Source of the DNA: an uncultured Rhizobiaceae group bacterium
GTDB taxonomy: Bacteria; Pseudomonadota; Alphaproteobacteria; Rhizobiales; Rhizobiaceae
DNA: 64,000 bases
Assembly: GCA_938010435.1 (NCBI GenBank)
Contig: CALLUS010000013.1
Location: 62,001-126,000, forward strand
Reading direction: 5' to 3'
The notes under the pieces are model-generated. The model saw only the letters and a program-made list of their open reading frames with translations. It did no database searches and was not told the origin of the DNA. Each line of letters opens with the position of its first letter. Positions within the stretch are counted from its first letter, which is position 1. Made by a program: the position numbers and the translations under genes. Below, one piece after another: positions 1-64,000 of the stretch.

Positions 1-431
1 GATGACCGTTTCGCCAAAGATTTGCCGCTTAAACCAAGTTTTTGAGTTATGCGTCTCAACTGACGCATACAGATTCCCAACTCCAAAGCTATCTCGCGAC
101 GGCACACACCGTTACCAACCATTTCTACAATTTGAGCGCCCCGCGCCGCATTGCTGACAGGGCTGCGTTTAGGTACGCAAAGTTCAGCACCGTTTGAGTA
201 TTCAGAAAGCGCACAAGCGTTTTCAAATCCTATATGCAGCGCAATGTGGTGCTGGCGATGCATTGTCTTTGGGATTTTCAATTCAACACCAGAGTAATAA
301 GCCATCAACAAGCGGGCTATATCCGGCGACAAGATTTGCGCGACGTGATCAATATCGCGATCGCCCTCAAATTCAGCTTCGGAAAACTGGTTGTTTTCTG
401 GCACGGTCGATTTGTTTTGAAAGTGTTTCAT
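1..431 (-). CDS. HTH-containing regulator, 3' end cut by window edge
   Basis: An open frame on the minus strand starts at ATG 431 and runs off the left edge without a stop, giving at least 143 residues. The last third (about residues 95-143) contains a helix-turn-helix-like pattern: AQIVEMVGNGVCRREIALEL, then a basic segment with RQLRRITQKLGLSGKS. The family is not recognised; the LGLSGK ending recalls GcrA-type or other small HTH proteins, but that is only a resemblance. No strong ribosome-binding site is visible. Two inverted repeats sharing GCGGA/GTCCGC lie immediately upstream and could be its own operators. Function unknown; a DNA-binding role is inferred from the HTH only. Confidence 0.6.
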   Translation of the reverse strand, partial: MKHFQNKSTVPENNQFSEAEFEGDRDIDHVAQILSPDIARLLMAYYSGVELKIPKTMHRQHHIALHIGFENACALSEYSNGAELCVPKRSPVSNAARGAQIVEMVGNGVCRREIALELGICMRQLRRITQKLGLSGKSLAKRS

Positions 432-433
432 AG

Positions 434-487
434 GCGGAACTATGTCCGCTTTTTAAATCGGAAAAAGGCGGACCGTTGTCCGCCTTT
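434..487. promoter_or_regulatory. Two tandem GCGGA-N-TCCGC inverted repeats (candidate operators)
   Basis: Positions 464-487 form a perfect inverted repeat (10-bp arms AAAGGCGGAC/GTCCGCCTTT around CGTT). Positions 434-449 repeat the core with one mismatch (GCGGAACTATGTCCGC). Their centres are 34 bp apart, about three helical turns, and the proximal copy abuts the start codon at 431. This fits autoregulation by the HTH protein. On the minus strand the first repeat is followed by a T-run, so a terminator is the alternative reading. Confidence 0.5.
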
Positions 488-615
488 CAATACTTTTTTC
501 ACTGCTAGTTTCGCATCAACAAATGCCACCTGTTCCTTCAGGTTCGACAACTTTGGGTGCCATGGGTGTTGTTTGTCAGACGATCAATTGTTCACGAGGC
601 AATCGATTGTTAAAA

Positions 616-642
616 GGTGCGGGTCTTCAAAAGACCCGCACC
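616..642. repeat. Perfect 12-bp inverted repeat
   Basis: GGTGCGGGTCTT (616-627) and its exact complement (631-642) flank a three-base CAA loop. On the minus strand the stem is followed by TTTTAAC, so it could be a weak minus-strand terminator. No gene was found that it would terminate. It sits in the gene-free stretch 432-943, where I see no convincing coding frame. Confidence 0.5.
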
Positions 643-727
643 AATTTAACCATCTGGGTAGCTCTTTTGGTTTCAGGCTTGTTGTTATGCAGCAAATCAG
701 TTATTCAATACATGGGCTTAGAAACCC

Positions 728-943
728 TTTCCTTAGGCGGTCCACGCCACCTGATCTTGAATGGTCGAACGGCGTTTTTTTGTGCCCGCTTGCGGGCTTG
801 CGGTCCTATAGGCCGGGAGGCCGGAGCGCATGTCCAAGGCGAAAGCCTAAAGGCTTCGGCGCTGTCCTAAGGCAGTTTCTAACTCCCGGCTTCGCGCAAT
901 CCTGCGCGAAGTTGTTCCTTAGAAAGAACCTTAGGAGACAGAA
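728..943 (+). promoter_or_regulatory. Structured leader with possible anti-Shine-Dalgarno pairing
   Basis: The stretch before the gene at 944 is dense in stems: GCCCGC/GCGGGC (784-797), GGCC/GGCC around GGGA (811-822), AGCC/GGCT (845-856 region) and a perfect 9-bp stem CTTCGCGCA/TGCGCGAAG (890-911). TCCTAAGG at 865-872 is exactly complementary to CCTTAGGA at 929-936, which covers the AGGA of the ribosome-binding site of the next gene. Further CCTTAG copies at 731 and 917 could compete. This suggests a translational switch or structured 5' UTR. I do not recognise a known riboswitch class. Confidence 0.45.
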
Positions 944-1450
944 ATGTCAGAACTACAAACAGAAACTTTTAGTACAGACACACTCAATGACGCTGTTTCA
1001 AAAGTGTTAGCATTGAACGACTTGGTCGGCACTGCGTTGGCACGAGATGGCATGAACGACAAAACCGAAAAAGATTTATGGTTGCTGTATAGTAGCCTGG
1101 GTCATCAACTTGAATGTGCCACCCAAGATGCCGTGGCGCATATTTCGAGCATGAATGATCAAATAAAATTCAGTGATGACGCTGCCAGCGAAAAGCGCCA
1201 AAGCGAAATCGAAGAATTCATGATCGAACAGGCACACATGATCAAAACCATGAATGTACTTTTGAGGAAATACGCTGACGGCGAAGTTGAAAAAGATACA
1301 GATCTTCGCGAAACCCACAAATGCATAGACGGCATGACTATGATGCAAAAACTGGCCAGGCTGGAACACAACACAATAAGGCATTGGCCAAAAAATAAGT
1401 CGCCTTTGTATCTGTTTCCAAAACCCCTACACGAAGTCAAAGCTGGGTAG
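944..1450 (+). CDS. Hypothetical protein, 168 aa
   Basis: ATG 944 is preceded by a clear AGGAGA at a good distance, so the start is well supported. The 168-residue product is soluble, mostly helical by composition and acidic in the middle, with no signal peptide or membrane segment. The C-terminal third carries several His and Cys residues without a recognisable metal motif. I recognise no family. Its translation may be controlled by the structured leader upstream, whose CCTAAGG element can pair with the ribosome-binding site. It is the first gene of a same-strand run of unknown genes (944-3395) next to IS remnants, so an accessory or mobile-element origin is plausible but unproven. Confidence 0.55.
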   Translation: MSELQTETFSTDTLNDAVSKVLALNDLVGTALARDGMNDKTEKDLWLLYSSLGHQLECATQDAVAHISSMNDQIKFSDDAASEKRQSEIEEFMIEQAHMIKTMNVLLRKYADGEVEKDTDLRETHKCIDGMTMMQKLARLEHNTIRHWPKNKSPLYLFPKPLHEVKAG

Positions 1451-1518
1451 TCTATCAAGTTTGGCGCGGATATCTCCGCGCCAAATGACAAGTCAGCATG
1501 TCAGGATGAATACTCAAA

Positions 1519-1824
1519 TTGCGACATTCAAACGCCAAAAGCTTTATTGTTGGTCACATTGTTCATCAATCTAACAAGCAAGGTGTGACAATTGCTGTTG
1601 CTATATCTCGGTTTCTGAACGCGCTCGATGCGCACACACTTGCTACTTATCTGCAAGATGCCGCTGATAGATTAGATTTGTATTCGATGCAGAGCGCATT
1701 GCCTACCAATCTCACAGAAGAAATTCTTTGTGACTGGGTCAGTAACCATCCATCTGTGCATCTTTGGAAGAATACATCGGTCCTCAATCTGACGTGCAAA
1801 AAATCGACCCAGCTTAAGATATGA
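1519..1824 (+). CDS. Small hypothetical protein, possible
   Basis: This open frame has no ATG. It can start at TTG 1519 (101 aa) or, more likely, at GTG 1585, which follows an AAGG and gives a 79-residue product beginning VTIAVAISRFLNALDAHTLA. The product has a short helical segment (RFLNALDAHTLATYLQDAADRLD) and no recognisable domain. It ends just before the next gene at 1835, in the same direction, which favours a real gene in the same unit. Short length and the unusual start keep confidence low. Confidence 0.35.
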   Translation: MRHSNAKSFIVGHIVHQSNKQGVTIAVAISRFLNALDAHTLATYLQDAADRLDLYSMQSALPTNLTEEILCDWVSNHPSVHLWKNTSVLNLTCKKSTQLKI

Positions 1825-1834
1825 GCAGTTCAAT

Positions 1835-2464
1835 ATGACAACGAAAAAGCAGCGGAAACTCACCAAGGCGAACCTACAGGCGAGGCGTAATATAACTTAT
1901 CATGTTGGCAACAAAGCAGAGCGCCTTGGGATCTCGATAACTAGGGCTGCACAAATCTTTAGAGCTGATGTGATAGCAAGCCAAACGTCCACACACTTGG
2001 CGCAGGCGGCGCACTTAGCAGACCCAGGCACTTGGCCACCATCAGAAGCAAAAATAATCAGTTGGGTCCGAAAGTGGCAACGGGACAAACCACTTGGACA
2101 ACAACGAAAAGACCGAAAGACGCGAGCGCCTAAAATTGATCCAGGTGCGGTGGCCAACGCTCGAAAGAGAGTGCTTGAATATATCCTTGCCAGACGCAAA
2201 CAGCGCAATTCAACAATCAGCATGGAAATACATAATTTTCAGGAAAGGTTGAGGTTCCACCGCCTTGCACCAGATGTTCAAGAGGCAGCAAAAACAGCAC
2301 ACGCAAGGCCAGGCTCCAAAACAGATATCAGTCTCGCGAGAAACACAATTTATAGTTGGCTTAAGATTTATGAAAATTCTGGCTATGAAACTTCATCACT
2401 AAAACCAAAGTCGCCTAAGGCAATCAATCACCGACCAGCAAACGACAACGAAAGTAAGGTTTAA
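1835..2464 (+). CDS. Hypothetical HTH protein with transposase-like C-terminus, 209 aa
   Basis: A basic 209-residue protein (start ATG 1835, 10 bp after the preceding frame). The segment ARNTIYSWLKIYENSGYE near residues 168-187 resembles the second helix-turn-helix of transposase N-terminal regions (IS481, IS630 and Mu-type). No DDE catalytic domain follows in this or the adjacent genes. The N-terminal half is rich in Lys/Arg. It could be a DNA-binding protein derived from a transposase, or a regulator of an integrated element. It is followed 2 bp later by a 27-codon frame. No specific function can be assigned. Confidence 0.5.
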   Translation: MTTKKQRKLTKANLQARRNITYHVGNKAERLGISITRAAQIFRADVIASQTSTHLAQAAHLADPGTWPPSEAKIISWVRKWQRDKPLGQQRKDRKTRAPKIDPGAVANARKRVLEYILARRKQRNSTISMEIHNFQERLRFHRLAPDVQEAAKTAHARPGSKTDISLARNTIYSWLKIYENSGYETSSLKPKSPKAINHRPANDNESKV

Positions 2465-2466
2465 AA

Positions 2467-2550
2467 ATGTCGATAGACCCTTCACAAGTGGCGGACGCCA
2501 GATTGACGATTGTTCAAAAATTGCGCCGGTTGAAATCAAAAACCGAGTGA
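2467..2550 (+). CDS. 27-aa small ORF coupled to the next gene
   Basis: ATG 2467 lies 2 bp after the previous stop. The frame encodes 27 residues (MSIDPSQVADARL, then a basic LRRLKSK tail). Its TGA (2548-2550) overlaps the GTG start (2547-2549) of the next gene in a GTGA arrangement typical of translational coupling. It may be a real small protein or a leader peptide that opens the downstream start. There is no recognisable homologue. Confidence 0.4.
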   Translation: MSIDPSQVADARLTIVQKLRRLKSKTE

Positions 2551-3395
2551 GTAAAAGCAAAGTAATTGCATCTTTTTTGAATGCTGTGGCTACAGATAAA
2601 ATTGATGCTGAAATGCATGAGGCTTTGGCCGATGCAAACGATAAATTAGGTAAATCGATAAGCAGAGCGACACTCTATCGATGGTGGAATGCTGCAGACA
2701 ATCAAAAATCTCTTGAACCCAAAAAAAGAGAAAAACGCGCACCTGTTCGCGAACTCACAAACAATCAGAGCGAGGCTTTCTTTTATCTGGCCTCTCTGTG
2801 GGATGTTTGCAGAAAAAAACACGCGGGCAGTATCGATTGGATAGTGGGTGAAAAATCCATGGTCATTGATGAACTGGACATCACGATAAATCAGAAACGG
2901 TTTCTATGGCGAGTGACTGCTGGGGAAGTTATTCGGGAATACGCTCTTCGCAAAGGCATATCAAAATCTGACGCATGCAAAAAAGTAGCCACACAACTAT
3001 TACAATATGGTGTCGACCACCCCTTCCCATTGGCCGATTTAAACTCACACAATCGAGGTTTCGATATTGTAGGAAAACGGATGTTGCCTGGAGGGATTGA
3101 TTTTATCAGTCAAAAGTCGGCCATCAAGCTATTTGCTGCTGTTGAATACTGGTTCGAAGACATTAGCATCGAACGGATATCTAAGTACCTGTTAGAATGG
3201 GTGGACGAAGCAAGCGTTCCCGACATTAGAATTTCAATGCATAAAATTGATTTATTAGATACAAATTACTTAGCGTCAATTGCCAGATTACATAATGAAA
3301 CTAGATTGCCATTTTCTAAAAAGAAAATACGAGCGCTTAAAAGTAAAAACTACAATTTTGCTCATCACTTGGATTGTCTAAAATCTCAAAGTTAG
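2547..3395 (+). CDS. Hypothetical protein with N-terminal HTH-like segment, 282 aa
   Basis: Starts at GTG 2547, overlapping the stop of a 27-codon frame, and encodes 282 residues. Near residues 37-50 the segment SISRATLYRWWNAAD looks like a helix-turn-helix recognition region. The remainder (residues 70-282) is basic with mixed secondary structure and matches no family I know. The DNA is noticeably AT-richer than the metabolic genes from 5316 onward, which suggests separate acquisition. With its neighbours it forms a same-strand set of DNA-binding-like unknowns resembling cargo or control genes of a decayed mobile element. Function is unknown. Confidence 0.5.
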   Translation: MSKSKVIASFLNAVATDKIDAEMHEALADANDKLGKSISRATLYRWWNAADNQKSLEPKKREKRAPVRELTNNQSEAFFYLASLWDVCRKKHAGSIDWIVGEKSMVIDELDITINQKRFLWRVTAGEVIREYALRKGISKSDACKKVATQLLQYGVDHPFPLADLNSHNRGFDIVGKRMLPGGIDFISQKSAIKLFAAVEYWFEDISIERISKYLLEWVDEASVPDIRISMHKIDLLDTNYLASIARLHNETRLPFSKKKIRALKSKNYNFAHHLDCLKSQS

Positions 3396-3511
3396 TCTCA
3401 ATCGCTGACAATTGGCGCGGTGCGGTGTCTCTTTGTAATCATTGGTTTTTTTTAAATTTTTCTATCTAATTCGCGCTTTACCGCTCTTGCGGTCTATATT
3501 TATTTGAGACA

Positions 3512-3623
3512 CTTTTGGAGTGTTCAGACGATGTAACGTACGATGGCCAAATACATCTCACGGATACCTTAATTCAAGGAACACTTTCAGTAACTTGGGG
3601 CGTATCCAATAACACTCCAAAAG
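3512..3623. repeat. 13-bp perfect inverted repeat flanking 86 bp
   Basis: CTTTTGGAGTGTT at 3512-3524 and its exact complement AACACTCCAAAAG at 3611-3623 bound an 86-bp non-coding spacer. This lies in the 385-bp gene-free gap between the unknown genes and the IS3 remnant. It could be a long hairpin, the ends of a small non-autonomous element, or a recombination site. A compact stem at 3480-3493 (ACCGC/GCGGT) lies just upstream. No ORF is supported here. Confidence 0.45.
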
Positions 3624-3781
3624 AGTTCGGGTTTGGTGTGCAATTTTACCGCGCCTGATGCCTTTCTGAACAAACTTTACCGCACCAATGCAATTCCAGT
3701 GAGACTCTTCATATAGCGATTTCAACTGTTACTACGTTGTAACAAATCATTTTTTCTTCAAGACACTAACCGCACCAAGAT

Positions 3782-4105
3782 TACAAAAGGTATCGCCCCC
3801 CACAGAAAGACATCCGCCGCAAAACGCGCAAGCGGTATTCATCTGAGGACAAGATCAGGATCGTGCTGGCCGGTTTGCGTGGCGAAGACACGATTGCTGA
3901 ACTGTGTCGGCAGGAAGGCATTGCCCAGAGCCAATATTATTCGTGGTCAAAGGAGTTCTTGGAAGCTGGTAAGATGCGTCTGGTTGGTGATACGGCGCGG
4001 GAGGCCAAAACTGGTGAGGTACAGAGCCTGCGTCGTGAAGCCCGCGATCTGAAGGAGGTCGTGGCCGAGCAGACATTGGAACTTCGCCTTCTCAAAAAAG
4101 CATGA
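3782..4105 (+). pseudogene. IS3-family OrfA remnant (HTH protein), start lost
   Basis: The frame reads KDIRRKTRKRYSSEDKIRI, then the HTH part (TIAELCRQEGIAQSQYYSW) and the helical stretch LRREARDLKEVVAEQTLELR, a typical IS3 OrfA with C-terminal leucine-zipper-like region. Upstream in frame there is a stop at 3767-3769 and no ATG before an internal GTG at 3863, so the native start is gone. The reading ends with LLKKA and a stop, where intact relatives (from memory) continue for about 10 residues before OrfB. The deletion junction lies just after the stop. Confidence 0.75.
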
Positions 4106-4643
4106 TCGGGGATGCGGCTGGTATTATCTCTCAACTATCCTCGACGACTTCTCGCGATGCGTGGTGGCGTGGAAGCTGTGCACCACCATGAAGACGAATG
4201 ATGTCACCGACACGTTGGAACTGGCTCTACAGGCTTCCGGCTGCTATAAAAGGTGACGGTTCGCCACAAGCCGCGTCTGTTGTCCGACAACGGTGCCAGC
4301 TACGTCTCAGGTCAAACTCGCTGATTGGCTGAAAGAAGAGGGCATGGATCACGTTCGCGGCGCTCCCTACCACCCGCAGACACAGGGCAAGATTGAACGT
4401 TGGCATCAAACCCTGAAGAACCGCATCCTGTTGGAGAACTACTTCTTGCCCGGTGATCTCAACGCCAGCATCGAGCGCTTCGTCGAGCACTACAATCACC
4501 ACCGCTACCATGAGCGCCTGTGGAACCTGACACCCGCCGACGTCTACTTCGGACACGGACAAACCATTCTACTCGAACGCGAAAGGATCAAACGAGAAAC
4601 ATTCAAACAGCGGCGTTTGCAATACCGCAAGCAAGTCGCCTAA
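4106..4643 (+). pseudogene. IS3-family OrfB (DDE transposase) remnant, deleted and frameshifted
   Basis: Fragments of an rve/DDE transposase are spread over three frames: GWYYLSTILDDFSRCVVAWK (from about 4114), then RHKPRLLSDNGASYVSG after one frameshift near 4250, then LADWLKEEGMDHVRGAPYHP to the C-terminus after a second shift near 4320. The second Asp (SDNG) and the Glu (QTQGKIERWHQ) of the catalytic triad remain. The first Asp, expected in a W-x-T-D-F motif, lies in the deleted part. The protein cannot be functional. The final stretch ends with a stop at 4641-4643. Confidence 0.8.
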
Positions 4644-4717
4644 TATCAACCAAACGATGAGCCAATCTCTCCGCTAAATCATGCGGCCAGTTGTTCCAAA
4701 AACTCTGACGACGGACA

Positions 4718-4831
4718 CTGCATGGTGCAGAACACGAAGTTTGCGCTGAATTTCGCGTTGCCCCTTGCTCATAAACATCCCCTTCATCCCAATTCCCGGA
4801 GGTTAATGGAAATGTCCCGCGAGTAACGACA
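4718..4831 (-). mobile_element. IS481-like element fragment (5' end of transposase gene)
   Basis: On the minus strand an ATG at 4787 (alternative 4772) begins MSKGQREIQRKLRVLHHA, which I recognise as the amino end of IS481/integrase-type transposases of alphaproteobacteria. It stops exactly at the CA end of the IS3 element (4717), so the IS3 copy inserted into, or recombined with, this gene. Upstream, 4788-4831 contains GGGACATTTCC-type sequence and may reach this element's own terminal repeat near 4831. Only the first 23 or so codons survive. Confidence 0.55.
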
Positions 4832-4962
4832 TGTCTACACAGGTGGGTAAGAAAACAGAAACCACAATCAATCTCGACATCACTGACAACATCACTGCAC
4901 GCGGCGGCGTTTCCACCGAAGACGACACGAGCATCGGTATTTTTCTTGAAAAAGTTTATTGA
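4831..4962 (+). other. Possible 43-codon gene fragment
   Basis: ATG 4831 opens 43 codons (MSTQVGKKTETTINLDITDN, then ITARGGVSTEDDTSIGIF). The start coincides with the probable edge of the IS481-like fragment, so this may be the truncated end or start of a gene broken by the insertion. No ribosome-binding site is seen and no family is recognised. Confidence 0.2.
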
Positions 4963-5187
4963 GTTAAATTATTGGTTGTTTAGAGTGGGTTCTTGATGGT
5001 TATCTCATAATAACAAGATAGCGAGGCGCTCAAACATCCTTAGTTCGAGCACAAATCAACGTTCACTGCGGCATCTCCTCTATGTGATACAGCGCGTTCT
5101 ATAGATATGCATTAGCAAAGCAAAATGAACCTCTTGTAGGGTCGGTCTTCTGACTTTTGGACTTCTCAACAATAACTCGCGATGATT

Positions 5188-5199
5188 CTAAACGTTTAG
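5188..5199. promoter_or_regulatory. 12-bp perfect palindrome upstream of the nucleoside operon
   Basis: CTAAACGTTTAG, with a central CG as in LacI/GalR-family operators, lies 117 bp before the start of the binding-protein gene. It falls in a 353-bp gene-free stretch (4963-5315) that must carry the operon promoter. I see no other defined signal in that stretch. No regulator gene is adjacent, so the link is weak. Confidence 0.3.
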
Positions 5200-5315
5200 C
5201 TTGCTTGAAGAAAAGAAAGCTGGAACATTGAAACCCTCGCTAAGCTGAGCTCAAACAAGACAGCTAAGCCATGAAACAATGTAACGCTAATTGAACGTTC
5301 TGAGAGGAACTCCAA

Positions 5316-6311
5316 ATGAAGAAATTTACAACAACACTGCTTGCATGTGCAGCAGTTCTCGCAACATCAACAGCCAGTTTCGCTGACCCAGCAGTTATAT
5401 ATGACCTTGGCGGAAAATTCGACAAATCGTTCAACGAATCTGCTTTCAACGGTGCTAAACGCTGGAAAGATGAAACTGGCGGAAATTTCGCGGAAGTTGA
5501 GTTACAATCTGATGCACAACGCGAACAAGCTATGCGCCGTTTTGCCCAATCCGGTGCAAACCCAATTGTAATGGCTGGCTTTGCTTTCGCTTCCGCACTG
5601 ACAGAAGTTGCACCTGATTTCCCTGACACAAAATTCGTTATCGTGGACATGGTCGTCGACAAGCCAAATGTAAAATCCGTCGTGTTCAACGAACATGAAG
5701 GTTCATACCTTGTGGGTATGATGGCTGCTCTTGCGTCCAAAACAGGAACGGTTTCTTTCGTTGGCGGCATGGACATCCCACTCATTCGTAAGTTTGCATG
5801 TGGTTACGCCCAAGGTGCAAAGGCTGCTAAAGAAGGCACAAAAGTCATCTCGAACATGACTGGTACAACAGGCGCTGCTTGGAATGACCCTGTAAAAGGT
5901 TCTGAACTCACAGTCGCTCAAATCAGTCAAGGTTCTGATGTTGTGTTTGCAGCTGCAGGCGGCACCGGTCTTGGTGTTCTTCAAACCGCTGCAGACAAAA
6001 ATATCTTGTCGATCGGTGTTGATGCAAACCAAAACTATCTTCATTCAGGCAAGGTTCTTACCTCAATGCTGAAACGCGTAGACAACGCTGTCTATGATGC
6101 TTTCAAAGAGGGCGATAGTGTCAAACCAGGCATCAATGCAATGGGCCTTGAAAACAATGGTGTTGGTTACGCGCTTGACGAGCACAACGCTAAATTGGTG
6201 ACTGCTGAAATGAAGGCAGCTGTTGATGCAGCAAGCACCAAGATTTCTTCAGGCGAGATCAAAGTTCACAATTATATGAGCGATGAGAAATGCCCAGCGC
6301 TTGAATTCTAA
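5316..6311 (+). CDS. BMP-family nucleoside ABC transporter substrate-binding protein
   Basis: A 331-residue periplasmic binding protein of the BMP/PnrA/Med family, whose members capture purine and pyrimidine nucleosides. ATG 5316 follows GAGAGGAACTCC. The signal peptide is residues 1-23 with probable cleavage after SFA; a Cys at residue 11 is too early for a convincing lipobox. Family features include the early DxGGKFDKSFNESAF segment, VDMVVDKPNV and VGGMDIPLIRKF. It heads the operon with a double ATPase, two permeases, a sugar kinase and two nucleoside hydrolases, which strongly supports nucleoside import. A hairpin follows the stop and may raise its level over the downstream genes. Confidence 0.92.
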   Translation: MKKFTTTLLACAAVLATSTASFADPAVIYDLGGKFDKSFNESAFNGAKRWKDETGGNFAEVELQSDAQREQAMRRFAQSGANPIVMAGFAFASALTEVAPDFPDTKFVIVDMVVDKPNVKSVVFNEHEGSYLVGMMAALASKTGTVSFVGGMDIPLIRKFACGYAQGAKAAKEGTKVISNMTGTTGAAWNDPVKGSELTVAQISQGSDVVFAAAGGTGLGVLQTAADKNILSIGVDANQNYLHSGKVLTSMLKRVDNAVYDAFKEGDSVKPGINAMGLENNGVGYALDEHNAKLVTAEMKAAVDAASTKISSGEIKVHNYMSDEKCPALEF

Positions 6312-6333
6312 GACATAGATCAACGACAAAAAT

Positions 6334-6370
6334 GGGGCTTTGCCATTGAATTGGCATAGCCCCTACTTTT
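6334..6370 (+). terminator. Hairpin plus T-run between binding-protein and ATPase genes
   Basis: GGGGCTTTGCC (6334-6344) pairs with GGCATAGCCCC (6353-6363) with one mismatch and is followed by TACTTTTT. It has the form of an intrinsic terminator. Because the operon continues 18 bp later, it probably acts as a partial terminator or a 3'-end stabiliser for the binding-protein mRNA. Confidence 0.7.
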
Positions 6371-6387
6371 TCCAAATCGGTACCAGT

Positions 6388-7923
6388 ATGACGAATTCCG
6401 CTCCGGCTATTGAACTTGTAGGTATTTCCAAGGCGTTCGGGCCGGTTCAAGCTAATAAAGATATTTCCATTCGGGTCATGCCCGGGACCATTCATGGCAT
6501 CATCGGTGAGAATGGCGCAGGGAAATCCACCCTGATGTCGATTCTGTATGGCTTTTACAAAGCCGATGCAGGTGAGGTTTTCATAGCCGGCCAAAAAACA
6601 TCAATCACTGACAGCCAAACTGCCATCAAATCCGGCATCGGCATGGTATTTCAACATTTTAAATTGGTGGAGAATTTCACCGTACTTGAAAATGTGGTGT
6701 TAGGTGCTGAGGAAGGCTTTATGTTGGGCACGTCGCTTTCGAAAGCCCGACGTGAACTGAAAGCACTGGCCGAAGATTATGGCCTGAACATCGAACCGGA
6801 TTCACGCATCGAAGACATCGGCGTTGGTATGCAACAACGCGTTGAAATTCTGAAAGCGCTTTATCGACGCGCAGAAATTCTCATTCTCGACGAACCAACC
6901 GGGGTGCTGACACCTGCAGAAGCAGACCAGCTATTTCGAATTTTAGATCGTTTAAAGGAAGAGGGTAAAACCATCATTTTGATCACACATAAACTGCGTG
7001 AGATCATGGATGTAACAGACACGGTGAGCGTGATGCGTCGCGGTGAAATGACCGCTACAGTCAAAACTTCAGAAACATCTCCGGCCAAACTAGCCGAATT
7101 GATGGTTGGCAGAAAAGTTCTTTTGCGTGTTGAAAAGAAACCCGCCGAAGTTGGCAAAAACATACTGAAAATTCGTGACTTAAAAGTCACCGACAGCAAT
7201 GGTGTGAACCGCGTAAAAGGGATCAATCTTGATATTCGTGCTGGCGAAATTTTAGGAATTGCCGGAGTTGCCGGAAACGGACAATCCGAACTTTTGGAAG
7301 TGCTTGGCGGTTACAGAAAGGCTACAGGATCGATTGTATTCAAAGGCCAAGAATTAGACCTGACCGGCGCTGTCTCCAATGGACAAAGTCGAAGACGGTT
7401 GGGCATTGCCCACGTGCCAGAAGACCGCCAGTCCGAAGGCTTGATTATGAATTTCAAAGCATGGGAAAATACGGCTTTTGGGTATCATTTGGACACTGCT
7501 TACAAAAAAGGAACTCTCATTGATAACGCCGCCATTCGCGCTGACACGGCAGAGAAAATGGAACGGTTTGATGTCCGCCCACCTGATCCGGGATTGGAAG
7601 CGAAAAGCTTTTCCGGCGGCAACCAACAGAAAATTGTTGTTGCCCGTGAGATTGAACGCAATCCGGATCTTCTACTCATCGGCCAACCCACACGTGGTGT
7701 GGATATTGGAGCGATTGAATTCATTCACCAGCAAATCGTTGCTCTGCGTGATCAAGGCAAGGCAATCCTTTTGGTCTCTGTTGAACTTGAAGAGGTCCTT
7801 GCTCTCAGCGATCGCATTGCGGTGATGTTCGATGGACAAATAATGGGTGAACGATTGCCCTGGGAAACAGATGAAAACGAACTGGGTCTCATGATGGCCG
7901 GTATGACGAAGGAAGTTGCCTAG
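6388..7923 (+). CDS. nupA: Nucleoside ABC transporter ATP-binding protein (two NBDs)
   Basis: A 511-residue double ATPase of the RbsA/NupA type. ATG 6388 is chosen because it begins the conserved MTNSAPAIELVGISKAFG; a longer frame from a TTG at 6340 would run through the hairpin. NBD1 has an intact Walker A (GENGAGKST, residues 40-48) and Walker B ILILDEPTGVL. NBD2 has the degenerate Walker A GVAGNGQSEL and SFSGGNQQK signature normal for this family, with GQPTRGVDIG. It energises nucleoside import with the two permeases downstream; the next start overlaps its stop by 1 bp. Confidence 0.9.
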   Translation: MTNSAPAIELVGISKAFGPVQANKDISIRVMPGTIHGIIGENGAGKSTLMSILYGFYKADAGEVFIAGQKTSITDSQTAIKSGIGMVFQHFKLVENFTVLENVVLGAEEGFMLGTSLSKARRELKALAEDYGLNIEPDSRIEDIGVGMQQRVEILKALYRRAEILILDEPTGVLTPAEADQLFRILDRLKEEGKTIILITHKLREIMDVTDTVSVMRRGEMTATVKTSETSPAKLAELMVGRKVLLRVEKKPAEVGKNILKIRDLKVTDSNGVNRVKGINLDIRAGEILGIAGVAGNGQSELLEVLGGYRKATGSIVFKGQELDLTGAVSNGQSRRRLGIAHVPEDRQSEGLIMNFKAWENTAFGYHLDTAYKKGTLIDNAAIRADTAEKMERFDVRPPDPGLEAKSFSGGNQQKIVVAREIERNPDLLLIGQPTRGVDIGAIEFIHQQIVALRDQGKAILLVSVELEEVLALSDRIAVMFDGQIMGERLPWETDENELGLMMAGMTKEVA

Positions 7924-9026
7924 TGGATATCTTGCCAAAATGGGCAGAGATTATTCTCGTTCCCCTCATCAGCCTGTTTCTCGCTGCACTCATTTCTGCA
8001 CTGGTTATTTTGGCCATTGGGGAAAATCCAATTGCTGCTTTAAATATCATGGTCACAGGTGCATTGGGTTCCACGTATGGGTGGGGTTACACACTCTACT
8101 ATGCGACCAACTTTATGTTCACCGGGCTAGCGGTTGCGGTGGCTTTTCATGGACGGCTTTTCAACATTGGTGGCGAAGGTCAAGCCACACTTGGTGGGTT
8201 AGGCGTTGCTTTAGTATGTCTTCACATCGCATGGCCCCATTGGTCTCTAGCATTGCTTGGCGCTGCGGGCGGCGCTGCATTGTTTGGCGCAGCATGGGCT
8301 GCAATTCCAGCCTATCTTCAAGCCAAACGCGGAAGCCATATCGTGATTACAACAATCATGTTCAACTTCATCTCTGCTGCTGTTTTGAACTATCTTCTCA
8401 TTGGCGCAATGAAACCTATTGGCTCCATGGAACCAGCCACAAGCAAATTTCCCGAAACAACTCACCTACCCACATTTCAAGATATGTTTTCAACCGCTGA
8501 CATTGTTTTGTTTCGCGGTGCTCCTGCCAATGTGAGTTTCTTTGTCGCTGCGTTTGCCTGTTTTGCGGTGTGGATTTTAATTTGGCACACACGTCTTGGT
8601 TATGAAATCCGCTCGTTTGGGCATTCGGAATCAGCGGCTAAATATGCAGGCATTAGCCCAACAAAAATCATCATGGTCACAATGATGATCTCCGGTGCAT
8701 TGGCCGGAATGATGGCCACCAATAATGTTATGGGCGAAGCGGAGCGTTTGATTTTAGGTTCTGTGGAAGGGGCTGGATTTATCGGTATCGCAGTTGCTCT
8801 CATGGGACGCAGTCATCCCTTTGGTGTTTTTGTCGCTGCCATTTTGTTTGGATTTTTATACCAAGGCGGTGCGGAACTGGCGCTGTGGACAGGTATACCG
8901 CGCGAGCTAATTGTTGTGATCCAAGCTCTGGTCATTCTGTTTACGGGCGCCCTCGACAACATGGTGAGAATGCCGTTGGAGAAATTATTTCTAGCACTGC
9001 GCCGAACATCAAAAGTGGAGGCGTAA
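7923..9026 (+). CDS. nupB: Nucleoside ABC transporter permease
   Basis: A 367-residue integral membrane protein of the BPD_transp_2 family (RbsC/LivH superfamily) with about 9-10 hydrophobic segments. The start is GTG 7923, overlapping the TAG of the ATPase gene. Diagnostic parts are GRLFNIGGEGQATLGG in the first third, typical of guanosine/nucleoside permeases, and the cytoplasmic loop IRSFGHSESAAKYAGISP. It should pair with the following permease (3-bp gap) to form the heterodimeric pore. Confidence 0.88.
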   Translation: MDILPKWAEIILVPLISLFLAALISALVILAIGENPIAALNIMVTGALGSTYGWGYTLYYATNFMFTGLAVAVAFHGRLFNIGGEGQATLGGLGVALVCLHIAWPHWSLALLGAAGGAALFGAAWAAIPAYLQAKRGSHIVITTIMFNFISAAVLNYLLIGAMKPIGSMEPATSKFPETTHLPTFQDMFSTADIVLFRGAPANVSFFVAAFACFAVWILIWHTRLGYEIRSFGHSESAAKYAGISPTKIIMVTMMISGALAGMMATNNVMGEAERLILGSVEGAGFIGIAVALMGRSHPFGVFVAAILFGFLYQGGAELALWTGIPRELIVVIQALVILFTGALDNMVRMPLEKLFLALRRTSKVEA

Positions 9027-9029
9027 TCA

Positions 9030-9998
9030 ATGGAATTGCTCACACTTCTCCAAATTCTTGATTCAACTGTTCGCTTAGCAACACCACTTCTGTTGGCATG
9101 TTTAGCTGGTCTCTATTCTGAACGCGCAGGAATTTTTGACATCGGTTTGGAAGGCAAAATGCTGGCCGCAGCGTTTCTTTCCGGCGCCGTTGCATATACA
9201 TCAGGTTCCGCATGGATTGGTTTGTTTGCCGGCCTTGGGGCTTCATTGGTTTTGTCGACCGTTCATGGCGTTGCCTCAATCACTTATCGGGGCAATCAGT
9301 TAATCTCTGGTGTCGCAATTAATTTTCTTGCAGCAGGTCTCACTGTAGTGGTTGCACAGAGTTGGTTTGGCCAAGGTGGGCGCACGCCGCAATTGGTTGG
9401 CGATGCGCGTTTTGAACCCATCACTTTGCCATTTGCAGAAGCACTCCGTGAAGTGCCAGTCATCGGACCTATTTATTACGAGTTGGTCTCCGGCCACACG
9501 AGTCTGGTTTATATCGCACTTCTCTTGGTGCCTTTGACGTGGATGTTACTCTATCGAACACGCTTTGGACTGCGTTTACGCGCCGTGGGCGAAAACCCTG
9601 CATCAGTCGATACAGCAGGTATTTCAGTGATTGGTCTTCGTTATATTTCAGTGATCATTTGCGGCTTGTTGTGCGGCTTAGCTGGTGTCTATCTTGCAAC
9701 CGCATTGCAAGCTGGCTTCGTCAAAGACATGAGCGCCGGGCGCGGGTTTATCGCATTAGCAGCATTGATATTTGCAAAATGGCGGCCATGGCACGCTCTC
9801 TATGCATGCTTGCTGTTTGGCTTCTTGCAAGCCATGGCTTTGCGTCCAGATGTGTTAGAAAGCTCACTTGGATTCAAAGTGAATGGACAATTGCTGGACG
9901 CCCTTCCCTATATTTTAACAGTGGTTATACTGGCCGGTTTTGTGGGCAAGGCTATTCCGCCACGGGCAGGTGGTGAACCCTACGTGAAAGAACGCTAG
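9030..9998 (+). CDS. nupC: Nucleoside ABC transporter permease, second subunit
   Basis: A 322-residue BPD_transp_2 permease with 8-9 hydrophobic segments. Characteristic parts are LYSERAGIFDIGLEGKMLAA near the N-terminus and the loop LRAVGENPASVDTAGISVIG that contacts the ATPase. It is about 45 residues shorter than its partner, as usual for the second subunit of this importer class. It starts 3 bp after the first permease and stops 1 bp before the sugar kinase, so the genes are tightly coupled. Confidence 0.88.
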   Translation: MELLTLLQILDSTVRLATPLLLACLAGLYSERAGIFDIGLEGKMLAAAFLSGAVAYTSGSAWIGLFAGLGASLVLSTVHGVASITYRGNQLISGVAINFLAAGLTVVVAQSWFGQGGRTPQLVGDARFEPITLPFAEALREVPVIGPIYYELVSGHTSLVYIALLLVPLTWMLLYRTRFGLRLRAVGENPASVDTAGISVIGLRYISVIICGLLCGLAGVYLATALQAGFVKDMSAGRGFIALAALIFAKWRPWHALYACLLFGFLQAMALRPDVLESSLGFKVNGQLLDALPYILTVVILAGFVGKAIPPRAGGEPYVKER

Positions 9999-9999
9999 T

Positions 10000-10878
10000 A
10001 TGCCGTCAGCAATCTTCAATCTAGCTTCAATCAATTTAGACAAAATTTTAGAGCTTGAAAGACTGCCAACCGCAGGAGAAACTATTGCGGGCCAACACAG
10101 CAAAGTATCTTTAGGAGGCAAAGGCACAAACATATCAGTGGCTATTCAAAGAGCCGGCCAAGACGTCACGCACATTGGCGCTATCCACCACGAAGATACC
10201 GTTCTGCGACAATTGTTGATCGAAGCTGGTATTGGTAATGAATTTGTGGAAGCCTCTCAGGAATTATCAGGCGAGGCGATTATTCTGCTGGATCAAAATG
10301 CAGAAAACTCGATCATTGTGATCGCCGGTGCGAACAGACACATTTCAGAATCCCACATTGTTCAATCATTGAAAAATGCAAAAGCCGATGACTGGTTGGT
10401 GATGCAAAACGAAACGAACGGACAAATCAAAGCTGTTGAGATTGCTAAGCAAAAGGGAATGAAGGTCGCCTATGTAGCAGCCCCCTTTGAGACAGATGCA
10501 GTTCGCAAAGTCATGAACGACTTGGATTTACTCATTCTTAATGAAACCGAAGCACATCAACTTTCAAGATCCGTTGGTGATTTAACAGATGGCCAGATCA
10601 TTCCTAAAGTGCTTGTCACCTTAGGTGCTGCAGGAGCCGTTCTTTATGGCACAGATGGAAAAATTGAGATCGATGGCCATAAAGTAGAACCACGCGACAC
10701 CACAGCAGCCGGTGATACTTTTTGCGGCTTTTATATTGCTGGAATAGCCTCCGGTCTCACTGAACAACCTGCCATAAAGCAGGCAAATGCGGCAGCCGCT
10801 CTCGCAGTTCAAACATTGGGAGCTTCCGATTCCATTCCATTCTTGAAAGACATGCAAGAATTTTTGGCCACTGCATAA
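10000..10878 (+). CDS. PfkB-family sugar kinase (ribokinase-like)
   Basis: A 292-residue PfkB/ribokinase-fold kinase. The first signature region contains GGKGTNISVAIQRAG (about residues 38-52) and the second DTTAAGDTFCGFYIAG near residue 230, with the catalytic Asp in AAGD. In this operon the probable role is phosphorylation of ribose released by the nucleoside hydrolases downstream, feeding the pentose phosphate pathway. A nucleoside kinase is an alternative within the family. It begins one base after the permease stop. Confidence 0.85.
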   Translation: MPSAIFNLASINLDKILELERLPTAGETIAGQHSKVSLGGKGTNISVAIQRAGQDVTHIGAIHHEDTVLRQLLIEAGIGNEFVEASQELSGEAIILLDQNAENSIIVIAGANRHISESHIVQSLKNAKADDWLVMQNETNGQIKAVEIAKQKGMKVAYVAAPFETDAVRKVMNDLDLLILNETEAHQLSRSVGDLTDGQIIPKVLVTLGAAGAVLYGTDGKIEIDGHKVEPRDTTAAGDTFCGFYIAGIASGLTEQPAIKQANAAAALAVQTLGASDSIPFLKDMQEFLATA

Positions 10879-10963
10879 AATTTATTTGAAGTAATTGGCA
10901 AACCTGTTTTGCGGTTTAAAGCCCCATATCTCCGGCAAATAGAGTTATTTTAGAAAGTTCAGA

Positions 10964-11881
10964 ATGAAGATCATCATTGATACGGACCCGGGTGTGGATG
11001 ATGCACTGGCTTTGTTTTACGCAAAAACGTGTGGAGCATTTGAGATCGTTGGCCTCACCTCGGTCTTTGGCAATGTCTCGATAGAGACAGCAACAGAGAA
11101 CACATTGTGGATGTCTGAACAATTGGGTTTTGACGCACCCGTGGCAGGTGGTGCCCGGCAGCCGTTGGGAGGTATTCAACATGAACCTCTTCCAATTATC
11201 CACGGTGAATACGGTTTTGGTACCCATGGGCGGCGACGGCCCAAAACTGTTGCGGTTGAACAAGACGCTGCAGATTTTCTGATTGAACAAACAGCCAAAA
11301 CTCCGGGTGAAATCACAATCGTCGCTCTGGGTCCATTGGTAAACGTTGCCGAAGCCTTGAACCGTGATACAGCCTTCGCAGAGAACGTCCGCGAAATTGT
11401 CATCATGGGCGGTGCCTACAACACACCCGGCAATGTGAACCAATATGCAGAGGCCAACATTTATAATGACTCGATTTCCGCTGAAGTCGTCTTCTCAAAG
11501 GCCAAAAAAATCAGAGCCGTGGGGCTCGATATTACCGATCAGATTCTATTCTCACGCGATAACCTTTCAAGCATGGTAAAATATGCGGGCAGTTGGGCTC
11601 CGTTTATAAAAAACTGCTGCGAATACTATCTTGCATTCTATGCATCTAAAGGCATCACTGCTGGCGCGGGGCTTCACGATCCTGTGACACTAATTTCTTT
11701 GGTTCGACCAGAGCTATTTAATTTCAAAACAGGCAATGTGAAAGTTGTTCAAGAAGGGAAAGCACGGGGACTGACCCGGTTCACATTAGGAAATGGCAAT
11801 ATGAAATACGCAGCATCAGCACAACATGACGCTGTTTTACGTGAATTCTTGGAAACACTGCAGAGATTGGCTGACATCTAA
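10964..11881 (+). CDS. Nucleoside hydrolase (first of two)
   Basis: A 305-residue inosine-uridine-preferring nucleoside hydrolase family protein. The N-terminal Ca2+-binding motif DTDPGVDDALAL is intact, and GGAYNTPGNVNQYAEANIYN carries the substrate-binding segment. It hydrolyses the N-glycosidic bond of ribonucleosides to base plus ribose in the cytoplasm. It lies between the sugar kinase and a second hydrolase, so the operon imports nucleosides, splits them and phosphorylates the sugar. Base specificity cannot be read from the sequence. Confidence 0.9.
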   Translation: MKIIIDTDPGVDDALALFYAKTCGAFEIVGLTSVFGNVSIETATENTLWMSEQLGFDAPVAGGARQPLGGIQHEPLPIIHGEYGFGTHGRRRPKTVAVEQDAADFLIEQTAKTPGEITIVALGPLVNVAEALNRDTAFAENVREIVIMGGAYNTPGNVNQYAEANIYNDSISAEVVFSKAKKIRAVGLDITDQILFSRDNLSSMVKYAGSWAPFIKNCCEYYLAFYASKGITAGAGLHDPVTLISLVRPELFNFKTGNVKVVQEGKARGLTRFTLGNGNMKYAASAQHDAVLREFLETLQRLADI

Positions 11882-11926
11882 ACAAACTGAAGTCGCGCTT
11901 GAAATGCATTAACAGGAATTGAAACA

Positions 11927-12871
11927 GTGACTGAAAAACAATCAATCATTATCGACACGGACCCGGGACAGGACGACGCGATTGCCATTCTCTTGGCCTT
12001 AGCAAGTCCTGAACTTGATGTTCTTGGAATTACAGCCGTCGCAGGAAACGTGCCGTTGAAATTGACTGAAACGAACATCCGCAAAATCTGCGAGCTGGCC
12101 GAAATGCCTCATGTCAAAGTCTATGCCGGCTCAGACAAACCAATGAAGCGTCAACTGTTCACCGCTGAATATGTACACGGAGAAACCGGGTTGAATGGCG
12201 TGCAGTTACCTGAGCCAAATATGCCGTTGCAAAAGCAACATGCTGTTGACTTCATCATAGAAACAGTTCTGTCTCACCCTGAGAAATCTGTCACGCTTTG
12301 CACCCTTGGCCCATTGACAAATATTGGTCATGCGTTGGTGAAAACACCTGAGATCGTTCCACGGATAAAAGAGTTGGTGATGATGGGGGGCGGATTGTTC
12401 GAAGGAGGCAATGTCACCCCCGCAGCTGAGTTCAACATATATGTTGACCCCGATGCCGCCAAATTAGTGTTTGACTCAGGTATACCAATTGTTGTGATGC
12501 CATTGGATGTAACCCACAAAGCCCTCACAACAAGAACGCGCATAAGCGCATTCCGTGCCCTGGGAACAAAAGTCGGTAAAGCATCTGCCGGATGGTTAGA
12601 TTTTTTTGAGAGGTTTGATGAAGAGAAATACGGAACCGATGGCGGGCCGTTACACGACCCAAATGTGATCGCATATTTATTAGAGCCTAAGATATATTCA
12701 GGACGCCATATCAATGTAGAAATTGAAACAGAGTCAGAGCTCACGGTCGGCATGACTGTTGCAGATTACTGGAACGTGACTGAAAAACCGAAAAACGCAA
12801 TATGGATAACTGATTTGGAGGCCGATGGTTTCTTCGATTTGATCTTAAACAGGCTTGCGAAATTTACCTAG
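11927..12871 (+). CDS. Nucleoside hydrolase (second of two)
   Basis: A 314-residue nucleoside hydrolase starting at GTG 11927, preceded by AGGAATTG. It has DTDPGQDDAIAI at the N-terminus and MMGGGLFEGGNVTPAAEFNI in the middle; the latter differs from the first copy (GGAYNTPGN), so the two copies probably differ in base preference. C-terminal to this it carries a conserved HDPN segment (PLHDPNVIAYLL). It is a tandem, diverged paralogue rather than a recent duplicate. Confidence 0.9.
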   Translation: MTEKQSIIIDTDPGQDDAIAILLALASPELDVLGITAVAGNVPLKLTETNIRKICELAEMPHVKVYAGSDKPMKRQLFTAEYVHGETGLNGVQLPEPNMPLQKQHAVDFIIETVLSHPEKSVTLCTLGPLTNIGHALVKTPEIVPRIKELVMMGGGLFEGGNVTPAAEFNIYVDPDAAKLVFDSGIPIVVMPLDVTHKALTTRTRISAFRALGTKVGKASAGWLDFFERFDEEKYGTDGGPLHDPNVIAYLLEPKIYSGRHINVEIETESELTVGMTVADYWNVTEKPKNAIWITDLEADGFFDLILNRLAKFT

Positions 12872-13004
12872 ACATCATCGCCTAAGCAGTAGCCACAAAT
12901 AGCTGCACCCAACCCATGGTCTGTTCATTTTTATAAATGAGTTTACCGTTCATCAAAATGGGGACTATGCTGAGCAAAGTACCGTCTTTGGAGAACACAT
13001 AACG

Positions 13005-14330
13005 ATGTCTGCAATTGACTTCATTCTCAACACTACTTTCGATGACCTTCCAGATGAATGTATCAATGAAGCCATTCGTTGTTTGGTGGATACGATGGGA
13101 GTTGCGGTAGGCGGTTCTCAAACGCAGCTTTCAAAAATCATACACAACCATGCCGCCCGTCATTTTGGCGGGGCCACATCTTGCCTGTGGCAAGATAGTC
13201 GAAACGTTAGCGCACTCGGTGCAGCTCTCGCCAATGGCATGACGATCGATTCCATTGATGCCCATGATGGTCATAAACTCACCAAAGGCCATGTGGGATG
13301 TGGTGTCTTGCCGGGTTTAATTGCCGTGATGCAAGCCGAAGGTATTGTCGATACCAAAGAGCTGCTGGCCAGCATTGTCATCGGATATGAAATTGGCACC
13401 CGTGCGGGCATTTCCCTTCATGCAAGTGCCTGCGACTACCACACATCCGGTGCATGGATTGCGCTGGCCACAGCTGCACTTGGCGCCCGCCAACTGAGGT
13501 TAACACCAACGCAAACGCGTGAGGCTTTGGGCATTGCTGAATATCACGGCCCGCGCAGCCAAATGATGCGCTGCATCGATGCGCCCACAATGGTAAAAGA
13601 CGGGTCAGGTTGGGGAGCTATGGCAGGTGTATCAGCAGCCTATCTGGCAAAGGATGGATTTACAGGTGCGCCCGCAATCACCATGGAAGCCCCTGAACTG
13701 AGTGGCTTCTGGTCGGACCTCAATCAGAATTGGTACATCACCCAACAATACATAAAGCTCTATCCCGTTTGTCGTTGGGCGCAACCAGCTGTTGAAGGTG
13801 CGTTGGCTTTGCTTCATGATCACGCCATTGCCGCCACTGACATAGATCGCATTGTAGTGGAAACATTTCACGAAGCGAAACGGTTGAGTGTCATTCCTAC
13901 AAACACGGAACAAGCGCAATATTCCCTGCCGTTTTCTGTCGCCTGCGCATTTGTGCGCGGTACAGTTGGTGTAAATGAAATTACAGAAGACGGATTAAAT
14001 GACGCACAAATCATCGATATGGCTATGCGGGTCGAAATTACGGAAACTAAAAAATTCAATGCTGAATTTCCAGCCCGTCGATTTGCTCAAGTGAATGTAT
14101 ATCTGAAAGACCGCAAGGTTTTCACATCAAAAGAGACAGAGGCTCAGGGAGACCCTGAAAACAAAGTCTCTGACAGTGTTATATGGGATAAGTTTAGAAC
14201 CCTCACCATTCCCGTGATGGGTGAAGACTGGTGCGAAAGCTTTTTGAAAAATGCCAAAGCACTGCCCACAACTAAAAGCGCTGCCATCCTATTTCAACAA
14301 TTAGAAATTCAAAGCACTGCGCGTAAATAA
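13005..14330 (+). CDS. MmgE/PrpD family protein
   Basis: A 441-residue member of the MmgE/PrpD family (2-methylcitrate dehydratase, cis-aconitate decarboxylase and related enzymes). ATG 13005 follows GGAGAACACATAACG. Family traits include the N-terminal helical domain with CLVDTMGVAVGG, then DAHDGHKLTKGHVGCGVLPG and the C-terminal YSLPFSVACAFVRG segment. There are no other methylcitrate-cycle genes nearby, so propionate metabolism is unlikely. The family is broad, and in this position after nucleoside hydrolases the substrate is open. It may share the operon transcript (133-bp gap). Confidence 0.75.
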   Translation: MSAIDFILNTTFDDLPDECINEAIRCLVDTMGVAVGGSQTQLSKIIHNHAARHFGGATSCLWQDSRNVSALGAALANGMTIDSIDAHDGHKLTKGHVGCGVLPGLIAVMQAEGIVDTKELLASIVIGYEIGTRAGISLHASACDYHTSGAWIALATAALGARQLRLTPTQTREALGIAEYHGPRSQMMRCIDAPTMVKDGSGWGAMAGVSAAYLAKDGFTGAPAITMEAPELSGFWSDLNQNWYITQQYIKLYPVCRWAQPAVEGALALLHDHAIAATDIDRIVVETFHEAKRLSVIPTNTEQAQYSLPFSVACAFVRGTVGVNEITEDGLNDAQIIDMAMRVEITETKKFNAEFPARRFAQVNVYLKDRKVFTSKETEAQGDPENKVSDSVIWDKFRTLTIPVMGEDWCESFLKNAKALPTTKSAAILFQQLEIQSTARK

Positions 14331-14493
14331 CAAAGCATACTTCGTGAATATGTATTTTCCGAGTATCAGGTGTTTCATAATTGCGTTTGTACAAGGCTGC
14401 GTTCAAGCATAAGAGTTGATCACAAATGAAGGACTCACCCTTTAATTCTGATCGGCGAATGGTCAGCAAACATGCCAGAGAAAGTCTCCCAAA

Positions 14494-15417
14494 ATGAATC
14501 CTATGCTGGGTATTTCTTACAAGGTTTTGTCCATCGTTATTTTCATGGCGATGGCCACATGTATCAAATATGCAGCGGCCCATGTTCCTCCCGGTGAAGC
14601 CGTATTCTTCCGTTCACTTTTTGCAATTCCTGTGATCTTGATTTGGCTGTGGTGGCGGCAAGATTTGTCACGAGGTTTGGTAACAGACAATCCAATCGGG
14701 CATTTTTGGCGGGGACTTGTAGGAACCACAGCTATGGGCCTCGGCTTTGCCGCTCTTGGTTTGCTGCCTTTACCAGAGGTCACAGCTATCGGTTACGCTG
14801 CACCCATACTCACAGTTATTCTGGCCGCTATGTTTTTGGGAGAGCCCGTACGCATTTTTCGTTTGGCTGCTGTTGCTCTTGGCTTGGTTGGTGTTGTGAT
14901 TGTTCTATCTCCACGCCTCACAATTGCGACGGGCGAGACCGTGCAAACCACACAAGCACTTGGCGCTGTTTTAATGTTGATGGGCGCAGTATTTATGGCG
15001 CTTGCTCAAGTGTTTGTGCGCAAACTTGTAAGCACGGAAGGCACACCGGCCATTGTGTTTTACTTTTCAGTTTCCGCAACTGCACTCTCACTTCTCACAC
15101 TGCCGTTTGGATGGGTTATCCCCACATGGACGGAAGCTGGTCTGCTGATTACCGCTGGCTTATTGGGAGGCTTAGGACAGATTTGTCTGACCACAAGTTA
15201 CCGCCACGCAGAGACTTCAGTCATTGCGCCCTTTGAATACACTTCGATCATTCTCGCTGTTGCGGTTGGGTATTGGCTCTTCGATGAGATTCCAACGCAA
15301 ACCACAATACTTGGTGTTTTGATGGTGATCCTCGCCGGAATTGTTATCATCTATCGTGAGCATAAATTGGGGTTAGAACGCACGCAGCAGAAAAAAGTTA
15401 TGACCCCACAAGGTTGA
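14494..15417 (+). CDS. EamA-family (DMT) transporter
   Basis: A 307-residue inner-membrane protein with ten predicted membrane segments arranged as two EamA repeats (residues about 5-140 and 155-285). Members export amino acids, purines or other small metabolites. The second repeat contains YRHAETSVIAPFEYTSII, a conserved DMT segment. The gene ends the plus-strand run and faces the minus-strand Tm-1-like gene 29 bp away, with no strong bidirectional terminator. Substrate unknown; purine-base export after nucleoside cleavage is only a contextual guess. Confidence 0.8.
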   Translation: MNPMLGISYKVLSIVIFMAMATCIKYAAAHVPPGEAVFFRSLFAIPVILIWLWWRQDLSRGLVTDNPIGHFWRGLVGTTAMGLGFAALGLLPLPEVTAIGYAAPILTVILAAMFLGEPVRIFRLAAVALGLVGVVIVLSPRLTIATGETVQTTQALGAVLMLMGAVFMALAQVFVRKLVSTEGTPAIVFYFSVSATALSLLTLPFGWVIPTWTEAGLLITAGLLGGLGQICLTTSYRHAETSVIAPFEYTSIILAVAVGYWLFDEIPTQTTILGVLMVILAGIVIIYREHKLGLERTQQKKVMTPQG

Positions 15418-15446
15418 GCTGTTTCGTAAACTATAGGTAGCTTGCT

Positions 15447-16679
15447 CTAGCCTTCGACAATACCTTCAGCGCGCCATCCGTCAAAAATCTCCAAAGCCTT
15501 TGCAGCAAACACATCATCATTGATGTGGCCATCAATACGATGGGAAGTCACATTTGCGGGCAGTGCATTTTCCAATTCTTGCAGGAACAGTTTTAAGCCT
15601 TCAGGATCATGCAAATCCGCGCCCTCACGATCCCATTCACCAAGCCCTTGTTCCGGTAGCAGAACAGCAACAGGCCCAGTGGCCGTAACTAATTGTTTAG
15701 CAATTGCGTGAGCCACCAATTTCTTTTCATCATCATTCAAAATAACATTGTTGAGCAAGCGGTTGTGCGCGCGCTGCGGATGGTCTTTCCATTTTTCAGG
15801 CACCGGCAACCAACCGACAATATCCACAAGATCATAACAAGCTGGAGCAACAAGTTGGGGCGTGCCGTTGAGACCCGCATTTGTCATACGGTCCGCACCT
15901 GCAGATATATTTGACCCATTCACGTAATTGCCCAGTTCTTGGCTGCAAAGATCAAAAACACATGCAAAAGCACCTTGTGATGCAAGACTTTCAAACGCCC
16001 GACCACCCATGCCCGTGGCATGGAACACAGCAACTTCGTATCCACGTTGTTCAAGTGCTGGTTTGAGTGGAATTACATATCGCAAAGCCGATGTGCCCAA
16101 TGACATCATTCCAATTAGAGGTTTCATAAAATCAGGTTTTTGTGCAGCCCTTGCGGCGCCCAATACGGCACCACCAGCCTGACTGAGTGATGCTTTGCAA
16201 ACAGAGTTCAAACCATAAAGCCCACCAGCCCAAAGGATCATTTGCACGTCCGCAGCAACCCGTTCTGCCGGGATAAGTGGTGAGAATGAAACGGTGGACA
16301 CAATATATTTTGGAACACCCAAAGGTAGTGCTGCGCATACGTCCAAGGCAAGATCTGTACCCATCGTACCTCCCAACACAATCACCCCGTCAAACTTGTC
16401 TTCGGTGTACAGTCGCAAAGCTAGGAGAGATGCACCTTTCGCCATAATTTGCATGGCTTCATTTTCTTCACCCGATGCAATAGCCGCTTTGATTGAACTT
16501 CCGCTTTCGCTGGCAACATCATGTTTTGAATAATCGGTGGGACTGGATGGATCGCCGAGAACCGAAACATCCATCGTAACCACACGTCCACCTTGGTCGC
16601 GGATCACATCAGTTAGAAAGTTCAACTCATCATCTTTGGTGTCGAATGTTCCAACCACCAATATTGCTTTATCCGACAT
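15447..16679 (-). CDS. Tm-1-like ATP-binding protein (UPF0261)
   Basis: A 410-residue protein of the UPF0261/Tm-1-like family, related to the N-terminal part of the tomato Tm-1 antiviral protein. ATG 16679 is chosen over a longer frame because it has AAGGAA upstream and starts with MSDKAILVVGTFDTKDDEL, the conserved beginning. GGTMGTDLALDVCAALPLG and STVSFSPLIPAERVAADVQM are conserved family segments. The biochemical function in bacteria is unknown. The usual TIM-barrel partner (PEP-hydrolase-like) is not adjacent. It is the last gene of the TctCBA-ALDH operon. Confidence 0.8.
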   Translation of the reverse strand: MSDKAILVVGTFDTKDDELNFLTDVIRDQGGRVVTMDVSVLGDPSSPTDYSKHDVASESGSSIKAAIASGEENEAMQIMAKGASLLALRLYTEDKFDGVIVLGGTMGTDLALDVCAALPLGVPKYIVSTVSFSPLIPAERVAADVQMILWAGGLYGLNSVCKASLSQAGGAVLGAARAAQKPDFMKPLIGMMSLGTSALRYVIPLKPALEQRGYEVAVFHATGMGGRAFESLASQGAFACVFDLCSQELGNYVNGSNISAGADRMTNAGLNGTPQLVAPACYDLVDIVGWLPVPEKWKDHPQRAHNRLLNNVILNDDEKKLVAHAIAKQLVTATGPVAVLLPEQGLGEWDREGADLHDPEGLKLFLQELENALPANVTSHRIDGHINDDVFAAKALEIFDGWRAEGIVEG

Positions 16680-16702
16680 GAATACGTTCCTTTGAATTGA
16701 CC

Positions 16703-18187
16703 TTACAGCTTGATCCAAGCGGTCTTGAGGTTGGTATATTTTTCCAAAGCATGAAGAGATTTGTCGCTGCCATTGCCAGATTGTCCCACACCGCCCAACG
16801 GCACTGTTCCATCCGCCCCACCATAAGTGTTGATATGCATCACACCAGTTCGAACATCACGCACCATACGGTGGGCGCGTGACAGGTTTGATGTCCATGC
16901 CGCACCTGCCAATCCGTAGATCGTAGAGTTTGCAATACGCACGGCATCATCATCCGTTTCAAAAGGGGTAACGCCCAGAACCGGGCCAAACACTTCCTTT
17001 TGGGACAGTGTAGCTTCAGGCGTGACACCCTTCACAATTGTCGGTACCATATAGTAACCACCGGTATCCTCAAGAATGCGCTGACCACCCATGACAATCT
17101 CGCCACCTTCAGCTTTAGCTGTTTCCACAAAACCAAGATTTTGTTGCAATTGAGTTTCCGAATTTACTGCACCGATCATCGTATCAAGTTTTAGAGGGTC
17201 CCCCACACGCATTATCTCGGTAGCTTTGGCAATTTCAGCCACAAACTCATCATGGATCGACGCTTCCACCAACAGGCGTGATCCGGCAACGCAAACTTGT
17301 CCGGCATTGCGGAATATTCCACCTGCCGTGACTTTTGCAGCTTCGCTTAAATCAGGTGCATCGGCGAAGACAATATTGGGAGACTTTCCGCCCAATTCAA
17401 GATAGACGCGCTTCATATTTGAGCGTGCTGAATATTCCATCAAACGCCGGCCAGTGGCGCCGGAACCTGTGAACACAAGTACGTCCACATCCATCGACAA
17501 AGCCAAAGTTTCACCAACAACAGCGCCTTCACCATAAACTGCATTTAACACACCAGAAGGCAATCCCGCTTCATGGGCCAGTTCCACCATACGCATCAAT
17601 GACAATGAAGCCGTTTCCGACGGTTTTAAAACAACTGAATTGCCCATTGCCAATGCCGGGCCCAGTTTCCAAGCGCCAATCATCATCGGGAAATTCCAAG
17701 GGATAATCGCCCCAACGACACCCACAGGCTCTTTGTGGATCATACCCAGAATATCGCTTGGGGTTGCTGCAATCTCACCATAAATTTTGTCCAACGCCTC
17801 GGCATAATAGCTAATTGTACCTGCCGCCGAACCCGGTTCGGCTTTAATGGCCATCCCGATCTCCGTACCGTTATCGCGCACACCCAGCACTGCCAATTCC
17901 AACGCATTGGCTTCAATGAGATCAGCCCATTTCATCAGCACTTTTTTACGTGCGGCAGGTGGCTGTCCTGCCCAGCGTTTGTCTTCAAATGCAGCACGAG
18001 CAGACGCGATAGCTGTATGCATATCAGTCGCCGTGCCTTTGGCCACTTGCGTTAAAACCTGCCCATCAATGGGCGACAATATATCCATGGTGCCACCATC
18101 AGAGGCTGCAACAGACTTTCCATCAATAATATGGTTTTTGGGTAAAACGGGTTGCGCTCTAAGTGTGTCAATACTGCTTTGATCCAT
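16703..18187 (-). CDS. NAD(P)-dependent aldehyde dehydrogenase
   Basis: A 494-residue aldehyde dehydrogenase. The active-site Glu is in LELGGKSPN and the catalytic Cys in RNAGQVCVAGSRLL; the cofactor loop VFTGSGATGRRLM is intact. It oxidises an aldehyde to the acid in the cytoplasm. It sits 5 bp after TctA and 23 bp before the Tm-1-like gene, so it is probably co-transcribed with the tricarboxylate-type importer and may act on the imported compound or its product. Specificity among the many ALDH subfamilies cannot be set. Confidence 0.88.
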   Translation of the reverse strand: MDQSSIDTLRAQPVLPKNHIIDGKSVAASDGGTMDILSPIDGQVLTQVAKGTATDMHTAIASARAAFEDKRWAGQPPAARKKVLMKWADLIEANALELAVLGVRDNGTEIGMAIKAEPGSAAGTISYYAEALDKIYGEIAATPSDILGMIHKEPVGVVGAIIPWNFPMMIGAWKLGPALAMGNSVVLKPSETASLSLMRMVELAHEAGLPSGVLNAVYGEGAVVGETLALSMDVDVLVFTGSGATGRRLMEYSARSNMKRVYLELGGKSPNIVFADAPDLSEAAKVTAGGIFRNAGQVCVAGSRLLVEASIHDEFVAEIAKATEIMRVGDPLKLDTMIGAVNSETQLQQNLGFVETAKAEGGEIVMGGQRILEDTGGYYMVPTIVKGVTPEATLSQKEVFGPVLGVTPFETDDDAVRIANSTIYGLAGAAWTSNLSRAHRMVRDVRTGVMHINTYGGADGTVPLGGVGQSGNGSDKSLHALEKYTNLKTAWIKL

Positions 18188-18192
18188 CTGTC

Positions 18193-19713
18193 TTATCCCT
18201 GTTCTGTATCGTGAAGGTCATGATCCTTCGAAGGCTTGTTTGATTGATACTCTTTGAACAGAGTACGCAGATGCAGCAGCACAACCAAAACAATCATGAT
18301 GAAAAGAATGAAGGCGATTGGTCGATCAATCATGTCCATGAGCGTCTTCAATCGAGGCATAGAAGAACGCAATTTCACTTCCATAATTCCCCCAAGCACC
18401 ATGCCAAGAATGATTGGCACGATGGGTAGGTTCAATCGCTTTAAGATGAGTCCCAACACGCCAAAACCCGCCGCAATCATACAATCGGTAAGCGAATTCC
18501 GCAGAGAATAAACACCAACCAAAGCAAGGATCAAAATCATAACGCCCAAGAAACGTGTTGGGATCTGAATAACCTTTGTCATCAAATTGGTGGAAACCAA
18601 AAGAAACGCAACCACGATGACATTTAGGATAATCAATGCCAAATAAAGCGCATAGACCAGATCAATATTGTTTTGAAAAAGCTGGGGTCCGGGAATAACG
18701 TTGTGAACGTAAAACACGGACAACATCATCGCCGTTAATGCTTCGCCAGGAATGCCAAGCGCCAAGAGTGGTATCATTGCAGCAGGTGGCACAGCATTGT
18801 TTGCAGCTTCCGACGCGATCAAACCTTCAACTGAACCTTTGCCAAACTCTTCAGGGGTCTTCGACGTTTTCTGCGCATACGTGTAGCTCATGAACTGCGC
18901 TGTGAACTCACCTGTTCCCGGGATCATTCCCAATATCACACCAAATCCGGAGGCGACGGTCGCAACCCGTTTGTTTTTCAAAACTTCTTTGAATCCGGTC
19001 GTCAAACTGCCCGAAATTGGTTTAGCTTCGGGTGTTGAATTAGCTTCGGTCAGCAAGAAAAATGATTGGCTAAGCGCAAACAGGCCCAACACGACAACGA
19101 TCAAATCAATACCTGATGTGAGAAACGAATATCCAAAAGTGTACCGTTGAGTATAGGTGACCGGATCAAGACCCACCGTTTGCAAAAATATCCCAAACAT
19201 TGCCAGCATACCCGCAGCAAAAATTTGGCCCCGATGTGCAAGGATCACCAGAATGATGCCCAAAAGTGCTGCAAGGAAAATCTCGCGACTTCCAAACATT
19301 GGCGCGATCAATGCCAAAACCGGGGACAGCAAAATCAAACACAGAATGCCAAAGGTTCCGCCCCAAAAAGACGCGCTGTAAGCAAGCGAAACCGCACGGG
19401 TCGCCTCACCTCTTTGCGTCATAGGATAACCATCATAAGAGGTCAGCGCATTAACGGCTGTACCCAGTGTATTGATCAAAACAGCCGGAATTGCGCCGCC
19501 ATACATGGAAGAACCATAGATCCCCAACAACATTGTCAGACCAACAATCGGTTCTAGCGAAAAGGTAGCAGGTAGAAGGATAGCGATAGCAACCGCTGCA
19601 CCAACGCCGGGAACAGCACCTATAATGACGCCACCGATTGACCCCACCAACAAAGCCACCAACACGTCCCATCTAGCCAACAAAGTAGCTCCAGCTAACA
19701 GGTCTTCAAACAT
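18193..19713 (-). CDS. tctA: Tripartite tricarboxylate transporter, large membrane subunit
   Basis: A 506-residue TctA-family protein with about 11-12 membrane segments. The family signature is seen in GAVPGVGAAVAIAILLP near residue 32 and in GMIPGTGEFTAQFMSY and APPAAMIPLLALGIPG-like stretches (NNAVPPAAMIPLLALGIPG). It is the large permease of the TTT system and couples ion flow to import of carboxylates delivered by TctC. It follows TctB (17 bp) and is followed by an aldehyde dehydrogenase (5 bp). Confidence 0.92.
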   Translation of the reverse strand: MFEDLLAGATLLARWDVLVALLVGSIGGVIIGAVPGVGAAVAIAILLPATFSLEPIVGLTMLLGIYGSSMYGGAIPAVLINTLGTAVNALTSYDGYPMTQRGEATRAVSLAYSASFWGGTFGILCLILLSPVLALIAPMFGSREIFLAALLGIILVILAHRGQIFAAGMLAMFGIFLQTVGLDPVTYTQRYTFGYSFLTSGIDLIVVVLGLFALSQSFFLLTEANSTPEAKPISGSLTTGFKEVLKNKRVATVASGFGVILGMIPGTGEFTAQFMSYTYAQKTSKTPEEFGKGSVEGLIASEAANNAVPPAAMIPLLALGIPGEALTAMMLSVFYVHNVIPGPQLFQNNIDLVYALYLALIILNVIVVAFLLVSTNLMTKVIQIPTRFLGVMILILALVGVYSLRNSLTDCMIAAGFGVLGLILKRLNLPIVPIILGMVLGGIMEVKLRSSMPRLKTLMDMIDRPIAFILFIMIVLVVLLHLRTLFKEYQSNKPSKDHDLHDTEQG

Positions 19714-19730
19714 CGCTGCATGGGCTCCAA

Positions 19731-20270
19731 CTAAAAGTAATTCAGCATAATGTAGCGCAGTCCATCAGGCAGGAAATCATAAACCTGCCCTGCTGGAAGT
19801 TTCACCTGCAATAACGTCTTGAACAAGAAAACGATCAAAAAAGCGCATACCGCTGCTACCGCAAAAATGAAACGACTTCGGAAACCAACGCGAATTGTGA
19901 GCAACACTGCAACGATGAGAGTTGTTGGTAAATATCCGAGATAAGGAACAATGGCAGCATAGGCTATGAACCAAATTGCATATTCAATAGATCGCACCCA
20001 GAGCAGAACCTCTATCCAGCGGCCTGCAATGCGTTCCGACCAAGCCGAACCAAGTAAATGGAACATTGCGAAACCAGCCATGCCAATTAAAGAGACTGCA
20101 GGCCAAAACCGAGGTTGTGCGGCAAACTTTGCTCCTGGCTTTATTTCGGTTTGTTGAAACAGTTGCAGCAATAGGAACAAAGACAGGGCGAGAAAAACCC
20201 AAGCGAACACAATATCTCCAGGGCGACGATACCTCTTAAACAAAGACTGCAGTGTTCTCACACGCAACAT
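19731..20270 (-). CDS. tctB: Tripartite tricarboxylate transporter, small membrane subunit
   Basis: A 179-residue protein with four hydrophobic segments matching the TctB family in length and layout: one at residues 20-37, the second at 55-68, and two in the C-terminal half (IAYAAIVPYLGYLPTTLIVA; FIFAVAAVCAFLIVFLFKTL). TctB is poorly conserved, so identification relies on size, topology and position between TctC and TctA. It is separated from TctC by 77 bp that contain a strong stem-loop. Confidence 0.85.
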   Translation of the reverse strand: MLRVRTLQSLFKRYRRPGDIVFAWVFLALSLFLLLQLFQQTEIKPGAKFAAQPRFWPAVSLIGMAGFAMFHLLGSAWSERIAGRWIEVLLWVRSIEYAIWFIAYAAIVPYLGYLPTTLIVAVLLTIRVGFRSRFIFAVAAVCAFLIVFLFKTLLQVKLPAGQVYDFLPDGLRYIMLNYF

Positions 20271-20288
20271 TCCGCATCCCCGTGAAAT

Positions 20289-20322
20289 GATATATGCGCA
20301 TGATCACCCACACGCATATATC
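20289..20322 (-). terminator. Stem-loop between tctC and tctB
   Basis: GATATATGCG and CGCATATATC form a perfect 10-bp stem with a 14-base loop. No T-run follows on the minus strand. It is therefore more likely an mRNA-stabilising or processing structure that favours the binding-protein message than a full terminator. Confidence 0.55.
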
Positions 20323-20347
20323 TCAGTTTTTACATCCAAAAATTGGA

Positions 20348-21292
20348 CTACTTTTTCAACAAAGCGTCGATACCTGCGAGCGCCGATATGTCTGATTTGA
20401 TCAAAGCCTCAACATCGGTTGCCGCTTGCCAATAAACTGCTGCACCCGTTTCTTTAGCGAGTTTTTGTGCCCGCTCCGAAGCAACGGTTTTCTTTGCAAC
20501 AGCTATAATTTTATCACGCACATCTTGAGGGGTGTCCTTGTGAACAAATAAACCGTTCCAAAGTGCAACGTTCAAATCTGGAGCCAATTCAGCAACAGTT
20601 GGTATACCAGGTGTCAAAGCGATGCGTTCAGAACCAATAGATGCAAGAACTTTGATGTCTTTTAAACATGGAAGAATAAGTTGAAGCGTTGTATTGATCA
20701 CATCAACATCACCAGAAGCCAATGTGTTGCAATCAAGCGCATCAAAAGCCGCATCTGAAGAAAACTTAAAGCCCATCTTCTTAGCAAGACCAAAAGTGAC
20801 TTTGGTTGGAACCAACGGTGCACCGAAGTGACCTAAAACAACATCATTGGTTTGGGCATGTTTCGCCAAACCAGCAACGTCATTGTAAGGCGCATCTTTC
20901 CCTGTTGCGATAACGAATGGATACGTCAAAAAATTACCAAGCGGCACGAACGGGTCCGGGTTCAACTCAGCAATGCCGACTTGCGGGCCAACAACAGGCA
21001 CCGCAATGATAAACGAACCAATGGTGTATCCATCTGCGGGAGCTTTTGCGACTTCGACAGCGCCGGGAAAAGGGCCGCCGCCACCACCCGGCTTGTTCAC
21101 AACCGCTGCTGATACGCCATATTCTTTTTGGAAATCTTCTGCGATCATGCGCGTTAGAACATCTTCCAAATCACCTGGAGGCCATGGAACGATAAATTGC
21201 ACGGGCTTTTCTGGGTATTCGGCATGAGCAGCACCAGTCATTGCACCAAATGCAAGACCTGCAGCCACAACTGATTTTGTCAAAATAGACAT
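20348..21292 (-). CDS. tctC: TctC-type solute-binding protein
   Basis: A 314-residue periplasmic binding protein of the Bug/TctC family with a signal peptide (residues 1-24, cleavage after AHA before EYPEKPVQFIVPWPPGD). The VNKPGGGGGPF segment corresponds to the ligand-binding loop of the family. It delivers a carboxylated compound to TctBA. It is the first gene of the operon. Its 5' leader carries a GTTTCG/CGAAAC inverted repeat (21313-21329), and a TTGACA is visible further up. Ligand not predictable; the family takes carboxylates, amides and aromatic acids. Confidence 0.9.
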   Translation of the reverse strand: MSILTKSVVAAGLAFGAMTGAAHAEYPEKPVQFIVPWPPGDLEDVLTRMIAEDFQKEYGVSAAVVNKPGGGGGPFPGAVEVAKAPADGYTIGSFIIAVPVVGPQVGIAELNPDPFVPLGNFLTYPFVIATGKDAPYNDVAGLAKHAQTNDVVLGHFGAPLVPTKVTFGLAKKMGFKFSSDAAFDALDCNTLASGDVDVINTTLQLILPCLKDIKVLASIGSERIALTPGIPTVAELAPDLNVALWNGLFVHKDTPQDVRDKIIAVAKKTVASERAQKLAKETGAAVYWQAATDVEALIKSDISALAGIDALLKK

Positions 21293-21488
21293 AATTATTT
21301 TCTCCCTTGGTCGTTTCGTTTCTCGAAACTGGATTACAATAAAAAGTTTCCATGTTAAACAATTTCTGTCAAATCAATTCTGATAGACAATGAGCGCTTA
21401 AATTCCTGCGCGCACATCGTTTGCAATCAGCGTTTATATGCACATTATCCGATGCCAAAGCAGTTACTGGAAAAGGGAACTCTCCATC

Positions 21489-22841
21489 ATGAAAGACTCA
21501 AATTTTCTGAAAGAGAACAATGGTCGCCTCATGTGGCATCCCATGACCTCACCAAAAGACAGTATCGACAATCCGCCAAAAATCATCACTGAAGGTGAAG
21601 GTGTGAGCATCAAAGATATAGATGGGCATTCTGTGGTAGATGCAGTCGGTGGCTTATGGAATGTCAATCTCGGTTATTCCTGCCAACCCGTGAAAGATGC
21701 TATTGCATCCCAGTTGGATAGGCTTCCCTACTACTCCACATTTCGCGGAACATCGAACGATGCCGCTATCGAGTTATCTTATGAACTGAGCGAATTTTTT
21801 GCAGAAGATGGAATGAGCCGCGCCTTCTTCACGTCGGGTGGTTCGGATTCTGTTGAAACAGCCCTACGTCTGGCACGTCAGTACCATAAGTTGCGTGGCG
21901 AACCGGGACGGGTGAAATTCCTCAGCCTCAAAAAAGGTTACCACGGGACACACATTGGCGGTGCCAGCGTAAACGGAAATGCGAATTTTCGCACAGCCTA
22001 TGAACCACTATTGCCAGGCTGCTATCATATTCCTGCACCCTATACCTATCGCAACCCGTTCAATGAGACAGACCCGACAAAACTCGCGCAGCTTTGTGCC
22101 GCTGCTCTTGAAGATGAAATTACTTTCCAAGGGGCCAATACAATCGCAGCAATGATTATGGAACCCATTCTCGGAGCTGGTGGTGTGATACCACCCCATG
22201 AATCATTTGCGCCAATGGTGCGAGATATCTGCAACCGGAACGGTATTTTATTGATCACCGATGAAGTGATCACAGCGTATGGCCGCACAGGAGCGTGGTC
22301 AGGTGCACGTCTTTGGGGCATTCAACCGGACATGATGGCCACAGCAAAAGCAATTACCAACGGCTATTTCCCGTTTGGTGCGGTCATGTTGGGCCACAAA
22401 ATGGTTGAAACCTTCGAAAACAATCCTGACGCAAAAATTGGACACGGTTACACCTATTCAGGTCATCCGGTGGGAGCCGCAGCAGCAATTGCCTGTTTGG
22501 CAGAAACCAAACGGTTGAACGTTGTTGAAAATACAGCAGCGCGCGGCACCCAACTTTTTGAAGGCTGCAATGCGCTGAAAGAGAAATACAATATTATCGG
22601 CGATGTACGCGGTGGACACGGATTAATGACCGCGATCGAAATGGTCAGCGATCGAACCACCAAAAAGCCAATCGACGCTGAAACCGCAACAACTGTGCAA
22701 GAAGTCGCTTATCAATCCGGCGCAATGGTGCGCGTGTCTGGTCCCAATCTCATTTTGTCACCACCACTTGTTTTGACCGAGCAAGATGCCAGCACAATTC
22801 TATCAGCACTCGACGCTGGCTTTAAAGCGGCGCAAGGCTAA
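21489..22841 (+). CDS. Class III aminotransferase (omega-amino acid/amine type)
   Basis: A 450-residue PLP-dependent class III aminotransferase. ATG 21489 (MKDSNFLKENNGRLMWHPMT) is preferred to an upstream ATG because the family's N-terminus starts here and AAAAGGGAA precedes it. The substrate-side segment LWHPMT-like (LMWHPMTSP), the PLP-phosphate site FTSGGSDSVETALRLA, the DEVITAYGRTG segment and the Schiff-base Lys in TAKAITNGYFP are all present. It transfers an amino group from an omega-amino acid or amine to pyruvate or 2-oxoglutarate. The next gene starts right after its stop. It may feed or drain amine catabolism encoded further along. Confidence 0.87.
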   Translation: MKDSNFLKENNGRLMWHPMTSPKDSIDNPPKIITEGEGVSIKDIDGHSVVDAVGGLWNVNLGYSCQPVKDAIASQLDRLPYYSTFRGTSNDAAIELSYELSEFFAEDGMSRAFFTSGGSDSVETALRLARQYHKLRGEPGRVKFLSLKKGYHGTHIGGASVNGNANFRTAYEPLLPGCYHIPAPYTYRNPFNETDPTKLAQLCAAALEDEITFQGANTIAAMIMEPILGAGGVIPPHESFAPMVRDICNRNGILLITDEVITAYGRTGAWSGARLWGIQPDMMATAKAITNGYFPFGAVMLGHKMVETFENNPDAKIGHGYTYSGHPVGAAAAIACLAETKRLNVVENTAARGTQLFEGCNALKEKYNIIGDVRGGHGLMTAIEMVSDRTTKKPIDAETATTVQEVAYQSGAMVRVSGPNLILSPPLVLTEQDASTILSALDAGFKAAQG

Positions 22842-23702
22842 ATGATGGCTAAAAATTACGTTGTACTTTTAGGAACCAAGGGCGGCCCAGCCATTAGTCC
22901 GGGGTCTTCCATGCCGACTTCAAATCTCATCGTTCTCGACAGCAAAAAAATAGTCGTGGACTGCGGATTGGGCGTGACTAAAGGTCTTGTCGATCAAGGG
23001 ATGCAACTTAAAGACCTTTCTTTGATTTTCATCACCCATCTCCATTCAGATCATTATTTGGAGCTGGGACCGTTGATTCACACCGCATGGACAGCTGGCC
23101 TAAATTCAAAAGTAGAAATCTGGGGTCCTAAAGGTCTCGATACTTACTGGGATGGGTTTTTAGCATCCATGAAGGCAGATATCGACCTGCGTATTGAAGA
23201 CGAAGGTCGTCCTGACTTACGAGAGCTCGTGCAATTTCATGTGACCGATGCCAAAGACATGTTCAAACGCGATGGATTGACCGTTTCAGCCATCCGCACG
23301 CAGCACCCTCCTTTGGTTGATTGTTTTGCATTATCTTTCAAATCGACATCAACCCATGTCGTCTTTTCCGGTGACACTGCTCCTATCGAAGCCTTGGAAG
23401 ATTTTGCACGGGGTGCTGATCTTTTGATCCACGAAGCTATGTTAGAAAGCGCCCTACCCACACTTATAGAACGCGTAGGCAATGGAAGCGATAGGTTGAT
23501 GAAACATTGGCTCGTGTCGCACACTTTTGCCCACGACGCGGCTCAAACTGCAACCAATGCAGATGTTAAGGCGCTTGCTTTGTCTCACTTGATCCCATCT
23601 GATGATCCAACCTACACCCCGCAACATTGGAAAGATGCTGTTGCTGGTATTTGGGATGGCCCTTTGTTTGTGGGAACTGACGGGTTAAAAATAGAGCTGT
23701 AG
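22842..23702 (+). CDS. Metallo-beta-lactamase-fold hydrolase (RNase Z-like)
   Basis: A 286-residue MBL-fold protein. The zinc motif HLHSDH (His66, His68, Asp70, His71) is intact, with further ligands in HEAM and a late His (SHLIP). The start at 22842 directly follows the aminotransferase stop; ATG 22845 is equally possible. Layout and the TKGGP N-terminus resemble the arylsulfatase/RNase Z-type branch that hydrolyses small-molecule esters, lactones or amides. In context it probably hydrolyses a catabolic intermediate. The substrate is unknown. Confidence 0.8.
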   Translation: MMAKNYVVLLGTKGGPAISPGSSMPTSNLIVLDSKKIVVDCGLGVTKGLVDQGMQLKDLSLIFITHLHSDHYLELGPLIHTAWTAGLNSKVEIWGPKGLDTYWDGFLASMKADIDLRIEDEGRPDLRELVQFHVTDAKDMFKRDGLTVSAIRTQHPPLVDCFALSFKSTSTHVVFSGDTAPIEALEDFARGADLLIHEAMLESALPTLIERVGNGSDRLMKHWLVSHTFAHDAAQTATNADVKALALSHLIPSDDPTYTPQHWKDAVAGIWDGPLFVGTDGLKIEL

Positions 23703-23812
23703 AAGAATGGCTCAAAAGTTAAATCCCGCAAAGGTTGCACTGAACTGATTGGCAGTTTGTTCGGATTCAACTAAACATCAGATATACAAACAGAGTTGTT
23801 TTGGAGATTAAG

Positions 23813-24049
23813 ATGCAGTGCGTATTTGTTCAGATCAGATGCAAGCCCGGAACGACCTATAAAGTTGCCGATGAAATTGCTTTGCGGGAAATTCATTCTT
23901 CCCTGTTCTCTACCAGCGGGGAATTTGACCTCATGATGCAAATTTTTGTTCCCAAAGATGTAGATATTGGGAAATTCATCAATGACAATGTGCTCGATAT
24001 CGAAGGCATTGAACGCACGCTGACCACGATCACCTTTAAAGCTTTCTAG
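23813..24049 (+). CDS. Stand-alone Lrp/AsnC ligand-binding (RAM) domain protein
   Basis: A 78-residue protein consisting only of an AsnC_trans_reg/RAM domain (VFVQIRCKPGTTYKVADEIA to RTLTTITFKAF). ATG 23813 follows TTGGAGATTAAG. There is no HTH half, so it cannot bind DNA alone. Stand-alone RAM proteins bind amino acids and can form multimers, or associate with full-length Lrp/AsnC proteins. Located between a hydrolase and the NicX-like gene, it may sense a catabolic amino acid or amine. That role is inference. Confidence 0.8.
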   Translation: MQCVFVQIRCKPGTTYKVADEIALREIHSSLFSTSGEFDLMMQIFVPKDVDIGKFINDNVLDIEGIERTLTTITFKAF

Positions 24050-24128
24050 TCAAAGAGAATTGCCAAAACTCATAAAAAAATCCTAAGCTGCCATCAAAAC
24101 TACGACCCCAAAATGTATTTGGAAATTC

Positions 24129-25175
24129 ATGTTTACAGACAGAATTGAAGGCAGGTGGATCAACCTGTTTGCGGAAACGTTCACCCTAAATGGTGTCCAA
24201 AAGGATGACGAAGTGGTCATTCTTTCAGAAACCCAATCACGGTCTCTCAATGTCCATCTGTGCGAATTGGCTTTGGTTCAATTGGGTGCCAAACCAGCCC
24301 ATATACTTGCAACTTCACCCACACAAACAGCACCTATCCCCATCCGCTCCACAGGTGTATCATCTGCAATCCAGTTCCATGCACCCATTATGGCAGCTCT
24401 TTCATTTGGTGGGTTGATTGTCGATTGCACCGTTGAAGGCCTGCTTCATGCGGCAGAATTGCCGACCGTATTGAAAAGTGGTTCACGCGTTTTAATGATC
24501 TCCAACGAACACCCCGATATCCTTGAACGCGTAGGGTCCGACTCTGAACTCAAAGAACGTGTAAAGACCGGTATGAAGATGATGCGGGGCGCAAAAGAAA
24601 TGCGCGTGACATCCAAAGCAGGAACGGACCTGACAATAAATTTAGAAGGTGCCGTCGTTGGCGGTGGCTGGGGATTCACCACAACGCCTGGAACAATCAC
24701 CAATTGGCCAGGTGGGTTATGTTTAGCTTTTCCGGCTAAGGGCACAACAAAAGGCACATTAGTTTTAGACAAAGGTGATCAAAACCTCACCTTCAAGCGC
24801 TATCTTGAAAACCCGGTACATCTCACAATCGAAAACGACTACGTCACCAAAATTGAAGGTGACAATCTGGACGCTGAATTAATGAAGGCAGCCATTGAAG
24901 TTTGGAATGACAAAGATGCTTACGCCACATCCCATGTGGGATGGGGTATGAACAATCAGGCCAAATGGGCTGCGATGGCTCATTATGACAAATCTGACCA
25001 CAACGGAACTGAACAACGCGTATTCGCCGGAAACTTCCTGTTTTCAACCGGCGCAAATGAAATCGCTGAGCGCTATACGTTGGGTCACTTCGATCTACCC
25101 ATGCGCAATTGCACTGTAACTTTGGATGGTAAAGACGTGGTGGTTGATGGGCAACTTATCGAGATGTTGGCATGA
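24129..25175 (+). CDS. NicX-like ring-cleaving dioxygenase (M29 aminopeptidase fold)
   Basis: A 348-residue protein of the aminopeptidase-T-like superfamily that also contains 2,5-dihydroxypyridine 5,6-dioxygenase (NicX). The C-terminal half keeps the NicX pattern: SHVGWGMNNQAKW (His269) and GHFDLPMRNCTV (His320, Asp322). As I recall, NicX binds Fe(II) with His265, His318 and Asp320, nearly the same positions. FAGNFLFSTGAN is also shared. The likely reaction is oxygenative opening of a dihydroxypyridine-type ring. The next gene, overlapping by 4 bp, is a NicD-like hydrolase, which strengthens the call. A true aminopeptidase is the alternative. Confidence 0.7.
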   Translation: MFTDRIEGRWINLFAETFTLNGVQKDDEVVILSETQSRSLNVHLCELALVQLGAKPAHILATSPTQTAPIPIRSTGVSSAIQFHAPIMAALSFGGLIVDCTVEGLLHAAELPTVLKSGSRVLMISNEHPDILERVGSDSELKERVKTGMKMMRGAKEMRVTSKAGTDLTINLEGAVVGGGWGFTTTPGTITNWPGGLCLAFPAKGTTKGTLVLDKGDQNLTFKRYLENPVHLTIENDYVTKIEGDNLDAELMKAAIEVWNDKDAYATSHVGWGMNNQAKWAAMAHYDKSDHNGTEQRVFAGNFLFSTGANEIAERYTLGHFDLPMRNCTVTLDGKDVVVDGQLIEMLA

Positions 25176-25945
25176 TGTCTTCGTTCACCAGTTCAGGTGA
25201 CAGCGCCGATTGCGTAATCTTTCTACACGGTGTCGGCAGCGGAAAAGAAGGTTGGGAAGCTCAAGTCGTCGCCACGCTCGATGTAGATTGGCGTTTTATC
25301 GCCATCGATGCGCCCGGCTTCGGCGAAACCCCTTTACCCGATCAAGCAAGCTTCAAACCGCATGTGGAGCGTTTGCTTGAAGTCATAAATTCTTTGAATG
25401 CCAACCGAGTGGTTTTGTGTGGCCACTCATTGGGAGGTATGACTGCCCAAGAATTTTATGCCACCTACCCTGACGAAATTTCGGGGCTCATATTATCAGC
25501 CACGAGTTCTGCATTCGGCAAACCCGACGGGGGTTTTCAAAAAGAGTTTTTGCGCGCGCGTTTCGAACCTTTTGATAGCGGCATGACAATGCCCGAATTC
25601 GCCAAACACTTCGCGGGAAACCTCATGGGACCGGCCGCAAGTGCGAATGCCGTTAATCAGGTTGTGGAAGTCATGTCGTCTGTATCAGTTGAAGCTTACC
25701 GGTTGTCTATGAACACAATTGTTGGCTTTGACCAACGCGACAATTTGAAAAACATCAATATCCCGACTCTGTTGATCTCAGGTGAACATGACACAAATTC
25801 ACCTGCCAAAATGATGGCACGTATGGCCGAACGTATTGCGGGTGCTAAATATGTTCAGCTTGCCGACACAGGCCACATGGCTCCTATTGAGAACAGTGCC
25901 GCCTTCAATCACCATTTGATCCAATTTCTAAAAAGCTTGGACTGA
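25172..25945 (+). CDS. Alpha/beta hydrolase, NicD-like
   Basis: A 257-residue alpha/beta hydrolase with oxyanion segment FLHGVGSGKEGW, nucleophile elbow GHSLGG (Ser86), acid Asp207 (SGEHDTN) and His235 (DTGHMAP). It overlaps the NicX-like gene by 4 bp (ATGA) and is about the size of N-formylmaleamate deformylase NicD, which acts directly after NicX in nicotinate breakdown. The probable role is hydrolysis of the ring-opened N-formyl amide. Other alpha/beta hydrolases of meta-cleavage pathways look similar, so the assignment rests on context. Confidence 0.65.
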   Translation: MMSSFTSSGDSADCVIFLHGVGSGKEGWEAQVVATLDVDWRFIAIDAPGFGETPLPDQASFKPHVERLLEVINSLNANRVVLCGHSLGGMTAQEFYATYPDEISGLILSATSSAFGKPDGGFQKEFLRARFEPFDSGMTMPEFAKHFAGNLMGPAASANAVNQVVEVMSSVSVEAYRLSMNTIVGFDQRDNLKNINIPTLLISGEHDTNSPAKMMARMAERIAGAKYVQLADTGHMAPIENSAAFNHHLIQFLKSLD

Positions 25946-25948
25946 CCG

Positions 25949-27172
25949 ATGACCGTTATGCCGACAGATCTACTGCCGACTATATCAAACAAATCAACAC
26001 CTGAAAAATTGATCAAAGCTGCGCGTTGGCTCGGTAAAAATCGATTTCAAGATCGGGCCGAAGAATATGACCTTGAAGCAAAGTTCCCGACCGAGAATTA
26101 CCAAGACTTGCGCGCAACCGGATTTCTCGGTCTGACTATTCCTGCTGAATTTGGTGGCGTTGGCGCAAGCTTTGAAACCTATTGTAAAGTATCGGCCGAA
26201 CTTGGCCGCTGGTGCGGCGCCACAGCCCTCACTTTCAACATGCATGCACAAACGATGTTTTGGACAGGCAGTGTTTTTGAATCAACACCGGGTTTCGATG
26301 ATGCACGTGCAGTGCAAAACGAGCGCCGTTTGAAACTTTATAAGCGTGTGTTGGATGACGGGTGCATTTTTGCTCAACCTTTTTCAGAACCGAATTCTGC
26401 AGCAGCCGCTGGCAAAGCACCATTTGGCACCACAGCGCGAAAAGTTGACGGCGGATGGATTGTCAACGGCACAAAGCATTTTGCATCGCTGTCAGGAGCG
26501 GCAAGTTACTATTCTATGGTGTGTACTATCGAAAGCGATGAAGGCAGCGCCAGGACCAAAAATGCGGTTTATCTCTGTGTCCCTGAAAGCGCAGATGGGT
26601 TTGAAATTTTCGGGCCATGGGACCCTATTGGAATGCGGGCGACGGTTTCACGAGGCCTTAAAATGGAAGAGGTTTTTGTACCCGATGATCTTGAGCTCTT
26701 ACCACCCGGCGCATATTTCCAATTAGCGTTAAAGTGGCCTCACATGTTCTTCACATTATGCCCCACCTATATGGGAATATCTCAGGCAGCATTTGATTTC
26801 ACGGTAGAGTATTTGAGCAAAGGCCTGCGCGATATTTCGTCCAAGCAGCATGCTGTGGCCCAAATGCGTTTGAAGCTCGAACAATCCCGCGCATTGTTTG
26901 AAACGACGATAGCAGATGCAGGTTTTGGCCCAACAAAAGACCAACGATTGCGCGCTTATGCAGCCCAATATACGATCATGGAACACGCCCAAGAAATTTG
27001 TGCCTTAGCTATGAGAACCTGTGGCGGACGCACTTTATTGAAAAGCTTTCCTTTAGAGCGTCTCTACCGCGAAAGCCGTTGCGGCGCATTAATGTTGCCT
27101 TGGACCGCCGAAATTGCCGAAAACCGCCTTGGACAAGAAAGCCTTTTTGAACCCGGCGAAGCGCGGTCTTAG
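25949..27172 (+). CDS. Acyl-CoA dehydrogenase-fold flavoprotein, catalytic Glu not found
   Basis: A 407-residue member of the acyl-CoA dehydrogenase superfamily: N-terminal helical domain (to about 130), beta domain with FAQPFSEPNSAAAAGKAP and GGWIVNGTKHFAS, C-terminal helices ending in RLYRESRCGALMLPWTAEI. Canonical short/medium-chain enzymes have I-Y-E-G-T after this YRD.K motif, with the Glu as catalytic base. Here LMLPWT occupies that place. The protein may therefore be a flavin-dependent monooxygenase (DszC/HsaA-like) or use a base elsewhere. It starts 3 bp after the hydrolase gene, in the same operon. Confidence 0.75.
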   Translation: MTVMPTDLLPTISNKSTPEKLIKAARWLGKNRFQDRAEEYDLEAKFPTENYQDLRATGFLGLTIPAEFGGVGASFETYCKVSAELGRWCGATALTFNMHAQTMFWTGSVFESTPGFDDARAVQNERRLKLYKRVLDDGCIFAQPFSEPNSAAAAGKAPFGTTARKVDGGWIVNGTKHFASLSGAASYYSMVCTIESDEGSARTKNAVYLCVPESADGFEIFGPWDPIGMRATVSRGLKMEEVFVPDDLELLPPGAYFQLALKWPHMFFTLCPTYMGISQAAFDFTVEYLSKGLRDISSKQHAVAQMRLKLEQSRALFETTIADAGFGPTKDQRLRAYAAQYTIMEHAQEICALAMRTCGGRTLLKSFPLERLYRESRCGALMLPWTAEIAENRLGQESLFEPGEARS

Positions 27173-27186
27173 TGGAGTAGTTTCCA

Positions 27187-28680
27187 ATGTATTTGCTCGA
27201 ACGTATGGACCATTGGGCACGTGAAACACCCAATAATATTGCAATTTATTTCGAAAACGAAACAATAAATTTTAACAACTTTCGCAGCAAGGTTCAAAAT
27301 ACCATTGCTCACTTGGCAAATGACTATGGTGTAAAGTCGGGCGACCGCATTGCCTATCTCGGCATCAACCACCCCAACATACTTTATCTGGTTTATGCAT
27401 GTTCTCATTTGGGTGCCATTTTTACCCCTTACAACTCCCGATTAGCGGAAGACGAATACCGCTATCTGGTCAAAAACTCAGAACCGAATATGTGTTTCTA
27501 TGACTCCAATTTTTCGACCGTTTCCAATCAATTAGAAGATGCAGACTGCAAATTTGTTTCAGTTGATTGCTTAGATAGTTTGGCGACTGAACCAAATACT
27601 ATTCCTGCCCATGCGGATGAAAACGCTCCACTGCTCTTGGTTTACACTTCAGGCACCACTGGCAAACCAAAAGGTGTTTTATTGTCCAACAAAGCTGTAG
27701 CAGCAAACATCGTAAACGGAAATACACTTTACAATTTCCAACCCGATCAGAATATTCTTATCACCCTACCGCTCTTTCACGTGGGTGGTCTTTGCATACT
27801 TCTATTACCAGGGTTGACTCAAGGCGCGACGATTTATCTGCATTCAAAGTTCGATCCTTCCTCAACAATCAACTGTCTCGAACATGATAACATCATGACG
27901 ACAATTTTGGTACCTGCTCAAATGACCGCGATGATGGCACACCCTGATTGGGCCGATACTGATATGTCTTCAATGAAACATGTTGTAGTCGGGTCATCAT
28001 TGATCCCCATAGCTCAAATCAAAGCTTGGCACGCAAAGGACATTCCTGTCAGCCAAGTCTATGGTGCAACCGAAACTGGTCCCACAGCAATCGGCCTTAA
28101 CCCAGCACATGCAGTCTCAAAAGAAGGTTCTGCTGGGCAGGCTGCACACTTATGTTCTATCGAAGTACGACGCGCGAACAAATCAGAATGTAAAACTGGA
28201 GAAAACGGCGACCTTTGGGTGAAGGGTCCCAACATATTGTCCGGTTATTGGCGCGATCAAAGTGAAACTGATCTTGTTCTACAAAATGGTTGGTACAATA
28301 CGGGCGATATCGGCCACATCGACGACGATGGATTTTATTGGATTGTCGATCGTTCAAAAGACGTAATAATTTCCGGCGGTGAAAATATCTACCCCGCAGA
28401 AGTAGAGAGCGCTGCACTTCAACATCCGTCCATCAGATCCATCGCGGTGGTCGGCAAGAGTGATTTCCGTTGGGGCGAAACACCGGTAGCAGCCATCGAG
28501 CTTAATCCGAACACCGCGTTGGACGAACATGAGTTCAAAGAGTTTCTCGCCGGCAAAATTGCAAAATTTAAACAACCAAAATCGATTGTCATTTTTGACA
28601 CTCTTCCGCGCAACGGAATGGGAAAAATTGAGAAATCCACAATCAGAAAGAGCGTTAATGCACGTTCTCAAAACACATAG
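27187..28680 (+). CDS. AMP-forming acyl/aryl-CoA ligase
   Basis: A 497-residue ANL-superfamily adenylating enzyme. The P-loop LLVYTSGTTGKPKGVLLS (about residue 150), the QVYGATETGPT A5 motif, WYNTGDIGHIDDDGFYWI (A7) and DVIISGGENIYPAEVE (A8) are all intact, as is the C-terminal catalytic Lys region NGMGKIEKSTI. It activates a carboxylic acid to its CoA thioester via acyl-AMP. Being in an operon with a ring-cleaving dioxygenase and an ACAD-fold enzyme, an aromatic or short-chain catabolic acid is likely. Specificity cannot be read directly. Confidence 0.88.
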   Translation: MYLLERMDHWARETPNNIAIYFENETINFNNFRSKVQNTIAHLANDYGVKSGDRIAYLGINHPNILYLVYACSHLGAIFTPYNSRLAEDEYRYLVKNSEPNMCFYDSNFSTVSNQLEDADCKFVSVDCLDSLATEPNTIPAHADENAPLLLVYTSGTTGKPKGVLLSNKAVAANIVNGNTLYNFQPDQNILITLPLFHVGGLCILLLPGLTQGATIYLHSKFDPSSTINCLEHDNIMTTILVPAQMTAMMAHPDWADTDMSSMKHVVVGSSLIPIAQIKAWHAKDIPVSQVYGATETGPTAIGLNPAHAVSKEGSAGQAAHLCSIEVRRANKSECKTGENGDLWVKGPNILSGYWRDQSETDLVLQNGWYNTGDIGHIDDDGFYWIVDRSKDVIISGGENIYPAEVESAALQHPSIRSIAVVGKSDFRWGETPVAAIELNPNTALDEHEFKEFLAGKIAKFKQPKSIVIFDTLPRNGMGKIEKSTIRKSVNARSQNT

Positions 28681-28685
28681 AAGAT

Positions 28686-29369
28686 ATGGCCATGCAACTT
28701 GATCAAGTGATGAACGAACGACGTTCCATTCGAGGTTTTACGAAGGAGCCCGTTACACGCAAACTGCTAGAAGACATTATCTCCCTCGCCAACCGCGCAC
28801 CATCATCCATGAACACTCAGCCATGGCATCTGCATGTTCTGACAGGTGAGCCCCTGGAACAAGTACGAGAAGGCAACACAAAACACATGTTAGAAGGCGT
28901 ACCTCCAAGTCGCGAAATTGAAGACTATGCCGCGTATGAGGGCGAGCATCGCAAACGCCAAATCGAAATCGCTGTGCAACTGTTTGAGGCGATGGGGATT
29001 GAACGCCATGACGCTGAACGGCGACAAGATTGGGTCATGCGCGGCTTTCGTCAATTTGATGCACCCGTTTCGATTGTCGTCTGTTTTGATAGATCGCTTT
29101 TGGACAACACAATCGCCCATTTTGACACGGGGGCCATGACCTATGGTTTGGTGTTGGCCGCATGGAGCAAAGGTTTAGGCGCTGTCATCAACGGTCAAGG
29201 CATAATGCAGAGTCCTGTAGTACGAGAAGTTGCCAACATCCCCGAAGATCAAGTAATTCTCACATGCGTTGCACTTGGCTGGCCCGACGAAGAATTTGTA
29301 GCCAACTCAGTCGTCTCGCGTCGCCGTGCAACCGAAAACACCACAAATTTCTTGGGGTTCGGAGACTAG
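28686..29369 (+). CDS. Nitroreductase-family FMN oxidoreductase
   Basis: A 227-residue nitroreductase-family protein. The N-terminal FMN-phosphate site is seen in MNERRSIRGFTKEPV and the helix with NRAPSSMNTQPWHLHVLTG; the C-terminal GLGAVINGQGIMQSP and VALGWPDEE complete the fold. It binds FMN and transfers hydride from NAD(P)H to nitro, quinone, enone or pyridine substrates. It is the last gene of the plus-strand catabolic unit, stopping 29 bp before the convergent hydratase gene. In this context, reduction of a heteroaromatic or unsaturated intermediate is plausible. Confidence 0.85.
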   Translation: MAMQLDQVMNERRSIRGFTKEPVTRKLLEDIISLANRAPSSMNTQPWHLHVLTGEPLEQVREGNTKHMLEGVPPSREIEDYAAYEGEHRKRQIEIAVQLFEAMGIERHDAERRQDWVMRGFRQFDAPVSIVVCFDRSLLDNTIAHFDTGAMTYGLVLAAWSKGLGAVINGQGIMQSPVVREVANIPEDQVILTCVALGWPDEEFVANSVVSRRRATENTTNFLGFGD

Positions 29370-29398
29370 AGTTGCAACCGAATTGGCTTTTGAGCCAT

Positions 29399-30202
29399 TT
29401 ATTCAAATGAAATTGAAACGCTCGAGAAAGGCCCAAAGTCAGCTTCAATAACTGTGCCAGACGGACATTCCAAAGGTGCAATAAACGAGCCGGATAAAAC
29501 CACCTGCCCTGCTTCCAAACGCTGGCCATAGGAATACATACGGCGTGCGAGCCAAACCACAGACTTCACAGGATCATTCAGTACAGCCGCGCCCAAACCA
29601 GTACTCACCACTTCATTGTTCTTGCTGACAATGGCACCAGTCCAACGCAGATCAAATTCGCGAGGGTCGTGTTTGGCAGGTCCGGTCACAATTCCTGCAT
29701 TCGCCGCGTTGTCTGAAACCGTATCAAAAATAATTCGAGATTGCTCCGTATCAGGGTCTTTGCGCAGAATACGTGTGTCCAGAATTTCCAGCGAGGGCGT
29801 GACATAGTCTGTCGCGTTCAAAACGTCTTCGCGGGTGGCGTCACCAGAAATTGTATCTTTTAAAACGAATGCAATTTCTGCTTCCACACGCGGTTCGATA
29901 AAACGCGTTTTCGGCACCACATCACCAGAGGTGAACACCATATCATCATAGAGCACACCGCTGTCTGGCGTTTCGATACCCAAAGCTTCCTGCATGACTT
30001 TTGACGTAAGTCCGATTTTCCAGCCGACAATGTTACGTCCCCGCGCAAGCTTCATATCAATCTGCGCCTTTTGAATTGCATACGCATCATCCAGCGTCAT
30101 GTTTGGATGCGTTTTGCTGATCAGGCCAATTTGTGTCCTAGCCTCTTCCGCCTCAAGCAGGGCTTCAGCAGCAGTGTTGATCTGGTCTTGGCTCAGACTC
30201 AC
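29399..30202 (-). CDS. hpaH: 2-oxo-hept-3-ene-1,7-dioate hydratase
   Basis: A 267-residue member of the hydratase/decarboxylase branch of the FAH fold (HpaH/MhpD/XylJ). The start is GTG 30202, overlapping the previous stop by 4 bp (GTGA). Metal-binding residues lie in PRVEAEIAFVLK (two Glu), and VGWKIGLTSKVMQEALGIE and GDVVPKTRFIEPRVEAEIAF are family segments. It hydrates the dienoate formed in the homoprotocatechuate meta-cleavage route, before aldol cleavage. HpaI aldolase is not in the window. Last gene of the unit read from about 33612. Confidence 0.85.
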   Translation of the reverse strand: MSLSQDQINTAAEALLEAEEARTQIGLISKTHPNMTLDDAYAIQKAQIDMKLARGRNIVGWKIGLTSKVMQEALGIETPDSGVLYDDMVFTSGDVVPKTRFIEPRVEAEIAFVLKDTISGDATREDVLNATDYVTPSLEILDTRILRKDPDTEQSRIIFDTVSDNAANAGIVTGPAKHDPREFDLRWTGAIVSKNNEVVSTGLGAAVLNDPVKSVVWLARRMYSYGQRLEAGQVVLSGSFIAPLECPSGTVIEADFGPFSSVSISFE

Positions 30203-31074
30203 GTCTCATCCTCCACCCCATTACGCAACACACCAATGCCTTCGGCTTCCACTTCGATCACATCACCTGGCTTCAACCAAATCGGCGGATCGAAACGTGC
30301 GCCCGCACCCGTCGGCGTTCCACACACAATAACATCACCCGGCACCAAAGTGGTAAAGGTTGAAATATAATTCACAATATAGCGGAAATCATACATCATC
30401 CGGCCCGTACGATCTTGCTGACGCACTTCTCCATTCACCCGTGTTTCCAGATGAATATCATCCAATTGTTCAGCGGAACGGAACGGAACCAGCCAAGGAC
30501 CAATAGCGCCTGTGCTGTCCCAATTTTTACCTTGAGTCACATTGAATTTGGCGTGGCGCACCCAATCGCGAATTGTACCTTCGTTACAAAGGCTCAGTGC
30601 CGCGATATGATCATAGGCATTTTCGCGCGCGATGCGGCGGCCACCTTTCCCGATCACAATGACAATCTCACCTTCATAGTCCAATTGTTCACTTTCAGGC
30701 GGGCGCACAATATTCTGGCCATGACCCGTAAAACTGCGTGGAAAGCGGATGAACATAGACGGTTTTGAAGGTGCCGCCTGTCCATCTTTATATTCTGCAT
30801 TGCGGTCAGGAAAATTAACACCAATGCAGATGATTTTCTCTGGCCTTGCAACAGGGATGAGATACTCAACATCAGCTTCCTGGTGTGTTACAGGTTTGCC
30901 CTCTCCAGCTTCAATAACTTCTTCCAAAGCGCCAGCCACAACAACAGCTTGCAGATCATCAAACCGATCTTTGAAATCATCTAAAAGATCAACAATGCCA
31001 TTGTCAGTTACGAGTCCGAAACGAACTTTGTCACCAATGCGAAATTCGGCAACCCTTGCTGGAATAGAAGTCAT
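30199..31074 (-). CDS. hpaG: Fumarylacetoacetase-fold decarboxylase/isomerase, HpaG-like
   Basis: A 291-residue FAH-family protein. ATG 31074 is chosen for AAGGAA upstream and for starting the conserved MTSIPARVAEFRIGDKVRFG. The metal site is visible in LDYEGEIVIVIGKGG and earlier ICIGVNFPDRNAEY; the C-terminus has PGDVIVCGTPTGAGARFDPP. In the homoprotocatechuate pathway such proteins isomerise and decarboxylate the tricarboxylate intermediate. No separate HpaF isomerase is nearby, so this single-domain protein may do both steps, or the isomerase lies elsewhere. Confidence 0.8.
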   Translation of the reverse strand: MTSIPARVAEFRIGDKVRFGLVTDNGIVDLLDDFKDRFDDLQAVVVAGALEEVIEAGEGKPVTHQEADVEYLIPVARPEKIICIGVNFPDRNAEYKDGQAAPSKPSMFIRFPRSFTGHGQNIVRPPESEQLDYEGEIVIVIGKGGRRIARENAYDHIAALSLCNEGTIRDWVRHAKFNVTQGKNWDSTGAIGPWLVPFRSAEQLDDIHLETRVNGEVRQQDRTGRMMYDFRYIVNYISTFTTLVPGDVIVCGTPTGAGARFDPPIWLKPGDVIEVEAEGIGVLRNGVEDET

Positions 31075-31087
31075 ATTTTCAGTTTCC

Positions 31088-32068
31088 TTATGGAGCAATG
31101 ATTGGTGAAGCTTTCATGTTGCTGGCAACAGCTTCAACACCTTCAAACAACGAGCCGTGTTCAAACCAAGACTTTGGTGCAGGTGCACCCCAGAGCGTCT
31201 GACGTTGCGGGTCTTGCAAATCCCATTTGATGGCTTCCAGATCCGGATCAACGGTTTGATAATCAGAACAGTAGATCTCAATACGGTGCCCATCCGGGTC
31301 TAAGATATAGAGAAAGAATGCATTTGAAATGCCGTGGCGACCGGGACCGCGTTCAATATTATCCACATAACCTGTGGTGGCCATCAGATCGAGAAGGTCC
31401 ACAATATTCAGTGGTGTTGGCACCCAAAATGCCATGTGATGCAACCGCGGGCCCGTGCCGCTGGTGAACGCCATATCGTGAACACCACCTTTGCGGTGCA
31501 TCCATGCTGCCCACAGTCGTTTACTATCATCGTCTTCTGTGTATTCCGTCGTGCGGAAACCCATTTCGTTATAGAACGCAACGGCTTCATCAACATCAGG
31601 TACAAAACAATTAAAATGGTCAATGCGCAGCGGCTTCACACCATTATACAAAGCATATTTTTGGTGGATGGGTTCAAGGCGTTCCATCTTAAAATAAAAC
31701 TCGATTGGAATACCCAGATTATCATGAGTGAGAAGTGTCCGCCCTTGATGCGTCCGTTCAATCCACTCTACTTTATAACCCTTGGATACAAACCAGTCAT
31801 GAGCCTTATCGAGTTCTTCCTCGGCGAAAACTTTAAAGCCCAGAATTTTCACGCTGATGTCGTCAGACTTCTGTAAAATAACTGAGTGATGACCGCGCTC
31901 TTCCATGGCGCGCAGATAAATGGCTCTGTCATCTTCAGTCGTCACCTGTAGGCCAAGCGTATCAACATAGAAGGCTCTAGACGCTGCAAGGTCTTTACAC
32001 CCTACCGCAATATGGCTGAGACGAATTATGTTAAAGGGCGGATAAAGAACTGGATCAGGAATTGGCAT
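31088..32068 (-). CDS. hpaD: Homoprotocatechuate 2,3-dioxygenase (extradiol, VOC fold)
   Basis: A 326-residue extradiol dioxygenase made of two VOC domains. ATG 32068 follows ACGGAGATCGAG and starts MPIPDPVLYPPFN. Fe(II) ligands fit HFN (first His, segment LRIDHFNCFVPDV), RLHHMAF (second His) and HRIEIY (Glu), the 2-His-1-Glu triad. AAWMHRKGGVHDMAFTSGTG and IERGPGRHGISNAFFLYILD closely match the Brevibacterium-type enzyme as I remember it. It opens the 3,4-dihydroxyphenylacetate ring next to the diol, giving a semialdehyde for HpaE, encoded just upstream (32-bp gap). Confidence 0.88.
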   Translation of the reverse strand: MPIPDPVLYPPFNIIRLSHIAVGCKDLAASRAFYVDTLGLQVTTEDDRAIYLRAMEERGHHSVILQKSDDISVKILGFKVFAEEELDKAHDWFVSKGYKVEWIERTHQGRTLLTHDNLGIPIEFYFKMERLEPIHQKYALYNGVKPLRIDHFNCFVPDVDEAVAFYNEMGFRTTEYTEDDDSKRLWAAWMHRKGGVHDMAFTSGTGPRLHHMAFWVPTPLNIVDLLDLMATTGYVDNIERGPGRHGISNAFFLYILDPDGHRIEIYCSDYQTVDPDLEAIKWDLQDPQRQTLWGAPAPKSWFEHGSLFEGVEAVASNMKASPIIAP

Positions 32069-32100
32069 CTCGATCTCCGTGTTAAAATTGAATGTGAGGG

Positions 32101-33612
32101 TCAACCGCCCAGTTTTGGAATTTTATGCTCAGCACGTGGGAAACTAACATTGACGGTTTCCATATAGAAATCGAATGACCAATCACCACCATCGCGGCCG
32201 ATACCGCTGGATTTCACACCACCAAACGGTGTCGGCAAGTGCCGGATATTTTCAGAATTGACCCACATCATACCAGCTTCCAATTTATCAGTCATTCGCA
32301 TGGCACGGTTCAGATCATTAGTCCAAAGGTAGGCCGCTAATCCGTATTGAACATCGTTGGCAAGCTCCAACGCGTCCGCTTCATCTTTAAACGGAATTGC
32401 GGTTAAGACAGGGCCGAAAATTTCCTCTTGGGAAATCGCCATATCGTTACGTGCGTTGGTGAACAAAGTTGGTCCGATATAGCAACCATCCTTACCTATT
32501 TTTTCACCGCCGGCAGCAATCGTTGCGCCCTCTTTTTTTGCGACCTCAAAATAGGACAACACTTTTTCTTCGTGCACGGGATGGATCAACGGCCCCACCA
32601 CAGTTTCCGGATCGAGTGGGTGCCCAACCTTGATAGACTTCGCCACTTTGGCAACACGAGCCGTGAATTCTTCATAGATCGTGTCTTGCACCAACAGGCG
32701 CGACGAGGATGTGCAACGCTCTCCGTTAAGCGAGTAGATCATGAATGTAGCTGCATCCACTGCGCGATCCAAATCTGCATCATCAAAAACGATCACCGGG
32801 TTTTTACCACCCAATTCAAAATGCACACGCTTCAACGTGGCCGCACCCTGCCGCATTATGTGTGAGCCGGTATTGCTTTCGCCAACGAATGCAATGGCTT
32901 TGATGTCTTTGTGTTCAGTCAAAGATTTGCCAGCAGTTTCACCTAAGCCATTGACCACATTCAACACACCTTTCGGAAGACCCGCGCTTTCGGCAATTTC
33001 AACCAACAATTTAGCCGTCATGGGCGAAAATTCAGCAGGCTTTTGAACCACTGTACAACCTGCAGCCAGCGCCGGCGCAACCTTCCAGGTGGACAACATA
33101 AACGGTGTGTTCCACGGAGTGATCACACCAACCGGCCCAATGGGGCGGCGCGTTGTCGTGTTCATCTGTGTGGGTGTACGGGTCACCGCACCATCTTCCG
33201 AAGCAGGTGCTTGATCAGCAAAGAAGCGGAAATTTGCTGCGCCCCGCAAAGCCGCTTTCGACATAAAGCGCAGAGCTTGGCCTGTATCCATGCACTCCAC
33301 AAAAGCAATTTCTTCTGCGCGGGCTTCAATAGCTTCAGCAACTTTAATCAGAATTTTACGACGTTCAGCACCAGGTGTTTTTGACCATGTTTTAAATGCC
33401 TCTTTCGCCGCTTTAGCTGCACGGTCAATATCTGCAGCATCACTTTTGGCAACTTGTGCCAGTACTGTCAGATCCACTGGAGAAATAATATCAAACGTTT
33501 CTCCACTGACGGCAGCAACAGTTTCACCGCCAATATGATTCATTACACCTTCTTTGGCAAAACGAGCCATAAAATCTTTAGCACGGGCAATGTTGTCTTC
33601 AAGAATGCTCAT
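32101..33612 (-). CDS. hpaE: 5-carboxymethyl-2-hydroxymuconate semialdehyde dehydrogenase
   Basis: A 503-residue aldehyde dehydrogenase. ATG 33612 is preceded by GAAGGA and is preferred to an upstream in-frame ATG. It has FELGGKNPVIVFDDAD (active-site Glu) and LNGERCTSSSRLLVQ (catalytic Cys), the GERC variant common in HpaE-type enzymes. It oxidises the ring-cleavage semialdehyde to the dicarboxylate with NAD+. It is the first gene of hpaE-hpaD-hpaG-hpaH, with promoter element A about 130 bp upstream. The neighbouring extradiol dioxygenase makes this more specific than a generic ALDH call. Confidence 0.87.
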   Translation of the reverse strand: MSILEDNIARAKDFMARFAKEGVMNHIGGETVAAVSGETFDIISPVDLTVLAQVAKSDAADIDRAAKAAKEAFKTWSKTPGAERRKILIKVAEAIEARAEEIAFVECMDTGQALRFMSKAALRGAANFRFFADQAPASEDGAVTRTPTQMNTTTRRPIGPVGVITPWNTPFMLSTWKVAPALAAGCTVVQKPAEFSPMTAKLLVEIAESAGLPKGVLNVVNGLGETAGKSLTEHKDIKAIAFVGESNTGSHIMRQGAATLKRVHFELGGKNPVIVFDDADLDRAVDAATFMIYSLNGERCTSSSRLLVQDTIYEEFTARVAKVAKSIKVGHPLDPETVVGPLIHPVHEEKVLSYFEVAKKEGATIAAGGEKIGKDGCYIGPTLFTNARNDMAISQEEIFGPVLTAIPFKDEADALELANDVQYGLAAYLWTNDLNRAMRMTDKLEAGMMWVNSENIRHLPTPFGGVKSSGIGRDGGDWSFDFYMETVNVSFPRAEHKIPKLGG

Positions 33613-33739
33613 ATTTTGGTCCTTCGATCTCTTCCGACAGGGCAAGTCTGAATTTGTATGTCCCTGCTCAAATACTGAAAGTTTTGTCGTTTTATTAAGA
33701 AGCTCAAAAATCCGGGTTTTGACATTTGTCGGCGCTTAA

Positions 33740-33773
33740 TTGATAACATGTTAAATTAATTACATCTTGTCAA
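33740..33773 (-). promoter_or_regulatory. Promoter/operator element A upstream of hpaE
   Basis: On the plus strand the element is TTGATAACATGTTAAATTAA, then 7 bases, then TTGTCAA. On the minus strand it reads TTGACA, 19 bases, TGTTAT, which resembles a -35/-10 pair with a long spacer. The perfect palindrome TAACATGTTA overlaps the -10 part, as expected for a repressor site. The same element, with one mismatch in the 20-bp part and identical spacing, occurs at 38359-38392. Confidence 0.6.
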
Positions 33774-33817
33774 CAATCAATCAATCCATAGTTTACACAT
33801 GGAGAAACTATCAGCGC

Positions 33818-35029
33818 CTACAGCAACGACTTGAGATCAAAATCAGGGTTTGCGGCCACATCAGTTGGGATAGATTTCCCAGCTTCCAGCAAGCGCTTAC
33901 CCACCATATAAACGCGCGGCTCGTTTATGGCATCAATCGCCAACAACTTATCACCTGCATAGTACAAATGAGAGATCGCGTCAGTCTTGATGCCTACCCG
34001 CACAACAACCTTATCGTACCCCCGGTTCAAACCAACAATTTGCAGTTTGACGTCATACTGGTCAGACCAAAACCAAGGTTTAGCATCGTAAGGTTTTGGA
34101 CCTGAAACCATGTTCGTAGCAATCAGATTCGCTTGATCAATGGCATTGGGAACAGATTCAATACGAGTAGGATGTCCGTTGAAGAAAAATACCGCACAGT
34201 CTCCAGCGGCAAAAATATTCGGGTCACTGGTTTGGCAAAACCCATCCACAGTAATGCCACCATCCACCTCAAGGCCAGCCTCTTCCGCAAGCTCCGTATT
34301 GGGAATGATCCCGATACCGATCAATACAAAATCTATGTCGAGCGTTGTTCCATCTGAAAGTGCGGCTTTATTCAATCGGCCCGATTCTCTTGACAAATCA
34401 TCCAACCCAACACCTTCTTTGAAAATGACACCATGGCTTTCATGAAGCTCACGAAACCAATCGGATGTTTCGCGACAAGCTACCCGCTGCAAAATACGAT
34501 CAGCCGCTTCAATCACAGTCACTTTCAAACCTTTGGACACACAAACAGATGCAGCCTCCAGTCCAATATAACCGCCGCCCACAATCAGAACACTGCGACC
34601 TTCAATCAGTTCACCTCCAAACCCATCGGCATCTTTAAGGTCACGCAGATAGTGAATTCCAGACAACTCTTTGGTCAACGCATCTGGTAATTTTCGCGCA
34701 CGCGACCCGGTAGCAAAAACCAGTTTATCCCAGTTGATTTTACTCCCATCTTCCAATTTAACTGTCTTAGAGGCGCGGTCGATAGAGACGACTCTAGTGC
34801 CACTGCGCAACTGCACATTATTCTCACTATACCAGTTTTCCGGTCTCAGCATCAGCTGCGACTTATTAATCTCGCGTGTGGCATATTTTTTAGAAAGCGG
34901 TGGACGTTGGTAAGGGACAAACGGCTCATCACCCAATATAGTCACAGGTGTCGTTTGGTCCAATGATCTGAACTTCACAGCAAACGATACTGCTGCTTGC
35001 CCACCACCAATAACGACTACACCGCTCAT
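33818..35029 (-). CDS. Ferredoxin/rubredoxin reductase-like FAD oxidoreductase
   Basis: A 403-residue FAD/NAD(P)H oxidoreductase of the putidaredoxin-reductase/AlkT type. The FAD site is VVVIGGGQAAVSF at the N-terminus, the NAD(P) site VLIVGGGYIGLEAASV near residue 145, and the second FAD contact is NIFAAGDCAVF. ATG 35029 is preferred (MSGVVVIGGGQ); 35044 is possible. Such enzymes pass electrons to a ferredoxin for a P450 or ring hydroxylase, and a P450 gene lies two genes upstream. No ferredoxin gene is visible in the cluster, so the intermediate carrier must be elsewhere or absent. Confidence 0.87.
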   Translation of the reverse strand: MSGVVVIGGGQAAVSFAVKFRSLDQTTPVTILGDEPFVPYQRPPLSKKYATREINKSQLMLRPENWYSENNVQLRSGTRVVSIDRASKTVKLEDGSKINWDKLVFATGSRARKLPDALTKELSGIHYLRDLKDADGFGGELIEGRSVLIVGGGYIGLEAASVCVSKGLKVTVIEAADRILQRVACRETSDWFRELHESHGVIFKEGVGLDDLSRESGRLNKAALSDGTTLDIDFVLIGIGIIPNTELAEEAGLEVDGGITVDGFCQTSDPNIFAAGDCAVFFFNGHPTRIESVPNAIDQANLIATNMVSGPKPYDAKPWFWSDQYDVKLQIVGLNRGYDKVVVRVGIKTDAISHLYYAGDKLLAIDAINEPRVYMVGKRLLEAGKSIPTDVAANPDFDLKSLL

Positions 35030-35075
35030 ATTTTCATGTTCCAAAAATTACGTGACAGAGGTTAGCGTTTCAAAC

Positions 35076-36356
35076 CTAGACAAAAGGCAAATAGAAGTCG
35101 CGAACTTCTTTTGCGGTTTTTCCGTCAAGACGCTCAAACTCATCGCGCTTTAGCGTAATCAAAGCTTCAGTGTACAACTCACCCACTGCCTTGCGCAAAG
35201 ATTCATCTTTTTCCAAAATGTCAAGAGCCTTGCTCAAGTCTTCCGGAACGTGTCGTGTTTCGCGTGTATTCTCCAAACCATCCATATCTTCAGCATCTTG
35301 CAATATCATGGCGCCATCAACACCCAATTTTGCTGCTTGGAGAACGGCTGTAACAGCTTGATACGGATTGGTTGCGCAATCAGCCGTTCGGTGTTCAAGA
35401 CGTGCAGATTTTGGAGACGATGTGGAAGTTCGCGTCGTGACCAACCGGTGGTCTTCCGCCCAGTTGGCCCAATATCCAGCGAGACTGGCTTCGCCCAAAC
35501 GATCGTAGCTGTTGACTGTAGTCGCCAACAAAGCTGGCAGCGCTTCATGGTGATGAATAAGTCCCGCAACGCATTGCTTTGCCATATCAGACAAACCACC
35601 ATCAGGTGCAATAGTATTGTTGCCACCTTTGTCCAAGAAACTAAAATTCACGTGCAAACCAGAACCACCACGCTCAGCAATTGGCTTGGGCATGAATGTG
35701 AGTAACAGACCTTTTTTCGCTGCGACTTCTCGCGCCATGGTCTTCATGAGAAACGCATCGTCACAAGCTTTCATTGCATCGTCAAAACGCATAGTTAGCT
35801 CGAATTGACCATTATCATATTCACCATTCATACTCTCTATCGGCAGATCGCAGGCACAGGCCGTTTCCCAAATATCATCCATAACTCCAAGCGGATCATT
35901 CTGCGGGCCAGTGCCGTAAACAAATGCCCCGGGCGTATCGTATGGCTGCCAATCACCGTTTTCATCTTGTTGGAAAAGATAGGCTTCGGTTTCCAAACCA
36001 ACCATCGGTTTGTAGCCCATAGCTTCCCACTCACTGATTGTACGGGCCAATTGAGACCGCGCGCACAAACCAAACGGCTCACCATCTGCTTCAAGATGCC
36101 CAAGCGCTATTTCAGTTCCAGCCTGCCAACTGGTGCGGCGCTCTTTATCAAGTTTCAACTCCATATCCGGCAAACCATCGAAAAACCCAACGCCGGGAAC
36201 AGGCAACAAATCACGGTCAAAGGACACCGCAAACACACCACGCGCAAACCCAAGTGAACCACCAGCAGCCACATCAACAGGAACATATTTTCCGCGGGGA
36301 AAATTGAGCATATCGTTGAATAAAGCGCGTGTGCGCGTAATATTAGTTTGTGTCAT
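35076..36356 (-). CDS. Glutamine synthetase-like gamma-glutamyl ligase
   Basis: A 426-residue GS-fold ligase. Catalytic-domain motifs are visible in order: VGLETEAYLF, NGEYDNGQFELTMR (metal Glu pair), GSGLHVNFSF (ATP/metal His), NSYDRLGEAS and RLEHRTADCATNPYQA (phosphate and glutamate Arg). Divergence from GlnA and the catabolic setting suggest gamma-glutamylation of an amine (as in PuuA, IpuC or aniline-pathway TdnQ/AtdA1) rather than ammonia assimilation. It lies 1 bp after the P450 gene and in one unit with a class I amidotransferase, the combination known from aniline catabolism. The amine substrate is unknown. Confidence 0.82.
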   Translation of the reverse strand: MTQTNITRTRALFNDMLNFPRGKYVPVDVAAGGSLGFARGVFAVSFDRDLLPVPGVGFFDGLPDMELKLDKERRTSWQAGTEIALGHLEADGEPFGLCARSQLARTISEWEAMGYKPMVGLETEAYLFQQDENGDWQPYDTPGAFVYGTGPQNDPLGVMDDIWETACACDLPIESMNGEYDNGQFELTMRFDDAMKACDDAFLMKTMAREVAAKKGLLLTFMPKPIAERGGSGLHVNFSFLDKGGNNTIAPDGGLSDMAKQCVAGLIHHHEALPALLATTVNSYDRLGEASLAGYWANWAEDHRLVTTRTSTSSPKSARLEHRTADCATNPYQAVTAVLQAAKLGVDGAMILQDAEDMDGLENTRETRHVPEDLSKALDILEKDESLRKAVGELYTEALITLKRDEFERLDGKTAKEVRDFYLPFV

Positions 36357-36357
36357 A

Positions 36358-37590
36358 TCAGGCTACCTTCGTTCTCACGTTTAAGCGCTTTACGCCGCTT
36401 ATGAAATTTGATCGTGTCCATGTTGGTTCATCAATCGCCTCAAACGTATCGATGCGTTTTATCAACTCTTGCAGGACGATACGAACTTCCAATTTTGCCA
36501 AATGCATACCCAGACACACATGCGCACCACCCTGCCCGAAAGCTAGATGGCGGTTTGGCGTACGGTCAAGAACCGGAGCGTGTGGGTTTTCAAAAACAGT
36601 TTCATCACGGCTACCTGAGATAAACCACAAAAGAACCTTGTCTCCTTCACGAATGATTTTCCCGTGTAGTTTATAGTCCTGCGTTGCTGTGCGCCGAAAG
36701 TGCATGGTGGGTGAGGCCAGACGGATAAACTCATCCGCACACATGTCCCAACAATTGCCTTCGCGCAACTGCGCGATCAATGCAGGGTCATGAGCCAATA
36801 GGTTCAAGGCCATGGCAATTGAATATCGTGTTGTATCATTCCCCGCTGCCACCAACAGGCAAAAGAAATTCTTAAAACCCAGTTCATCCAAACCGTCTTC
36901 ACTATTCATCATGCGCGCAAGAATACCACCATCTGTAGCTATTCGCCGCTTTGCCAATAGATCATCTGCGTAATCATAAAGCTCCATACCGGCAGGGCTG
37001 CGGAACGGCATCATACGGTATGCACTTGTGTCCATTTTATCGACCACAGTGTCTGTGAAATCGGGATCGGTGTTGCCAATTAATGCATCCCCTTTTTCAA
37101 CCAACCATTCTAAGTCTTCATCAGGCACACCCAAAATGCGCCCCAACATCATCATTGGTAATTGTTTTGCAATTGCATCCACCGCATCAAACTCTGAGGC
37201 CATCAAGGCTTTTTCCACAATGTCTGATGCCAGAGTCCGGATAACTTCTTCAAACTGCCCCACAACCGGTTTTGCAAAACTTGGGTTCACTTTACGGCGC
37301 ACCGCGAAGTGTTCTTGCCCATCTGTTTCTTGAAAAGTGCGGCGCGCCATATATTCTTCATGGCTTTGGTCTTCAAGGCGAATGCCCTGGGCTGAACTAA
37401 AAATTGCACCTTCACGGTTGGCCAGCATGATATCGGCAAAACGTGTCAGGCTCCAAAAGCCTTTGGTTTCGGAGTCACCATCAGTCCAATTGACTGGATC
37501 TTTCTTCCGCAATCGCTCAAATGTCTTATGAGGTATGCCACCAGCAAAACTGTCATGGCTTAAAAGATTTAGATGACCATCATCATGCAT
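36358..37590 (-). CDS. Cytochrome P450
   Basis: A 410-residue bacterial class I P450. ATG 37590 (MHDDGHLNLLSHDSF) overlaps the amidotransferase stop by 8 bp; a longer frame from 37644 would overlap more. The I-helix VAAGNDTTR, the K-helix ExxR (DEFIRL) and the haem-binding loop FGQGGAHVCLG with Cys359 are all intact. It probably hydroxylates or N/O-dealkylates the pathway substrate, with electrons from the FAD reductase in the same unit. A P450 next to a GS-like gene recalls the piperidine/morpholine gene groups of mycobacteria, from memory. Confidence 0.9.
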   Translation of the reverse strand: MHDDGHLNLLSHDSFAGGIPHKTFERLRKKDPVNWTDGDSETKGFWSLTRFADIMLANREGAIFSSAQGIRLEDQSHEEYMARRTFQETDGQEHFAVRRKVNPSFAKPVVGQFEEVIRTLASDIVEKALMASEFDAVDAIAKQLPMMMLGRILGVPDEDLEWLVEKGDALIGNTDPDFTDTVVDKMDTSAYRMMPFRSPAGMELYDYADDLLAKRRIATDGGILARMMNSEDGLDELGFKNFFCLLVAAGNDTTRYSIAMALNLLAHDPALIAQLREGNCWDMCADEFIRLASPTMHFRRTATQDYKLHGKIIREGDKVLLWFISGSRDETVFENPHAPVLDRTPNRHLAFGQGGAHVCLGMHLAKLEVRIVLQELIKRIDTFEAIDEPTWTRSNFISGVKRLNVRTKVA

Positions 37591-38311
37591 TTTGAATGCC
37601 TTCTTTGAAAAAATTGGTCGTCCATTGCGCAAAGGTTTTGCCATTCGCTTGTAGATTCATACTTTTCCGGGCAGCAGCTACATCAGCATCGTGCATTTTG
37701 GATTCTGTGAAGTCTAAAACACACGACATAAATTCATGGGTAAATTCTGGATGTGCTTGGGTCGTGAAAATATGATTACCCTTCGCAAAACTGGCGAATT
37801 TGCATTTTTCGCTGGAACCCAGAACTTCACATCCTATAGGTAATTCCGTCACTTGATCCTCATGGAAAACATACATCGGCAGGCTATCAAGTTCAGGCGT
37901 CATCCAAGACCTATTGGCAACGAAACTCGTTTCTTCGATACCCACATTGTAACCTTCAGGAGATTTTTCCACCTTCCCACCCAATGCAAGTGCAATGGCT
38001 TGGTGACCAAAACACGCTCCCATCAGTGGCTTCTTGGCAACATCGCAACGACGAATAAAATCTATTAAAGCGTCGGAAAATATGTGTTCGTCCAAAACAC
38101 TCAACGGACTGCCCGTGATCAAAAAAGCGTCTTGTTCATCCAGATTTTTTGGAACTTCCCCACCGATCGTCATATAAACTTGATATTGAAATCGATCATC
38201 TTGAAGATCAAATATATCGCGAAAACGATGGGCATCATCGGGAAAAGCGTCACCAACCTCGATGCTTTTGTCGTGGTTTGTTTGGAGTATGCCAAGCTTA
38301 ATACGCTCCAT
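37583..38311 (-). CDS. Class I glutamine amidotransferase-like hydrolase
   Basis: A 242-residue GATase1-fold protein related to the GMP synthase amidotransferase domain, standing alone. The triad is intact: Cys100 in GACFGHQAIALALGG, His187 and Glu189 in TTQAHPEF. In aniline-type pathways such proteins (TdnT/AtdA2) hydrolyse the gamma-glutamyl amide made by the GS-like ligase, and both genes are in this unit. PuuD-like removal of glutamate from gamma-glutamyl compounds is the same idea. First gene of the unit, 48 bp downstream of promoter element B. Confidence 0.8.
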   Translation of the reverse strand: MERIKLGILQTNHDKSIEVGDAFPDDAHRFRDIFDLQDDRFQYQVYMTIGGEVPKNLDEQDAFLITGSPLSVLDEHIFSDALIDFIRRCDVAKKPLMGACFGHQAIALALGGKVEKSPEGYNVGIEETSFVANRSWMTPELDSLPMYVFHEDQVTELPIGCEVLGSSEKCKFASFAKGNHIFTTQAHPEFTHEFMSCVLDFTESKMHDADVAAARKSMNLQANGKTFAQWTTNFFKEGIQNA

Positions 38312-38358
38312 AACAACAACCTTTGATAACTAACGCGAACAGTTGTTCTTTGTTATTT

Positions 38359-38392
38359 TTGATAACATGTTAATTTAACTTCTAATTGTCAA
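38359..38392 (-). promoter_or_regulatory. Promoter/operator element B upstream of the amidotransferase-P450 unit
   Basis: Plus strand: TTGATAACATGTTAATTTAA, 7 bases, TTGTCAA. Nineteen of 20 bases match element A at 33740, and the distance to TTGTCAA is identical (27 bp start to start). On the minus strand it reads TTGACA-N19-TGTTAT with TAACATGTTA overlapping the -10 region. It lies 48 bp before the start codon at 38311. Confidence 0.65.
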
Positions 38393-38429
38393 TCACCTTT
38401 GATAATTTAGATAAAAGTCTTCGCGAAGC

Positions 38430-38478
38430 CACGAAAAATATCTCGTCACACCTTGTTTATAAAAAGCCAGTGACGAGA
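38430..38478 (-). terminator. Probable terminator of the UDP-glucose dehydrogenase gene
   Basis: TCTCGTCAC (38441-38449) and GTGACGAGA (38470-38478) form a perfect 9-bp stem. On the minus strand the stem is followed by TATTTTTC. It lies 85 bp after the dehydrogenase stop, as expected for an intrinsic terminator with a long loop. A perfect palindrome CTTCGCGAAG follows at 38419-38428. Confidence 0.6.
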
Positions 38479-38562
38479 CTTTATACAAACCATACCAATA
38501 ACTCTTCGGGGACGGAATGCACTGAATTGGGACCTAAGCTAAAAATCTCTGTCCTTTCCATA

Positions 38563-39882
38563 TTACTTGGTATCAGAATTGATACCAATGAAGTTGAGAT
38601 TCCAATCAGCCAACTCCAATTGACGAGGCTTTAAGGACAACCGAAGGTCGAGAATTTTAGCTTGTTGAACAGACTGCAACTGGGAATTGTAATCATAGTC
38701 TTTAAATTCTTCCCACTCCGTCACGATCAAAGTGAGATCTGCCCCGTTCATTGCATCTTCAATCGAAGTCGACTGCGTATAATTATGATCATTGTTTTCG
38801 TATTTTGCCATCGGGTCGTAAGCTTTCACAACCATACCTTCATCCAACAGAGTGTGAATGATGCTGATGGCAGAGCTGTCGCGCACATCATCCGTGTTGG
38901 CTTTAAAAGCGATTCCCAAAACAGCCACACGAAGGCCGCGCAGGTTTTGACCGAGAATATCTTCCACACGACGTAATATCATGTAGCGACGATTGTCATT
39001 CACCGCGATGACAGCTTCCAAAATTTGCTGTTGTACACCATGGCGGCGCGCCATTGTGGCCAGAGCAAGCGTGTCTTTAGGAAAACACGAACCGCCATAA
39101 CCGGGCCCTACCCGTAGGAATTGCTCTCCGATGCGACTGTCTAAACCAATCCCTTTGGAAACAGTTTCAATATCACCACCCACTGTTTGGGTCAGATTGG
39201 CGATTTCATTGATGAACGTTACTTTCATGGCAAGGAAAGCATTGGCCGCATACTTGATCGTTTCAGATGAGAACCAATCGCTGACAACAAAGGGAACACC
39301 AGCTTCGTCAAATGCGCTGTAAATATCGCGAATTGTTGCGATTGCATTTTTGTTGTTACCGCCCAAAACCACCCGTTCTGGATGGAAGAAATCTTGGATC
39401 GCACGACCTTCGCGCAAGAATTCCGGGTTGGAAACAATCGCAAGTTTTTTGTTCGGCACTAATTCGTCAAGACGGTTTTGCAACCGTTCGCACGTACCAA
39501 TAGGAACCGTAGATTTCACAACCACAACTGCACCATTGGGGGCAATTGTAGAAACATCTTCAATGGCCGAATACAAATAGCTCAGATTAGCATTACCTGT
39601 TTTATCGTCTGTGGGCGTGCCCACAGCAATGAAAAACGTATTGCAATCACGAGCCGTGATAATATCGAGCGAAAATGAAATTCGACCTGCCTCGATCACT
39701 TCACCAAGTAGATCTTCCAATCCTTCTTCATAGATTGGGGGGACGCCCGCTTGCAACTGGTTGACGCGTTCTTCGCTCACGTCAATGCACAGCACATTGT
39801 GTTCTTGTTTTGCCAATCCAACCGCTTGGATAAGGCCCACATAACCAGCGCCAATAACCGCGATTGAAGAAGAATTTGTCAT
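38563..39882 (-). CDS. UDP-glucose 6-dehydrogenase
   Basis: A 439-residue nucleotide-sugar dehydrogenase. ATG 39882 starts MTNSSSIAVIGAGYVGL, with the NAD-binding GxGxxG at once; upstream in-frame extension lacks family residues. The catalytic Cys is in GPGYGGSCFPKDT, and the substrate site NPEFLREGRAI and KYAANAFLAMKVTFINE are intact. It converts UDP-glucose to UDP-glucuronate for exopolysaccharide or capsule. It appears unrelated to the catabolic genes on either side and has its own terminator. Other UDP-hexose 6-dehydrogenases are not excluded. Confidence 0.9.
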   Translation of the reverse strand: MTNSSSIAVIGAGYVGLIQAVGLAKQEHNVLCIDVSEERVNQLQAGVPPIYEEGLEDLLGEVIEAGRISFSLDIITARDCNTFFIAVGTPTDDKTGNANLSYLYSAIEDVSTIAPNGAVVVVKSTVPIGTCERLQNRLDELVPNKKLAIVSNPEFLREGRAIQDFFHPERVVLGGNNKNAIATIRDIYSAFDEAGVPFVVSDWFSSETIKYAANAFLAMKVTFINEIANLTQTVGGDIETVSKGIGLDSRIGEQFLRVGPGYGGSCFPKDTLALATMARRHGVQQQILEAVIAVNDNRRYMILRRVEDILGQNLRGLRVAVLGIAFKANTDDVRDSSAISIIHTLLDEGMVVKAYDPMAKYENNDHNYTQSTSIEDAMNGADLTLIVTEWEEFKDYDYNSQLQSVQQAKILDLRLSLKPRQLELADWNLNFIGINSDTK

Positions 39883-40080
39883 ACTATGTCGCTTTCTGCA
39901 GTCCGATATTTTGCGGTTCTTCAAAGCGAATAACAGATGAATTGTGGCTCAACAATGAGCTTGTGTTTTGAACCAATCATAAAGCTGGTCCAGTAGTTCA
40001 CTCTTTACACTAGATCTACCCAACTCACCATGCAGGAACATTAAGCGCACCAGTTAAACTGTAGCGACTGCAAAGCTAAA

Positions 40081-41019
40081 TCACTGAGCAATGGATATAC
40101 GCTTTAATGTATCCCGAGTCGCATTTTTTTGCTCTGAACTCGAACCTTCCAGCGCAGCACTTTCCTGTTCGCGAGCAAGGTCAAACAAATGAACCACCCG
40201 TTCATGTCCACTTTTGGTTCCGCGCGCAATTCTCGAATCCGCCTCACCAGATACGACACAAAGGCCATCTTCTTGAAGAAAACCCAAAATATCTTCCAAT
40301 GATTTTGGATCAAGAAAAGTCTGTTCAGCAAGGGTAGATAAAGCAAGTGTCGATTGGCCATGGAGCGATGCCAATATACGCCACTGTGCAACCGTCAAAC
40401 CACTGTCACGAACTGCATCGTGAAACTCGTTGCTCATCCGGTGATAAGCACGCGAGAGATGATAAAAGAACATATCTTCCACCAGACCTTCTGCATCATG
40501 ATCAACGGCATCACTTTTACTCAATGTCGTAAGAGGTGCAGCAATGGCGTATGAGCCGCCACCAAAGACCAAACCTTCTTTGGTTTCAGTATCAATAGAC
40601 TTGACTTCACCTACAATGATCCAGTGATCACCACCTTCGTAGACAGACCAAGTTTTACAATCAAAACGCGCAGCACAACCTTCCAGGATTGGCACATTAT
40701 TCTCGTTCATTGAGAAAACAGTATGCGCAAATTTGTCAGCACCGCTTTTTGCAAATTTATTGGACAAATCGGTTTGATCACTTGCCAAAACATGAATGGA
40801 AAAATACTCAGCTTTTTTAAAAGCAGGTGCACTTCGCGCTGTTTTTGTGACACTCCACAGAACCAAAGGGGGCTCTGTCGATACAGAGTTAAAACTGGAC
40901 GCGGTCATACCGACAGACTGACCTTCATGATCAGTTGCAGTGACAATTGTTACCCCGGTTGCGAAACTGGACAACGCATCACGAAATCCACGAGCGTCAA
41001 AATCGTTGAGCTTTGCCAT
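40081..41019 (-). CDS. Flavin reductase with C-terminal MarR-like domain (HpaC/C1-like)
   Basis: A 312-residue two-domain protein. Residues about 5-165 are a flavin_reduct domain (FRDALSSFATGVTIVTATDHEG, GMTASSFNSVSTEPPLVLWS). Residues about 185-312 form a MarR-like winged-helix region (LTVAQWRILASLHGQSTLAL, LEDILGFLQEDGLCVV). This matches the C1 reductase of p-hydroxyphenylacetate hydroxylase from Acinetobacter, whose MarR-like tail senses the aromatic substrate and gates flavin reduction. It starts 9 bp after the HpaB-like oxygenase and should supply it with FADH2 or FMNH2. Confidence 0.88.
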   Translation of the reverse strand: MAKLNDFDARGFRDALSSFATGVTIVTATDHEGQSVGMTASSFNSVSTEPPLVLWSVTKTARSAPAFKKAEYFSIHVLASDQTDLSNKFAKSGADKFAHTVFSMNENNVPILEGCAARFDCKTWSVYEGGDHWIIVGEVKSIDTETKEGLVFGGGSYAIAAPLTTLSKSDAVDHDAEGLVEDMFFYHLSRAYHRMSNEFHDAVRDSGLTVAQWRILASLHGQSTLALSTLAEQTFLDPKSLEDILGFLQEDGLCVVSGEADSRIARGTKSGHERVVHLFDLAREQESAALEGSSSEQKNATRDTLKRISIAQ

Positions 41020-41028
41020 AAGTTCAAC

Positions 41029-42519
41029 TCACGCCAGAGACAGAAGATTATCGACACGACCGGTCAATGGGTCTTTGTCGTAGAGATCATAATAAGCAGA
41101 TGCCATTAAAGCGGGTGGACCAAAGAAGAAACGCTCGTATAGCGCTTGTCTTGTACCGAATCCGGAAATAGCTACGTCATGAGCCAAACGATAAAGCGCC
41201 ACACGGTCACGCGATTCCAAATTGGTCAACTGAAAATACTGTGCAACATCATGTGCTATTTCATTTGAAAAATCGGCTTCTGCCGGTGTTGCCATTAATG
41301 AGGATGATCCAAGCAATTGCATAATTTCGATCATGCGGGGATACATCCGTGGATACAAATTGCGCGATGTTTCCAATGGCCCGCGTAGTGGCACAAAATT
41401 CCCATATTCGTCTTCATGGGATTGTGCTTCAGCAGAGTACAATAGCGCACGTATAGTTTCAGTCATTTGCATGACTTCAGCAATCAACCCTTTGGTATAG
41501 AGATCTTTGTCACGGCCGGTAGCTTTCGCAATAGAACAAAGAATGCCCGTGATGAATTCAGATTTTGCCAGCTTACCGCAAGCCACTTGATGCATCATAT
41601 GAACCACCGCGTTGGTTGCACCAAACGCTTGATTGCAAAGTTCCGGTTGACCATAAAGGAAAATTCTCTCCCACGGCACCAGCACGTTTTCAAAGATGAC
41701 TACAGCATCCATCTCCTCATATCGGGAAGACAAAGGAGCGTCGAAGTGAGATTTGCCTTCGTCGTAGGTATCGCGGCAAATCAGTTTCAATCCGGGAGTG
41801 GCGATAGGCAACGCGAACGCAAAGGCGAATGGAATATTGTCGTCAGACGCTTTTAAAACAGTCGACGGGAAAACTTCAATTTCATCAGCAAGAGGACCCA
41901 GAGTGGCTAGCAAACGCGCACCGTTCACAATGACACCAGCGTCCGTTTCTTTGACAATTTGCAACGCAACCTTGTCAGAAAACTTGCCGGATGCCGCTTG
42001 TTGAAAATTAACGCTCGGGTTAACGAGCGTATGCGTCAACACCTTATCATTCTTACGCGCAAAATTGTAAAAATCGACCATGTTGCGGGCCATAGCTTCC
42101 CCGCCTTGCCCTTTGAAACCTTGTGCCAAAAAACTGGTGGCCGACGCAAAAGACATCAATGAAGCATTTTTGTAATCTGGCGTGCGACCAAACATGCCGT
42201 TCGACCATTTAGCCCATTCATAATAGGCGCGACCACGGGCTTTCACATCGTCAAGAGATTTCGGCATCTGATATGCCATGGCGCAACGATCACCATCGTC
42301 ATCCACATAGGTGACCGTGTCGATAAATTCGGGTTTGTGTTGGTTGTCCAGGAAGCTTGCAAGCGTCGCAGCGCCACGTGCCATACCCGGTTCCGTAGTG
42401 ACATCTGCAACACGCTTGCCACGGGTCCACACTTCACGGTCATCACGCAAACCTCCCAAATATTCCGCACCTGTACGAATTCCAAAATGTTGGCGGCCCA
42501 TAATTTCTGTAACTGACAT
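41029..42519 (-). CDS. hpaB: HpaB-family flavin-dependent phenol monooxygenase
   Basis: A 496-residue member of the 4-hydroxyphenylacetate 3-hydroxylase family (HpaB, about 520 residues in E. coli). The conserved N-terminal stretch (GRQHFGIRTGAEYLGGLRDDREVW), middle domain with LPIATPGLKLICRDTY and the C-terminal helical domain (VAQYFQLTNLESRDRVALYR) are present. With reduced flavin from the adjacent reductase it should ortho-hydroxylate a phenol such as 4-hydroxyphenylacetate to the catechol opened by HpaD at 31088. Family relatives act on other phenols, so the exact substrate is inferred. Confidence 0.85.
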   Translation of the reverse strand: MSVTEIMGRQHFGIRTGAEYLGGLRDDREVWTRGKRVADVTTEPGMARGAATLASFLDNQHKPEFIDTVTYVDDDGDRCAMAYQMPKSLDDVKARGRAYYEWAKWSNGMFGRTPDYKNASLMSFASATSFLAQGFKGQGGEAMARNMVDFYNFARKNDKVLTHTLVNPSVNFQQAASGKFSDKVALQIVKETDAGVIVNGARLLATLGPLADEIEVFPSTVLKASDDNIPFAFAFALPIATPGLKLICRDTYDEGKSHFDAPLSSRYEEMDAVVIFENVLVPWERIFLYGQPELCNQAFGATNAVVHMMHQVACGKLAKSEFITGILCSIAKATGRDKDLYTKGLIAEVMQMTETIRALLYSAEAQSHEDEYGNFVPLRGPLETSRNLYPRMYPRMIEIMQLLGSSSLMATPAEADFSNEIAHDVAQYFQLTNLESRDRVALYRLAHDVAISGFGTRQALYERFFFGPPALMASAYYDLYDKDPLTGRVDNLLSLA

Positions 42520-42552
42520 CTATCTCTTCCTCTTCAACCAAATTTCATCGTT

Positions 42553-43008
42553 TCAATTATTTTCCGTCATCAATTCGTGTTCATGTTCGCTCTCACCGGT
42601 GGATATTTTATCCAGAATAGTTTGCAGGGTCTGCCATTCTTCAGGAGAAACGGAATGTGCAATACGATCATGAATCTCTGCAACTTGCGGAGTCATTTCT
42701 TGCTGTAAAGTGCGTCCCATCGCAGTCGCGACCACGTATACCTGACGTCGGTCTTCTACAGAGCGAACCCGACTCACCAACCCTTTTTTCTCCAAACGAT
42801 CAATAATGCTGACCAGGCTTGGTGGTGACAGCAATGTGCGCTCTGAGAGTTCAGACGAGGTTACGCTTTTGCTTGTCCAAATGACGCGCAACACGCGCCA
42901 TTGTTGCTCAGTCACTTCGTATCTGGAAAACAATTCCCGATAGACCGGCATCACACGATCCAGCGCGCGGCTCATAATCATTGGAAAGGATTGGTCAAAA
43001 CTGATCAT
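42553..43008 (-). CDS. hpaR: MarR-family regulator, HpaR-like
   Basis: A 151-residue MarR protein. ATG 43008 (MISFDQSFPMIMSRALDRVM) is used; an upstream TTG would add three residues. The winged helix spans about residues 40-105 (VTEQQWRVLRVIW, SELSERTLLSPPSLVSIIDRLEKKGLV, RVRSVEDRRQVYV). The sequence style (LSRALDRVMPVYRELFSRY and TEQQWRVLR) and position directly upstream of the HpaB-like gene fit HpaR, the repressor of homoprotocatechuate genes released by the aromatic acid. It may bind the AT-rich repeats upstream of its gene. Confidence 0.85.
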   Translation of the reverse strand: MISFDQSFPMIMSRALDRVMPVYRELFSRYEVTEQQWRVLRVIWTSKSVTSSELSERTLLSPPSLVSIIDRLEKKGLVSRVRSVEDRRQVYVVATAMGRTLQQEMTPQVAEIHDRIAHSVSPEEWQTLQTILDKISTGESEHEHELMTENN

Positions 43009-43017
43009 AACATTCAA

Positions 43018-43063
43018 TATCGAATTATTAATGTATTAATTAAATATCAAACACTATCGAATT
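43018..43063. promoter_or_regulatory. AT-rich repeats upstream of the hpaR-like gene
   Basis: TATCGAATT occurs twice as a direct repeat (43018-43026 and 43055-43063, 37 bp apart). Between them lies TTAATGTATTAA, a near-palindrome. This is the promoter side of the MarR gene (start 43008), so the repeats are candidates for autoregulation. They do not match elements A and B. Confidence 0.4.
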
Positions 43064-43127
43064 GCAAGTTTTGGACAGACACCAATTCGTGAGGGTAATT
43101 TTGATGTGGAGTAAAGCGCAGGCAGAT

Positions 43128-44291
43128 TTAGTAAGAGCGCGGCATGTCCAAAACGTGCTCAGCCAAATAAGACAAGATCAGATTGGTTGAAATTGGCGCC
43201 ACTTGATAAAGGCGCGTTTCGCGAAACTTACGCTCAATGTCGTATTCTTCTGCAAATCCAAAACCACCATGGGTTTGAACACAAACATTGGCTGCTTCCC
43301 AAGAAGCATCCGCGGCCAGCATTTTGGCCATATTCGCTTCCGCTCCACAATCTTCTCCAGCTTCGAACAATTCGCATGCACAGTGAGTCATCAATTCAGC
43401 TGCACGCATATTTGCATAAGCCCTTGCAATGGGGAACTGCACCCCCTGATTCTGACCAATGGATCGCCCGAAAACTTCACGTTCAGTTGCATATTTAGAG
43501 GCCATTTCGATGAACCATTTTGCATCCCCAATACACTCACTGGCAATCAAAATGCGCTCAGCATTCATACCGGACAAAATATACTTGAAGCCCTTTCCCT
43601 CTTCCCCAATGAGGTTTTCAGCGGGCACCGAAACATTTTCCAAAAACACTTCTGTCGTCGAGTGGTTCATCATAGTGCGAATGGGTTTGAGCGTCATGCC
43701 GGACTTTTTGGCCACATTCATATCGATGATGAACACAGACAAACCCTCGGTACGTTTAGCAACTTGATCGCGCGGTGTGGTGCGCGCCAATAACAGCATA
43801 ATGTCTGAATGTTCAGCACGGCTGGTCCACACTTTTTGTCCATTGATGACATAGCGATCACCGTCTCTACGCGCAAAAGTCTTGATGGAAGTGGTGTCCG
43901 TACCGCTTGTAGGTTCAGTCACACCGAATGCCTGTAACCTCAATTTACCGGACGCAATTGCAGGCAAGAATTGTGCCTTTTGTGCTTCGCTCCCATGGCG
44001 CAATAAAGTGCCCATGATGTACATTTGGGCATGGCAAGCGCCGCCATTACACCCCTGCATCTGTATCTCTTCAAGAATAGCCGCTGCTCCACTCAGCGTC
44101 ATACCAGAACCGCCATACTCTTCAGGAATAAGTGCTGAGAGATAACCTGCTTCGGTGAGTGCATCGACAAAACGCTTAGGATAAGACATCTCCCGATCAA
44201 GCTCACGCCAATAAGTTCCCGGAAATTGCCGGCACAATTTGGCCACTTCATCTCGAATATCTCCGTAGTTCTTTTTGTGATGAGCTGTCAT
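43128..44291 (-). CDS. Acyl-CoA dehydrogenase family protein
   Basis: A 387-residue acyl-CoA dehydrogenase. The flavin and substrate segments QAFGVTEPTSGTDTTSIKTFA, YVINGQKVWTSRAEHSD, RTMMNHSTTEVFLENVSVPA and QTHGGFGFAEEYDIERKFRE are intact. At the usual base position (Y-E-G-T after R..RLYQ) it has VAPIST, so a catalytic Glu on another helix must serve if it is a dehydrogenase. It lies upstream of the MarR gene on the same strand with 119 bp between, possibly a separate unit. Substrate unknown; side-chain shortening of an aromatic acyl-CoA is a guess. Confidence 0.83.
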   Translation of the reverse strand: MTAHHKKNYGDIRDEVAKLCRQFPGTYWRELDREMSYPKRFVDALTEAGYLSALIPEEYGGSGMTLSGAAAILEEIQMQGCNGGACHAQMYIMGTLLRHGSEAQKAQFLPAIASGKLRLQAFGVTEPTSGTDTTSIKTFARRDGDRYVINGQKVWTSRAEHSDIMLLLARTTPRDQVAKRTEGLSVFIIDMNVAKKSGMTLKPIRTMMNHSTTEVFLENVSVPAENLIGEEGKGFKYILSGMNAERILIASECIGDAKWFIEMASKYATEREVFGRSIGQNQGVQFPIARAYANMRAAELMTHCACELFEAGEDCGAEANMAKMLAADASWEAANVCVQTHGGFGFAEEYDIERKFRETRLYQVAPISTNLILSYLAEHVLDMPRSY

Positions 44292-44334
44292 GTTAAATTC
44301 CCAATACCTATCTCAGGCAAGTCGAAGAAAGATA

Positions 44335-45957
44335 TTAAGGACGTTCGGAAAACGAATGTCCAAAGCTTCGCTCGTAATCCTCTTCATCCCAAACACCAAT
44401 GATGATACCTTCAGGCTCCGTGCCGGTCACCGCATCCAACTGCTCAAATGTCCGTGTGGTTCTGTTGTGATGTTGGCCTGCCCATTCAAAAATTCGATCC
44501 CGCATAACTTTTCGTATGGCAACATGTTCCGACAACTTACTGGAACCAAGATCATTCAACTCATTTGGGTCATATGCTAGGTCGAACAACATCGGTCTAA
44601 ACCCGTGTGAGTGAATGTATTTCCAATGTTCATCAACACACATCACCATGCGGGCATCTTCAGGTGTCACATCAAGAATTTGGCGTGGTTCACGCATTAC
44701 ATAGTCGATTTCTGAAATCGCATACTCGCGAACTGTCTCGATCTCACCCCGTAAGATCGGCATCAGGTTTTTACCCTCTAAAATATGTGGCTTCTGATTG
44801 CCGCCAAAATAGTCCAGAAAGGTTGGAACTAAATCTATCCCTTCAACCAGCGCTTCAGACACTGTTCCACGGGTTTTATCTGCCGAAGCGTCAGGGTCGC
44901 AAACCACGAGCGGAACCCGCACTGAACAATCGTGAAACAAGTCTTTCTCACCCATCCAATGATCGCCAAGATAGTCGCCATGGTCTGATGACATGATGAT
45001 CATCGTATTGTCCATCAGCCCTTCGGCTCCCATGAAATCAAACAACCGGCCAAGGTGATCATCAATCTGTTTGATCAACCCCATATAAGAGCCAAGCATG
45101 GCATCACGCACTTTGTCTTGGGCAAATGCTTTGCAAACACGAGATTCCATATAAGCCCCAAAAACGGGTTGCGGATCTTGCTTCTCGCACTCATCCCGAT
45201 TGACTGGAATCCAAGTTTCAGATGGATACATATCATGGTACGGTTCAGGAACCACATAAGGCCAATGAGGCTTTATATAAGATAAGTGACACATCCAAGG
45301 TTTGTCACCCGCCCCTTTCATGAAGTCCATCGCACGATTTGTCATATAGGCCGTTTCAGAATGCTCTTCAGGAACACGTGCCGCAACTGTGTTGTTTTTA
45401 ATCAACCAGCCAGACAGAACCTCACCGTCATCACCATCACTTGAGTTTGCCCAGTCATGCCAAGGGTTCTCAGCTTCAAAACCATGTCGACGCAAATACT
45501 CATCATAGTCGGAATCTTGAACTTTACGGGTGGTATGAAGCCCATCGTCGCGTTCAAACTCTTCAAACCCGCATTGTTTGTGATTCACTCCCACATCAGA
45601 GTTGGGATCAATGCCCAACCATTCCATACCTTCTGTGTCGGCCATCATGTGAGTTTTGCCTACCAAGACACTGCGCACGTCGAGTTCACGTAAATGATCA
45701 CCAAGCGTATATTCACCAATCCGCAACGGAAAAAAGTTCCAAGTGGCTCCATGACTGCGGCAGTAGCGTCCTGTATAATAAGACATGCGCGACGCGCCAC
45801 ACACGGGCGCATTCACATAGGCACGATTGAACTGCACACCCTTGGCAGCAAGCTTGTCAATATTGGGTGTGTGCAAATGCGGATGGCCATAACAGCTCAA
45901 ATAATCCCAACGCAGTTGGTCCGCCATAATCCAAAGCACATTTTTCTCGCCAGACAT
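44335..45957 (-). CDS. Type I sulfatase
   Basis: A 540-residue alkaline-phosphatase-superfamily sulfatase. The formylglycine signature C-x-A-x-R is present as Cys53-G-A-S-Arg57 (PVCGASRMSYYTGR), so Cys53 needs conversion by a formylglycine-generating enzyme encoded elsewhere. Metal ligands fit IMADQLRWD near the N-terminus and SSDHGDYLGDHWMGEK in the middle. No signal peptide is seen, implying cytoplasmic action, as in choline sulfatase and related bacterial enzymes. Substrate open; sulfated organics are common in the sea. Confidence 0.88.
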   Translation of the reverse strand: MSGEKNVLWIMADQLRWDYLSCYGHPHLHTPNIDKLAAKGVQFNRAYVNAPVCGASRMSYYTGRYCRSHGATWNFFPLRIGEYTLGDHLRELDVRSVLVGKTHMMADTEGMEWLGIDPNSDVGVNHKQCGFEEFERDDGLHTTRKVQDSDYDEYLRRHGFEAENPWHDWANSSDGDDGEVLSGWLIKNNTVAARVPEEHSETAYMTNRAMDFMKGAGDKPWMCHLSYIKPHWPYVVPEPYHDMYPSETWIPVNRDECEKQDPQPVFGAYMESRVCKAFAQDKVRDAMLGSYMGLIKQIDDHLGRLFDFMGAEGLMDNTMIIMSSDHGDYLGDHWMGEKDLFHDCSVRVPLVVCDPDASADKTRGTVSEALVEGIDLVPTFLDYFGGNQKPHILEGKNLMPILRGEIETVREYAISEIDYVMREPRQILDVTPEDARMVMCVDEHWKYIHSHGFRPMLFDLAYDPNELNDLGSSKLSEHVAIRKVMRDRIFEWAGQHHNRTTRTFEQLDAVTGTEPEGIIIGVWDEEDYERSFGHSFSERP

Positions 45958-46107
45958 GTGTCACACAATTTATTTGAAAATCAGAAGGGGCATTTGCAGG
46001 CAAACATCTATCGCTCGTCAAGTCTCAATTCAGAATACAAACCACATTGTGTCAGCTTTCGATTCTGTATACGTTCCACTCTAGCTGCTTGTCTGAACGG
46101 ATTTTGT

Positions 46108-46896
46108 ATGACGCGTAACGTTTCGCAACCAAATATTGAAGCCACCTTAGATGTGTTGGGCCTTCATAAATCTTTCGGAAAACTCGATGTCTTAAAGGGT
46201 GTTTCGCTAAACGCTCATCAAGGCGATGTCGTTTCCATGATTGGGTCCAGTGGTTCCGGTAAAAGCACGTTTCTGCGATGCATCAATTTGCTTGAGCTCC
46301 CAACCAAAGGCGAGATCAAACTCCATGGGGAAGCATTGAAGTTTAAAGCAGGTTCAGACAGTTTGCTTCCTACTGACAAAAAACAGGTCCAGCGATTTCG
46401 TGCCCAATTGGGAATGGTGTTTCAAAGCTTCAATCTTTGGCAACACATGACCGTTTTGGAAAATGTGATAGAAGGCCCAATACATGTTTTGGGCATAAAC
46501 AAACAAGAAGCACGCGAACGCGCTGAGAACATTCTCAACCGGGTCGGTCTTTGGGAAAAATGCGACCAGTACCCTTCGTTTTTGTCTGGCGGCCAGCAAC
46601 AACGGGCAGCAATTGCACGCGCGTTGGCAATGGAACCCAAAGTGATGTTGTTTGATGAGCCAACGTCAGCCCTCGACCCTGAATTGGTTGGAGAAGTTTT
46701 GAAAGTTATCCGTGGCCTCGCTGAGGAAGGTCGCACCATGATCATGGTAACCCATGAAATGAAATTTGCCCGCGATGTTTCAACGGAAGTTGTCTATTTG
46801 CACGAAGGCAAAGTCGAAGAACGCGGACCGCCCTCCAAAGTTTTCGGCGATCCAGAAAGTGATCGATGCCGCGCATTTGTGCAATCGGTCCATTGA
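46108..46896 (+). CDS. Polar amino acid ABC transporter ATP-binding protein
   Basis: A 262-residue PAAT-type ATPase. ATG 46108 (MTRNVSQPNIEATLDVLGLH) is chosen; an open frame continues upstream but over the divergent sulfatase gene. Walker A GSSGSGKSTFLRC, the signature LSGGQQQRAAIARAL and Walker B MLFDEPTSALDPE are intact, and the H-loop is MVTHEMKFARDV. It energises import together with the binding protein 32 bp downstream and two permeases. Closest in style to HisP/OccP, so basic or opine-type amino acids are plausible. Confidence 0.9.
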   Translation: MTRNVSQPNIEATLDVLGLHKSFGKLDVLKGVSLNAHQGDVVSMIGSSGSGKSTFLRCINLLELPTKGEIKLHGEALKFKAGSDSLLPTDKKQVQRFRAQLGMVFQSFNLWQHMTVLENVIEGPIHVLGINKQEARERAENILNRVGLWEKCDQYPSFLSGGQQQRAAIARALAMEPKVMLFDEPTSALDPELVGEVLKVIRGLAEEGRTMIMVTHEMKFARDVSTEVVYLHEGKVEERGPPSKVFGDPESDRCRAFVQSVH

Positions 46897-46928
46897 ACTA
46901 ACTAAAGAACAAAACAGGGAGACTAAAA

Positions 46929-47696
46929 ATGAAGAAACTAATCACAATACTCAGTGGCACAGTTGCAGTACTTGCACTCAGCACCCAACTGGCAAGCGCC
47001 GAAATCAAAATCGGTTATGCTGCAGAAAACTATGCACCTTTCACTGAAAAAGGTGCTGATGGCCAATGGAAGGGCTTTGAAGTCGATATCCAAAAAGCAA
47101 TTTGCGCTGCAATGGAAGAGAAATGTACAGTTGTTGAAGTTGCGTGGGATGGAATTATACCAGCTCTTCTTTCCAAAAAAATCGATGCCATTACTGCGTC
47201 TATGTCCATCACCGACGAACGCAAGAAAACCATTAATTTCTCTGATAAGTATTACAGCACACCGGCAGTTATCGTTGCAGGTAAAAAATCTGACATCAGC
47301 GGCGATCCGGAAAGCGTAAAAGGCAAGATCATCGGCGTTCAAGTGTCGACGATCCACGCCAACTACGTTGAGAAACATTTTGGCGGCGCTCAAATCAAAA
47401 CCTACAGCACATTTGACGAACACAATCAGGATCTCGTTGCAGGTCGCGTTGATGCAGTCGTTGCTGACTCGTTGGCATTTCAAGGATTCCTGAAAGGCGA
47501 CAGCGGCTCTACTTTTGAAGCTAAGGGTGAGTTGAATGATGTCGCTGTCTTTGGCCCTGGCGTTGGTGTTGGTGTTCGCAAAGAAGACACTGAACTGGTT
47601 ACTAAGTTCAACGCTGCAATCAAGAAAATCCGCGCAGACGGAACTTATGAAGCGATTGCCAAAAAGTATTTTGACTTCAATGTCTACGGCGAATAA
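46929..47696 (+). CDS. Amino acid ABC transporter substrate-binding protein
   Basis: A 255-residue periplasmic binding protein of SBP family 3 with a signal peptide (residues 1-24, cleavage after ASA before EIKIGYAAENYAPF). The family signature is GFEVDIQKAICAAMEEKC, and ITASMSITDERKKTINFSDKYY is the usual ligand-cleft segment, as in lysine/arginine/ornithine and histidine binding proteins. A strong stem-loop follows the stop before the first permease. The ligand is probably a polar or basic amino acid or opine-like compound. Confidence 0.9.
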   Translation: MKKLITILSGTVAVLALSTQLASAEIKIGYAAENYAPFTEKGADGQWKGFEVDIQKAICAAMEEKCTVVEVAWDGIIPALLSKKIDAITASMSITDERKKTINFSDKYYSTPAVIVAGKKSDISGDPESVKGKIIGVQVSTIHANYVEKHFGGAQIKTYSTFDEHNQDLVAGRVDAVVADSLAFQGFLKGDSGSTFEAKGELNDVAVFGPGVGVGVRKEDTELVTKFNAAIKKIRADGTYEAIAKKYFDFNVYGE

Positions 47697-47712
47697 ATCC
47701 CGCTTATAATTT

Positions 47713-47744
47713 AACGCCGGAGAGAGCAATTTCTCTTCGGCGTT
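47713..47744 (+). terminator. Stem-loop after the amino acid binding-protein gene
   Basis: AACGCCGGAGAGA (47713-47725) pairs with TCTCTTCGGCGTT (47732-47744), one G-T pair included, with a six-base loop. No strong T-run follows. It is likely a 3'-stabilising structure or partial terminator ahead of the permease genes. Confidence 0.6.
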
Positions 47745-47786
47745 TGCCTTTCACTCATCCTCTTTTAGAAACCAGTCCGTTCAACC

Positions 47787-48500
47787 GTGGAAAATGCTTT
47801 AGAACTTCTTGCATTCTCACCGCCCGGTTGGGGCGGCGCTCTGCTTCGCGGATTGGTGACAACCATTCAAATCGCGCTTGGCGCATATTTCCTTGGCCTT
47901 TTCCTAGGTTTGTGCGGTGCGCTCGGAAAACTCTACGGGGGCCCGATACTGCGCGGGGTATTGGAATTTTATACTACCCTTTTTCGCGCCGTTCCCGAAC
48001 TGGTTCTTATACTGCTCCTCTATTACGCAGGCTCAGACCTTTTGAATATCGCGCTCGAAAGTATGGGTTTTGAACGCTATGATATGAGTGCTCTGACAGC
48101 TGGAATTTACGTCATTGGCTTTGTTCAAGGCGCCTATTCAACAGAAGTCTTGCGCGCTGCAATTGGTGCCGTTCCATCAGGACAGATGGAAGCAGCCCGA
48201 GCTATTGGAATGTCGTCCTTTCAGGCCCACCGTCGTGTTCTCATTCCTGCAATGTTGCCATTTGCACTCCCAGGATTGGGAAACCTCTGGTTGATCACCA
48301 CAAAGGATACGGCACTTTTGGCCGTTGTCGGTTTGAGCGAATTATTGCTGGTTACCAGACAAGCCGCGGGTTCAACAAAAGCATTTTTCACATTGTATTT
48401 AGCGGCCGGCGCTTTGTATCTCATGTTGACCCTCATTTCATTGGCAGTCTTCGCCCTAATTGAACGTCGCTACCGTCGCGGCCAACCGGTGCAAGGATAG
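47787..48500 (+). CDS. Amino acid ABC transporter permease (HisQ-like)
   Basis: A 237-residue BPD_transp_1 permease with about five membrane segments, starting at GTG 47787 (ENALELLAFSPPGWGGALL). The EAA loop is visible as EAARAIGMSSFQAHRRVLIP. The first of two paired membrane subunits of the polar amino acid importer; the next permease follows after 4 bp. Confidence 0.88.
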   Translation: MENALELLAFSPPGWGGALLRGLVTTIQIALGAYFLGLFLGLCGALGKLYGGPILRGVLEFYTTLFRAVPELVLILLLYYAGSDLLNIALESMGFERYDMSALTAGIYVIGFVQGAYSTEVLRAAIGAVPSGQMEAARAIGMSSFQAHRRVLIPAMLPFALPGLGNLWLITTKDTALLAVVGLSELLLVTRQAAGSTKAFFTLYLAAGALYLMLTLISLAVFALIERRYRRGQPVQG

Positions 48501-48504
48501 TCAC

Positions 48505-49194
48505 ATGCAGTGGTATTGGCTTCCTGAATTCATGCCCAGATTCATCGAAGGGCTTTGGGTCACTGTCCAATTGCTAGGACTTTCCATCTTCTTTGGAATG
48601 CTCCTAGCAATTCCGCTTGGATTGGTCCAAGTCACAGGACCACGTCCGTTGTCTTGGCTGGCCCGCGGATTTTGTACAGTCATTCGTGGCACCCCGTTAT
48701 TGATCCAACTCTGGTTGATTTACTATGGACTTGGCTCATTATTTCCGTCCGTTCCGTGGATACGAGAAAGCGCGCTTTGGCCCGTATTACGTGAAGCATT
48801 TCCCTATGCCGTTCTCGCATTTTCAATCAGTGTTGCTGGCTATGAAGGTGAAATCATGCGCGGTGCATTTAGGGGCGTACCAAAAGGAGAATTAGAAGCT
48901 GCGCGTGCATTGGGTATGTCCCCGTTCAAGGTGCTGCACCGCGTTTGGTTGCCACGTGCTTTGCAAAATGTTTTCCCCACACTCACAGGCGAATTCATTT
49001 TGACTTTAAAAGCAGTGCCACTTGCGTCGACAATCACGATATTCGATGTTTATGGGGTCGGGGCAATCGTGCGGCAGGAAACATACCGCATCTACGAACC
49101 ACTACTGTTTGTCGGTCTCATATATCTGCTTTTAACATTGGCTCTGGTTCTCGTTTTCAGGTATTTCGAAAACAAAATTCCAAAACGCGCTTGA
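48505..49194 (+). CDS. Amino acid ABC transporter permease (HisM-like)
   Basis: A 229-residue BPD_transp_1 permease. ATG 48505 (MQWYWLPEFMPRFIEGLWVT) follows the preceding stop by 4 bp; a longer frame would overlap the first permease. The EAA loop is EAARALGMSPFKVLHRVWLP. Five membrane segments are predicted. It completes the ATPase-binding protein-permease-permease set and is convergent with the inositol operon 49 bp away. Confidence 0.88.
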   Translation: MQWYWLPEFMPRFIEGLWVTVQLLGLSIFFGMLLAIPLGLVQVTGPRPLSWLARGFCTVIRGTPLLIQLWLIYYGLGSLFPSVPWIRESALWPVLREAFPYAVLAFSISVAGYEGEIMRGAFRGVPKGELEAARALGMSPFKVLHRVWLPRALQNVFPTLTGEFILTLKAVPLASTITIFDVYGVGAIVRQETYRIYEPLLFVGLIYLLLTLALVLVFRYFENKIPKRA

Positions 49195-49243
49195 TCCAAT
49201 CCGAATGCGTCGACGTTTGTCGATCGTCGTATATTTGTGACCA

Positions 49244-50230
49244 TTACAGTATTTTTACGGTTCCATCCTGACTGGATGCTGTTGCCGCATCAGCAAGTCT
49301 TTGCGACTTCAACCCATCAAGACCATTTGGCTGTGGCATTGAACCAGACTCCAAACTATCCACAAAATGTTTCAACTCCATGAGATAGGCTTCAGCATAT
49401 CGTTCAAGAAAAAACGCTTGAGTAGGTGATTTTGAAAACCCGCTTTCGTTCGCAATTTCCACCGTACTTTCCAACACGTTGTCTGCACGAATAAGTCCCT
49501 TGGAACCATGAACCTCAATGCGTTGGTCATACCCATAACTCGCGCGGCGTGAGTTCGTAATTTGACAGATTTTTCCGCTAACGGTTTTTAAGGTCACCGC
49601 AGCCGTATCAAAATCGCCCGCTTCACCAATAGCAGGATCGACCAAGCAAGAGCCCGTAGCGTGCAGTTCAACAGGGTCTTCACCAAGCAGAAATCGTGCC
49701 ATATCAAAATCATGGATCATCATATCGCGAAAGATTCCGCCGGAAGACTTGATATAGCTAACAGGTGGCGGTGACGGATCGCGAGACAGGATTGTCACCA
49801 GTTCAACATCACCCACAACACCAGCACGCAGCTGTTTCTCCAGATGCGCAAAGTTAGGGTCAAACCGTCGGTTAAATGCGGTCATGAATGCGACATTGGC
49901 ATTTTCAACGGTTTTCAAACAGTCGCTAATACGCTCGGTCGACATATCAATCGGTTTCTCGCAGAAAATTGCTTTTCCGGCCACCGCCGCTTTGTGAATA
50001 AGATCATAATGAGTATCCGTTGGCGTGCCGATGATCACTGCATCTACGTCAGGACTATCAATCAATTCATCGCTGGTCATCACCTTGGCATTGAGAGTTT
50101 TACTCAAAGCTTGCGCAGCTTCAGGCATGAAATCGCAGACCGCTGCGGCGCGTGCATTGTCCATCCGCAAAAGGCTTTTGCCATGCACTTGACCAATGCG
50201 TCCACATCCAAGAATTCCGATATTCAACAT
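49244..50230 (-). CDS. iolG: Inositol 2-dehydrogenase (Gfo/Idh/MocA)
   Basis: A 328-residue Gfo/Idh/MocA oxidoreductase. The Rossmann motif GILGCGRIGQVHGKSL is at the N-terminus, the catalytic Lys in CEKPID (Lys92), and the later GGIFRDMMIHDFDMARFLLG carries the Asp and His of the active site, a segment typical of myo-inositol 2-dehydrogenase. It oxidises myo-inositol to 2-keto-myo-inositol with NAD+. It is the last gene of the iolD-C-B-aldolase-G unit (10-bp gap), which supports the call over other sugar dehydrogenases of the family. Confidence 0.88.
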   Translation of the reverse strand: MLNIGILGCGRIGQVHGKSLLRMDNARAAAVCDFMPEAAQALSKTLNAKVMTSDELIDSPDVDAVIIGTPTDTHYDLIHKAAVAGKAIFCEKPIDMSTERISDCLKTVENANVAFMTAFNRRFDPNFAHLEKQLRAGVVGDVELVTILSRDPSPPPVSYIKSSGGIFRDMMIHDFDMARFLLGEDPVELHATGSCLVDPAIGEAGDFDTAAVTLKTVSGKICQITNSRRASYGYDQRIEVHGSKGLIRADNVLESTVEIANESGFSKSPTQAFFLERYAEAYLMELKHFVDSLESGSMPQPNGLDGLKSQRLADAATASSQDGTVKIL

Positions 50231-50240
50231 AAATATGTCC

Positions 50241-51077
50241 TTAAACGTTTGGCTTGCTCAAAGTGCGAACAACACTTCGTGCTGCACTCACAAGTGGGTC
50301 GTGAAGATCCTTCAAAATCGCAACACGATCAAATCGTTCCGGATCAGAATCAATCGATTGTCGCAGCGCATCTCCAAATGCCATGCGCAATTCCGTACCA
50401 ATATTAAATTTGCAAATTTTGGATTGGGCAGCGAGCAATTTGCGTTGCTCAATCGAAACACCTGAACCACCATGAATAACCAGCGGCACATGTGTCACAG
50501 ATTCAATCGCGCGAATGCGCTGTTCGTCCAGTTGCCCAACTGCATTTTCTTGCAAATGTACATTTCCAACAGAAATTGCCATTGCATCCACATTGGTTTC
50601 GGTTGCGAATCTTTGCGCTTCCATAGGATCTGTACCTGCAGAGTTTTCGCCATTGGCGTATCCCACAAATCCAATTTCACCTTCACATGAAATATTTGCA
50701 TTATGCGCCAGTTCCACAACACGCGCAGTTTCATCAATATTCTGTTGGAGTGGTTTTCGCGAACCATCGAACATCAAGGACGTGAACCCAGAATCCAAAG
50801 CTTCCTGACATTCATCAAATGTGTAACCATGGTCTAAATGCGCCACCACTGGTATAGATGCATTCTCTGCTAAATATCGAAACATTTTTCCCAATATGGG
50901 AAGCGGCGTGTGTTCGCGACAAGACGGCCCTGCCTGCAAAATGACAGGGCACTGTTCTGCTTCAGCGGCTTCAACATAAGCCCGCATGTCTTCCCACCCC
51001 AAACACACCAAACCTGCAACGGCATAACCATTGTCGAAGGCGGGGTTCAGAACATCGCTTAGCGTGGCCAGTGTCAT
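50241..51077 (-). CDS. iolJ: Class II aldolase, IolJ-like (6-phospho-5-dehydro-2-deoxy-D-gluconate aldolase)
   Basis: A 278-residue class II fructose-bisphosphate/tagatose-type aldolase. Zinc ligands fit VAHLDHGYTFDEC (His), CEGEIGFVGY (Glu region) and VIHGGSGVS (His); the phosphate loop NIGTELRMAF is present. In the iol context it cleaves DKGP to dihydroxyacetone phosphate and malonate semialdehyde, as IolJ does in Bacillus. It overlaps iolB by 4 bp. Many alphaproteobacteria instead use a C-terminal aldolase domain fused to IolC, which is absent here. Confidence 0.83.
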   Translation of the reverse strand: MTLATLSDVLNPAFDNGYAVAGLVCLGWEDMRAYVEAAEAEQCPVILQAGPSCREHTPLPILGKMFRYLAENASIPVVAHLDHGYTFDECQEALDSGFTSLMFDGSRKPLQQNIDETARVVELAHNANISCEGEIGFVGYANGENSAGTDPMEAQRFATETNVDAMAISVGNVHLQENAVGQLDEQRIRAIESVTHVPLVIHGGSGVSIEQRKLLAAQSKICKFNIGTELRMAFGDALRQSIDSDPERFDRVAILKDLHDPLVSAARSVVRTLSKPNV

Positions 51078-51916
51078 TTAAACTTGGCGATCATATCTTT
51101 GATGCCGGGAATAATTTCCAACTGCGCTTCATGAGTCGGTTGGAAATATTGCACCAGTGAGCGTTGGCTCAAACCGCCAAGAATTGTGAAATAGTACATT
51201 TCATAACCCGGTAAAACCGCACAAGGGTGATACCCGCTGTCGAGGCAAATAGTGGACCCATCGACAATATGATAAGCATCGCCAGGTTCATTATCTTTAC
51301 GTTGCAACATTTGAACACCCGATCCGTAGTTCGGACGGAAGCGGAAATTATATGTTTCATCATGCCGTGTTTCCAGCGGCAAGCGATCGGTGTCATGTTT
51401 ATGAGATGGGAAACCAGACCAACCGCCTTGCCCGACTGTATACAACTCACTGACCAAAAGGCGACCGACTTTATCAGCCTGTTTCTGTCCTAAAATGTGT
51501 TTGATTTTGCGATGTGTTTTGGTGTCGTCAGATCCGTATTGAACCAAATCAAGTTCATCATTACGAACGGCGAAGGCGTCGAGGACTTTATCGTATTTGG
51601 CACCGGCAACAAATACTTCAGCTTCATCTGATGTACACACCAGTTCAGCTTTTGCAGCTGTCGGCACATAAACACCCTCAGGCTCACCATCCCAAACGTC
51701 CACACCACGACCACCAAGGTTAGACGCTTTGAAACCTTCTACATCGATATCGATTGAACCCGTTGCCGGCACGACGCAGGTTTCAAATCCGGGAACAGAG
51801 TATTCAAACGCTTGCCCTTTTTTCAGCTTCACAATGTTAAAATAGTTCAATGGAACAATCGCATCGCCGACATCCACAATGGGTTTGTTCTGGTTGTCAA
51901 ATGGAGCGATATGCAT
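51074..51916 (-). CDS. iolB: 5-deoxy-glucuronate isomerase
   Basis: A 280-residue IolB-family bicupin, close to the usual 270 residues. The metal site is in SGFPSHKHDTDRLPLETRHDETYNF cut as PSHKHD and the RHDETYNF segment, and the C-terminal cupin has GYHPCAVLPGYEMYYFTILG. It converts 5-deoxy-D-glucuronate to 5-dehydro-2-deoxy-D-gluconate, the substrate of IolC. It lies 20 bp after iolC and overlaps the aldolase start (ATGA). Confidence 0.9.
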   Translation of the reverse strand: MHIAPFDNQNKPIVDVGDAIVPLNYFNIVKLKKGQAFEYSVPGFETCVVPATGSIDIDVEGFKASNLGGRGVDVWDGEPEGVYVPTAAKAELVCTSDEAEVFVAGAKYDKVLDAFAVRNDELDLVQYGSDDTKTHRKIKHILGQKQADKVGRLLVSELYTVGQGGWSGFPSHKHDTDRLPLETRHDETYNFRFRPNYGSGVQMLQRKDNEPGDAYHIVDGSTICLDSGYHPCAVLPGYEMYYFTILGGLSQRSLVQYFQPTHEAQLEIIPGIKDMIAKFK

Positions 51917-51936
51917 AATGTCTTTTCCTATTTCAA

Positions 51937-52920
51937 TTAAATTTCAACAACACCGGAATGGGTCGTCAAAAATTCTTCCAGCTGTTTTTTATTGGGCATT
52001 GCAGGCGCGCAACCAGGTTTAGCCACAACAATTGAGGCACAAGCAGAGCCGCGTAAAATGCTTTCGCGCAATTCACGGCCGTCAGCCAAAGATGACATCA
52101 AACCCGCCATGAAACTGTCACCAGCACCTGTTGGTTTCAAAGCCTCGACCGGATAAATCCCAGTTCGAATTTCCTCGCCATTTACGAAAGTCACAGCCCC
52201 CTTTTCGCCCATCTTATAGACGACGAGAGAGGCCGATGTTGCAGCCAATTCGCACGCTTTGTCCATGCCCTTTTCTATTCCGCCAGCCATGAACCCAAAC
52301 TCTTCGTCATTGCCGACAATGACATCACTCATAGCCCCGGCCTTTGACAAAACCTCTTCAGCAACTTTTGGTGAAGGCCATGAATAAGGGCGATAATCCA
52401 CATCAAATATAATTGGTAAACCGGCCTTTTTTGCCAATTCAAAAGCCTTGAATGTTGCACTGCGAGATGGTTCAGCCGCAAACACTGTGCCAGCCGTGAT
52501 CAAGGCACCAAACTGGCTATAATTCACGTCTTGCACATCTGCTTCGGTCACTTGAAAATCAGCCGCACCATTTCGATAAATAACCGATTGATGATCATCC
52601 ACTCGGCTTTCATACAGTGCAATTGAATTGCGAAACTCACCGCCCACAGGTTTCACCAATGAAGCATCAACGCCATAATCTTTCAAACGGTTGGTGCAAA
52701 ATCGGCCAACCGCATCATCTGATACGGAGGTCAGTAATGATGCCTTGCCGCCGAATTTACAAATGCCCACAGCAATGTTGGCAGAAGAACCTCCAAGGTC
52801 GCAGACCCAGTTGACCGCATCTTCGGTTTTTGTACCCGGCGGGTCTGGAAACATATCCATGCCAGCGCGGCCAACAACCAGAAAGTTGTTTTGTTTAATA
52901 CCCTCAAGAATGTCCATCAT
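51937..52920 (-). CDS. iolC: 5-dehydro-2-deoxygluconokinase
   Basis: A 327-residue PfkB-family kinase. The N-terminal motif WVCDLGGSSANIAVGICKFG and the C-terminal PTGAGDSFMAGLMSSL with the catalytic Asp are intact. It phosphorylates 5-dehydro-2-deoxygluconate to DKGP. Length matches the stand-alone Bacillus enzyme; the C-terminal DUF2090 aldolase domain found in many proteobacterial IolC proteins is missing, and a separate aldolase gene fills that role. The start overlaps the iolD stop by 4 bp. Confidence 0.9.
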   Translation of the reverse strand: MMDILEGIKQNNFLVVGRAGMDMFPDPPGTKTEDAVNWVCDLGGSSANIAVGICKFGGKASLLTSVSDDAVGRFCTNRLKDYGVDASLVKPVGGEFRNSIALYESRVDDHQSVIYRNGAADFQVTEADVQDVNYSQFGALITAGTVFAAEPSRSATFKAFELAKKAGLPIIFDVDYRPYSWPSPKVAEEVLSKAGAMSDVIVGNDEEFGFMAGGIEKGMDKACELAATSASLVVYKMGEKGAVTFVNGEEIRTGIYPVEALKPTGAGDSFMAGLMSSLADGRELRESILRGSACASIVVAKPGCAPAMPNKKQLEEFLTTHSGVVEI

Positions 52921-54776
52921 ACACCTTTACGCTGGCGCGCACGTTCAGCTTCGACTTCTGCATGGGCATCACGTATTTTCTGATGTTCTGACACTTCTGG
53001 CGTACCGACTTCCCACCACGTATGCCCTTCTGTCGTCCAACCTTCAAATGCATCGACCTGCATCACAATTACAGATGTTTTGTCAGCAGCTTTCGCGCGT
53101 TTAAATGCTTCCGCCAATTCAGCAGGCGAAGCAACAGTTTCAGCTAACGCACCCATAGATTTCGCATGAGCTTCAAAATCAACGGCAAAGGGTTCAGACA
53201 CGGTCGGGCAATCGGAAATCAAATTGTTGAAGCTTTCGTTACCTGTGTTGTTTTGCAACTTGTTGATAACCGCAAAACCACCATTGTCCAGCACCAGCAA
53301 AATCAATTTCTTGCTCGTAAGAACGGAAGAATAAACGTCCGAGTTCATCAGCAAATAAGAACCGTCACCAGCAAACACAATGGTATCAGAATCCGGTTCG
53401 TTTTCTGACTGCGCAATGCGCGCGCCCCAACCACCTGCAATCTCGTAACCCATGCACGAAAATCCAAATTCCACGTCTACGGTGCCCACATCTAAAGTGC
53501 GCCAATTGGCAGTCACTTCCGCTGGCAGCCCACCCGCTGCGGCCACCACGCGGTCACGTTTATCACAAAGGGAATTCACTACTCCAATGGCTTGGGCATA
53601 CGAATTCGGCCCGTTTTTCGGGTTCACATTGTCCTGTACGTAAGTGTTCCAATTATCACGTTGTTTTTGTGCAAATGCGACCCACTCTTTGGGTGCTGTA
53701 TAATCACCTAAGGCTTTGCCAAGCGCATTGAGACCAAGCTTCGCATCTCCCACTACGGGAAGAGCTAGATGTTTGCCGGCATCATGACGTGCAGCGTTGA
53801 GGGAGATCAGTTTTGCGTCTTTATTAAATGCCGTCCAGGACCCTGTTGTAAAGTCTTGCAGGCGTGACCCGACAGACAAAATAACGTCCGCTTTTTCAGC
53901 AATTGCATTGGCGCTGTTGGAGCCAGTCACCCCGAGTGGGCCAATGTTCAATCCATGTTCGTTGAGCAAGTTGGCCCTTCCGGCAATTGTTTCAACGACT
54001 GGAATATTGTGGGTCTCGGCAAATTCTGTAAGTTCAGCAACGGCGCGTGAATACTGAACACCGCCACCTGCAATAATGATCGGCTTTTTTGCAGACTTCA
54101 GCGATGCAACAGCATCCACGATTTCATCTTCATCTGCTTGAACACGACGAATGCGGTGGGTGCGTTCCTCGAAAAATTCAACCGGATAATCGTAAGCCCA
54201 CCCCTGAACATCTTGCGGCAAACCAAGAAAGGCAGGTCCGCAATCAGCAGGGTCCAACATGGTAGCAAACGCGGCTGGAAGAGATTGAATAATTTGCGCA
54301 GGGTGTGTGATCCGGTCCCAATAACGGGAAACCGCCTTAAAACCGTCATTCACGCCCAATGCCGGGTTTCCAAAATGTTCCAGTTGCTGCAACACAGGGT
54401 CCGGCAGGCGTGTGAGAAACGCATCGCCGCACAACATCAACATTGGCAATCGATTGGCATGGGCCAATGCTGCCGATGTATATAAGTTTGCCGTGCCCGG
54501 TCCCGCAGACGCGGTGCAAAACATAAAGCGCTGGCGCAGATGATATTTCGAGTAGGCCGCAGCCGCAAAACCCATACTTTGTTCGTTTTGACCGCGATAA
54601 AGTGGCAAACTGTCACGATGGTCGTAAAGTGCTTCTCCCAAACAAGTGACGTTGCCGTGGCCAAATATACCAAACCCGCCACCGCAAACTCTTTGCTTAA
54701 CACCATCAATTTCAATAAATTGCGCAGCAATATAACGAATGATCGCTTGAGCTGTTGTCAATTTGATTGTGTTCAT
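52917..54776 (-). CDS. iolD: 3D-(3,5/4)-trihydroxycyclohexane-1,2-dione hydrolase
   Basis: A 619-residue thiamine-diphosphate enzyme of the IolD family. N-terminal CGGGFGIFGHGNVTCLGEAL and YRGQNEQSMGFAAAAYSKYH carry the catalytic Glu region; the ThDP/Mg motif is GDGSYLLMNSDVYSSV to LVLDNGGF. It hydrolyses the C-C bond of the cyclic dione to 5-deoxyglucuronate. It is the first gene of the minus-strand iol unit; the promoter region (54777-54905) is shared with a divergent gene and contains the 18-bp palindrome. Confidence 0.92.
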   Translation of the reverse strand: MNTIKLTTAQAIIRYIAAQFIEIDGVKQRVCGGGFGIFGHGNVTCLGEALYDHRDSLPLYRGQNEQSMGFAAAAYSKYHLRQRFMFCTASAGPGTANLYTSAALAHANRLPMLMLCGDAFLTRLPDPVLQQLEHFGNPALGVNDGFKAVSRYWDRITHPAQIIQSLPAAFATMLDPADCGPAFLGLPQDVQGWAYDYPVEFFEERTHRIRRVQADEDEIVDAVASLKSAKKPIIIAGGGVQYSRAVAELTEFAETHNIPVVETIAGRANLLNEHGLNIGPLGVTGSNSANAIAEKADVILSVGSRLQDFTTGSWTAFNKDAKLISLNAARHDAGKHLALPVVGDAKLGLNALGKALGDYTAPKEWVAFAQKQRDNWNTYVQDNVNPKNGPNSYAQAIGVVNSLCDKRDRVVAAAGGLPAEVTANWRTLDVGTVDVEFGFSCMGYEIAGGWGARIAQSENEPDSDTIVFAGDGSYLLMNSDVYSSVLTSKKLILLVLDNGGFAVINKLQNNTGNESFNNLISDCPTVSEPFAVDFEAHAKSMGALAETVASPAELAEAFKRAKAADKTSVIVMQVDAFEGWTTEGHTWWEVGTPEVSEHQKIRDAHAEVEAERARQRKGV

Positions 54777-54865
54777 ACCACCACTCGTTTTCTTTCCGTG
54801 AATCTGACCATTATTACATTTTCATCATTGTTCACGCATAAATTCTCAGTTAGAACGATACAAGT

Positions 54866-54883
54866 TTTGCAACCGGTTGCAAA
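54866..54883. promoter_or_regulatory. 18-bp perfect palindrome in the divergent iol promoter (LacI-type operator)
   Basis: TTTGCAACCGGTTGCAAA is a perfect palindrome with a central CG, the usual form of LacI/GalR-family operators. It lies 23 bp before the Gfo/Idh start at 54906 and 90 bp before iolD, in the 129-bp divergent region. A LacI-family regulator is encoded at 58089-59081 and is the obvious candidate to bind it. Confidence 0.75.
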
Positions 54884-54905
54884 CATTTTCTACAAAGGCT
54901 GCACA

Positions 54906-56015
54906 ATGAAAGAAATCGGCATAGGAATTATTGGTGGTGGCTATATGGGGAAAGCTCATTCCGTTGCCATGAGCGCAGTTGCATCTGTTTTCGATCTGCC
55001 TCTACGTCCGAGATTGGAAATGATTTGCGGGTCAAGTCAGGCGTCCTCTGAAAAATATAAGCAAGCCTATGGTTTCAACAGAGCCGCACGAGACTGGCAG
55101 GAGCTTGTGGCCGATGAAACTGTCGAAGCCATCGTCATCGCCTCTCCGCAAGAAACCCATAGAGAAATTGCAACAACAACATTTGCTTTGGGAAAGCCGG
55201 TCTTTTGCGAAAAACCACTGGGCGCCAACCTGTCTGACAGCATCGCCATGGTCGAAGCGGCAGAAGCTGCAAATTGCATCAATATGGTGGGCTTCAATTA
55301 TATTCGCACACCTGCTTCCCAATACGCACGAGAGTTGATCGCAGGTGGCCGTATCGGTGACATCACATGGTTTCGGGGTGAACACACGGAAGACTTCTTC
55401 TCAGACCCTGAGACGCCCGCCACTTGGCGAACTCTTGATGATGCAAATGGCACAATGGGCGATCTCGCCCCCCACATGATCAATGCCGCGCGCGCTTTGG
55501 TTGGACCAATCACAAGCTTGGTCGCTGAAGTAGAGACGGTCCATACAAAACGCCCTGGTGGCGAAGTTACAAATGACGACCAAGCACAATTTATGTGTCG
55601 TTTTGAAAATGGCGCCATGGGCAGCTTGTTTTTCAGCCGCGTCGCAACAGGTCGCAAGATGGGGTATATTTACGAAATCACGGGCACCAAAGGCGCGATA
55701 CGGTTTGATCAGGAGGATCAAAATGCTATCTGGCTTTACACTGCCGAAGGACCGGAAGCTGAACGCGGTTTTCGCAAAATTCTCACAGGTCCTGCACACC
55801 CGGATTATTTGCCATTCTGCCAAGGCCCCGGCCATGGTACAGGTTATCAAGATCAAATTATCATCGAAGCAAAAGACTTTCTCGAAGCAATCAATTCGGG
55901 CAAAAACAAATGGCCGACATTCCGTGAAGGTATGGAGGTCAATCGCGTCGTTTCAACAGCATTAGAATCCAGCCGCACAAAATCGTGGCTGAACGTTCAA
56001 GACTTTCAAGGATAA
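54906..56015 (+). CDS. Gfo/Idh/MocA oxidoreductase (inositol locus)
   Basis: A 369-residue Gfo/Idh/MocA protein. ATG 54906 (MKEIGIGIIGGGYMGKAH) has AAAGG 7 bp upstream; the frame is open further up but that part overlaps iolD and the operator. It carries GGGYMGKAHSVA, the catalytic Lys in CEKPLGAN and GDLAPHMINAARALVG. It is a paralogue of iolG in a divergent unit and may act on scyllo- or chiro-inositol or an inosose (IolX/IolW-like). First gene of Gfo/Idh-iolE-Gfo/Idh, directly behind the palindromic operator. Confidence 0.85.
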   Translation: MKEIGIGIIGGGYMGKAHSVAMSAVASVFDLPLRPRLEMICGSSQASSEKYKQAYGFNRAARDWQELVADETVEAIVIASPQETHREIATTTFALGKPVFCEKPLGANLSDSIAMVEAAEAANCINMVGFNYIRTPASQYARELIAGGRIGDITWFRGEHTEDFFSDPETPATWRTLDDANGTMGDLAPHMINAARALVGPITSLVAEVETVHTKRPGGEVTNDDQAQFMCRFENGAMGSLFFSRVATGRKMGYIYEITGTKGAIRFDQEDQNAIWLYTAEGPEAERGFRKILTGPAHPDYLPFCQGPGHGTGYQDQIIIEAKDFLEAINSGKNKWPTFREGMEVNRVVSTALESSRTKSWLNVQDFQG

Positions 56016-56021
56016 AATAAG

Positions 56022-56912
56022 ATGACTATCAGGATCGGCAACGCGCCCTGCTCATGGGGTGTGGAATTTGCGGACGACCCGCGTAACCCTTCATGGAAAA
56101 CTGTTCTCAAAGAAAATGCCGCCGCTGGTTACAAAGGCATAGAATTGGGGCCCGTTGGCTTTATGCCGGAAGACCCGGCAGAATTGTCCGACGGTCTCAA
56201 AGAATTCGATCTTGAACTGATCGGCGGCGTGGTGTTCCGGCCTTTCCACGATGCTGCAGCTTGGGATGATGTGATGGATGGGTCTGTTCGCACTTGCAAG
56301 GCACTGGCGGCGCATGGTGCTAAACATCTGGTTCTAATCGATTCCATATCACCACGCAGAGCGCCGACTGCTGGTCGTAACGATGAAGCAGAGCAAATGG
56401 ATGCTGCAGAATGGAAAGCTTACGTGGAGCGCTTTCGTACGATTGCGAAAATGGGCTCCGAAGAATATGGACTGACCGTCGGCATTCACGCCCATGCAGC
56501 GGGGTTCATGGATTTTGAACCGGAGCTTGAGCGCCTGCTGAACGAAATCGACGAGAGCATTTTGAAAATTTGTTTCGACACCGGCCATCATTCTTATGCT
56601 GGATTTGACCCTGTAAACTTCATGAAAAAACACATTAACCGAATTTCATACATGCATTTCAAAGACATTGACCCGAAGGTCAAACAAGACGTCGTCGCAA
56701 ACCGAACAGGGTTTTATGACGCCTGTGGCCAAGGCATTTTCTGCAATCTTGGCGATGGGGATGTAGACTTCAAAGCCGTGCGTCAAATACTAATCGACAA
56801 TAAGTTTGAAGGCTGGTGCACAGTTGAACAAGATTGCGACCCAGAAGGTGACACATCGCCACAACATGATGCGCAATTGAACCGCACCTATCTTCAATCC
56901 ATCGGCTTTTAG
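56022..56912 (+). CDS. iolE: Inosose dehydratase (IolE-like TIM barrel)
   Basis: A 296-residue AP-endonuclease-2-fold protein matching IolE in length. The N-terminus RIGNAPCSWGVEFADDPRNP is typical (GNAPxSWGV), with metal ligands expected in VGIHAHAAGFMDFEPEL, CFDTGHHSYAG and WCTVEQDCDP. It dehydrates 2-keto-myo-inositol to the cyclic dione used by IolD. Located 6 bp after the Gfo/Idh gene and 10 bp before another. With iolG, D, B, C and the aldolase, this gives a nearly complete pathway; iolA is not in the window. Confidence 0.88.
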   Translation: MTIRIGNAPCSWGVEFADDPRNPSWKTVLKENAAAGYKGIELGPVGFMPEDPAELSDGLKEFDLELIGGVVFRPFHDAAAWDDVMDGSVRTCKALAAHGAKHLVLIDSISPRRAPTAGRNDEAEQMDAAEWKAYVERFRTIAKMGSEEYGLTVGIHAHAAGFMDFEPELERLLNEIDESILKICFDTGHHSYAGFDPVNFMKKHINRISYMHFKDIDPKVKQDVVANRTGFYDACGQGIFCNLGDGDVDFKAVRQILIDNKFEGWCTVEQDCDPEGDTSPQHDAQLNRTYLQSIGF

Positions 56913-56922
56913 GAATTTCCAC

Positions 56923-58080
56923 ATGACAAAACTTCAATGGGGCATGATTGGCGGTGGCGAAGGTAGCCAAATTGGACCGGCGCACCGTTTAGGCGCAGGC
57001 TTGGACGGCGCATTTGAATTCACCGCTGGCGCGCTGGATCACAACCCTGATGCCGGACGCGAATACGCTCAAAGATTAGGGGTTACCTCAGATCGCGCTT
57101 ACGGCGATTGGCAAGAAATGTTGGAGGGTGAAACAGTTCGTGACGATCGTGTTGACCTCGTAACTGTGGCCACACCGAACGCCACTCATTTTGAAATCAC
57201 GAAGGCTTTCCTGGAAGGCGGTTTCAATGTGCTTTGCGAAAAGCCCATGACAATGACGGTTGAAGAAGGTGAAGAGATCGTAAAGATTTCTGCCGCCACG
57301 GGAAAAATCTGCGCCGTCAATTATGGTTATACAGGCTATTCATTAGTACGTCACATGAAAGCGATGGTTGCACGCGGAGACTTGGGCAAAGTGCGCCTCG
57401 TTGTTGCCGAGTTTGCCCATGGACACCATGCCGATGCCGCTGATGCAGACAATCCACGAGTGCGCTGGCGTTACGATCCTAAACAAGCCGGTGTTTCAGC
57501 TCAGTTTGCAGATTGCGGCATTCACGCTATGCACATGGCAAGCTTTGTGAGCGGCCAAGAAGTTGAAAAACTGTCTGCGGACTTTGCGTCTTGTCTCGAT
57601 GGTAGAGAACTTGAAGATGATGCAATGGTGAACTTCCGCATGGACGGTGGAACTGTCGGGCGTTTATGGACGTCATCTGTTGCGATCGGTCGCCAGCATG
57701 GTTTGGGGATTCAAGTCTTCGGCGAAAAAGGTGGCTTGCGGTGGACCCAAGAACAACCCAATCAATTGTATTGGATGCCATTGGGTGAGCGCCTACAAGT
57801 CATCGAGCGCGGAGAAGACAATCTCTCACCGGAAGCGGATCGCACTTCGCGAGTGACTGTTGGCCATGCCGAAGGAATGCCGTTGGCATTTGCAAATATC
57901 TATTCTGATTTAGCAGAAGCCATTCATGCGCAAAAGGAGAGTCGATCAATTGATTCTGCTGCGAACCTTTATCCCCGTGCGGAAGACGGTTTGCGCTCAA
58001 TGGCGGCAGTCCACAGTTGTGTCAGTTCTTCATCTCAAGATGGCAAATGGGTGGATGCGCGGCCACCGATGTTCAGGTAA
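56923..58080 (+). CDS. Gfo/Idh/MocA oxidoreductase, third in the locus
   Basis: A 385-residue Gfo/Idh/MocA protein starting MTKLQWGMIGGGEGSQIGPA. It has the Rossmann motif GMIGGGEGSQIG, catalytic Lys in CEKPMTMT and the C-terminal beta-sheet domain with DCGIHAMHMASFVSG. The W-G-MIGGGEGSQIG start defines a branch often found in inositol and sugar-acid loci, distinct from iolG. Probably oxidises an alternative polyol or inositol isomer. It ends 8 bp before the convergent LacI gene. Confidence 0.85.
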   Translation: MTKLQWGMIGGGEGSQIGPAHRLGAGLDGAFEFTAGALDHNPDAGREYAQRLGVTSDRAYGDWQEMLEGETVRDDRVDLVTVATPNATHFEITKAFLEGGFNVLCEKPMTMTVEEGEEIVKISAATGKICAVNYGYTGYSLVRHMKAMVARGDLGKVRLVVAEFAHGHHADAADADNPRVRWRYDPKQAGVSAQFADCGIHAMHMASFVSGQEVEKLSADFASCLDGRELEDDAMVNFRMDGGTVGRLWTSSVAIGRQHGLGIQVFGEKGGLRWTQEQPNQLYWMPLGERLQVIERGEDNLSPEADRTSRVTVGHAEGMPLAFANIYSDLAEAIHAQKESRSIDSAANLYPRAEDGLRSMAAVHSCVSSSSQDGKWVDARPPMFR

Positions 58081-58088
58081 CAATTCAA

Positions 58089-59081
58089 CTATGCGCGCAA
58101 GGTTCCGCGCTCGACAATTGTACAAGGGAAAAGCCGGGTCGCAGGAGCGTTGGCCGGCTTTTCCAAACTATCAACAATCACGTCGATTGCGGTTGTAATG
58201 ATTTGCCCGATAGGCTGACGGATTGTCGTGAGATCGATATCGCCCCAACTAGACATTTCCATATCGTTGAGACCTATAATCCCAACATCATCAGGGACAT
58301 TAAGACCGGATTTCCGCACCGCACTCAGCGCACCAATGGACAAAACATCATCACCACAAAAATAAGCGTCGGCATGATCTTCATCAATCAATCGCGACAT
58401 CTCGCGAAACCCGGCTTCATAACTATAAGCATCAGCAAAGCTGAACGACTTTTTAACATCAGGGCGCTCGCTCAACGCAGCCATGAAACCTTCCAACCGG
58501 TCTTGAGTTGATGTGGCCGATTGTGGCCCACCCATAAAAGCGATATTCTTATAACCCTTTGAAATCAGATATTCGGCCGCGATACGCCCGCAATTCTTGT
58601 TGTCAATGCCAACAATGTTAACCTTGGGGGTGTTCGTGTAACGCCCAAACGCGTGCACTACTGGCATGCCAACTTGCTGAAACGCTTCGGCAAAATCAGG
58701 CGGCAAGGTTGAAGATGCAATCACCACACCATCAACTGAATATTGTCGCAGCATTTCAAGTGAATTTTGTGGATCAGTTTCATCTGAAAGATTTACGAGC
58801 AAAGGCCGAAGCCCACGCTCCTGCAGTCCTTTGGTGAATAGGTCAAAGACTTGAAGAAAAATTGGGTTGTGAAAATTGTTGGAAACCAGACCGATCATTT
58901 TGGTGCGACGGGTCGTCAAACTCCGCGCCAAAAAATTGGGGCGATAGCCAAGCTCGGCCGCAGCCACTTGAACTTTCTCACGGGTTTTAGAAGACACCGA
59001 CGCACCTTCGGTAAACGTTCGCGAGACTGCCGAGCGTGACACGCCAGCAAGTTCAGCTACGTCCTTGAGTGTTGCAACCAT
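58089..59081 (-). CDS. LacI-family transcriptional regulator
   Basis: A 330-residue LacI/GalR regulator. ATG 59081 (MVATLKDVAELAGVSRSAVS) gives the standard N-terminal HTH with the hinge region ARSLTTRRTKMIGLV; an upstream frame adds 18 residues unlike the family. The periplasmic-binding-protein-like sensor domain follows (residues 60-330). It adjoins the iol genes and is the likely regulator of the divergent iol promoter through the 18-bp palindrome. A related imperfect palindrome upstream of its own gene suggests autoregulation. RpiR-type IolR, common in other bacteria, is not present. Confidence 0.88.
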   Translation of the reverse strand: MVATLKDVAELAGVSRSAVSRTFTEGASVSSKTREKVQVAAAELGYRPNFLARSLTTRRTKMIGLVSNNFHNPIFLQVFDLFTKGLQERGLRPLLVNLSDETDPQNSLEMLRQYSVDGVVIASSTLPPDFAEAFQQVGMPVVHAFGRYTNTPKVNIVGIDNKNCGRIAAEYLISKGYKNIAFMGGPQSATSTQDRLEGFMAALSERPDVKKSFSFADAYSYEAGFREMSRLIDEDHADAYFCGDDVLSIGALSAVRKSGLNVPDDVGIIGLNDMEMSSWGDIDLTTIRQPIGQIITTAIDVIVDSLEKPANAPATRLFPCTIVERGTLRA

Positions 59082-59119
59082 ATTTAAGTTATTCAGCCTT
59101 CTATATATTCGACTTCGGA

Positions 59120-59137
59120 GTTTGCACCGCTTCAAAC
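59120..59137. promoter_or_regulatory. Imperfect palindrome upstream of the LacI gene
   Basis: GTTTGCACCGCTTCAAAC has 7 of 9 paired positions and shares TTTGCA, the central CG and CAAA with the operator at 54866. It lies 39 bp before the start codon at 59081. It is a possible autoregulatory site of the LacI protein. Confidence 0.4.
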
Positions 59138-59275
59138 CCCAAAGTCTAGATTAGGAATAATCCTCATACCAATCCTGCACCAGCTTGCGAAATTTCAATG
59201 GTCAAATCCAAATGGTACTTGCACTTTTTTCCCAAGCTGTTTCGATAGGCAAAAGCAAAGTGTCAGGATTATACG

Positions 59276-60049
59276 ATGACAAACGAAGTTCTCACGGTGT
59301 CCTTGGATGGCCCTGTTGCTACTCTCACCCTGAACCGCCCCGAAAGATTCAATGCGCTAAATGATGAATTGCGCGCGGCACTGCGTACAGCTGTTTCAGA
59401 CATCAACAAAATGGAAAATGTGCGTGTTGTGATTTTAAAGGGCGAAGGACGAGGCTTCTGCGCAGGCGCGGATCTCGGCGGCGGAATGGAACGGCCCGAT
59501 CCCGATCACATCAACAAAGAGTACAAACCCGCATTGGTTGGAATCGCTGAAAGCGACAAAATTTGGATAGCACAAATACATGGAACCGCAGCAGGAATCG
59601 GTGCGGCATACGCCATGAATTGCGATCTGGTCACAATGGCTGATGATGCAACAATCTATATGGCATTTGCGGCAATTGCTTTGATCCCGGATGGTGGCAA
59701 TACGCAGTTGTTGTTACAGAACATGGGGTATCATCGTGCGCTCGAAGCCGTGCTTGAAGGTCACAAAATTTCGGCTGAAGATTGCGCCAAATACGGATTG
59801 GTCAACAAGCTGTTCCCGCTCGATAAACTGGACCACGAAACCAAAGAATGGGCGCAGCGTCTGGCGTCCGGTGGCCCGTTAGCCATGGCGGCAACCAAAC
59901 GCATACTACGCACGGTCGGACAAATTTCATATAGCGATGCCATTTCCGCAGAAGCAAAAGAACAACACCCCCTTTTGAACAGCGAAGATTTCAAAACGGG
60001 CGTCGAAGCATTTTTCGAAAAGAAAAAACCGGTTTTCAAAGGCAAATAA
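59276..60049 (+). CDS. Enoyl-CoA hydratase/isomerase family protein
   Basis: A 257-residue crotonase-fold protein. The CoA and oxyanion-hole segments are LNRPERFNALNDELR, GRGFCAGADLGGG and HGTAAGIGAAYAMNCDLV. At the catalytic positions it has AFAAIALIPDGGNTQLL, the PDGG form seen in PaaG-like isomerases, rather than the two Glu of classical hydratases, so an isomerase is plausible. It stands alone between the LacI gene and a peptide-type ABC transporter, 208 bp before the latter. The role is not clear; possibly aromatic or fatty acyl-CoA metabolism. Confidence 0.85.
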   Translation: MTNEVLTVSLDGPVATLTLNRPERFNALNDELRAALRTAVSDINKMENVRVVILKGEGRGFCAGADLGGGMERPDPDHINKEYKPALVGIAESDKIWIAQIHGTAAGIGAAYAMNCDLVTMADDATIYMAFAAIALIPDGGNTQLLLQNMGYHRALEAVLEGHKISAEDCAKYGLVNKLFPLDKLDHETKEWAQRLASGGPLAMAATKRILRTVGQISYSDAISAEAKEQHPLLNSEDFKTGVEAFFEKKKPVFKGK

Positions 60050-60257
60050 CCGAATTATTCAATATTTGCCCGAGGAAAACTTTCGTATCGTAAGGACTCA
60101 ACAAAACCGTCAGGAGCTGTTAGCTTGCCTGCACCCAATAACAAACGAACGACAATTCAATGCGTTATTGAGACAATACCTCGATACAACACGGGGCAAA
60201 ATCGACGGACCGTTTTACGCCAAATGAACAGCGAAAACGGCCAAATGGGAGAAAATA

Positions 60258-61949
60258 ATGAAATTTTTTAAACGCAATGGGCAACCAATGCCTAAACATG
60301 TTGTCGACATGGCTGAATCAGTCAAAGGCGATAACAATGGCCATACACGCCGTGAATTCTTGGCAATGGCTAGCGTGTTCGGCGCAACGGCGGCAACAGC
60401 CTATTCAATGATAGGTCTACCAACACCGGCGCTTGCTGATGGTCACGCCAAAACAGGCGGCACCGTTCGTTACCAAACAGAAGTTCGCGGACTGAAAGAT
60501 CCCCGTACTTACGACTGGTCACAGATCGCTAACTTCTCACGCGGTTGGCAAGAATATCTTGTTCAGTACAACAACGATGCAACATTCGTTGGCAAACTTC
60601 TCGAAAGCTGGGAAATTTCTGAAGACGCTAAGACATACATTTTGAACGTTCGCAAAGGCGTGAAATGGAACAATGGCGACGATTTCACTGCCGAAGATGT
60701 TGCACGCAGCATTGAAGGTTGGTGTGACAAGACTGTTGAAGGCAATTCAATGGCCGGTCGTTTCGCAACATTGATCGATGCCAAATCAGATGCCAATCCA
60801 AATGGTACCGACAAAGCAGTAAAAGGCGCGATCGAAGTTGTCGACAGCCACACTGTTAAGTTGAACTTGCCTAAGCCGGATATTTCTTTGATCCCTGGCA
60901 TGTCTGATTACCCCGCTGCAATCGTTCACAAGTCATTCACTCCAGAAACCGCGCTCACAAATCCAATCGGTACAGGCCCATATAAGCCTGAATCTTTGGA
61001 AGTCGGCGTGAAAGCTGTTCTCGTTCGCAACGAAGACCACAAGTGGTGGAATGAAGGCAACGGCGCTTGGGTTGATCGTTTTGAATATATTGACTTCGGC
61101 ACAGAGCCGGCAGCTTGGGTTGCGGGTGCAGAATCAGACGAATTCGACTCAACATACTCACTTGAAGGCGAATTCATCGAACTGTTTGAAGCAATCGGCG
61201 AATGGGATCGTAACGACATCGTGACAGCAGCGACCATCGTTATCCGTCCAAACCAGCAAGCAGAAGTGAACGGCAAAAAGCCTTATGCTGATGTTCGCGT
61301 TCGTCGCGCTATTCAAATGGCTGTTGACAACAAGGTTTGCCTTGAACTTGGCATGAACAACCTTGGTATTCCTGCACAAAACCACCACGTTGGCCCAATG
61401 CACCCCGATTACAAAGACATCGGTGATGTGAAATTTGATCCGGCTGGCGCAAAGGCTTTGATGGAAGAAGCAGGCATGCTCGACTATGAACACGAGCTGA
61501 TTTCCATTGACGCCGGTTACCGCAAAGACACGACAGACGCTGTGGCTGACCAAATGCGCAAAGCCGGTTTGAAGGTGAAGCGGACAGTATTGCCAGGATC
61601 AACGTTCTGGAATGACTGGGCGAAATATCCATTCTCATCTACAAACTGGAACCACCGTCCTTTGGGTGTTCAGGTTCTGGCTTTGGCTTACCGTACAGGT
61701 GAAGCATGGAACGAAGCCGGTTTCGCCAACAAAGAGTTCGATGACACTTTGACAGCAGCTTTGGCTGTTGCTGACGTTGCAAAACGCTCTGAGTTGGTCG
61801 CTAAAGTTGAAAAAATCATGCAAGATGAAGGCGTGACCATTCAGCCATACTGGCGCACACTCACCAACTTCACGAAGAAAAACTTGGGCGGCGCTGGCCA
61901 CCATATTTCCTTCGAATTCCATCCGGATGAAGTTTACTGGAAAGCATAG
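60258..61949 (+). CDS. ABC transporter substrate-binding protein, SBP family 5, Tat-exported
   Basis: A 563-residue Dpp/Opp/NikA-type periplasmic binding protein. A Tat signal is visible: [20 protein letters not shown] (residues 30-50 area), with cleavage likely after ALA near residue 60. The mature part follows the family layout ([52 protein letters not shown]). ATG 60258 has GGAGAAAATA upstream. Ligand unknown: this family takes peptides, oligosaccharides, opines and other compounds. Followed by a strong hairpin before the permease genes. Confidence 0.9.
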
Positions 61950-61973
61950 TCTTCGATTGTGTTGCAGAATTAG

Positions 61974-62001
61974 AAAAGGGTCGCTCACGCGACCCTTTTT
62001 T
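61974..62001 (+). terminator. Intrinsic terminator-like hairpin after the SBP gene
   Basis: AAAAGGGTCGC (61974-61984) and GCGACCCTTTT (61989-61999) form a perfect 11-bp stem with loop TCAC and continue into TTT. It is the strongest terminator in the window, placed 25 bp after the binding-protein stop and 125 bp before the permease. It likely terminates part of the transcripts so that the binding protein is made in excess. Confidence 0.85.
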
Positions 62002-62126
62002 GTTTAATGCCTGTCACATAACAAAACTGTTGCTTGCAATTCATGGCAAGCCTTGTGACACTGTAATTAACGAAAGGCAGACCGAAATAGGTTGCCACAG
62101 GTCGCAAAGACCTAAACGGGAGAGAT

Positions 62127-63176
62127 ATGCTTAGTTTCTTAATCCGGCGCATCGGAGTGATGCTGCTGACGGCTTTGTGCTTAACACTCATTGTGTTTTA
62201 TCTGACCAATCTCGAACCAAATCTAGAAAAACTCACCAAGAGTGAAGGCAATCAACGCATGACAGATGCGCAGGTTGCAAGCTGGCTCGAGAGAAACGGA
62301 TACCGACAAAACCTGTTCAAACGATACGGCGAATGGCTCGGCGTTGCGCCTGGTTGGACGGGCACCAATGAGAAAACCGGCGCACCCGTCGGCCGTTGTG
62401 TGTCTTCCGGAGTTGCACCAGAAAACACTCCAACTTTCTGCGGCCTCCTTCAAGGGGACTGGGGATTCTCAACGGTTTTCAAGGAAGGTGTTGGCGGTAT
62501 TATTTTGAAAAAACTTGGGCTGACCGGCTGGCTCATGCTTTGGGTGATGATTGCCATGGTCCCCATCGCACTGGTTGTCGGGGTTGTTGCCGGAATGCGC
62601 GAAGGCTCTAAAACAGATCGAACACTTTCCACATTCTCAATTATGAGCACATCAACGCCTGAATATGTCTCGGGCGTCATTCTGATTGTTGTATTTGCCA
62701 GCCGTTTGGGCGGCTTGCAGTGGTTCAAAGGCACCTCACAATCGGCAATGGAAAACCTAACATTCGCTAACTTCATGCTACCCGTTGCGGCCTTGGCGCT
62801 TTACGGATTGGGCTACATTGCTCGAATGACACGCGCGTCGATGACTGAAGTGATGACTGAACAATATATTCGAACAGCCCGTTTGAAAGGCTTAACATTT
62901 GGCGCTGTGGTATTGAAACATGCATTGCGCAACGCGCTCATCGCACCTTTCACAGTCATTATGCTCCAAATTCCTTATCTGCTGACTGGCGTGGTGATCA
63001 TTGAAACCTTGTTCAACTACAAAGGTTTTGGTTGGACGCTTGTGGCAGCTGTTGGTAACAATGACATTGAACTGATGATGGCCGCTTCAGTTGTCGCTGT
63101 GTTCGTCGTCCTCATGACGCAGTTAATATCCGATATTGGCTATGTCTTCCTCAATCCCCGTATCAGCGTGAACTGA
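62127..63176 (+). CDS. Peptide-type ABC transporter permease (DppB-like)
   Basis: A 349-residue BPD_transp_1 permease starting MLSFLIRRIGVMLLTALCLT, the usual DppB/OppB amino end. Six membrane segments are predicted, with an extracytoplasmic insert (residues about 35-120) between the first and second. The EAA loop corresponds to YIRTARLKGLTFGAVVLKHA. It pairs with the downstream permease (11-bp gap). It has its own ribosome-binding site (GGGAGAGAT). Confidence 0.9.
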   Translation: MLSFLIRRIGVMLLTALCLTLIVFYLTNLEPNLEKLTKSEGNQRMTDAQVASWLERNGYRQNLFKRYGEWLGVAPGWTGTNEKTGAPVGRCVSSGVAPENTPTFCGLLQGDWGFSTVFKEGVGGIILKKLGLTGWLMLWVMIAMVPIALVVGVVAGMREGSKTDRTLSTFSIMSTSTPEYVSGVILIVVFASRLGGLQWFKGTSQSAMENLTFANFMLPVAALALYGLGYIARMTRASMTEVMTEQYIRTARLKGLTFGAVVLKHALRNALIAPFTVIMLQIPYLLTGVVIIETLFNYKGFGWTLVAAVGNNDIELMMAASVVAVFVVLMTQLISDIGYVFLNPRISVN

Positions 63177-63187
63177 GGAGAACAATC

Positions 63188-64000
63188 ATGGAACGCCTTA
63201 CAAGTCTCCAAATCATTGGCCAGATACTGACTCAGTTCACTCCCGTATGGATCGGGTTGGTGGTTATACTCGCATTATCGGTCATTTTTCGAAAACGATT
63301 GAGCCTATACGGCAAACTGTTTGATAGCCCCATTGGTATGGTCGGTCTCGTTCTGGTCCTTTTCTGGATTTTGACAGCCCTCTTTGCAGATCAAATTGCG
63401 ACCTTCGACCCACTCGATCAAATCTCAGGGATGAAAAACAAAAAGCCCGGCTGGCCCGTACGTGGTCTTGAGGATATGCACTATCTACTTGGCGGGGATA
63501 ACTTGGCTCGCGACGTATTCAGCCGAATGGTCAAGGGCAGTCAGTCTGTTTTGATCATCGCACCAGCAGCGACAATTTTTGCCTTCATGGTTGGGATTAC
63601 ACTTGGATTACCAGCAGGTTATTTTGGCGGAAAAACTGACACCATTTTGACATTCATTGCCAACATGGTTTTGGCTTTTCCGGTTATTCTGTTGTTCTTC
63701 CTCCTGGTCACACCAGAAATTAGATCGACTGGTGTTCCGTTGGTTCTGTCCGGTGTGCTCTTCTTGTTCCCGATCGTGTTTTTTGTTTTGCTGTTCTATT
63801 CAAAATTCAGCGAAAGGCCGGACAAGTTATATCTATATCTCGGCATTACACTGGTTATCGGGTTTTGGGCGTATTCAGGTTTAGCATTCAACAAAGACCC
63901 GCTCGGCGTGTTCTATATGGACCCCAACCTGCTCAACATTTTTGTATCGGTCGTATTTGTAAACTCACCAACTGTATTCCGTATCGTGCGAGGTATCACC
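63188..64000 (+). CDS. Peptide-type ABC transporter permease (DppC-like), cut by right edge
   Basis: ATG 63188 follows TGAGGAGAACAATC and the frame stays open for 271 codons to the window end. It begins like DppC/OppC: an N-terminal membrane segment, then DSPIGMVGLVLVLFWILTAL and LLGGDNLARDVFSRMVKGSQ, the conserved D..GRDVFSR-type segment. After LGLPAGYFGGKTDTIL there are additional hydrophobic segments (LVLSGVLFLFPIVFFVLLFY; LYLYLGITLVIGFWAYSG) before NSPTVFRIVRG, which is longer than usual at this place. It forms the pore with the upstream permease. Confidence 0.85.
   Translation, partial: MERLTSLQIIGQILTQFTPVWIGLVVILALSVIFRKRLSLYGKLFDSPIGMVGLVLVLFWILTALFADQIATFDPLDQISGMKNKKPGWPVRGLEDMHYLLGGDNLARDVFSRMVKGSQSVLIIAPAATIFAFMVGITLGLPAGYFGGKTDTILTFIANMVLAFPVILLFFLLVTPEIRSTGVPLVLSGVLFLFPIVFFVLLFYSKFSERPDKLYLYLGITLVIGFWAYSGLAFNKDPLGVFYMDPNLLNIFVSVVFVNSPTVFRIVRGIT

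Follow-up and report, generated by a model that had tools for sequence, protein, structure and literature searches.

A cytochrome P450, a glutamine synthetase-like protein and an amidotransferase linked to homoprotocatechuate genes: a possible gamma-glutamyl route for arylethylamines

The Ipu pathway of Pseudomonas sp. KIE171 and Paenarthrobacter aurescens TC1 involves a glutamine synthetase (GS)-like ligase, a cytochrome P450 with its ferredoxin and reductase, and an amidotransferase. Plasmid pTC1 of strain TC1 carries side by side the genes for a glutamine amidotransferase-like protein (GATase), the P450, a ferredoxin, a ferredoxin reductase (FdR) and ipuC; the accessible part of the source presents their roles in TC1 as predicted or postulated (PMC6776027). 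According to the same part, the P450 system converts gamma-glutamyl-isopropylamide into gamma-glutamyl-alaninol, and the amidotransferase is postulated to free the amino alcohol (PMC6776027). For aniline systems, the accessible part of a second source gives gamma-glutamylanilide synthase, GAT-like enzyme and oxygenase as the known order (PMC11335346). In the mycobacterial pip/mor systems, the P450 has ferredoxin partners, and Gulosibacter GS genes lie at neighbouring locus numbers, as stated in the accessible part of a third (PMC9477822).

We analyzed a window of 64,000 nucleotides, i.e. the whole stretch under study, from an uncultured bacterium of the Rhizobiaceae. The genes relevant to this report are the following.

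15447..16718, minus strand: UPF0261 protein, uncharacterised family (PF06792 and PF23189; in 13 of 41 loci, also in L092 and L093)
16703..18187, minus strand: aldehyde dehydrogenase (ALDH), most like PuuC (PF00171; none of the 25 NCBIfam models listed reaches its cut-off)
18193..19713, minus strand: TctA-type permease of a tripartite tricarboxylate transporter (TTT) (69% to annotated TTT permease of Ruegeria sp. TM1040)
19731..20270, minus strand: TctB-type small subunit (39% to annotated TctB of TM1040)
20348..21292, minus strand: TctC-type substrate-binding protein (70% to annotated TTT binding protein of TM1040)
21438..22841, plus strand: class III omega-transaminase (PF00202; PRK07481 subfamily, 732 bits, cut-off 575; nearest solved structure 5lh9, an omega transaminase)
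29399..30202, minus strand: HpaH, 2-oxo-hept-4-ene-1,7-dioate hydratase (TIGR02312, 359 bits, cut-off 351.5)
30199..31098, minus strand: FAH-family protein, possible HpaG role (PF01557; TIGR02303, 175.1 bits, below cut-off 276.4)
31088..32104, minus strand: HpaD, 3,4-dihydroxyphenylacetate 2,3-dioxygenase (TIGR02295, 414.1 bits, cut-off 321.4)
32101..33645, minus strand: HpaE, CHMS dehydrogenase (TIGR02299, 767.8 bits, cut-off 638.35)
33818..35044, minus strand: FdR, Rieske/P450 type (PF07992 and PF14759 Reductase_C; TTG start)
35076..36356, minus strand: GS-like protein, probable gamma-glutamyl amine ligase of its own clade (PF00120; tree; active-site residues)
36358..37644, minus strand: cytochrome P450 (PF00067; start at 37644 or 37590; nearest structures; motifs)
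37583..38311, minus strand: class I GATase, probable gamma-glutamyl hydrolase (PF00117; structure match; motifs in relatives)
40081..41019, minus strand: flavin reductase of the HpaB system (PF01613; NF045919, 236.6 bits, below cut-off 340)
41029..42519, minus strand: HpaB, 4-hydroxyphenylacetate 3-monooxygenase oxygenase (TIGR02309, 519.9 bits, cut-off 480.2)
42553..43017, minus strand: MarR-type regulator, named by eye (similar gene in 11 of 41 loci, often beside hpa genes)

Four of these genes form the unit singled out by the first-pass annotation, and all four were found where it had placed them, in the minus-strand order GATase (38311-37583), P450 (37644-36358), GS-like (36356-35076) and FdR (35044-33818); Pfam confirmed the family of each product. 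GATase and P450 share 62 bases if P450 starts at its first ATG, or 8 if it starts at the ATG at 37590, and gaps of 1 and 31 bases separate P450 from GS and GS from FdR, respectively. The unit is located upstream of hpaE, hpaD, the FAH gene and hpaH, and the products of hpaE, hpaD and hpaH pass their NCBIfam cut-offs, in agreement with the claimed position ahead of homoprotocatechuate cleavage genes. The unit lacks a ferredoxin gene, as had also been claimed: three P450-type ferredoxins used as tblastn queries gave no match across the window at 1e-4. Outside the window, they matched a genomic 2Fe-2S ferredoxin (G000:C23), which shows 50% identity to the ferredoxin of L056 in a comparison that took in 8 of 12 Fer2 places.

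The gene set is that of the Ipu pathway and is not itself new, contrary to what the first-pass annotation had proposed. The window unit differs from the TC1 cluster by the lack of a ferredoxin gene and by identities of only 29% (GS) and 30% (P450). Its GATase has no blastp match (1e-5) to the TC1 GATase beside that P450; with the other TC1 GATase it aligns over 144 residues at 28% identity. The window GS is on a separate branch from IpuC, the transporter is different, and homoprotocatechuate genes and a transaminase lie nearby, with a DOPA-decarboxylase-like gene in some relatives. The Puu putrescine pathway (PuuA-PuuD) shares amine gamma-glutamylation, oxidation, ALDH and gamma-glutamyl hydrolase with the route predicted for the window, but its oxidase is of the flavin type rather than a P450. 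With Hpa meta-cleavage, the window shares HpaE, HpaD, HpaH and HpaB-1 above cut-off, the FAH protein being below that of HpaG; the classical Hpa pathway is not known to include a P450/GS/GATase unit, whereas such a unit precedes the hpa genes here. Compared by description, the Atd/Tdn/Npa systems for aniline and 1-naphthylamine share a GS-like ligase, a GAT-like hydrolase and an oxygenase, which is a Rieske dioxygenase and not a P450, and their downstream genes differ (PMC11335346, accessible part). The pip/mor systems, also compared by description, share a P450 and, in Gulosibacter, nearby GS genes, but they act on heterocyclic amines and no GATase is mentioned in the accessible part of the source (PMC9477822). 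The apparent novelty lies in a distant clade that keeps company with homoprotocatechuate cleavage genes, accompanied in some genomes by a DOPA-decarboxylase-like gene and an omega-transaminase. No title or abstract opening among the matches listed describes the gene set for aromatic amines, the search covering open literature, with subscription journals mostly outside it.

Conservation was assessed in 41 loci gathered with the GS protein alone as query, counts being made within the fetched flanks, where some contigs are short. Linkage exceeds chance for three of the four unit genes. The P450 gene is immediately upstream of GS in 35 of the 40 loci with room for it, and in 35 of 39 the GATase gene is no further than 1.5 kb upstream. 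With some 8 P450 genes counted over the 3.57 Mb of the genome, chance would place one at most 2 kb from a given gene approximately 1% of the time. The four-gene linkage expected by the first-pass annotation thus holds for GATase, P450 and GS, but FdR joins them only sometimes (4/41). The P450 was not found at 1e-60 in the genomes of four GS-bearing loci (L017, L039, L040 and L044). Loci occur in many Pseudomonadota, several with marine names, and on at least one Actinomycetota plasmid. In L092, from another class, the gene order is GATase-P450-GS-ferredoxin-ALDH-transaminase-UPF0261, and the transaminase and ALDH are therefore tied to the GATase-P450-GS trio; relatives of the omega-transaminase at 21438 are also present in the islands of other loci. 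Two further associations were rejected. A NicX-like module is optional, since it occurs in 7 of 41 loci only, and does not represent the purpose of the unit. In Ruegeria TM1040 the gene set adjoins paaABCDE, but among 53 other loci PaaA, C, D and E were found only in Tritonibacter L063, whose Paa proteins are 92-98% identical to those of TM1040, so that a link to phenylacetate is not a conserved feature.

The window GS is probably an amine gamma-glutamyl ligase, as judged from its active site and phylogeny. Active-site residues were scored in 50 rows of the clade and in reference rows (IpuC, PuuA, GlnT and GlnA), following the usual GS numbering and residue roles, with Asp50 and Glu327 as the ammonium site. 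The equivalents of E129, E131, E212, E220, H269, R321, R339, R344, E357 and R359 (glutamate, ATP and metal) are invariant in all 50 rows. Both ammonium-site residues are gone in every row, the Asp50 equivalent being A, C or S and the Glu327 equivalent M or L, and both are likewise replaced in IpuC and PuuA. This loss is not proof of an amine ligase because it is also seen in GlnT of Cupriavidus, which carries an ammonia-ligase annotation. Asn stands at the His271 position in 48 of 50 clade rows, against His throughout the reference rows; the Asn264 equivalent is changed in the clade and also in IpuC, PuuA and GlnT. A tree of the kind called for by the first-pass annotation, built with GlnA, GlnT, PuuA and IpuC as references and having long branches and unsure deep joins, placed the window clade apart from GlnA, PuuA and IpuC and outside the GlnA/GlnT pair; IpuC of TC1 pairs elsewhere with an Agrobacterium relative (100/98). 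The window GS scored 179 of 429 bits with the GlnA model TIGR00653, 205 of 470 with TIGR03105 and 211.5 of 650 with the PuuA model NF045547, all three below cut-off. The genome encodes elsewhere its own GlnA, with the ammonium site kept, and a PuuA-like protein whose neighbour looks by eye like a flavin oxidase; both are separate in the tree. Model scores, tree and replaced ammonium site do not support identity with GlnA, with the GlnT caveat, nor do the NF045547 score and the separate branch support identity with PuuA.

The GATase is a probable gamma-glutamyl hydrolase: its nearest solved structure is 'Gamma-glutamyl peptidase 1' (E 5.8e-20), its nucleophile motif is present in 33 of 35 relatives, with L031 and L035 both cut by contig ends, and its His-x-Glu in all 35. 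The P450 is nearest to CYP125, CYP268, CYP126 and CYP124 among solved structures, and its solved relatives include steroid, lipid and alkane hydroxylases. The heme loop and ExxR are kept in 35/35 relatives and the I-helix motif in 33/35, the misses being L021 (a contig-end fragment) and L025 (full-length). The first-pass annotation called the motifs of the unit intact; those of these two proteins are kept by 33-35 of 35 relatives. The best NCBIfam model for FdR is AndAa (323.6 of 650 bits).

HpaD, HpaH or FAH genes lie inside the fetched flanks of 18 of the 41 loci (HpaD in 17), and no hpa gene was found in the flanks of 20, some contigs being short. HpaD and HpaB were searched for in 18 genomes, namely that of the window and 17 hand-chosen from the 41 locus genomes; many are metagenome-assembled and may be incomplete, all carry a GS locus, and HpaB was represented by the HpaB-1 model only. 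HpaD was above cut-off in 17 of 18, and HpaB-1 had no match at 1e-30 in 11 of 18. The catechol therefore needs another source, either the P450 or a substrate that is already a catechol, and homoprotocatechuate in the HpaB-1-negative genomes may come from the P450/GS route. Among the 17 other locus genomes, HpaB-1 was over cut-off in four and weakly matched in two; six further genomes, searched for HpaB only, gave two over cut-off, two weak and two without a match at 1e-60. In the window's own genome HpaBC is present, and ring hydroxylation does not depend on the P450. A LigB-type dioxygenase is clustered with P450-GS in L011, L054, L055, L056, L091 and Streptomyces canus L059 (type B). The sole model matched by the four LigB enzymes scanned was HpaD_Fe (127-141 bits, cut-off 316). 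The association with homoprotocatechuate is therefore a repeated one, seen in two phyla and with two dioxygenases that are unrelated to each other.

A DOPA-decarboxylase-like gene occurs in 4 of 41 loci, the L026 member being nearest to 7xin (368 bits). Such a gene lies within the hpa operon of G289 (64%), directly adjoins the P450 in L054-L056 (39-40% to the L026 member), and is present, unlinked to the unit, in the window's genome (55%). The catalytic-loop Tyr, whose position we take from human DDC, was seen by eye in the proteins of L041, L054 and the window's genome, and conversion of the decarboxylase into an aldehyde synthase was rejected on this basis.

The GS-like ligase, the P450 and the probable hydrolase look amine-directed and lie next to homoprotocatechuate genes, which supports the first-pass reading in part, though not as a new gene combination. 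We tentatively propose, at a probability of about 0.49, that the locus serves to break down an arylethylamine via gamma-glutamyl intermediates, tyramine (or dopamine) being the likeliest substrate. The GS-like enzyme would use ATP to form an amide between the amine and the gamma-carboxyl group of glutamate (step 1), and the P450 would hydroxylate the amide, most likely at ring C3 to give gamma-glutamyl-dopamine, with electrons from FdR and a 2Fe-2S ferredoxin encoded elsewhere (step 2). The GATase would then release hydroxylated amine and glutamate (step 3), the omega-transaminase and ALDH would yield 3,4-dihydroxyphenylacetate (homoprotocatechuate) (step 4), and HpaD, HpaE, the FAH enzyme and HpaH would provide the ring-cleavage route (step 5). 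Enzyme families, catalytic motifs, ammonium-site loss and linkage are read directly from the DNA; from these we infer the substrate, the hydroxylation position and the order of steps 3 and 4. The proposal is favored by the active site of the GS, the linkage of P450, GATase and TctC to it, the recurring homoprotocatechuate-type and decarboxylase genes, the genomes with HpaD and no HpaB-1 match, the gene order of L092 and the structure match of the GATase. Weighing against it are HpaB in the window's genome and in several others, the four GS-bearing genomes in which no P450 was found, the changed His271 and Asn264 positions and the GlnT precedent, type-B clusters with neither a transaminase like that at 21438 nor a clear GATase, the low scores of the LigB enzymes, the lack of HpaD in G510 and G514, the usual carboxylate cargo of TTT transporters and the steroid, lipid and alkane hydroxylases among the solved relatives of the P450. 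If correct, gamma-glutamyl and P450 chemistry known for isopropylamine would also serve natural aromatic amines and would explain the supply of homoprotocatechuate in genomes with HpaD and no HpaB-1 match. A doubtful, more specific version is a relay of protection, hydroxylation and deprotection, in which glutamate masks tyramine until the P450 has formed gamma-glutamyl-dopamine and is then removed (type A) or kept through LigB cleavage (type B). The relay would make the P450 route able to replace HpaBC, and the type-B mask would prevent cyclisation of the amine onto the product of ring cleavage.

Oxidation of the side chain of the same substrates, instead of the ring, is unlikely, yet it is the alternative that fares best. 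Following alpha-hydroxylation, the amide would split into arylacetaldehyde and glutamine, with the GATase as a safety hydrolase, which leaves the transaminase unexplained. Beta-hydroxylation would resemble the formation of gamma-glutamyl-alaninol in the Ipu pathway (PMC6776027, accessible part), with GATase, kinase and phospholyase leading to the arylacetaldehyde. An APH-type kinase occurs in 6 of 41 loci and a phospholyase-like gene in 9 (clustering) or 11 (tblastn), directly 3' of GS in five (L020, L022, L031, L040 and L050); phospholyase 5g4i and ethanolamine-phosphate phospho-lyase 6tor are the closest matches of the L050 member, and the G289 island holds both a kinase and a phospholyase-like gene. 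The beta version fails where kinase and lyase are missing, and the window's genome lacks a close counterpart of the phospholyase, the best match being 30%. Type-B clusters fit side-chain oxidation in that neither a transaminase like that at 21438 nor a clear GATase was found near their P450-GS genes (L091 has a 27% partial GATase match and L056 a 43% phospholyase-like gene), and in L011 an ALDH directly follows GS; the best model for that ALDH is, however, HpaE. HpaB-bearing genomes would not need ring hydroxylation, but for the 11 of 18 genomes in which HpaB-1 had no match, neither version accounts for the catechol unless the substrate is dopamine.

It is improbable that the trio acts in Ipu fashion on an unrelated amine, such as a small alkylamine or a TTT-imported amino acid, next to homoprotocatechuate genes that are separate members of a catabolic island. 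TTT transporters usually carry carboxylates, and in all 34 loci with room a TctC homologue is encoded no more than 2.4 kb upstream of GS. The identity of the gene set with that of Ipu and the 20 loci without flanking hpa genes point the same way, as do G510 and G514, which combine P450, GS, GATase and transaminase with only distant LigB matches (27-29%) and no HpaD. Against this stand the low identity to the TC1 GS and P450, the GATase comparisons with TC1 (no match to one protein, 28% to the other), the recurrence of homoprotocatechuate-type genes with two unrelated dioxygenases, also on an Actinomycetota plasmid, and the decarboxylase adjoining the P450 in L054-L056.

An aniline-type route, in which a glutamylated ring amine is oxidised to a catechol by a P450 replacing the Rieske dioxygenase, is very unlikely. 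A monooxygenase would not be expected to free the aniline nitrogen as the dioxygenase does. The analogy drawn by the first-pass annotation has the order of enzymes known in aniline systems in its favor (PMC11335346, accessible part), but it is weakened by the result that family models run on 20 window proteins found no Rieske oxygenase, and by partner genes of arylethylamine and homoprotocatechuate type. An ammonia-assimilating GS with unrelated neighbours is scarcely credible, since the PF00120 fold and the GlnT precedent are outweighed by the replaced ammonium site, the separate GlnA, the tree, the low TIGR00653 and TIGR03105 scores and the conserved catabolic neighbours.

The arylethylamine reading, if true, would allow a substrate to be predicted for the GS clade, whose members are currently annotated just as glutamine synthetase family protein.

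The four open reading frames that the first-pass annotation had assigned to one unit were recovered at the same positions, and Pfam agreed on the family of each:
37583-38311 (-), class I amidotransferase-like protein (GATase), a probable gamma-glutamyl hydrolase
36358-37644 (-), P450
35076-36356 (-), GS-like ligase
33818-35044 (-), ferredoxin reductase (FdR)
The unit is followed on the same strand by hpaE, hpaD, a FAH gene, and hpaH, and genes for HpaB, a flavin reductase, and a MarR-type protein lie about 2-5 kb upstream. Four window proteins (HpaE, HpaD, HpaH, and HpaB-1) exceeded their NCBIfam cut-offs; two others, the flavin reductase and the FAH protein, fell short. The genome (3.57 Mb; the window is positions 62001-126000 of its contig C13) contains HpaBC, as well as a decarboxylase gene unlinked to the set, the product of which is 55% identical to the decarboxylase of a relative, locus L026. 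Two further features upstream of hpaB were named by eye from translation:
46929-49194 (+) and 44335-45957 (-), amino-acid-type ABC transporter set and sulfatase-like gene

Using the GS protein alone as the query, 41 loci were collected from genome contigs, with titles assigning them to Rhodobacteraceae, Rhizobiaceae, SAR116, Granulosicoccaceae, Chromatiales, and other groups. The P450 gene was directly upstream of the GS gene in 35 of the 40 loci with room for it, the GATase gene within 1.5 kb upstream in 35 of 39, and the gene for TctC, the binding protein of a tripartite tricarboxylate transporter (TTT), within 2.4 kb upstream in 34 of 34. The linkage of the four genes noted by the first-pass annotation holds in relatives for the P450 and GATase genes beside GS, and only occasionally for FdR, which was present in 4 of the 41 loci. 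Of the 40 loci, L016, L018, L039, L040, and L044 lacked a P450 gene directly upstream; L017 had no room. In the genome of L016, the P450 and GATase genes share an island with GS but lie at a distance of about 25 kb, and that of L018 harbors a second GS-P450-GATase set; no P450 was found at E 1e-60 in the genomes of L017, L039, L040, and L044. The GS clade is rare, occurring in 6 of 289 sampled genomes of the class at 1e-60 and in 5 of 398 of the phylum sample at 1e-75, the window's genome being included in both counts. Rhodobacteraceae bacterium HTCC2150 (L072, 8141-11323) carries a second GS-P450-GATase set (identities of 49%, 56%, and 33%, respectively), divergent as in Ruegeria sp. TM1040, in addition to the GS gene adjoining the TTT genes.

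The window's genome has four GS genes, encoding a GlnA look-alike retaining the ammonium site, a PuuA-like protein (neighbor by eye, a flavin oxidase), a protein placed with PuuA in the tree, and the ligase of the P450 unit. Sixteen positions were scored in an alignment of 61 proteins, with residue numbering that we assumed, and 50 rows were taken as the clade. These rows were invariant at ten glutamate, ATP, or metal positions and at one Gly, and both ammonium-site positions were replaced in all 50 (by A/C/S and M/L), residues also lost in IpuC and PuuA. A simple reading of the site is weakened since the equivalent of His271 is Asn in 48 of the 50 rows, the reference rows retaining His, since the equivalent of Asn264 is altered, likewise in IpuC and PuuA, and since both ammonium-site residues are also lost in GlnT of Cupriavidus, which carries an ammonia-ligase annotation. 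In the tree, the 48 proteobacterial rows formed one group (support 100/100), which two Streptomycetaceae rows joined at 97/88; PuuA, IpuC, and their relatives formed a separate group (99/89). Long branches meet in this tree, including at the Streptomycetaceae and IpuC joins, and its root is for drawing only. With this limit, GlnA and GlnT formed a pair of their own (100/95), and the ligase did not group with GlnA, in agreement with the first-pass annotation.

The gene combination is already known, since GATase, P450, ferredoxin, FdR, and ipuC form a set in the isopropylamine (Ipu) pathway of plasmid pTC1 of Paenarthrobacter aurescens TC1 and a similar set occurs in Agrobacterium leguminum. The Ipu pathway is described as starting with GS, followed by the P450 and a postulated amidotransferase step (PMC6776027). 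The window's GS and P450 are only 29% and 30% identical to those of TC1, and the TC1 GATase adjoining its P450 gave no match to the window GATase at 1e-5. Aniline systems share the idea of a ligase combined with a hydrolase (PMC11335346). A further kind of trio contains a GS of another branch:
L058 9890-13197, GS-GATase-P450 trio of Sagittula stellata
L060 9871-13191, GS-GATase-P450 trio of Novosphingobium humi
The Sagittula GS is just 24% identical to the window's, and a salicylyl-CoA hydroxylase gene is nearby. Among the open-literature matches listed (titles and abstract starts), none described the set for aromatic amines.

Other genes travel with the set; the counts given here are out of the 41 loci and use the best tblastn label at a threshold of 1e-15. 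HpaD was present in 17 loci (HpaD, HpaH, or FAH in 18), an aldehyde dehydrogenase (ALDH) like that at window 16703 in 16, a transaminase like that at 21438 in 14, a phospholyase-like gene in 11 (9 by clustering), an APH-type kinase in 6, and a decarboxylase in 4. The nearest structures were DOPA decarboxylase 7xin for the L026 decarboxylase, omega transaminase 5lh9 for the window transaminase, gamma-glutamyl peptidase 1 for the window GATase, and 5g4i and ethanolamine-phosphate phospho-lyase 6tor for the L050 phospholyase. The window's own genome gave no close phospholyase match; on its contig C7 (17285-19031), a further class III transaminase-like gene, 30% identical to the phospholyase, adjoins a P450 gene.

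From these parts, we infer a route in which an amine, Glu, and ATP would yield a gamma-glutamyl amide, to be hydroxylated by the P450 with its reductase and a ferredoxin and then hydrolyzed by the GATase; transamination, aldehyde oxidation, and cleavage of homoprotocatechuate would follow. The decarboxylase, transaminase, ALDH, and HpaD are consistent with tyramine or dopamine as the predicted substrate.

HpaB and HpaD were surveyed in 24 genomes, many of them metagenome-assembled. Eighteen were of the window's kind (type A), namely the window's own genome and 17 selected among those of the 41 loci. HpaD was above the cut-off in 17 of the 18 (two fragments in G671). HpaB-1 was above the cut-off in five, including the window's, and gave weaker matches in two (G295 and G296) and no match at 1e-30 in the remaining 11, of which 10 had HpaD above the cut-off. 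Cleavage of homoprotocatechuate is thus retained with no HpaB-1 match in over half of the type-A genomes in which both were looked for; Pseudooctadecabacter jejudonensis CECT 8397 is a culturable strain with no HpaB-1 match. Six further type-A genomes, searched at 1e-60 for HpaB only, gave two matches above the cut-off, two weak, and two none. For the genomes without an HpaB-1 match, there are three possible sources of the catechol: ring hydroxylation by the P450, a substrate that is a catechol from the start, or a further hydroxylase that escaped the search. Hydroxylation at ring C3 by the P450 is our candidate, as it accounts for the genomes lacking HpaB and employs the main type-A genes. 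Oxidation of the side chain by the P450 also fits, and is favored by the Ipu precedent, by the kinase/phospholyase pair of some loci, and by clusters with a LigB-type dioxygenase (type B) that lack a transaminase.

None of the other six surveyed genomes had an HpaD of the type-A kind. HpaB gave a weak match in three (G263, G037, and G165) and none in G510, G514, and G579; a LigB-type enzyme at 57-61% was found in four, and only distant LigB matches (27-29%) in G510 and G514. In three genomes of one family (L054-L056), the genes of the type-B cluster stand in the order HpaE-like ALDH, LigB-type dioxygenase (confirmed by separate search in L056), FAH, ADC-family protein, decarboxylase, P450, GS, ferredoxin, and FdR; in L056, FdR is followed by a phospholyase-like gene (43%). 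The sole match of four LigB-type enzymes scanned was HpaD_Fe (TIGR02298), at 127-141 bits where the cut-off is 316; ALDHs of the HpaE-like kind scanned alongside likewise stayed below cut-off. In Streptomyces canus, the ferredoxin, FdR, ADC, ALDH, dioxygenase, and FAH genes are divergent from GS-P450.

A Pseudooctadecabacter island of about 27 kb (L073, L115, which is G289:C5, and L016) combines P450, GATase, kinase, phospholyase, transaminase, ALDH, and UPF0261 genes with those for HpaF, HpaE, HpaD, decarboxylase, FAH, HpaH, GS, and TctC; no HpaB-1 match was found in this genome. L092, from another class, has the order GATase-P450-GS-ferredoxin-ALDH-transaminase-UPF0261. The UPF0261 gene (window 15447-16718, minus strand) occurs in 13 of the 41 loci by tblastn, and in L092 and L093, and this pathway may provide a function for its product.

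A last module lies elsewhere in the window:
24129-28680 (+), NicX-like protein, alpha/beta hydrolase, acyl-CoA-dehydrogenase-like protein, and AMP ligase
The NicX-like protein had no Pfam match at 1e-5 and was nearest to 2,5-dihydroxypyridine 5,6-dioxygenase 7cn3 (E 7.7e-50). The first three genes were each found in 7 of the 41 relatives, in three of which (L019, L037, and L052) they directly follow GS.
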